DNA from: a virus
Virus record (IMG/VR): IMGVR_UViG_3300046007_001493
Span: 1 to 20,401 of that record
Direction: 5' to 3' (one strand)
Length of the DNA stretch: 20,401 bases
Made by a program: the position numbers and the translations under genes. The notes below the pieces were generated by a model. It was not told where the DNA came from. It did not search any database and worked only from the letters and a program-made list of their open reading frames with translations. Position 1 is the first letter of the stretch. Every line of letters begins with the position of its first letter. Shown piece by piece: positions 1 through 20,401 of the stretch.

Positions 1-50
1 GAGACCTTTGGTGTTGCGATTTTTACTGAGATTGCTTTTCCTCTAGCCAT
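1..50 (-). CDS. 5' end of a small leftward gene (partial)
   Basis: Only the first 16 codons are in the window, reading MARGKAISVKIATPKV. The start is well supported: an AAGAGGAAAC Shine-Dalgarno lies just upstream on the minus strand, and upstream of that is a copy of the recurring TGTCAG-N10-TATAAT promoter. The N-terminus is basic. Function cannot be judged from this fragment. Confidence 0.7.
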   Translation of the reverse strand, partial: MARGKAISVKIATPKV

Positions 51-86
51 TTGTTTCCTCTTTCGTTAGTTGGTTTGGTTAATTGT

Positions 87-108
87 ATTATAGCGGAGGG
101 GTCTGACA
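87..108 (-). promoter_or_regulatory. Recurring phage promoter, copy 1 (TGTCAG-N10-TATAAT)
   Basis: On the minus strand TGTCAG (103-108) is followed after exactly 10 bp by a perfect TATAAT -10 box (87-92). No TTGACA-like hexamer lies 16-18 bp upstream of the -10. It sits between gene 131-307 and the partial gene at 1-50, and is the closest of the seven copies to a consensus -10. Confidence 0.8.
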
Positions 109-130
109 TTTCTGCGACCCCTCCACTTCC

Positions 131-307
131 TTATACTAGGGCTTCGTTGCTAACTGTTGTCCAACGAGTTTCCTTTGTTGGCATTTCCAGTAGCACACGC
201 ACCGAGCCAGATGCGTTAGGAATAATCTCCTTGATTACTCCAGTTTTCTTTGACTTTAGGGTGGTGAATAAATCGCCAACCTTGTAAGTGTATCCATTTA
301 CTGTCAT
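131..307 (-). CDS. Small hypothetical phage protein, 58 aa
   Basis: The frame runs from an ATG at 307 to a TAA at 131 and encodes 58 residues beginning MTVNGYTYKVGDLF and ending SNEALV. An AGAAAGGA Shine-Dalgarno lies 7-8 nt before the ATG. The sequence suggests a small beta-rich fold (GYTYKVGDLFTTLKSKKTGVI, then a second strand pair around RVLLEMPTKETRW). The motif 'GDLF...K.GVI.EI' resembles KOW/SH3-like barrel proteins that are common among phage hypotheticals, but no function can be assigned. It has its own promoter (334-355), so it is a monocistronic unit. The 3' end lies just before promoter copy 1. Confidence 0.8.
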   Translation of the reverse strand: MTVNGYTYKVGDLFTTLKSKKTGVIKEIIPNASGSVRVLLEMPTKETRWTTVSNEALV

Positions 308-333
308 TTTGCTTCCTTTCTGTTTAGGGTGTT

Positions 334-355
334 ATTGTATCATTAGGGTCTGACA
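334..355 (-). promoter_or_regulatory. Recurring phage promoter, copy 2 (TGTCAG-N10-TACAAT)
   Basis: TGTCAG occupies 350-355 and TACAAT 334-339 on the minus strand, with exactly 10 bp between them. It drives gene 131-307. A CRP-type palindrome lies 18 bp upstream, at 374-389. The predicted transcription start is near 327. Confidence 0.75.
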
Positions 356-373
356 TTTATCAAGACCATGCGG

Positions 374-389
374 TGTGATAAGCATCACA
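374..389. promoter_or_regulatory. CRP/GlxR-type palindrome, copy 1
   Basis: The 16-bp site TGTGATAAGCATCACA matches TGTGA-N6-TCACA perfectly. It overlaps the stop codon of gene 385-525 and lies upstream of promoter copy 2; its centre is about 54.5 bp from the predicted start. It is one of four such sites in the leftward block. Confidence 0.65.
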
Positions 390-525
390 AGTATTCTGTT
401 AGGTCGCCGTCCATAATTTCGTTCAGCTCTAAGCCTTCTGAGTCTGCGATAGCTTCCCATAGATCCATTTCATTAAAGTCTCCGTCTGGGTGTCTTTCGG
501 ATAAGATAGAATAAAGATTGTCCAT
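385..525 (-). CDS. Small acidic hypothetical protein, 46 aa
   Basis: A 46-codon frame starts with MDNLYSILSERHPDGDF and ends TEYL-TGA. A very strong Shine-Dalgarno (AGAGGAGG) lies before the ATG, inside the end of the upstream gene, and the two genes overlap as TAATG, so translation is probably coupled. The protein is rich in Asp and Glu and looks helical (EMDLWEAIADSEGLELNEIMDGD). It is the last gene of the 997-to-385 unit. A CRP-type palindrome covers its stop codon. Function unknown. Confidence 0.8.
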   Translation of the reverse strand: MDNLYSILSERHPDGDFNEMDLWEAIADSEGLELNEIMDGDLTEYL

Positions 526-794
526 TAGTAATCCTCCTCTGGTAGCCAAGCATTTAAGTGGTGTGCATCAATAATTGCTGATGCGGGTGCAGTAACCTGT
601 CCACGCCATAACACGCCTTCAGGTAAAGCAATTTCACGATTGTAGTCCTCATCATAGAAAGCATCAATTGCTTCTATGCAAGGCTCAACCATAGAAAGCG
701 GAACGGGTGGATAGTGATTACCTTGCAAGTGATAACCGATAGCAGTTTCTAAGTCTAATTCATTAGATAAATCTAATGCTGTATTGTATCCCAT
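525..794 (-). CDS. Hypothetical phage protein, 89 aa
   Basis: This is an 89-residue, acidic, probably soluble protein. Its conserved-looking core reads LETAIGYHLQGNHYPPVP and then EPCIEAIDAFYDEDYNREIALP, followed by a hydrophobic strand around GVLWRGQVTAPASAIIDAHHLNAWL. The 'AIGYHLQGNHYPPVP' pattern recalls hypothetical proteins in other actinobacterial phages; this is memory of the family, not a search. It is joined to the upstream and downstream genes by TAATG overlaps, placing it in the middle of a three-gene unit. No catalytic motif is visible. Confidence 0.85.
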   Translation of the reverse strand: MGYNTALDLSNELDLETAIGYHLQGNHYPPVPLSMVEPCIEAIDAFYDEDYNREIALPEGVLWRGQVTAPASAIIDAHHLNAWLPEEDY

Positions 795-997
795 TATTCT
801 GCCACCTTAAGAATTGCATAGGACCCGCCTGCATTAATTTCATCAAGGATAGGACCTAACTTTGGTGCGATTAATTCTTTTAGCATAGACTCTAGCATAA
901 AGATACGAGTACTTTCTTCCATGTTTAGAATTTGTGCAGTTACTGGATGATTGTCTGCAAACTCTGTTACAAACTTTAGATTGTGTTCTACTAGCAT
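794..997 (-). CDS. Hypothetical phage protein, 67 aa
   Basis: This is a 67-residue, mostly helical protein (EHNLKFVTEFADNHPVTAQIL, then ESTRIFMLESMLKELIAPKLGPILDEI). An AACGAAAGG Shine-Dalgarno is placed 6-7 nt before the ATG. It is the first gene of the unit driven by promoter copy 3 and overlaps the next gene as TAATG. No known domain is recognised. Confidence 0.85.
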   Translation of the reverse strand: MLVEHNLKFVTEFADNHPVTAQILNMEESTRIFMLESMLKELIAPKLGPILDEINAGGSYAILKVAE

Positions 998-1026
998 TGT
1001 TTACCTTTCGTTGTTGGAATAAGAGT

Positions 1027-1048
1027 ATTTTAGCATGGGCCACTGACA
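1027..1048 (-). promoter_or_regulatory. Recurring phage promoter, copy 3 (TGTCAG-N10-TAAAAT)
   Basis: TGTCAG occupies 1043-1048 and TAAAAT 1027-1032 on the minus strand, with 10 bp between them. It drives genes 794-997, 525-794 and 385-525. A 13-bp inverted repeat directly abuts the TGTCAG element upstream. Confidence 0.75.
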
Positions 1049-1080
1049 ATTAGATAAACACGCCCAATGTTTATCTAATT
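1048..1080. repeat. Perfect 13-bp inverted repeat abutting promoter 3
   Basis: The arms AATTAGATAAACA (1048-1060) and TGTTTATCTAATT (1068-1080) are perfect complements around a 7-nt loop (CGCCCAA). The left arm shares its first base with the TGTCAG box. It could be an operator, or a weak terminator for the upstream unit; the minus-strand U tract is only two bases, so the operator reading is preferred. Confidence 0.7.
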
Positions 1081-1085
1081 TATTT

Positions 1086-1101
1086 TGTGATAAACTTCAC
1101 A
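1086..1101. promoter_or_regulatory. CRP/GlxR-type palindrome, copy 2
   Basis: TGTGATAAACTTCACA is a perfect TGTGA-N6-TCACA match. Its centre is about 73.5 bp upstream of the start predicted for promoter copy 3. It opens the first copy of the duplicated intergenic module. Confidence 0.65.
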
Positions 1102-1193
1102 ATTTCAGGGGTATTTTGGTACTTGACTTAAACTATGTTTTGCCCCCACGAATTTGGGGGCAGCTTAGTCGTTTGTCAAATCACCACGCCGTT
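1086..1193. repeat. Duplicated intergenic module, copy A
   Basis: In plus-strand order this copy contains the CRP-type palindrome, a CAGGGGT block, a GCCCCC-N8-GGGGGC hairpin (1142-1161), a CAGCTT...TTGTCAA block, and ACGCCGTT. The same elements occur in the same order at 2209-2318. The hairpin lies just after the stop codon of gene 1165-1305 in the minus-strand direction, but no U tract follows it on that strand. The two DnaA boxes of copy B are not intact here. Confidence 0.65.
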
Positions 1194-1305
1194 TATGTTT
1201 GATCTTGCGTGTGTATTTTTTTTTATTGCGTACAGGTTGCGCCGCATTACTGCGACGCAATTCCTGTATGCGTTTTACTTTATCTCGAAGTGAAGTTTGG
1301 AACAT
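1165..1305 (-). CDS. Small strongly basic protein, 46 aa (probable)
   Basis: The frame starts at an ATG (1305), 26 nt inside the end of gene 1280-1471, and ends with TAA at 1165. The protein is very basic, with MFQTSLRDKVKRIQELRRSN followed by a run rich in Lys and Arg (NKKKYTRKIKHKRRGD). That composition would suit a nucleic-acid-binding peptide. The Shine-Dalgarno is weak (GTGTGGG), so expression would depend on coupling to the upstream gene. Its 3' end lies in duplicated module A, and the matching part of module B is non-coding. The frame could therefore be partly fortuitous. Confidence 0.55.
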   Translation of the reverse strand: MFQTSLRDKVKRIQELRRSNAAQPVRNKKKYTRKIKHKRRGDLTND

Positions 1306-1471
1306 TGTACCCACACGCTTCATGAAATCTAGTTACATCAAATCGTTCATTATCTTTCGCAAACATTTCCGCAAAATCATTTACGATTTTAGAAAATAAA
1401 GCGGGGTGCGTTTTATCGCTAGCAAACTTTAGAATTTCTGCGGTTGCTACATAGTCCTTACGTGTCATCAT
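1280..1471 (-). CDS. Conserved hypothetical phage protein, 63 aa
   Basis: The 63 residues include MTRKDYVATAEILKFASDK, ALFSKIVNDFAEMFAKDN and RFDVTRFHEACGY. This pattern closely resembles a short protein family found in many unrelated phages, whose function is not known to me. Two ATG codons stand in tandem. The first overlaps the upstream stop as ATGA, so translation is probably coupled, and the second (1468) would give the usual MTRKDY start. The protein is helical and has no transmembrane segment. Confidence 0.85.
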   Translation of the reverse strand: MMTRKDYVATAEILKFASDKTHPALFSKIVNDFAEMFAKDNERFDVTRFHEACGYNVPNFTSR

Positions 1472-1686
1472 TTTGTTACCAACTTTCCTGAACGATAAAA
1501 GTGTTTGGTGTGCATTTTACCTGAAGGCTCTGACAAATTAACAGTAGAAAACTCATCTGCAAAACCCCAATCAGAAAAACTGCGGTATGAATTAACTGCA
1601 TCTAAACAGTTATCAAAACGGGCTACCCAATGAGGTGGCTTTCCGTCATAGGAACAAGTTACTGCATAAAGATACTCTTTCTCCAT
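1468..1686 (-). CDS. Hypothetical protein, 72 aa
   Basis: The chosen start reads MEKEYLYAVTC; a GGAG Shine-Dalgarno at 1696-1699 is well spaced for it. An in-frame ATG five codons earlier lies too close to that signal. The protein has a beta-strand-like N-terminus (EYLYAVTCSYDGKPPHWVARF), then DAVNSYRSFSDWGFADEFSTVNL, and a basic tail. It could be a small fold that binds a substrate or nucleic acid, but nothing specific is recognisable. The start codon follows the upstream TAA by one base. Confidence 0.8.
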   Translation of the reverse strand: MEKEYLYAVTCSYDGKPPHWVARFDNCLDAVNSYRSFSDWGFADEFSTVNLSEPSGKMHTKHFYRSGKLVTK

Positions 1687-1687
1687 T

Positions 1688-1840
1688 TTAGTAATCTCCA
1701 ATTTCGTTAGTTACGCAATCGCATGGCTCGACATCATAGGAGTTTTCATCTCCCCAAAAAATTGCCCCAAATCCTAAGCAATCATCACACACAATGACGG
1801 AGATAGTTCCCTCGTCCATTACATCTAAGAAGTTTCCCAT
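1688..1840 (-). CDS. Small Cys-rich (possible zinc-binding) protein, 50 aa
   Basis: The frame runs from an ATG at 1840, with an AACGAAAGG Shine-Dalgarno, to a TAA at 1688. The protein begins MGNFLDVMDEGTISVIVCDD. It carries CDDC near residue 18 and a second pair CDC near residue 40, a CX2C...CXC layout that could bind zinc. It is otherwise acidic. It is the first gene of the unit from promoter copy 4, followed by 1468-1686 and 1280-1471. Zinc binding is inferred from cysteine spacing only. Confidence 0.8.
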   Translation of the reverse strand: MGNFLDVMDEGTISVIVCDDCLGFGAIFWGDENSYDVEPCDCVTNEIGDY

Positions 1841-1872
1841 TTATAGTTTTCCTTTCGTTTGTTTGTTTTGTA

Positions 1873-1894
1873 ATTATAGCGGAAGGGTCTGACA
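1873..1894 (-). promoter_or_regulatory. Recurring phage promoter, copy 4 (TGTCAG-N10-TATAAT)
   Basis: TGTCAG occupies 1889-1894 and a perfect TATAAT 1873-1878 on the minus strand, 10 bp apart. The box lies two bases after the stop codon of gene 1897-2106, so there is no room for upstream operator sites outside that gene. Confidence 0.8.
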
Positions 1895-1896
1895 AA

Positions 1897-2106
1897 TTAG
1901 TCAGACACCTTGACGGCAATCGTAGCCCAAAAATTAGCAATGTTACGAGTAGAGGAAACCTGAATAGCGTAAACCTCGTACCCCTCGCCATACCAAATGC
2001 CTTCACGCTTTTCTGCGTGTAGAATAGTGCCCTCATCATGGCGAGAGCGTGAGCGATAGTGTGTGCCTACAAGTAGGGCGGGAACAGTTATTACTTTTGC
2101 TGACAT
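1897..2106 (-). CDS. Hypothetical protein, 69 aa
   Basis: This 69-residue protein probably forms a small beta barrel: MSAKVITVPALLVGTHYRSR, then GTILHAEKREGIWYGEGYEVYAIQV, then FWATIAVKVSD. It has no signal peptide or transmembrane segment. The Shine-Dalgarno is AACGAAAGGTG. It has a dedicated promoter (copy 5), and promoter copy 4 begins almost at its stop codon. Function unknown. Confidence 0.8.
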   Translation of the reverse strand: MSAKVITVPALLVGTHYRSRSRHDEGTILHAEKREGIWYGEGYEVYAIQVSSTRNIANFWATIAVKVSD

Positions 2107-2138
2107 TAGTTGTCACCTTTCGTTTGGTTATGTATGGA

Positions 2139-2160
2139 ATTATACACGAACGGACTGACA
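2139..2160 (-). promoter_or_regulatory. Recurring phage promoter, copy 5 (TGTCAG-N10-TATAAT)
   Basis: TGTCAG occupies 2155-2160 and TATAAT 2139-2144 on the minus strand, with 10 bp between them. Gene 1897-2106 follows. A TCACA-A-TGTGA everted half-site pair (2185-2195) and a full CRP-type palindrome (2209-2224) lie upstream. Confidence 0.8.
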
Positions 2161-2208
2161 TAAACTAATTACTAGCCAGTAATTTCACAATGTGAGACGC
2201 TCAAGTTA

Positions 2209-2224
2209 TGTGATAAATCTCACA
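2209..2224. promoter_or_regulatory. CRP/GlxR-type palindrome, copy 3
   Basis: TGTGATAAATCTCACA is a perfect TGTGA-N6-TCACA match. Its centre is about 84.5 bp from the predicted start of promoter copy 5. It opens copy B of the duplicated module and lies 12 bp from the first DnaA box. Confidence 0.65.
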
Positions 2225-2236
2225 AATTTTCAGGGG

Positions 2237-2266
2237 TTATCCACAGATCTTCTTAAGTTATCCACA
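2237..2266 (+). other. Pair of perfect DnaA boxes, possible replication origin
   Basis: TTATCCACA occurs at 2237-2245 and again at 2258-2266, in direct orientation with starts 21 bp apart, about two helical turns. Both match the strongest bacterial DnaA box. Neighbouring hairpins and a CRP-type site add to an origin-like appearance. No replication initiator gene is visible, so origin function is inferred. Confidence 0.55.
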
Positions 2267-2316
2267 GCCCCCTCTCCTTTGGGGGCCAGCTTGACTATTG
2301 TCAAGCCGACACGCCG

Positions 2317-2499
2317 TTATTCTTCTAAACTATCTTGATAATCTAAAAGGCCTTGATGGTACATAACAGGATCACAATTAAAAAGAATTTCAGAGGCGGT
2401 AAAAGTAGAGTATCCAATCTTTACGGGTGGATAGCATTCATCTAACATAGAGTCGTAGCTTTCTTTTATCTCTAATTCTTTTTCAAAATCTGTTTTCAT
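2317..2499 (-). CDS. Hypothetical protein, 60 aa
   Basis: This 60-residue acidic protein starts MKTDFEKELEIKESYDSM. A strong Shine-Dalgarno (AAGGAGGT) lies inside the end of the upstream mini-gene, which it overlaps as ATGA. The N-terminal half is helical. The centre reads PPVKIGYSTFTASEILFNCDPVMYHQGLLDY, a pattern I vaguely associate with short phage proteins of unknown role. It is the last gene of the unit from promoter copy 6. Confidence 0.8.
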   Translation of the reverse strand: MKTDFEKELEIKESYDSMLDECYPPVKIGYSTFTASEILFNCDPVMYHQGLLDYQDSLEE

Positions 2500-2570
2500 T
2501 TATTTACCTCCTTAGTAGCGATTAAATACGCTATACCAAAACCTACCATGGCACACAATAACACCGCCAT
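2496..2570 (-). CDS. Single-pass membrane micropeptide, 24 aa (probable)
   Basis: The frame has an ATG directly after the TAA of gene 2571-2756 (TAAATG), with GGAG 8-9 nt upstream. It ends in ATGA with the next gene. The peptide begins MAVLLCAMVGFGIAYLIA and ends in a short charged tail (TKEVNK), so it is essentially one transmembrane helix. Tight packing between two coupled genes argues that it is translated. It might modulate the host membrane, a holin or superinfection, but that is a guess. Confidence 0.65.
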   Translation of the reverse strand: MAVLLCAMVGFGIAYLIATKEVNK

Positions 2571-2756
2571 TTACTTATCTCCAAACATGTTAAAGACTTC
2601 ATCTAGTTGCTCATCTGTTAAGTGGTCTATCTGTATAGCCTTAACAAATCCGAACACATCTTCTTCTTCTGCCATTAGTTGCTCATACATTTCTTCTTCT
2701 TGTAGGTGTGCATACATGTCGCTTACATCTGCCTGAATTGTATCCCATTTAGTCAT
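2571..2756 (-). CDS. Acidic helical protein, 61 aa
   Basis: This 61-residue, strongly acidic protein reads MTKWDTIQADVSDMYAHLQE, then MYEQLMAEEEDVFGFVKAIQ, then LTDEQLDEVFNMFGDK. It is probably all helical, possibly a coiled coil. A GGAG Shine-Dalgarno lies just upstream of the ATG. Acidic small proteins of this kind can be DNA mimics or host-factor inhibitors in phages, but nothing here proves that. It lies within the promoter-6 unit, one gap base after the previous stop-codon region. Confidence 0.8.
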   Translation of the reverse strand: MTKWDTIQADVSDMYAHLQEEEMYEQLMAEEEDVFGFVKAIQIDHLTDEQLDEVFNMFGDK

Positions 2757-2759
2757 TAG

Positions 2760-2927
2760 TTATTCTCCTACCTTGATAGACATTACATTAGCGGTGAACT
2801 TCTTAACCTTGCCTAATTCGCTAGCGTTAAGAGATTGGATTAGGTGGTCAATCGCTTTAGGGTCATGCGCCACATTGTCAATAGAGATTAGTTTAGAGCC
2901 TTGCCAAATTGAGTAAGTGATAGTCAT
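2760..2927 (-). CDS. Small hypothetical protein, 55 aa
   Basis: The 55-codon frame runs from an ATG at 2927 to a TAA at 2760. It starts MTITYSIWQGSKLISIDN; a helix follows (DPKAIDHLIQSLNASELGKVKKF) and then a final strand (TANVMSIKVGE). The beta-alpha-beta look suggests a compact soluble domain. Its Shine-Dalgarno (AACGAAAGAAG) is weaker than its neighbours'. It is the first gene of the promoter-6 unit. Function unknown. Confidence 0.8.
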   Translation of the reverse strand: MTITYSIWQGSKLISIDNVAHDPKAIDHLIQSLNASELGKVKKFTANVMSIKVGE

Positions 2928-2962
2928 TGTCTGTTCTTCTTTCGTTAGTAGTTATAGTAGGA

Positions 2963-2984
2963 ATTGTAGAGGATAGGGCTGACA
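2963..2984 (-). promoter_or_regulatory. Recurring phage promoter, copy 6 (TGTCAG-N10-TACAAT)
   Basis: TGTCAG occupies 2979-2984 and TACAAT 2963-2968 on the minus strand, 10 bp apart. It sits 18 bp after the stop of gene 3003-3140 and drives the four-gene unit 2927 to 2317. No CRP-type palindrome precedes it. Confidence 0.75.
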
Positions 2985-3002
2985 AATGGTAGCGACACGC
3001 TC

Positions 3003-3140
3003 TTAGTTAGAGTGTGATTTAGAACACCATGTCTGGTGTATTGCTAGGTATCTACACTCTGAGCAGATAGCGTCTCCTAGTCGTGCTAGTAGTTGCTCTC
3101 TGCTTTCTAGAGAGTTTCTGTTTTCATGTATTGAGTTCAT
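3003..3140 (-). CDS. Small Cys/His-containing protein, 45 aa
   Basis: The 45-codon frame starts MNSIHENRNSLESREQLLAR and ends SKSHSN-TAA. A strong AGAAAGGAG Shine-Dalgarno precedes it. The second half has CSEC followed by HQTWC and a late His (CX2C...HX3C), compatible with a single zinc finger. An amphipathic helix precedes it. It is the first gene of the leftward block and has its own promoter (copy 7). Zinc binding is inference. Confidence 0.75.
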   Translation of the reverse strand: MNSIHENRNSLESREQLLARLGDAICSECRYLAIHQTWCSKSHSN

Positions 3141-3172
3141 TTAGAACTCCTTTCTGTTTATCTAATACCTTT

Positions 3173-3194
3173 ACTCTACAGGGGGTCACTGACA
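3173..3194 (-). promoter_or_regulatory. Recurring phage promoter, copy 7 (TGTCAG-N10-TAGAGT)
   Basis: TGTCAG occupies 3189-3194 and TAGAGT 3173-3178 on the minus strand, again 10 bp apart. The -10 is the weakest of the seven. A CRP-type palindrome lies upstream at 3252-3267. It drives gene 3003-3140. Confidence 0.65.
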
Positions 3195-3251
3195 AATTCT
3201 AATCGAAATTCGGACATTAAGGACATTTATAAAAATAATCGCAAAAAATCA

Positions 3252-3267
3252 TGTGATAAGGGTCACA
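3252..3267. promoter_or_regulatory. CRP/GlxR-type palindrome, copy 4
   Basis: TGTGATAAGGGTCACA is a perfect TGTGA-N6-TCACA match. It lies in the divergent region between the leftward block and the HNH gene. Its centre is about 93.5 bp upstream of the start predicted for promoter copy 7. Confidence 0.65.
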
Positions 3268-3275
3268 TCTGGGAG

Positions 3276-3308
3276 CACTATAGGGACAATTCGGACATTT
3301 CTATAGTG
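3276..3308. repeat. 8-bp inverted repeat CACTATAG / CTATAGTG
   Basis: Perfect arms at 3276-3283 and 3301-3308 enclose 17 nt containing TTCGGACATT. That 10-mer also occurs near 3209-3218, followed by a related AAGGACATT. The cluster lies between the divergent promoters and could be an operator region. Confidence 0.5.
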
Positions 3309-3360
3309 TGTATCATACAAATTAAAACTCTATTAACATTTCTTAAAATCTAATTCCTAG

Positions 3361-3389
3361 TTGACCAGAATGTAATAGTACGCTATTAT
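3361..3389 (+). promoter_or_regulatory. Sigma70-type promoter for the HNH gene, leaderless layout
   Basis: TTGACC (3361-3366), a 17-bp spacer and TATTAT (3384-3389) make a near-consensus promoter. The normal start point, seven bases after the -10, falls on the A of the HNH gene's ATG (3396). The mRNA would therefore be leaderless, and there is no Shine-Dalgarno in the seven bases between. Confidence 0.7.
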
Positions 3390-3395
3390 AGATAC

Positions 3396-3812
3396 ATGGA
3401 AATATGGAAAGAAGTACCAGTAATTGTGCAACGTAATGGTTCATTCAAGCCACATGGATACGAAGTATCTAATTTAGGGCGGGTAAGAACCAAGAAGCAA
3501 AGATATGGAAGACCTAGAAAAGATACAGGTAAAAGACAGGATCTTCTTGTATATCGATATGTAAATGGAAGACCAGATCAAGTTGGTTATATCCAATATG
3601 AGCTATATGATGAAAACTCAAAGAGAAAAAATATCCGTGGACATGTACTTGTTATGCAAGCATTTGTTGGCATACCAAATCCTGGTCAAGTAGTTTGTCA
3701 TTTTGACGATGTCAAAAATAATAACACCTTGGCTAACTTGAGATATGACACTCAAAAGAATAATCTGGCAGATGCCAGGAGAAATAAATTTTTGCAAACT
3801 ATTGACCTATAA
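3396..3812 (+). CDS. NUMOD4/HNH homing endonuclease
   Basis: This 138-residue DNA endonuclease is of the free-standing homing type found in phages. The N-terminus has the NUMOD4 DNA-binding motif (EIWKEVPVI, then GYEVSNLGRVR, residues 2-31). The C-terminal half is an HNH_3-type nuclease: RGHVLVMQAFVG with His83, VVCHFDDVKNNN with His102 and Asn109/110, then LANLRYDTQKNN. The active-site residues look intact. Such enzymes nick or cut a cognate site and spread their own gene. It stands alone with its own promoter and runs away from the leftward block. Short AAAATCTAATT-type sequences lie on both sides. The target site is not identifiable here. Confidence 0.93.
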   Translation: MEIWKEVPVIVQRNGSFKPHGYEVSNLGRVRTKKQRYGRPRKDTGKRQDLLVYRYVNGRPDQVGYIQYELYDENSKRKNIRGHVLVMQAFVGIPNPGQVVCHFDDVKNNNTLANLRYDTQKNNLADARRNKFLQTIDL

Positions 3813-4049
3813 AAATCTTCCATGTTACAATTGGAAAGGTTTCGGGGGTTACACTAAGAACTCAATATGCCAGATGTATTGCATATGATCTTTGTGAACT
3901 TTCTCTACTTTCCTTTAAGTTAAAAAAAGGGGGGTAGGGGGGGTTTGCTAAAAATCTAATTTCCAGATGAAGTATTAAAAAAAATATTATATTAACATTA
4001 TATAAGACTAAAATCTTAGTCAACTAAAATAATAGAGAGAAGCAAAATA
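3813..4049. other. Intergenic region with poly-A/poly-G tract
   Basis: No convincing gene is present. It holds A7 then G6-TA-G7 (3922-3943), a second AAAATCTAATTT block near 3950, an AT-rich stretch with a GACTAA-AATC-TTAGTC inverted repeat (about 4007-4022), and the leader of gene 4050-4244. On the minus strand, TTGACT, 17 bp and TAATGT could form an antisense promoter, but this is weak. Confidence 0.5.
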
Positions 4050-4244
4050 ATGGCTACAAAAAAAGCGGGAAAAGAAGTAGAAAACACCACTTGCTACACA
4101 TATAAAGTAGAGATGTTAATTCAAGTCCTTGCTAAGGATGAACCAACAGCTTTGGATCAATTAGAAAAATCTGGTGGCTATGTTACAGATAGACAAGTTA
4201 CTCTAATGGATAGTGTTGCTTTATATAATGGTGAAAAGGGATAA
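4050..4244 (+). CDS. Conserved small phage protein, 64 aa
   Basis: The 64 residues start with a basic leader (MATKKAGKEVEN) and continue YTYKVEMLIQVLAKDEPTAL, DQLEKSGGYVTDRQVTLMDS, VALYNGEKG. It resembles short hypothetical proteins I associate with actinobacterial phages, in which a beta strand, helix and beta strand (VEMLIQVLA / ALDQLEK / RQVTLMDSVAL) follow a variable start. A GAGAGAAG Shine-Dalgarno lies 8-9 nt upstream. It is monocistronic, and a series of hairpins ending in a terminator follows. Function unknown. Confidence 0.85.
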   Translation: MATKKAGKEVENTTCYTYKVEMLIQVLAKDEPTALDQLEKSGGYVTDRQVTLMDSVALYNGEKG

Positions 4245-4277
4245 CTTTTTATCTCCCGCCCTTTTAAGGGGTAGGAT

Positions 4278-4334
4278 GTGGTGATACCACCAAATAACCC
4301 TGTTAGGGCCTTAAAACCCTCTCAGGGTATTTTT
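4278..4334 (+). terminator. Hairpin series ending in a rho-independent terminator
   Basis: GTGGT-GAT-ACCAC (4278-4290) and CCCT-GTT-AGGG (about 4298-4308) are followed by ACCCT-CTC-AGGGT (4316-4328) with the U-rich ATTTTTA. The last hairpin is the likely terminator of gene 4050-4244. Confidence 0.65.
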
Positions 4335-4449
4335 ATGGGGTATTATAGGAAATAGCTAAGATGTGAAAATGGGGTCTCTTCTCGCCGAAGCACTTTTTTC
4401 GCACTAATTGCACTATATGACCGATATGTCCTATATTATATGCATATAT

Positions 4450-4537
4450 AACAAGAAACCCAATCAGAGGCGAATTGGGTTCTTTATATCTTGCGATATA
4501 TGTACGTAGGAACATGTGGGATGCTACAACTACGCAC
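4450..4537 (-). ncRNA. Candidate structured small RNA (three stem-loops)
   Basis: A consensus promoter (4544-4572) predicts a start at 4537. The minus-strand transcript folds from its first base. GTGCGTAG pairs with CTACGTAC (8 bp, one G-U, 20-nt loop). TATATC-GCAA-GATATA then gives a 6-bp stem with a GNRA tetraloop. Last comes an AACCCAAT/ATTGGGTT terminator stem (4453-4484). The GNRA loop exists only on the minus strand, which supports this direction. The only overlapping long frame would start at a TTG with no Shine-Dalgarno, so an RNA is more likely than a protein. Family unknown. Confidence 0.5.
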
Positions 4538-4543
4538 AATTCA

Positions 4544-4572
4544 ATTGTAAAATAGCTTTTATTCTAAGTCAA
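4544..4572 (-). promoter_or_regulatory. Sigma70-type promoter upstream of the candidate small RNA
   Basis: On the minus strand TTGACT (4567-4572), a 17-bp spacer and TACAAT (4544-4549) form a good promoter. It lies directly after the stop codon of gene 4579-4800 and points to the structured segment, not to any good coding start. Confidence 0.65.
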
Positions 4573-4578
4573 CTGTTT

Positions 4579-4800
4579 TTAAAATAAAGTTTGCTGACCA
4601 TCTTCGTCTGGTGCAGAGTATGATGGGGCGGGTCCAAGAAGGTACCCTTCCTCATGATATGAAACCATCTTAGATACATCCTCTGGCCCAACTAGTTTAT
4701 TTGCAATAATTGTTAATAGGTCATATATACGGTGTAACATAATATAATTAACCATTGGTAGGTTATCTTCTAATGCTGAGGATTTTTCTTCATTTGTCAT
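4579..4800 (-). CDS. Hypothetical protein, 73 aa
   Basis: The 73 residues start MTNEEKSSALEDNLPMVNYI and contain an amphipathic helix (MLHRIYDLLTIIANKL). A Pro/Ser/Asp-rich, probably flexible tail follows, ending GQQTLF. The QxxLF-type C-terminus faintly resembles sliding-clamp (DnaN) binding motifs of the QLxLF type; with only this resemblance it is a hint, not a call. It overlaps the upstream 35-codon gene by 11 nt. The Shine-Dalgarno is AGGT. It is the last gene of the leftward operon headed by the muralytic protein. Confidence 0.8.
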   Translation of the reverse strand: MTNEEKSSALEDNLPMVNYIMLHRIYDLLTIIANKLVGPEDVSKMVSYHEEGYLLGPAPSYSAPDEDGQQTLF

Positions 4801-4897
4801 CTGGTCTACCTAAGTCTTCCCAAAATTTTTCCCGCCCCATATTATCAGTTGGAATAATAGGGGTGCTGTTACATTGGCAATCTTTATCACATGTCAT
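4790..4897 (-). CDS. Cys-rich micropeptide, 35 aa (probable)
   Basis: This 35-codon frame begins MTCDKDCQCNSTPIIP and ends with a helical, charged half (NMGREKFWEDLGRPDDK). It overlaps both neighbours by 11 nt, in an otherwise gapless operon, and has AAGG seven nt before its ATG. Removing it would leave an unexplained gap in the operon. The CX3CXC cluster could bind metal or form disulfides. Function unknown. Confidence 0.65.
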   Translation of the reverse strand: MTCDKDCQCNSTPIIPTDNMGREKFWEDLGRPDDK

Positions 4898-5108
4898 TTT
4901 TAACCTTTTTCATAGTCTTTATAATTTCGTCATAAAAACCAAATCCTATAAATTTTTTATATTCACAAGATAGGCAATACAAGTATACCTCGTCTTCATT
5001 TGTCTGATTAGGAAGAAGAAGACCTTGATCTAGTGGGCAAACCAATCTAGGAACAAGGCCTTCTTCAGAAAGTGCTATGTATTGAGATACTTGCTGTATC
5101 CTACGCAT
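4887..5108 (-). CDS. Zinc-ribbon-like hypothetical phage protein, 73 aa
   Basis: The 73 residues include LVCPLDQGLLLPNQ followed by YLYCLSCEYKKFIGFGFYDEI. A single Cys in the first knuckle and CLSC in the second make a partial zinc-ribbon-like pattern (CP..D / CXXC). Similar 'CP.DQGLL....YCLSC.YK' proteins occur in other phages as hypotheticals, by my recollection. The Shine-Dalgarno AGGAGA overlaps the TAG stop of the upstream muralytic gene, so the two are co-transcribed. Confidence 0.85.
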   Translation of the reverse strand: MRRIQQVSQYIALSEEGLVPRLVCPLDQGLLLPNQTNEDEVYLYCLSCEYKKFIGFGFYDEIIKTMKKVKNDM

Positions 5109-5114
5109 TTTCTC

Positions 5115-5666
5115 CTACTTCAAGGTAGTTGGGAATTTAGTATAAAATTCCTTCGCTCTTGGGGTTAGACCCTTCCAAGCTGACCAATTTGTACCGCCCT
5201 TGGTCATATAGTACGTTATCTCTGCGTTTATTACTGGATCAAATAGTAGTACATTTGATCGCAGGTCAAATTTTTCTTTACGAGCAACACCAAGGTTTCC
5301 CAACATGTTGATCTGAAAAATTCCATAGGAACTGTCTCCAGTATTCCTGTTGCCATTATATGCTAGTGGGCGTCCACTGGACTCCGTCTTTGCAATGGCC
5401 CAAGCCGTTCTAAGGGCTTTTCCTTCAAAACCTACTGCTGCCAGTAGTTCTTTCAATTCAATGTCTGAAAGCTTTTCCGAAGGCTTGTAAACAGTATTGC
5501 TGTACTTCTCTAAGGTTTCTTGCTTAAGTTGTACTTCTGTCTTTGGTTCTACTTTTAAAGCTTGAGCGGGGATCACGGTATTGTTTGTAAATAGGAATAA
5601 TGTTATCATTACTACTACAGTCGTACTGTGAGCAAAATCGCTTAGCTTTTGCTTTATATTCTCCAT
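5115..5666 (-). CDS. Secreted SLT/lysozyme-fold muralytic protein
   Basis: This 183-residue protein has a lytic-transglycosylase-like (SLT) domain in its C-terminal two thirds. The catalytic Glu is in AIAKTESSGRP (about residue 95), followed by the family motif GDSSYGIFQINM and later NAEITYYMTKGGTNWSAWKG. The N-terminus has a hydrophobic stretch (VVVMITLFLFTN) and then PAQA, a plausible signal-peptidase site, so it is likely exported and acts on peptidoglycan outside the membrane. The start at 5666 is preferred: AAAGGAGG is 8 nt upstream of it but only 2 nt from the ATG at 5672. It heads the leftward operon. Its role could be cell-wall entry or lysis. Confidence 0.88.
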   Translation of the reverse strand: MENIKQKLSDFAHSTTVVVMITLFLFTNNTVIPAQALKVEPKTEVQLKQETLEKYSNTVYKPSEKLSDIELKELLAAVGFEGKALRTAWAIAKTESSGRPLAYNGNRNTGDSSYGIFQINMLGNLGVARKEKFDLRSNVLLFDPVINAEITYYMTKGGTNWSAWKGLTPRAKEFYTKFPTTLK

Positions 5667-5699
5667 TGGCATTTCCTCCTTTAGAGATAACGAACTATA

Positions 5700-5729
5700 A
5701 TCTTAACATTGTCAGTAAGTTACTGTCAA
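5700..5729 (-). promoter_or_regulatory. Sigma70-type promoter with embedded palindrome, for the muralytic operon
   Basis: On the minus strand TTGACA (5724-5729) is a perfect -35, followed by 18 bp and TAAGAT (5700-5705). An imperfect 21-bp palindrome, TTGTCAGTAA-G-TTACTGTCAA (5709-5729, one mismatch), covers the -35 and spacer and may be an operator. Confidence 0.7.
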
Positions 5730-5751
5730 GTCAGTTGACCAGAAAGATATT

Positions 5752-6744
5752 ATGGATATTTCATTTTCTACGCCAATAAGTAACCTAAAAACTTCAAATG
5801 GTTACGGTCATGCTGCGTCAAGAATAGTAGATTCATTAAAAAGATTAGGTCATAATGTACCATTTCAGGACGCAAGGGCGGATGTTCAATTAAATTTTTC
5901 TCAGCCTGTGTATTATAAGTTACACAGAAATCAGTATCAAATTAGTTATACACCATGGGAATCAACAGTTGTCCCAAAGGAATGGTTTGAGTATTTAGAC
6001 GCATGTAATGAAATATGGACAACTTCAGATTGGTGCAAAGAAGTTTTTGAAGCAAATGGAATTAAAGATGTTAAAGTTTTTCCACATGGTATTGATCCAA
6101 TATGGAGACCAAAGAAAAGAAAGCTAGAACATGGTAGACCAATAAAATTTTTGCATGTTGGTGAGCCAGCACCAAGAAAAGCAGGACAAATGGTGGTAGA
6201 CGCATTTACAGCTTTGTATGGAAATAACCCCTTTTACTCTTTAACCATAAAAGCATATAAGAGCAATACTACCCGTATCTATAATAACTATATGGATAAA
6301 AACATAATCGGTGTTCCAGATGAAAAGTTTAGTAATATAAAAATAATTACAGAAGATATGTCAGAAGAAGAACTGGTAAAACTTTATCATGACCATGATG
6401 TTTTAATTTATCCAAGTTATGGTGAAGGATTTGGGTTTATTCCATTTCAAGCACTTGCTACTGGTATGCCAGTAATTTGTACAGATGGTTGGGCCCATTA
6501 CGATAAGTATCTTGGTCCACTAAAATTAAAATCAGATTTAGTTAAATCACCTTGGCCAGTTCATGAAGGTAAAGTTTTTGAACCAGAGTATCAACATCTA
6601 CTTGAGCTTATGAGAGATGTTTCAATCAACTACAATGGATATGCTGGATATTACTTCGCCCAGTCAACTAAACTTCATGAAGAATATAATTGGGATCGGT
6701 TGACTAATAAGGCCTTTGAGCATATTTTTAAAAAGTTTTCTTAA
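5752..6744 (+). CDS. GT4-type glycosyltransferase
   Basis: This 330-residue GT-B fold glycosyltransferase is related to family 4. The C-terminal donor domain has FLHVGEPAPRKAG (about 133-145), then VLIYPSYGEGFGFIPFQALATGMPVICTD (217-245). In most GT4 enzymes this segment reads E-X7-E; here Glu225 is present but the second position is Gln233. The N-terminal half has YGHAASRIVDSLKRLGH and SYTPWESTVVPKEW, typical of phage and bacterial 'glycosyltransferase group 1' proteins that act on unknown acceptors. The likely role is modification of phage DNA, virion proteins or host envelope glycans. It diverges from the muralytic operon. The Shine-Dalgarno is weak (AGAAAG). No transmembrane segment is seen. 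Confidence 0.9.
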   Translation: MDISFSTPISNLKTSNGYGHAASRIVDSLKRLGHNVPFQDARADVQLNFSQPVYYKLHRNQYQISYTPWESTVVPKEWFEYLDACNEIWTTSDWCKEVFEANGIKDVKVFPHGIDPIWRPKKRKLEHGRPIKFLHVGEPAPRKAGQMVVDAFTALYGNNPFYSLTIKAYKSNTTRIYNNYMDKNIIGVPDEKFSNIKIITEDMSEEELVKLYHDHDVLIYPSYGEGFGFIPFQALATGMPVICTDGWAHYDKYLGPLKLKSDLVKSPWPVHEGKVFEPEYQHLLELMRDVSINYNGYAGYYFAQSTKLHEEYNWDRLTNKAFEHIFKKFS

Positions 6745-6833
6745 GGCCTTCCCCACTATAATAAAGTTTGATACACTTAGACTTCATTCAAATTTAATCA
6801 ATCCGTTAGGCGGAAGAAAAGGTGTCACTAAAA

Positions 6834-8768
6834 ATGTCAAGAACTATTGAAAACCCGTACGAAAACTTTATTGCTTTGTCTCGCTATGCAAGATGGATGC
6901 CAGAGCAAAATCGTCGTGAAACATGGGGTGAGACAGTAGATCGTTATTTTGACTATATGCTAGGACATCTAGATAAGAATTATAGCTATAAGCCAGATGC
7001 AAAGATTGTTGAAGAACTTCGCAATGCTGTATTTAATCGTAATGTTATGCCATCAATGCGATCAGTAATGACTGCAGGTGCTGCATTAGATAGAGATCAT
7101 GTTGCAGGGTATAACTGTTCATTTGTTCCAGTAGATAATCCAAGATCATTTGATGAAACAATGTATATCTTGATGTGTGGAACAGGTGTTGGATTCTCTG
7201 TTGAGTATAAGTATGTTAATAAGCTTCCTGCCGTCCCAGATTCATTAGAAAAGTCAAACACAGTTGTCATTGTTGAAGATTCAAAGCAGGGCTGGGCTAA
7301 AGCATACCGTGAACTACTTGCATTGCTATGGTCAGGACAGATTCCAGCAATTGATGTTAGCAAGTTGCGACCAGCAGGCGCAAGACTAAAGACTATGGGC
7401 GGAAGATCATCAGGTCCACAACCGCTAGTTAATCTTTTTGATTTTACAATTGCAAAGTTTAAGTCTGCAACAGGACGTCAGTTAAAGCCAATTGAGGCAC
7501 ATGACATTATGTGTAAGATTGGAGAGATTGTAGTTGTTGGCGGAGTTCGCAGATCAGCAATGATTTCTCTTTCAAATATTAATGATATTGAAATGGCTCA
7601 AGCCAAGTCAGGTAACTGGTGGGAGAATAACTCACAGCGTGCATTGTCAAACAACTCTGTTGCATATTCTCGCAAGCCAGAGATGGAGCAGTTTATTGCA
7701 GAATGGAAATCTTTATATGATTCAAAATCAGGAGAACGTGGAATTTACAATGTTGCAGCAGCACAAGCACAGGCAGCAAAGTACGGACGAAGAGATCCAG
7801 AGATTCATTATGGAACAAACCCATGTTCAGAAATTATTCTACGACCTTATCAGTTTTGTAATCTTTCAGAAGTCGTATTACGTGAAAAGGACACAGTTGA
7901 AGATGTCAAAAATAAAGTTCGCCTTGCAACAATTCTTGGAACGTGGCAGTCAACATTAACTGATTTTAAGTACCTTCGTAAAATTTGGAAGGACAATACA
8001 GAAGAGGAGCGTTTGCTAGGAGTATCTTTAACTGGACAATTTGGACATAAGTTTTTTTCTGGTAAAGAAGATATTAATAAATTAGAAAAGGTTTTAGTAA
8101 GCCTTCGTGAGTCAGCAAGAGATGTAAACAAGTCTGAAGCCAATAAGATTGGAATTCAGGAATCTGCTGCAATCACATGTGTAAAGCCTTCAGGAACTGT
8201 TTCACAGCTTGTAGGAGTTTCTTCAGGAATGCACCCATGGCATTCAGATTATTATATTCGTACAGTTCGTGGAGACAAGAAAGATCCAATTTCTACATTC
8301 TTAAAGGAAGTCGGAATCCCAGTAGAAGATGATGTAATGAAGCCAAATGATACATACGTATTTTCATTTCCAGTTAAAGCACCAGAAGGCGCAATTGTTA
8401 GAAATGATTTAACAGCACTTGATCATTTAAAGACATGGCTAGTTTATCAGCGTGCATGGTGTGAGCACAAGCCATCAATTACAGTATCTGTAAAAGAAGA
8501 AGAGTGGATGGAAGTTGGTGCTTGGGTATATAAGCATTTTGATGAGGTATCTGGAATTTCATTCTTGCCGCATTCAGATCATACATATAAGCAGGCTCCA
8601 TATCAGGAAGTAGACAAGCAAGAATATCTAGATTTGCTTTCAAAGATGCCAAAAGATATTCGGTGGGAAGATTTATCTTTCTACGAGACAGAGGACGGGA
8701 CTAGCGGCTCACAAACCCTAGCCTGTACTTCTGACGGAAACTGTGAGATTGTAGATATTTCAGCTTAA
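6834..8768 (+). CDS. nrdJ: Adenosylcobalamin-dependent ribonucleoside-triphosphate reductase (class II)
   Basis: This enzyme makes deoxyribonucleotides from ribonucleotides using coenzyme B12, feeding phage DNA synthesis. It matches the monomeric Lactobacillus-type family. Cys95 in GYNCSFVPVD, GTNPCSEIIL with the thiyl-radical Cys331 and Glu333, FCNLSE with Cys342 and a C-terminal Cys631/Cys637 pair (CX5C) are all present, as are GGRSSGPQP and GGVRRSAMISLS. At 644 residues it is about 100 shorter than the 739-residue L. leichmannii enzyme. The ATG at 6834 (MSRTIENPYENF) is preferred over a GTG four codons earlier, because AAAAGG is well spaced for it. B12 must come from the host. No cobalamin riboswitch is evident upstream. 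Confidence 0.96.
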   Translation: MSRTIENPYENFIALSRYARWMPEQNRRETWGETVDRYFDYMLGHLDKNYSYKPDAKIVEELRNAVFNRNVMPSMRSVMTAGAALDRDHVAGYNCSFVPVDNPRSFDETMYILMCGTGVGFSVEYKYVNKLPAVPDSLEKSNTVVIVEDSKQGWAKAYRELLALLWSGQIPAIDVSKLRPAGARLKTMGGRSSGPQPLVNLFDFTIAKFKSATGRQLKPIEAHDIMCKIGEIVVVGGVRRSAMISLSNINDIEMAQAKSGNWWENNSQRALSNNSVAYSRKPEMEQFIAEWKSLYDSKSGERGIYNVAAAQAQAAKYGRRDPEIHYGTNPCSEIILRPYQFCNLSEVVLREKDTVEDVKNKVRLATILGTWQSTLTDFKYLRKIWKDNTEEERLLGVSLTGQFGHKFFSGKEDINKLEKVLVSLRESARDVNKSEANKIGIQESAAITCVKPSGTVSQLVGVSSGMHPWHSDYYIRTVRGDKKDPISTFLKEVGIPVEDDVMKPNDTYVFSFPVKAPEGAIVRNDLTALDHLKTWLVYQRAWCEHKPSITVSVKEEEWMEVGAWVYKHFDEVSGISFLPHSDHTYKQAPYQEVDKQEYLDLLSKMPKDIRWEDLSFYETEDGTSGSQTLACTSDGNCEIVDISA

Positions 8769-8784
8769 TGGTAGAATAATAGTA

Positions 8785-8823
8785 TTGGGGGAAATACCCT
8801 CAAAATTCTGGGCACAACGCCCA
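8785..8823 (+). promoter_or_regulatory. Two small hairpins in the holin leader
   Basis: TTGGGGG...CCCTCAA (about 8785-8803) and TGGGC-ACAAC-GCCCA (8809-8823) lie between the reductase stop and the holin's GGAG Shine-Dalgarno. No U tract follows. They could attenuate transcription or translation of the holin. Confidence 0.45.
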
Positions 8824-8840
8824 AAATTGGAGATGATCAA

Positions 8841-9068
8841 ATGAACAGAGATCTAAACAAGGACGGAAAGGTTACAATGACAGAGGAAATTTTAGCAGCG
8901 CTAGGAACATATGCACGAGCATTTCTTTCAGCAGCAATTGCTTTGTACATGACTGGAAATACAAATCCAAGAGATTTGCTAATGGGTGGCGTTGCCGCCG
9001 TTGCTCCAGTAATTTTGAAGGCTCTTAGCCCAAGTAATAAAGAATTTGGCTTTAAGTCAGCCAAGTAA
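8841..9068 (+). CDS. Holin
   Basis: This is a 75-residue small membrane protein. The N-terminus reads MNRDLNKDGKVTMTEEILAA, an EF-hand-like D-N-D-G loop. A first hydrophobic helix (YARAFLSAAIALYMTG), a short polar turn (NTNPRDL) and a second helix (LMGGVAAVAPVILKAL) follow, with a charged tail. This layout matches actinophage holins with the same leader, which open the membrane for lysis. It lies apart from the muralytic gene, which is on the other strand about 3 kb away. A strong terminator follows. Confidence 0.85.
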   Translation: MNRDLNKDGKVTMTEEILAALGTYARAFLSAAIALYMTGNTNPRDLLMGGVAAVAPVILKALSPSNKEFGFKSAK

Positions 9069-9087
9069 TTAAACACGATTAGGATTG

Positions 9088-9117
9088 CTCCTATGCTAAA
9101 ATGAGCATAGGAGTTTT
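9088..9117 (+). terminator. Rho-independent terminator after the holin
   Basis: CTCCTATGCT (9088-9097), the loop AAAATG and AGCATAGGAG (9104-9113) form a perfect 10-bp stem followed by TTTTCCT. It separates the reductase/holin unit from the tail-fibre cassette. Confidence 0.85.
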
Positions 9118-9138
9118 CCTATTTAGGAGTACTAGTAA

Positions 9139-9486
9139 ATGGCAGGACAAAAAAATTGGGAAGTAGATCAAAATGCTACTTTCTCGTTTATCGTTGAATA
9201 CAAAGATCCAGAAGGCGATCCTATAGATCTCACTGGAGCTTCCGCTAAAATGCAGGTCCGTGATACAAAAGGCGGAAGCAAGTTAGCGTTTACATTAACT
9301 TCACCTAGCGGTGGAATAACGATTGATCCTACCAATGGCCAGCTCACAATTAGGATGACACCTACCCAGACAAACAAATTGTTTTTTCCAAAATCCTCAT
9401 ACGATATTATGCTTACTGACTCAAACTCAAATAAGGTTAAGATACTTGAAGGATTTATGACATTATCAAGGTCGGTGACAATATAA
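9139..9486 (+). CDS. BppU-like tail/baseplate protein
   Basis: This 115-residue protein begins MAGQKNWEVDQNATFSFIVE, with DPIDLTGASAKMQVRD in the middle and YDIMLTDSNSNKVKILEGFM near the end. The pattern (a 'GA.A.MQVRD' strand, then 'YDI.L.D.....I..G...L..SVT') is that of the N-terminal domain of phage baseplate upper proteins, a beta sandwich that anchors receptor-binding fibres. It is the first gene after the terminator, with an AGGAG Shine-Dalgarno. It ends in TAATG overlap with the next gene. An adaptor role for fibres is the likely job. Confidence 0.8.
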   Translation: MAGQKNWEVDQNATFSFIVEYKDPEGDPIDLTGASAKMQVRDTKGGSKLAFTLTSPSGGITIDPTNGQLTIRMTPTQTNKLFFPKSSYDIMLTDSNSNKVKILEGFMTLSRSVTI

Positions 9487-9941
9487 TGGTAGATTTAGTA
9501 ACGTCTATATCATCTAGAAATCAAGTTACAGTAACAGTTCCTGGACCACAAGGCCCAAGAGGAAAAACAATATTAAATGGATCTGGCGTACCAGCAAATA
9601 ACTTGGGGCTACAAAATGATTATTACTACGATACAGTATCAAAAATATTTTATGGTCCAAAGCCATCTGACGTAACATGGTCTGGTGCAGTAACAGTTAC
9701 TTTGGGGCCTGGCGCTGCTGGAAATTACGCACATACAGCAACATGGGAAATTGGTTCCGTAACAGGCCCAGTCAATGAAATTTATTCAAAAGCAATAACA
9801 CATAACTTAGGTTTCTATCCTAATGTAACAATTAAGGATAGTGCAGGAAATATATTAGAAACAGGAATAGACTATAATAGTCTTAACCAAATAACACTTA
9901 CGATGGCTCAACCATTCGGAGGGACAGCTTACCTGTCATAA
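9486..9941 (+). CDS. Fibre protein with a short collagen-like segment
   Basis: The N-terminus is [20 protein letters not shown], then a single GPQGPRGK collagen-like stretch, then a [18 protein letters not shown] module common in phage fibres. The C-terminal part has [20 protein letters not shown], a domain usually seen at fibre ends ('THNLG.YP.V...D..G'). At 151 residues it could be a short adaptor or side fibre. It is coupled to the upstream gene by TAATG. No catalytic features. Confidence 0.82.
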
Positions 9942-9951
9942 GGAGAAAAAA

Positions 9952-12906
9952 ATGGCAAGAAAATTTGTAGTAGGCATTGACCTCAATAAGAATGAGTTGC
10001 AAAATGCCAGAATTCAAAATTTATCAACAGCACCAGCATCACCAGTTGTTGGTCAAATTTACTTTGATACAGTCCTTGGATATTTACGTTCATGGAATGG
10101 TTCAGCTTGGATTAACACAAGCACAGGAGCTCAAGGTACTACTGGTGCACAGGGAACACTTGGTGCACAAGGTACTCAAGGAACTGAAGGAGCACAAGGC
10201 TCCGCTGGAGCACAAGGTTTAGATGGTTCTAATGGAACTCAAGGCACTGAAGGTGCACAGGGAACAGAAGGCGCTCAAGGTGTTGAAGGAGCGCAGGGCA
10301 CCGAAGGTATACAAGGCGTTCAAGGTACAGAAGGAACTCAAGGAGCGCAAGGTACCGAAGGTGCACAGGGCACACAGGGAACAGAAGGCGCACAAGGAAC
10401 ACAGGGTGCCGTTGGTGCTCAAGGTCTTGAAGGGTCACAGGGTGCACAGGGTGCCGAAGGTAACTTTGGTGGTATCACAGTTGTTTACAACTACGATGAC
10501 ACCGTTACAATGGCAGACCCAGGCGACAACAATGCTCGCCTTAACAACGCAAACTTAACTCTAGTTACACGTCTTGCATTGGATGATAATCCTGCTGATG
10601 GTAACTACGATGTCTCTAACTTCTTAACCACTATCGATGATTCCACATCTACCATCAAGGGTCACGTAAAGGTATCTAAGAAGTTTGATACTGCTACTTT
10701 TGCACTCTACACAATCTCTGGCGTTACAGACACAGCGCCAAACTGGTTTGATGTAGAAGTTGCTTACGTATCTGGTAACGGAACCTTTACTGATGGAGAT
10801 GCTTTACTCTTCACATTTGCTCGTACTGGTGATGTCGGTGCTCAAGGTACCCAAGGTACTGAAGGAGCACAGGGCGTACAAGGTACAGTAGGCTCTCAAG
10901 GAACTCAAGGCACACTAGGTGCACAAGGAACCCAGGGAACACAGGGTGTACAGGGCGTAGAGGGTGAACAGGGAACTCAAGGTACTGTTGGCTCTCAAGG
11001 TACAGTTGGTAGCCAAGGTACAGAAGGTTCACAAGGAACAACTGGAGCTCAAGGTACACAGGGAACTGAGGGAACTCAGGGCGTAGAAGGTTCACAAGGT
11101 ACACAAGGTGTACAGGGAACTGAAGGTGCACAGGGAGTACAAGGATCTGAAGGAACACAGGGTACACAAGGAACTCTAGGTGCTCAGGGAACCCAAGGAA
11201 CTCAAGGAGCGCAAGGCCTAGAAGGTCAACAAGGCTTACAAGGTGCTGAAGGATCATTTGGTGGTGTAACTGTTGAGTACAACTACGACTCATCAACAAC
11301 AATGGCAGATCCAGGCAATACATACATCCGCCTTAACGCTGCTCCTGCATCTGCAACACACCTTGCAATTGATGACATTAACGCTGCGTCCGTAGATATT
11401 CATCCATATCTACAGACAATTGATGACTCTACTTCGACAATCAAGGGTCACGTAAAAGTTTCGCTCAAAGCAAATACTGCAGTATTTGCTATGTATGCAA
11501 TCAACTCAATGGTTGATTACGCTACATACTTTGATATTGACATTACATACTTGTCTGGTTCTGGTTCTTTCACAGATGAAGACGATGTTCTTTTAACATT
11601 TGCTCGCACTGGTGACGTTGGTGCTCAAGGTACCCAAGGAACTGAAGGCGCACAAGGCGTTCAAGGAACTGAAGGAACTCAAGGCACACAGGGAACACTT
11701 GGAGCCCAAGGCACACAAGGTACTCAAGGAGTACAAGGTGTCGAAGGTACACAGGGAACTCAAGGCACTCAGGGTACACAGGGAGTCCAAGGTTCTGAAG
11801 GAACACAAGGAACCCAAGGTACAGTAGGTGCACAAGGAACTGAAGGTGCTCAAGGTACTCAAGGTACAGCAGCTCTCTGGAACTTCAGAGGCGCTTACGG
11901 CCCAGGAACATCTTACGCAATTGGGGACGTAGCAACTTATCAAGGACAAACTTGGTACCGCATCGATGCTCATGGTGGCAACGTTGGAGACACTCCTTCA
12001 GAAGGAACCTACTGGACACTACTTTCTGCACAGGGAGTACAAGGTACCGAAGGAACTCAAGGTGCTGAAGGCGCACAAGGTACTGTTGGTTCTCAAGGAA
12101 CTGAAGGTGCACAGGGTACTATTGGATCTCAAGGTACTGAAGGTACTCAAGGAACCCAAGGAACACAAGGTGTACAAGGCGTACAAGGAACAGAGGGTAC
12201 ACAAGGTACTGAAGGACACTCTGATCGCTACAAGACAACCTCTTCTACAACACGTTCGATTGCAGTAGCAAACAACGTAAGTTTTGTGCTGGCTGATCCA
12301 GATCTTTCATACTCAGTGGGTCAAGATGTAGTAGTTGCTTACGATGTAAACAACAACATGTCTGCTACTGTAGTAAGCTACACATCAGGAACTAACACGC
12401 TCGTTGTAAATGTCAATGACGTCAGAGGTTCAGGAGAATACTCTTCTTGGTCTGTCAACCTTGATGGTGCTACTGGTGTACAAGGCACAACTGGTGCCCA
12501 AGGAACACAAGGCGTACAGGGTACAGAAGGTACTCAGGGAACCCAAGGTACACTAGGTGCACAAGGAACTGAAGGTGCACAGGGTACTATTGGATCTCAA
12601 GGTACTGAAGGAACCCAAGGAACCCAAGGAACACTTGGTACTCAAGGAACCGAAGGTGCTCAAGGTATTTCAGGACAGCTTGGAACATATGCAGAAACAA
12701 TTACTCCAGCAAGTCCATATACAGCAACATCATTTAACATAGATCATAACTTAAATTCAACAGATATTCTTGTTACGGTATGGGAAATATCATCTGGAGC
12801 AGAAGTTGTAACAGATGTAATAAAGTCCAACGCAAACAGAGTGGCAATTGCATTTGCAGTAGCGCCAGTATCTGGAGAAACTTACAGAGTAGTAGTAAAG
12901 GCTTAA
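9952..12906 (+). CDS. Giant collagen-like tail fibre, 984 aa
   Basis: This is a long trimeric-type fibre with alternating rods and globules. An N-terminal anchor (1-57, '[20 protein letters not shown]') is followed by Gly-X-Y rods at about 59-171, 294-434, 555-639, 693-755 and 839-906. Globular A1 (172-293) and A2 (435-554) are paralogues sharing [21 protein letters not shown] and [12 protein letters not shown] third domain (640-692) looks like a carbohydrate-binding module ([20 protein letters not shown] and YWTLL). A fourth domain lies at 756-838, and 907-984 forms a C-terminal tip. The rods use [10 protein letters not shown] and contain no Pro, unlike the GPQGPRG of the gene before it. The long near-identical repeats could drive recombination. 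The Shine-Dalgarno is AAGGAG. Confidence 0.93.
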
Positions 12907-12910
12907 ATAA

Positions 12911-13210
12911 ATGGCTAAAAAGTTCTTAACTCCGATCACGTTGGTTAATATGGCTTCCGACCCAGTTAACCCAACAATAGGACAAATGTATTTTAATACA
13001 CAGGAAAGAACTATTAAAGCTTATAACGGAGAAGTTTGGTATGAGGTGGCTGGTCCAAAAGCAATTTTGGACCATACACACTACACAGACGGTGGTATTA
13101 GAACTGTCGATTATGGAAACTATGCATCAGATAATGACTACATGGTTTCCATAAACGGCGGTGGATCAACAACAGTATTTAATGATACAATAGACGGGGG
13201 AACAGCATAA
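12911..13210 (+). CDS. Small fibre-associated protein, 99 aa
   Basis: The first 50 residues (MAKKFLTPITLVNMASDPVN, then GQMYFNTQERTIKAYNGEVWYE) resemble the N-terminal anchor of the giant fibre: both have a M-A-[RK]-K-F start, a P-x-x-G-Q-[IM]-Y-F-[DN]-T core and a W motif. It seems to be an anchor without a rod, perhaps a cap or a separate baseplate subunit. The C-terminal half reads TDGGIRTVDYGNYASDNDYM. The start codon follows the fibre's stop by four bases, with weak Shine-Dalgarno support, and the gene ends in TAATG overlap. Confidence 0.82.
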   Translation: MAKKFLTPITLVNMASDPVNPTIGQMYFNTQERTIKAYNGEVWYEVAGPKAILDHTHYTDGGIRTVDYGNYASDNDYMVSINGGGSTTVFNDTIDGGTA

Positions 13211-15369
13211 TGGCAATTAGAATTCAATTAAGAAGAGACTCATCCAGTAACTGGACTACAAACAATCCACTACTATATCCAGGTGAAATGGGTATTGAGA
13301 CAGACACAGGCAAATTTAAAATTGGTCCTGCAGTAAATGCCCCAACTGTTGGAACAGCATGGAATAGCATTACATCATACTCCAATATTACCCCGTCAGG
13401 ATTACAAAGCTCACTTGGAGACTACGTGCCAACAACTGACGTAGGAGTTAAGGGCGGATTAGTAGAAATGGATGCAAGCGGAAATGCATTAATTCTAGGT
13501 CCAGGATTCATTGTAGAAGGTACAACAGACAATACAAATGAAACAACTGTAGTATTTACAGATCCTACAGCAGATAGAACAATTACATTCCCAGATGCTA
13601 CTGGTACAGTAGTATTGGCAGATTCAACAAATACACTAACAAACAAGACTTTAACAAGCCCAACAATTTCAGGCTTGTATCTAAGTGATGCAAATATTGT
13701 ATTTGAAGGTACAACAGCAGATTCATATGAATTAACATTAACAGCAGGTGAGCCTGGAGGAGATCGTACATTAACATTGCCAGATGCAACAGATACACTT
13801 GTTGGAAAAGCAACAACAGATACTTTAACAAATAAGACTCTCACATCTCCTAAAATTAATGAAAACGTAGAGCTATTAGCAACATCTACAGAATTAAACA
13901 TTCTAGACGGCGCAACTTTATCTACAACTGAACTTAATTATGTAGATGGCGTTACATCAGCAATTCAGACTCAGATTGATGGAAAGATCTCAGCATCAAG
14001 CACAGACACCCTTACTAATAAGACATTAACCTCTCCTAAGATTAACGAAGATGTTGCTCTTACAGCAACTGCTACAGAGCTAAATTATGTTGATGGAGTA
14101 ACATCTGCAATTCAGACACAACTAGATGCCAAGGCTTCATTATCTGGAGCAACATTTACAGGAGCAGTTTCTGGAACAAGCTTAACGCTTTCTGGAGACC
14201 TAACAGTTAATGGAACTACTACAACATTAAACTCAACAACAATATCCGTTGATGATAAAAATATTGAACTAGGCTCAGTTGCTACCCCCTCAGATTCTAC
14301 AGCAGATGGCGGTGGAATAACATTAAAGGGTGCAACAGATAAAACTTTCAATTGGGTTGATGCCACAGACGCATGGACTTCATCAGAGCATATAAATCTT
14401 GCTTCAGGAAAGTCGTTATATTTAAACGGCACACTGCTAAAAGATACTGCAGAGACTCTTACAAATAAGACTCTTACAACACCAACAATTAATGGAGGAG
14501 AATTTACGGCTACTGGTGGAACTCCACGGATTCATGGAATATACCTTCCAGAACCACATGTTATTACATTTGAAGGTGCAACCAATAATGAGTTTGAAAC
14601 AGTTTTAACAACTGTAGATCCTACAGCAGACAGAACAGTAAGTCTACCAGATGCTACCACAACTCTTGTTGGAAAAGATACTACAGATACATTAACAAAT
14701 AAGACTTTAACAAGTCCTAAGATTAATGAGGATGTAGCGATTACAGCAACTTCCACAGAGCTAAATTATGTAGATGGAGTAACATCAGCAATTCAAACAC
14801 AACTAGATGGCAAGGTAGATGAGTCATTATTTGACACAAAGGGAGATATTTTAGTTGCTTCAGCTGATAATACTCCAGCTAAGCTTGCCGTTGGTACAAA
14901 CGGGTATTTGCTCACAGCAAACTCAGCTGCAACTAATGGGGTTGAGTGGGCGGCAGCACCAATCAGTCTTCCTTCTCAATCAGGAAATTCAGGTAAGTAC
15001 CTAACAACAGATGGAACATCTGCTTCATGGGGAACATTAGTAGTACCAATTGTAACTGGAACAGACACTGTTACTGGAAATACAGTAGAAACTGTAGACA
15101 CCACAGCATTGTCAGCATTTACATCAATTGAATATATGGTTTCATTAAAGCAGGCTACAAATAATAAGACAAGAACATCCAAGGTTCTTGTTCAAACAGA
15201 TGGAACATCTGTAGATATGACAGAGTTTGCAATTACAGAAACTGGTGGAACAATTGCAGGAGTAGTTGTTTCAGCTGCAGTAGCTTCAACAGATGCAGTA
15301 TTACAGGTAACCGTAACAGATGCAGCAACAAATAACGTAACAGTCAAATTCAGCAAAGTATCACTTTAA
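13210..15369 (+). CDS. NKTLTSP-repeat tail fibre, 719 aa
   Basis: The N-terminus MAIRIQLRRDSSSNWTTNNP, then GEMGIETDTGKFKIG, matches the fibre N-terminal domain that attaches many phage receptor-binding proteins to the tail. The shaft has five LTNKTLT[ST]P repeats, three ELNYVDGVTSAIQTQ repeats and two 'DPTADRT...LPDAT' strands, all typical of phage fibre beta helices. A globule around GGGITLKGATDKTFNWVDAT and a C-terminal tip (TVETVDTTALSAFTSIEYMV) follow. The family is common in aquatic phages. It forms a TAATG overlap with the gene before. Confidence 0.9.
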   Translation: MAIRIQLRRDSSSNWTTNNPLLYPGEMGIETDTGKFKIGPAVNAPTVGTAWNSITSYSNITPSGLQSSLGDYVPTTDVGVKGGLVEMDASGNALILGPGFIVEGTTDNTNETTVVFTDPTADRTITFPDATGTVVLADSTNTLTNKTLTSPTISGLYLSDANIVFEGTTADSYELTLTAGEPGGDRTLTLPDATDTLVGKATTDTLTNKTLTSPKINENVELLATSTELNILDGATLSTTELNYVDGVTSAIQTQIDGKISASSTDTLTNKTLTSPKINEDVALTATATELNYVDGVTSAIQTQLDAKASLSGATFTGAVSGTSLTLSGDLTVNGTTTTLNSTTISVDDKNIELGSVATPSDSTADGGGITLKGATDKTFNWVDATDAWTSSEHINLASGKSLYLNGTLLKDTAETLTNKTLTTPTINGGEFTATGGTPRIHGIYLPEPHVITFEGATNNEFETVLTTVDPTADRTVSLPDATTTLVGKDTTDTLTNKTLTSPKINEDVAITATSTELNYVDGVTSAIQTQLDGKVDESLFDTKGDILVASADNTPAKLAVGTNGYLLTANSAATNGVEWAAAPISLPSQSGNSGKYLTTDGTSASWGTLVVPIVTGTDTVTGNTVETVDTTALSAFTSIEYMVSLKQATNNKTRTSKVLVQTDGTSVDMTEFAITETGGTIAGVVVSAAVASTDAVLQVTVTDAATNNVTVKFSKVSL

Positions 15370-15379
15370 GGGGTAATTA

Positions 15380-16153
15380 ATGTCTAATAAAGACTTTAAG
15401 GTAAAGAATGGATTAGTTATTCCCTCACTTTCTACAGCGGGAATTGTAAAAACTGATTCATCTGGCGTTATAAGCTCTTCGGCCACCCTAGCAATTTCAG
15501 AAGGTGGAACAGGACAGACAACCGCTGGAAATGCCTTAAACGCCCTGCTACCCCTTCAAACAGGTAACATAAATTACTACCTACAGACAAATGGTACAAC
15601 TACACAATGGAATCAAGTCTTATCTACAGCTTATCAAACATCTGAACCATCTTCTCCAGTTACTGGACAAATTTGGGTAGACTCTGATTCATCTTCAGAT
15701 GCATTTAGTCCAACAATTTACACTCGTCAGACATTTACTGCTACAGCAGCACAAACTGTATTTACAACTACAAATACATTTACAGATGGATACGAGCAGG
15801 TATTTTTAAATGGTGTCCTACTTGCTAGAACATCTGATTATACAACCTCAAATTCAAATACAATTACATTAGGATCTGGGGCGGCAGTAAATGATATCCT
15901 TGATGTAGTAATAATAGTTCTTCTTTCTCCTACTAATACATATACACAGGCAGAAATTAATTCAGCAATTTTAACTGCCGTCCCTTCCCAAACTGGGAAT
16001 AGCGGCGAATATTTAACAACAAATGGAACAAGTACATCTTGGGCCACAATTGATTTATCATCTTATCTAACATCTTCAACTGCAGCATCAACTTATGCTA
16101 CAATTACAAGAGTTAACGATATTGAAATAGCAAACATAATGGGAGCATACTAA
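15380..16153 (+). CDS. Modular tail fibre, 257 aa
   Basis: The modules in order are an N-terminal DFKVKNGLVIPSLSTAGIVK segment, ISEGGTGQTTA (a very common phage-fibre motif), GQIWVDSDSSSDAF, and a carbohydrate-binding-like domain with EQVFLNGVLLARTSDYTT and ITLGSGAAVNDILDVVI. A coil-like end (SSYLTSSTAASTYAT) follows. It carries no enzymatic motif. It probably forms another trimeric receptor-binding fibre or fibre tip. The Shine-Dalgarno is AAGGGG, and the stop overlaps the next start as TAATG. Confidence 0.87.
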   Translation: MSNKDFKVKNGLVIPSLSTAGIVKTDSSGVISSSATLAISEGGTGQTTAGNALNALLPLQTGNINYYLQTNGTTTQWNQVLSTAYQTSEPSSPVTGQIWVDSDSSSDAFSPTIYTRQTFTATAAQTVFTTTNTFTDGYEQVFLNGVLLARTSDYTTSNSNTITLGSGAAVNDILDVVIIVLLSPTNTYTQAEINSAILTAVPSQTGNSGEYLTTNGTSTSWATIDLSSYLTSSTAASTYATITRVNDIEIANIMGAY

Positions 16154-16470
16154 TGGCAAATACAGCAAAATCATTATTTAGAGGAGCGGCTACAACAAAT
16201 ACCGCTACAGTTTTATACACAGTTCCAACTACATCAACAACAACAGTTGTAACAAATATTGCTGTCACAAATACTGCTGCATCAGCAGGAACATTTACAC
16301 TTGCCATTGATGGAGTAGCATTGCATACAACAACAGCAATTGCAGCAAACACAACAGTTTATATTGATTGCAAACAAGTAATTCCAGCAAATGCTACACC
16401 AAAGACAATTACAGGCGGAGCATCTGCTACAACAATTAATCTTCATATCAGCGGAATGGAGATTGTATAA
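16153..16470 (+). CDS. Fibre-associated beta-sandwich protein, 105 aa
   Basis: The 105 residues, rich in Thr and Ala, start MANTAKSLFRGAATTNTATVLYTVP and end LHISGMEIV. The strands 'TVVTNIAVTNTAASAGTFTLAIDG' and 'NTTVYIDCKQVIPANATPKTI' form an immunoglobulin-like sandwich pattern often found next to phage fibres. It has one Cys and no signal peptide. TAATG overlaps occur on both sides. Confidence 0.8.
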   Translation: MANTAKSLFRGAATTNTATVLYTVPTTSTTTVVTNIAVTNTAASAGTFTLAIDGVALHTTTAIAANTTVYIDCKQVIPANATPKTITGGASATTINLHISGMEIV

Positions 16471-16532
16471 TGGGTATTAATGTAATTCTTGCGCCAAGCG
16501 CAGTAATTAACCTAGTAGGGGTGACTAAATAA
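16470..16532 (+). CDS. 20-codon mini-ORF, possibly a fibre-gene remnant
   Basis: The ATG overlaps the upstream stop as TAATG, and TAA follows 20 codons later. The peptide, MGINVILAPSAVINLVGVTK, resembles in style the first residues of the gene starting at 20243 (MGAIQTALIGS). It may therefore be the truncated start of a lost fibre gene, kept for translational coupling. The next gene's Shine-Dalgarno (GGGG) lies inside it. Confidence 0.45.
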   Translation: MGINVILAPSAVINLVGVTK

Positions 16533-16536
16533 AATT

Positions 16537-17259
16537 ATGGCTAAAGTTGTTAAAGTATATGATGGAACAGCATGGCAAGATCTTGCTATTTCTACCCCCG
16601 TTGGTGCACAAGGAACTACTGGTACACAGGGTACAACTGGAACTACTGGTGCACAGGGAACTACGGGAACTCAGGGAACAACTGGAACACAAGGCACTAC
16701 TGGTACACAGGGTACAACTGGAACTACTGGTGCACAGGGAACTACGGGAACTCAGGGAACAACTGGAACACAAGGCACTTCAGGTACTTCAATTCTAGGA
16801 ACAAGTAATACATGGACTGGTACAAACAATTTCTCGGCGGCTGCCACTCTTACTGCTCCTATAGTCATCTCTCCTGAAGAGCGCACTACTATTTCAGCAA
16901 CTGCTGCTACTGGAACAGTACAGTTTGACGCTGATACTCAGGGTGTTTTGTACTACACAACTAACGCTTCTGCTAACTGGACTCTCAACGTCCGTGGTAC
17001 TTCTGGTACAACTTTGGCTTCAAAATTAGCAACTAATGATTCTTTAACAATTTCATTTTTAGTAACACAAGGTGCTACTGCATATCGACACACAGCATTA
17101 ACTATTGATGGTAATGCACAGACTGTTTTATGGTCTGGAGGTACAACACCTGCAGCAGGTAACGCATCTGGAGTAGATGCTTACTCATTTACTATTATTA
17201 AAACCGCAGCAACCCCGACCTACACCGTTTTTGGTGCTGGTCCAATCAAATACGCTTAA
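16537..17259 (+). CDS. Collagen-like fibre with tip domain, 240 aa
   Basis: An anchor resembling a reduced fibre N-terminus (MAKVVKVYDGTAWQDLAI) is followed by a collagen-like rod of [13 protein letters not shown] triplets (about residues 22-84). A C-terminal domain follows (ISPEERTTISATAATGTVQF, YYTTNASANWTLNVRG and LTISFLVTQGATAYRHTALT), a tip module frequent in marine-phage fibres. The rod is encoded by an exact 81-bp tandem duplication, so rod length may vary between relatives. Unlike the giant fibre, this rod favours Thr-Thr triplets. Confidence 0.87.
   Translation: MAKVVKVYDGTAWQDLAISTPVGAQGTTGTQGTTGTTGAQGTTGTQGTTGTQGTTGTQGTTGTTGAQGTTGTQGTTGTQGTSGTSILGTSNTWTGTNNFSAAATLTAPIVISPEERTTISATAATGTVQFDADTQGVLYYTTNASANWTLNVRGTSGTTLASKLATNDSLTISFLVTQGATAYRHTALTIDGNAQTVLWSGGTTPAAGNASGVDAYSFTIIKTAATPTYTVFGAGPIKYA
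16621..16782 (+). repeat. Exact 81-bp tandem duplication in the collagen-like rod
   Basis: The unit at 16621-16701 repeats at 16702-16782, and the two are identical except for the last three bases. Extending backwards, the identical tract is about 84 bp. Each unit encodes nine in-frame Gly-X-Y-triplet trios (27 residues). The absence of synonymous differences points to a recent duplication or continuing homogenisation. Confidence 0.9.
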
Positions 17260-17269
17260 GGAGATATAG

Positions 17270-18097
17270 ATGCCATTTTTTAACCCTGTCGGTGGGGGTG
17301 GAGTTCCTTTAGCAACTGTTACTGGAACCACTGGTTCACCCAATGTTAATACATCTGCTCGTCCAGGTAAAACTATTTACACTTTTACTGGTTCTGGTAG
17401 CGTAACTATTGGTACTGCTGGCACTTGTGAGATTTTAGTTATCGGTGGTGGAGGTGGAGGAAGTTTTGGTGGCGGCGGTGCTGGAGGATTCCTTTATAAT
17501 ACTTCTGCATTTTTGCCTGCTGGTTCAAATACTGTAACCGTTGGTGGTGGTGGTACAAATGCAAATACCACTGTCTCAATAACAGGAACCAATGGTTCAA
17601 CCTCACGCTTGGGTAGTTATTTTTCTCCAGGCGGCGGAGGCGGTGGCGGTAACCTCTCACAATATGGCGCTGTTGGAGGTACTGGAGGCTCAGGTGGCGG
17701 TAGCGGTGGATATAACAGCAGTCTAGGTGTAAATATAGACCCAGGTGTAGGCATTTCAGGCTTAGGCAACAACGGTGGTGGTGGAAATGGCTCAGGTAAC
17801 GGCGGCGGTGGCGGTGGAGGTGCAGGTGGCGGTGGTTCATCTAGTCCTGGCGGCAACTCAGGTGGCGCTGGTGGTTCTGGCACAGCAAACTCAATTACTG
17901 GTTCATCTGTAACAAGAGCAGGTGGCGGCGGTGGTTGGGGTCCAGTTAGCCCAGGTGCTGCTGGTTCTGGTGGTGGTGCTGCTGGAGCAACAGGTACTAA
18001 CTCGACCAACGGAACCGCTAATACAGGCGGTGGCGGTGGTGGAGGAAATCCAGGCAGTCTTGGTGGTTCAGGTCTAGTGATATTGGTGGTTGGATAA
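17270..18097 (+). CDS. Glycine-rich fibre tip protein, 275 aa
   Basis: The N-terminal part (MPFFNPVGGGGVPLATVTG, then KTIYTFTGSGSVTIGTAGTCEILVIGG) is the start of a glycine-rich fibre domain. Most of the remainder is Gly-Gly-Gly-X runs, typical of tip domains with polyglycine-II helices, as seen in T-even-type adhesins. Such tips bind host surface receptors and evolve by loop changes. The C-terminus ends GLVILVVG. An AAGGAGAT Shine-Dalgarno precedes it. It has a paralogue at 18448-19437. Confidence 0.87.
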   Translation: MPFFNPVGGGGVPLATVTGTTGSPNVNTSARPGKTIYTFTGSGSVTIGTAGTCEILVIGGGGGGSFGGGGAGGFLYNTSAFLPAGSNTVTVGGGGTNANTTVSITGTNGSTSRLGSYFSPGGGGGGGNLSQYGAVGGTGGSGGGSGGYNSSLGVNIDPGVGISGLGNNGGGGNGSGNGGGGGGGAGGGGSSSPGGNSGGAGGSGTANSITGSSVTRAGGGGGWGPVSPGAAGSGGGAAGATGTNSTNGTANTGGGGGGGNPGSLGGSGLVILVVG

Positions 18098-18351
18098 TGG
18101 CACACTTTGCAAGAATAGAAAATAACATCGTTCGTGAAGTAATCGTGGTAAACAATGAAGTTTTACTTGACTCCGAAGGAGTTGAACAAGAAGACATTGG
18201 TGCTGCATTTTGCGAAGAACTGTTTGGCGGTACTTGGATTCAAACTTCCTACAATAAAAACTTTAGGAAACATTATGCTGGTGTTGGTATGACGTACGAC
18301 CCAGTTGCTAATGAGTTTGTTATTCCAGAAGTAATAGAACATACAGAATAA
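18097..18351 (+). CDS. Small fibre-associated protein, 84 aa
   Basis: The sequence begins MAHFARIENNIVREVIVVNN, then FCEELFGGTWIQTSYNKNFR, then HYAGVGMTYDPVANEFV. It belongs to a family common in cyanophages and other aquatic phages ('MAHFA.IEN..V..VIVV...', 'GGTW.QTSYN..FR..YAG.G..YD'). Those are usually longer and end in a Pro/Trp-rich tail. Here the tail stops early, at VIPEVIEHTE. The family is often next to fibres and may be a fibre chaperone or tip. TAATG coupling with the upstream glycine-rich gene fits this. Confidence 0.85.
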   Translation: MAHFARIENNIVREVIVVNNEVLLDSEGVEQEDIGAAFCEELFGGTWIQTSYNKNFRKHYAGVGMTYDPVANEFVIPEVIEHTE

Positions 18352-18377
18352 AACTGTTCCTGATCATGAATTTAAGC

Positions 18378-18406
18378 TTCTCATGTTTTAATAAAGATGG
18401 TATAAT
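18378..18406 (+). promoter_or_regulatory. Internal promoter in the fibre cassette (extended -10)
   Basis: A perfect TATAAT (18401-18406) preceded by TGG, that is an extended -10, lies 17 bp after a moderate -35 (TTCTCA, 18378-18383). It is in the only long gap of the cassette and would drive the second glycine-rich gene. A weak hairpin CATGA...TCATG followed by TTTTA lies just before it. Confidence 0.55.
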
Positions 18407-18447
18407 ATGTATAGGTTTTGTTTGTAAATAAATGGAGGTATTATAAA

Positions 18448-19437
18448 ATGGCTATATCAGTATTTCCTGCCGCCAGTGGCGGCGTAACTCGTAAATCTGT
18501 AACATTTACATCCTCTGGAACATTTACTTTGCCAGCAGGTTATGACTCAAACAATCCACTTGTCTGTGAAGTTTACATTCAAGGCGCTGGTGGAGGGGGC
18601 GGTTCAGGTGGCTTCAACTCCAACCAAGGCAACGGTGGAGGAGGAGGTGGTGCGGGTTACTGTATGTACTTGCCATCTTTTGCTGCTACTTCTAACGTAA
18701 CAGTAACTATTGGAACTGGTGGAGCAGGTGGTGCCGCTCAATCTTCTGCAAACGCAATAGGAAATAATGGAACTGCTGGCGGAAACACAAGTTTTGGAAG
18801 TTACACAGCGCCTGGCGGAGGTCGTGGAGGTGCTGGTGGTTATGATACTACTGATGGTAATAATGGTGGAAATATAACCCTAGGTGCATCTACAATTTAT
18901 GGTGGAAGTACAAACTTTGCTGGCAAACCAAATGGCGGTCAACGCTCTGGCGGAGGTGGTGCTGGCGGAGGTGGTGCTGGTCATTACGCTGGAGGTGTTT
19001 GGGGCTACGGAGGACAAACAGGTTTTGACTTTGTTGCAAACGCTTCAGGCAACCAATTAAAAATAAAAAGAACCAATAGAGTAGAAAATGGTTTTGGACA
19101 AGCAGAAATAAATTATCAAAGTTATCCAGATATGACTGTCTCTGGGTACAGAGGCTTTGAGCCAACCTCTGCAACAGAGTTATTACTTTATGTTCCAGGC
19201 GGTGGAGGCGGTGGCGGTTGGTCATCTACTACCAATAGAGGTGCTGGTGGTGGCGCAGGTACTGCAATTGCAGGAGGTGCTGCTGGCGGAAACAATGTCG
19301 GTGGTGCTGGTACTGGAGAAACGGCAACTGTACTTGGTGCTGGCGGTGGTGGTGGAGGAGGTTGCTCTCAAGCAGCATCGTCTGGCGCAGGTGGCGCAGG
19401 AGCCAATGGCTCCGTAACAGTTATTTATTGGTCATAA
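18448..19437 (+). CDS. Second glycine-rich fibre tip protein, 329 aa
   Basis: The start reads MAISVFPAASGGVTRKSVTF, with GGAGGT well placed upstream. An upstream in-frame TTG at 18418 lacks a ribosome site and is not used. The protein has TFTSSGTFTLPAGYDSNNP, then LVCEVYIQGAGGGGGSGG and long Gly runs interrupted by a non-glycine insert (FDFVANASGNQLKIKRTNRV to YRGFEPTSATELLLYVP). This layout matches glycine-rich receptor-binding tips; the insert probably makes its own loop or domain. It is a paralogue of 17270-18097. Confidence 0.87.
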   Translation: MAISVFPAASGGVTRKSVTFTSSGTFTLPAGYDSNNPLVCEVYIQGAGGGGGSGGFNSNQGNGGGGGGAGYCMYLPSFAATSNVTVTIGTGGAGGAAQSSANAIGNNGTAGGNTSFGSYTAPGGGRGGAGGYDTTDGNNGGNITLGASTIYGGSTNFAGKPNGGQRSGGGGAGGGGAGHYAGGVWGYGGQTGFDFVANASGNQLKIKRTNRVENGFGQAEINYQSYPDMTVSGYRGFEPTSATELLLYVPGGGGGGGWSSTTNRGAGGGAGTAIAGGAAGGNNVGGAGTGETATVLGAGGGGGGGCSQAASSGAGGAGANGSVTVIYWS

Positions 19438-19449
19438 GGAGATATATAA

Positions 19450-19656
19450 ATGCCTAACTATGCAATTATTGAAAACGACAAAGTACTTAATGTAATCGTT
19501 GCTGACTCTGCTGAACTTGCTGCAGAACTAACTGGCAAAGAAGTTGTCGAAGCAACTGATGGATTATGGATTGATTGGACTCGTACTAATGGAGCCTGGT
19601 CAGCACCAGTTGAACCAGAGGTAATTATCGAACCAGAACCAGAGGTAGCTGAATGA
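19450..19656 (+). CDS. Small fibre-associated protein, 68 aa
   Basis: It begins MPNYAIIENDKVLNVIVADS and contains GLWIDWTRTNGAW. The start resembles MAHFARIENNIVREVIVVNN of gene 18097-18351, so the two are distant relatives, each following a glycine-rich tip gene. The C-terminal end is a Pro/Glu-rich tail (EPEVIIEPEPEVAE). A possible role is fibre-tip chaperone or accessory factor, inferred from position. The Shine-Dalgarno is AAGGAGAT. It overlaps the next gene by four bases (ATGA). Confidence 0.83.
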   Translation: MPNYAIIENDKVLNVIVADSAELAAELTGKEVVEATDGLWIDWTRTNGAWSAPVEPEVIIEPEPEVAE

Positions 19657-20243
19657 CTAAAGCAAGAGTAAATGCAGACAATGCATCTGCTGATATTCAA
19701 GGAGTAACAGCAGGTACAGGATTAACAGGTGGTGGTACATCAGGTACTGTAACACTTGATGTTGATACAACAACAATTCAGGCTCGTGTTGCAAATGTAA
19801 CCGATACTGAGATTGGCTACCTTGATGGAGTTACTTCTGCTATTCAGACTCAGATAGATACCAAGGCTTCTGCCTCAGCAATCACAGATGCAACAACTAC
19901 AACTGCTGCACGTGGTGCTGGTTATATGGGTGTACCACAGAGTTCTGCTGCTACAACTGGTTCATACACCATTGTCGCTGCAGATGCTGGTGAGCATATC
20001 TACTCAACTGCTACTCGTACAATTACAATCCCTGCTAACGCATCAGTTGCCTTCCCAGTTGGTACTGCAATTTCATTTGTAGCAGCAACTGGAGCAACTG
20101 TAACTATTGCAATTACATCTGACACTTTACTTCTTGCAGGTGCTGGAACTACAGGTTCTCGTACACTTGCACCATTTGGTATGGCTACTGCTATCAAAAT
20201 CACAAGCACGTCTTGGATTATTAGTGGAAACGGATTGACGTAA
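19653..20243 (+). CDS. Modular tail fibre, 196 aa
   Basis: The protein has a GVTAGTGLTGGGTSGTVTLD motif, then TEIGYLDGVTSAIQTQIDTK, the same repeat as in the 719-residue fibre (ELNYVDGVTSAIQTQ). A C-terminal domain follows (SYTIVAADAGEHIYSTATRT, then PVGTAISFVAATGATVTIAI), a beta-rich tip seen in many phage fibres. It probably forms a short side fibre. TAATG coupling to the next gene continues the cassette. Confidence 0.87.
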   Translation: MTKARVNADNASADIQGVTAGTGLTGGGTSGTVTLDVDTTTIQARVANVTDTEIGYLDGVTSAIQTQIDTKASASAITDATTTTAARGAGYMGVPQSSAATTGSYTIVAADAGEHIYSTATRTITIPANASVAFPVGTAISFVAATGATVTIAITSDTLLLAGAGTTGSRTLAPFGMATAIKITSTSWIISGNGLT

Positions 20244-20401
20244 TGGGTGCTATTCAAACTGCATTGATTGGTTCGTTTGTCAAACCTAAACCAGTTGTAA
20301 CAGGTGGAACACTCACATCTGATGCGACTTATTACTATCGTACTTTTACTGCAAACGGAACTTTGGGTGTTACTGTAGATACATTAAGTTTTAATTATGT
20401 A
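20243..20401 (+). CDS. 5' end of another fibre gene (partial)
   Basis: The first 53 codons are visible, beginning MGAIQTALIGSFVKPKPVVT and continuing YYYRTFTANGTLGVTVDTLS. The 'YRTFT.NGTL.V' segment is the usual opening of a glycine-rich or related tip domain. The stop lies beyond the window, so the cassette continues to the right. Confidence 0.8.
   Translation, partial: MGAIQTALIGSFVKPKPVVTGGTLTSDATYYYRTFTANGTLGVTVDTLSFNYV

Follow-up and report, generated by a model that had tools for sequence, protein, structure and literature searches.

CRP/GlxR-type sites in helical register with a TGTCAG promoter class in a predicted actinophage

The window analysed here, a stretch of 20,401 nt from a single virus record, raises the question of why a phage should carry perfect copies of a bacterial operator in front of its own promoters. 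CRP-family regulators, including actinobacterial GlxR, recognise TGTGA-N6-TCACA, and a direct check found this 16-mer at the four places reported by the first-pass annotation, against 0.02 occurrences expected from shuffled sequence. All four predicted sites are read on the minus strand, that of the leftward promoters: 374-389 lies 18 bp upstream of the TGTCAG box of the promoter at 334-355 (TGTCAG-N10-TACAAT), 1086-1101 lies 37 bp upstream of 1027-1048 (TGTCAG-N10-TAAAAT), 2209-2224 lies 48 bp upstream of 2139-2160 (TGTCAG-N10-TATAAT) and 3252-3267 lies 57 bp upstream of 3173-3194 (TGTCAG-N10-TAGAGT). With the start placed 7 nt after the -10 hexamer, the site centres fall at about -54.5, -73.5, -84.5 and -93.5, as had been given; three of them had been described as in phase, but all four share one helical register. 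The sites had also been assigned to four promoters, which is correct for the perfect copies, but a fifth promoter (TGTCAG-N10-TACAAT, 2963-2984, minus strand) has a degraded site with two mismatches, GGTGTTCTAAATCACA, 28 bp upstream at 3013-3028 on the same strand, which occupies the missing 28-bp step in the same register. The original observation is thus confirmed, and was understated. One detail proved less general, since the spacer begins with TAA in all four window sites but in related phages this is a tendency and no invariant trinucleotide; among 281 sites in those relatives, 173 have ATCACA as the promoter-proximal half and 116 have TGTGAT as the distal half.

The promoters themselves form a distinct leftward class, TGTCAG-N10-TAtaaT. 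The looser pattern TGTCAG-N10-TA...T has eight matches in the window, five of them with an upstream site. The remaining three, all on the minus strand, are two promoters with TATAAT at 87-108 and 1873-1894 and a promoter-like TAAAAT match at 1514-1535 inside the ORF at 1468-1701. The gap of 10 bp is strict (36 instances of TGTCAG-N10-TATAAT, against 0-1 at other gaps), and an extended -10 TG is frequent. Relative to the predicted start the box occupies -28 to -23; in place of the standard sigma-70 layout, in which TTGACA at -35 stands some 17 bp from TATAAT, there is no conserved element at the -35 position. A dedicated box in place of the -35 element with the -10 element kept is also the plan of the T4 middle promoters, with their MotA box near -30, although the box here differs and is placed about 5 bp nearer to the -10. 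These predicted promoters serve a block of small leftward ORFs (131-2927, minus strand), which are presumably early genes; those scanned gave no Pfam match and one PHROG match, of unknown function. A search for a phage sigma factor returned only sub-threshold Sigma70_r4-like matches to short HTH ORFs, no RNA family was found in positions 1-6000, and BLAST of the promoter DNA against sequenced phages gave no match. When a genome collection was scanned for the full site-promoter architecture, the 33 matches were mostly scattered and repeats occurred on a single contig; a host regulon sharing this architecture was rejected, that contig (L222) being probably a misbinned phage.

The geometry is best seen in the relatives, which were collected by ribonucleotide reductase (RNR), a gene unrelated to the sites, and amount to about 1.04 Mb. 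Failure of the motif to exceed chance had been named in advance as an outcome that would undo the reading; the relatives hold 104 perfect copies, far above the 0-5 found for seven control patterns, and the six-nucleotide spacer is strict (among these controls, the half-sites occur with N5 in no case and with N7 once). A site with at most one mismatch precedes 71 of 104 non-redundant promoters, and its spacing to TGTCAG is quantised, with a phase concentration of R=0.72 at a period of 10.2, where random values reached 0.39 at most. Of 292 site-promoter pairs from 284 loci, 237 stand at 18, 28, 38, 48, 58 or 69 (+-1) bp, compared with 32 at half-turn positions, where a conserved minority class occurs at 33/34 bp. 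In two near-complete relatives (113 and 98 kb), every promoter and every perfect site lies within one leftward block. By sequence, the fixed geometry and the above-chance palindrome are those expected of CRP/GlxR operators.

WhiB, encoded in 14 of 20 large relatives, together with capsid/RNR synteny, marks these phages by sequence as actinophages related to the Stanwilliamsviridae. They share with Yaboi, Annadreamy and other Streptomyces phages of that family a leftward arm of small genes followed by a rightward glycosyltransferase-RNR segment. The full RNR/capsid/arm synteny was found in relative G001, whose RNR is about 65% and major capsid protein about 61% identical to theirs, while the window itself covers the RNR side only. 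TGTGA-N6-TCACA is absent from the arms of Yaboi and Annadreamy, and their GC content is about 50% and 47%, compared with about 40% in the phages described here. From WhiB, the low GC and the synteny with Streptomyces phages, small low-GC actinobacterial genomes are the likely host type. Naming the host through isolate phages failed, as the two cultured Nanopelagicales phages, of 39 kb, belong to another group (PMC10202952), and a WhiB search for a host clue returned Streptomyces phages alone.

Which protein, then, would read the sites? The first-pass annotation had offered either the host CRP/GlxR, possibly as a sensor of cAMP or carbon status, or a CRP-like protein of the phage. The phage protein was not borne out and was rejected, since a cNMP-binding domain was found in none of 20 large phage records and HTH_Crp_2 in none of 15 phages, with positive controls in both searches. 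GlxR was found in 39 of 40 small actinobacterial genomes; its recognition helix, ASRETVNKALADFA, is identical in the low-GC genomes and the same as in Corynebacterium glutamicum, and the GlxR of candidate hosts keeps the cNMP pocket cassette. The likely binder is therefore the GlxR of the host, as CRP-family and cyclase domains are missing from the relatives scanned and genomes of the host type retain a GlxR with the same recognition helix as in C. glutamicum. The proposed use of a host regulator therefore stands in part: the motif is linked to promoters across related phages and matches a host-type GlxR, but tuning by carbon status or cAMP is unsupported, given that no class III cyclase was found in the 26 candidate host genomes and that these show no motif enrichment (3 perfect copies against 7 for the control, 402 against 411 with at most one mismatch). 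No cyclase was found in 15 phages either, and mycobacterial CRP functions without cAMP (PMC4005916). Many larger Actinomycetes are enriched over control (for example, 23 versus 0 and 20 versus 0). The sites agree with known operators of C. glutamicum GlxR and M. tuberculosis CRP (Rv3676) in exact consensus, intergenic position and location upstream of promoters, but differ in standing on phage promoters with the phage-specific TGTCAG-N10-TATAAT core and in that the motif is no commoner than its control in the genomes of candidate hosts. This lack of enrichment, the phage-specificity of both promoter class and sites (essentially one phage-like contig carried repeats in the architecture scan) and the many small leftward ORFs of unknown family would also fit a phage regulator of another protein family that has converged on TGTGA-N6-TCACA and activates or represses. 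We regard such a regulator as unlikely, although it is the strongest of the alternatives: no CRP-type domain occurs in the 15-20 large relatives, and the motif agrees exactly with the CRP/GlxR consensus, strict spacer included.

The reading that we favour, with somewhat better than even confidence, is that the sites are operators for host CRP/GlxR, recruited as an upstream activator of the phage-specific promoter class. A GlxR dimer would bind upstream at a distance of between one helical turn and several, invariably on one face of the double helix, with centres at about -54.5, -64.5, -74.5, -84.5 and -94.5, and would aid RNA polymerase; the alpha C-terminal domain, a factor on the TGTCAG box or both would probably mediate this. 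The phage would thus contribute operators and no regulator, and the host GlxR; activation rather than another effect is our inference. Centres about 10 bp, or one turn, apart show the spacing of class I promoters. E. coli class I CRP promoters such as lac and malT likewise have single upstream sites in helical-turn steps, centred at -61.5, -71.5, -81.5 and -91.5 (PMC10882989). In contrast, the register here would lie about 3 bp further upstream (about -64.5/-74.5/-84.5, with the start predicted as 7 nt after the -10), the -54.5 site is nearer than class I permits, and the conserved TGTCAG at -28 to -23 stands where no canonical -35 exists. The shifted register, the half-turn minority class and the lack of motif enrichment and of a class III cyclase in candidate hosts speak against the favoured reading. 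A phage promoter bearing sites for a host transcription factor has been described in GIL01, with host LexA (PMC4551915); however, that phage is temperate and LexA-repressed, whereas the array here is phased, CRP-type and apparently activating.

The DnaA protein of the host may provide a further input at many units, where boxes for it are found immediately past the GlxR site. Pairs of boxes 21 bp apart flank many CRP-type sites, a feature that is new here; in the window, two plus-strand copies of TTATCCACA at 2237-2245 and 2258-2266 lie just promoter-distal (upstream) of the site at 2209-2224. More tentatively, the two boxes, the GlxR site and the TGTCAG promoter at helical steps could form a composite module, repeated along one gene block, that reads two host master proteins. 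If so, it would tie the expression of phage genes to the replication and growth state of the host, or else deprive the host of its DnaA and GlxR, and would need no CRP-family regulator from the phage. The sites might, on the other hand, chiefly serve for titration, drawing the host's GlxR to phage DNA, as the boxes would draw its DnaA, and so upset host regulation and replication initiation. Large phage records have as many as 10 perfect sites each, whereas the genomes of candidate hosts have 0-1, and the boxes are concentrated beside the CRP-type sites, but titration has no need of a strict helical register to promoters, and we think it improbable as the main role. We give equally little credence to repression of the TGTCAG promoters by host GlxR, released under some condition; CRP-family proteins are able to repress, but the phased sites at -54 to -94 never cover the core promoter and no repression-type overlap was seen. 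Chance palindromes of AT-rich DNA are ruled out for practical purposes by the shuffles, the control patterns, the counts in relatives and the phased spacing.

Actinophages of fresh water are abundant, and hardly any have been cultured. In the open literature we found no description of the timing of their gene expression, and nothing relevant on GlxR/CRP sites in phage early promoters. Perfect CRP/GlxR sites at helix-turn distances before one promoter class suggest that this family of uncultured viruses borrows a host regulator, possibly with DnaA, for one block of genes. That candidate hosts keep GlxR, yet show no class III cyclase and no motif enrichment, raises the question of the role of GlxR in genome-streamlined bacteria. 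The site-promoter signature could help to recognise phages of this group and the type of host that they infect, and a repeated, strictly phased promoter grammar with a host master regulator provides a concrete hypothesis that cultures of 'Ca. Planktophila' or a reporter in C. glutamicum could put to the test.

The four perfect TGTGA-N6-TCACA sites reported in the first-pass annotation are confirmed at 374-389, 1086-1101, 2209-2224 and 3252-3267 of the window, against a mean expectation of 0.02 in dinucleotide shuffles, and on the minus strand each precedes a leftward TGTCAG-N10-TA...T promoter. Between the end of each site and the T of TGTCAG there are, in this order, 18, 37, 48 and 57 bp. A fifth, degraded site with two mismatches (3013-3028, minus strand) lies 28 bp upstream of the 2963-2984 promoter, so that the window contains a ladder of 18/28/37/48/57 bp with one helical turn per step. 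With the predicted start (+1) set at the conserved A located 7 nt after the -10 hexamer, the site centres fall at about -54.5, -64.5, -73.5, -84.5 and -93.5. The distances first estimated were correct in value; three of them were then described as roughly helical steps apart, but all share one register.

The pattern is genuine and general, with a tight structure. In 80 relatives retrieved via ribonucleotide reductase (RNR), a gene unconnected with the motif, plus the window, the perfect site occurs 104 times compared with 0-5 times for seven control patterns, an enrichment that the first-pass annotation had proposed to look for; the same half-sites were found 0 times with an N5 spacer and once with an N7 spacer. 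The core promoter TGTCAG-N10-TATAAT occurs 36 times, against 0-1 for each of the other gaps between 6 and 19. Sites with no more than one mismatch precede 71 of 104 non-redundant promoters, and their distances concentrate at a period of about 10.2 bp (R=0.72; maximum among 2000 random sets, 0.39). Adding loci from pattern scans of the viral collection, which are valid for the distance distribution and not for frequency because they were chosen by pattern, gave 292 site-promoter pairs, 237 in register and 32 at the half-turn. In the related loci of sets A and B this minority lies nearly always at exactly 33/34 bp, and ATGTCCG often follows the 33/34-bp sites directly.

Two relatives, of 113 and 98 kb, are near complete, and in both of them one leftward block of about 10 kb contains all TGTCAG promoters and all perfect sites; elsewhere no promoter and only one site with one mismatch occur. 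Clustering of this kind recurs in other large records. The counterpart of the block in the Stanwilliamsviridae of Streptomyces is the leftward small-gene arm ahead of the glycosyltransferase and RNR, and the relative G001 is ~61% identical to that family in the major capsid protein and ~65% in RNR. No TGTGA-N6-TCACA sites are present in the two Streptomyces phage arms examined (Yaboi and Annadreamy), so the feature belongs, as far as tested, to the low-GC branch. The scanned leftward ORFs of the window matched no Pfam family, and one matches a PHROG of unknown function; from the arm position, we infer that these window ORFs are early genes. The full promoter architecture also occurs three times in a 110-kb contig filed under uncultured cyanobacterium (CAINGU010000031.1), which is probably a misbinned actinophage. 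Window 9952-12906 encodes a long collagen-like protein of G-x-Q-G-T/x repeats, probably a tail fibre, and the relative G001 (L236, L241) carries host-like accessory genes for a carbamoyltransferase, ferritin, Hsp20, subtilase, a luciferase-like monooxygenase and an NMN transporter.

A phage-encoded CRP-like protein, one binder suggested earlier, fails as an explanation, as CRP-type domains were not found in the large relatives (cNMP-binding domain, 0/20 records; HTH_Crp_2, 0/15; control genomes positive for both). Class III cyclase was likewise found in 0/15 large phage records, with control genomes positive. WhiB, not known outside Actinobacteria and their phages, is present in 14/20 large records. 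Using a C. glutamicum GlxR sequence validated against PDB 4byy as the query, a GlxR orthologue of 51-56% identity was found in 39 of 40 small genomes of the class Actinomycetes. The low-GC genomes share an invariant GlxR recognition helix, ASRETVNKALADFA, and nearly all retain the cNMP cassette FGELSLFDPGPRTS or a near form of it. These genomes match 'Ca. Nanopelagicales', which dominate among freshwater actinobacteria, in size and GC and may belong there; such low-GC Actinobacteria are the presumed phage hosts. The lack of phage CRP and cyclase domains, the WhiB genes of the phages and the conserved GlxR helix together point to host GlxR as the most economical binder of the sites, and a host regulator is the best available reading.

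The proposed tuning by cAMP or carbon status is unsupported, because the 26 low-GC candidate host genomes have neither a motif excess nor a detected class III adenylate cyclase: perfect sites total 3 versus 7 for the control, and one-mismatch sites 402 versus 411. G067, G148 and G251 are examples among the 26 of an intact GlxR helix and cNMP cassette, yet without a detected cyclase or enrichment of the motif. If these genomes are the hosts, their GlxR has few or weak targets or is cAMP-independent; the apo-CRP of M. tuberculosis can work without cAMP (PMC4005916). Compared with the class I centres of E. coli (PMC10882989), the register, as reckoned from the predicted start, is also displaced upstream by about 3 bp. 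The core promoter is unusual, without a -35 element, with TGTCAG at -28 to -23 and frequently with an extended -10. The offset may arise from this core or from an error in the predicted start.

Perfect DnaA boxes (TTATCCACA) adjoin many of the sites on the promoter-distal side, giving a common layout of DnaA boxes, CRP site and phage promoter. The window has a pair 21 bp apart (2237-2245 and 2258-2266), a spacing seen in 29 cases. Of 90 boxes in relatives, 47 lie no more than 150 bp from a site, versus 2.7 expected. Among 312 non-redundant units, 92 have a box within 120 bp upstream and none has one between site and promoter; the distance from box to site is most often near 13 or 34 bp. Boxes accompany 78/279 promoters with a CRP site versus 57/444 without, a contrast to which longer intergenic regions at site-bearing promoters could contribute. 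In most low-GC genomes examined, dnaA is itself surrounded by boxes of this form. At the phage boxes DnaA may regulate, be titrated or mark origins. Box pairs cluster within this leftward block (set A loci, window 2237-2266, and 8711-12879 of G004). Further motifs upstream of TGTCAG promoters in related loci hold fixed positions relative to TGTCAG: TGTCCG at about -32 and -23, CGACACGC at -26, GCGTGTCG at -17 and TTACTGGC at -22/-23.

Judged from sequence, GlxR would act upstream of the promoter as an activator, which is favoured by sites that never overlie the core promoter, that occupy one helix face at integral turns, and whose better half-site is the one nearer the promoter (ATCACA, 173/281; distal TGTGAT, 116/281). 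GlxR could contact either the alpha C-terminal domain or some factor at TGTCAG. A 48-aa HTH ORF follows a RuvC-like gene in G001 (L240:13956-14102), with similar places in other records; most large relatives give a weak match to Sigma70_r4 for this ORF, and its product is a possible candidate for the TGTCAG-binding factor. Phage promoters under a host regulator are a known kind, to which, on the best available reading, those described here would belong; their composite layout is unusual.
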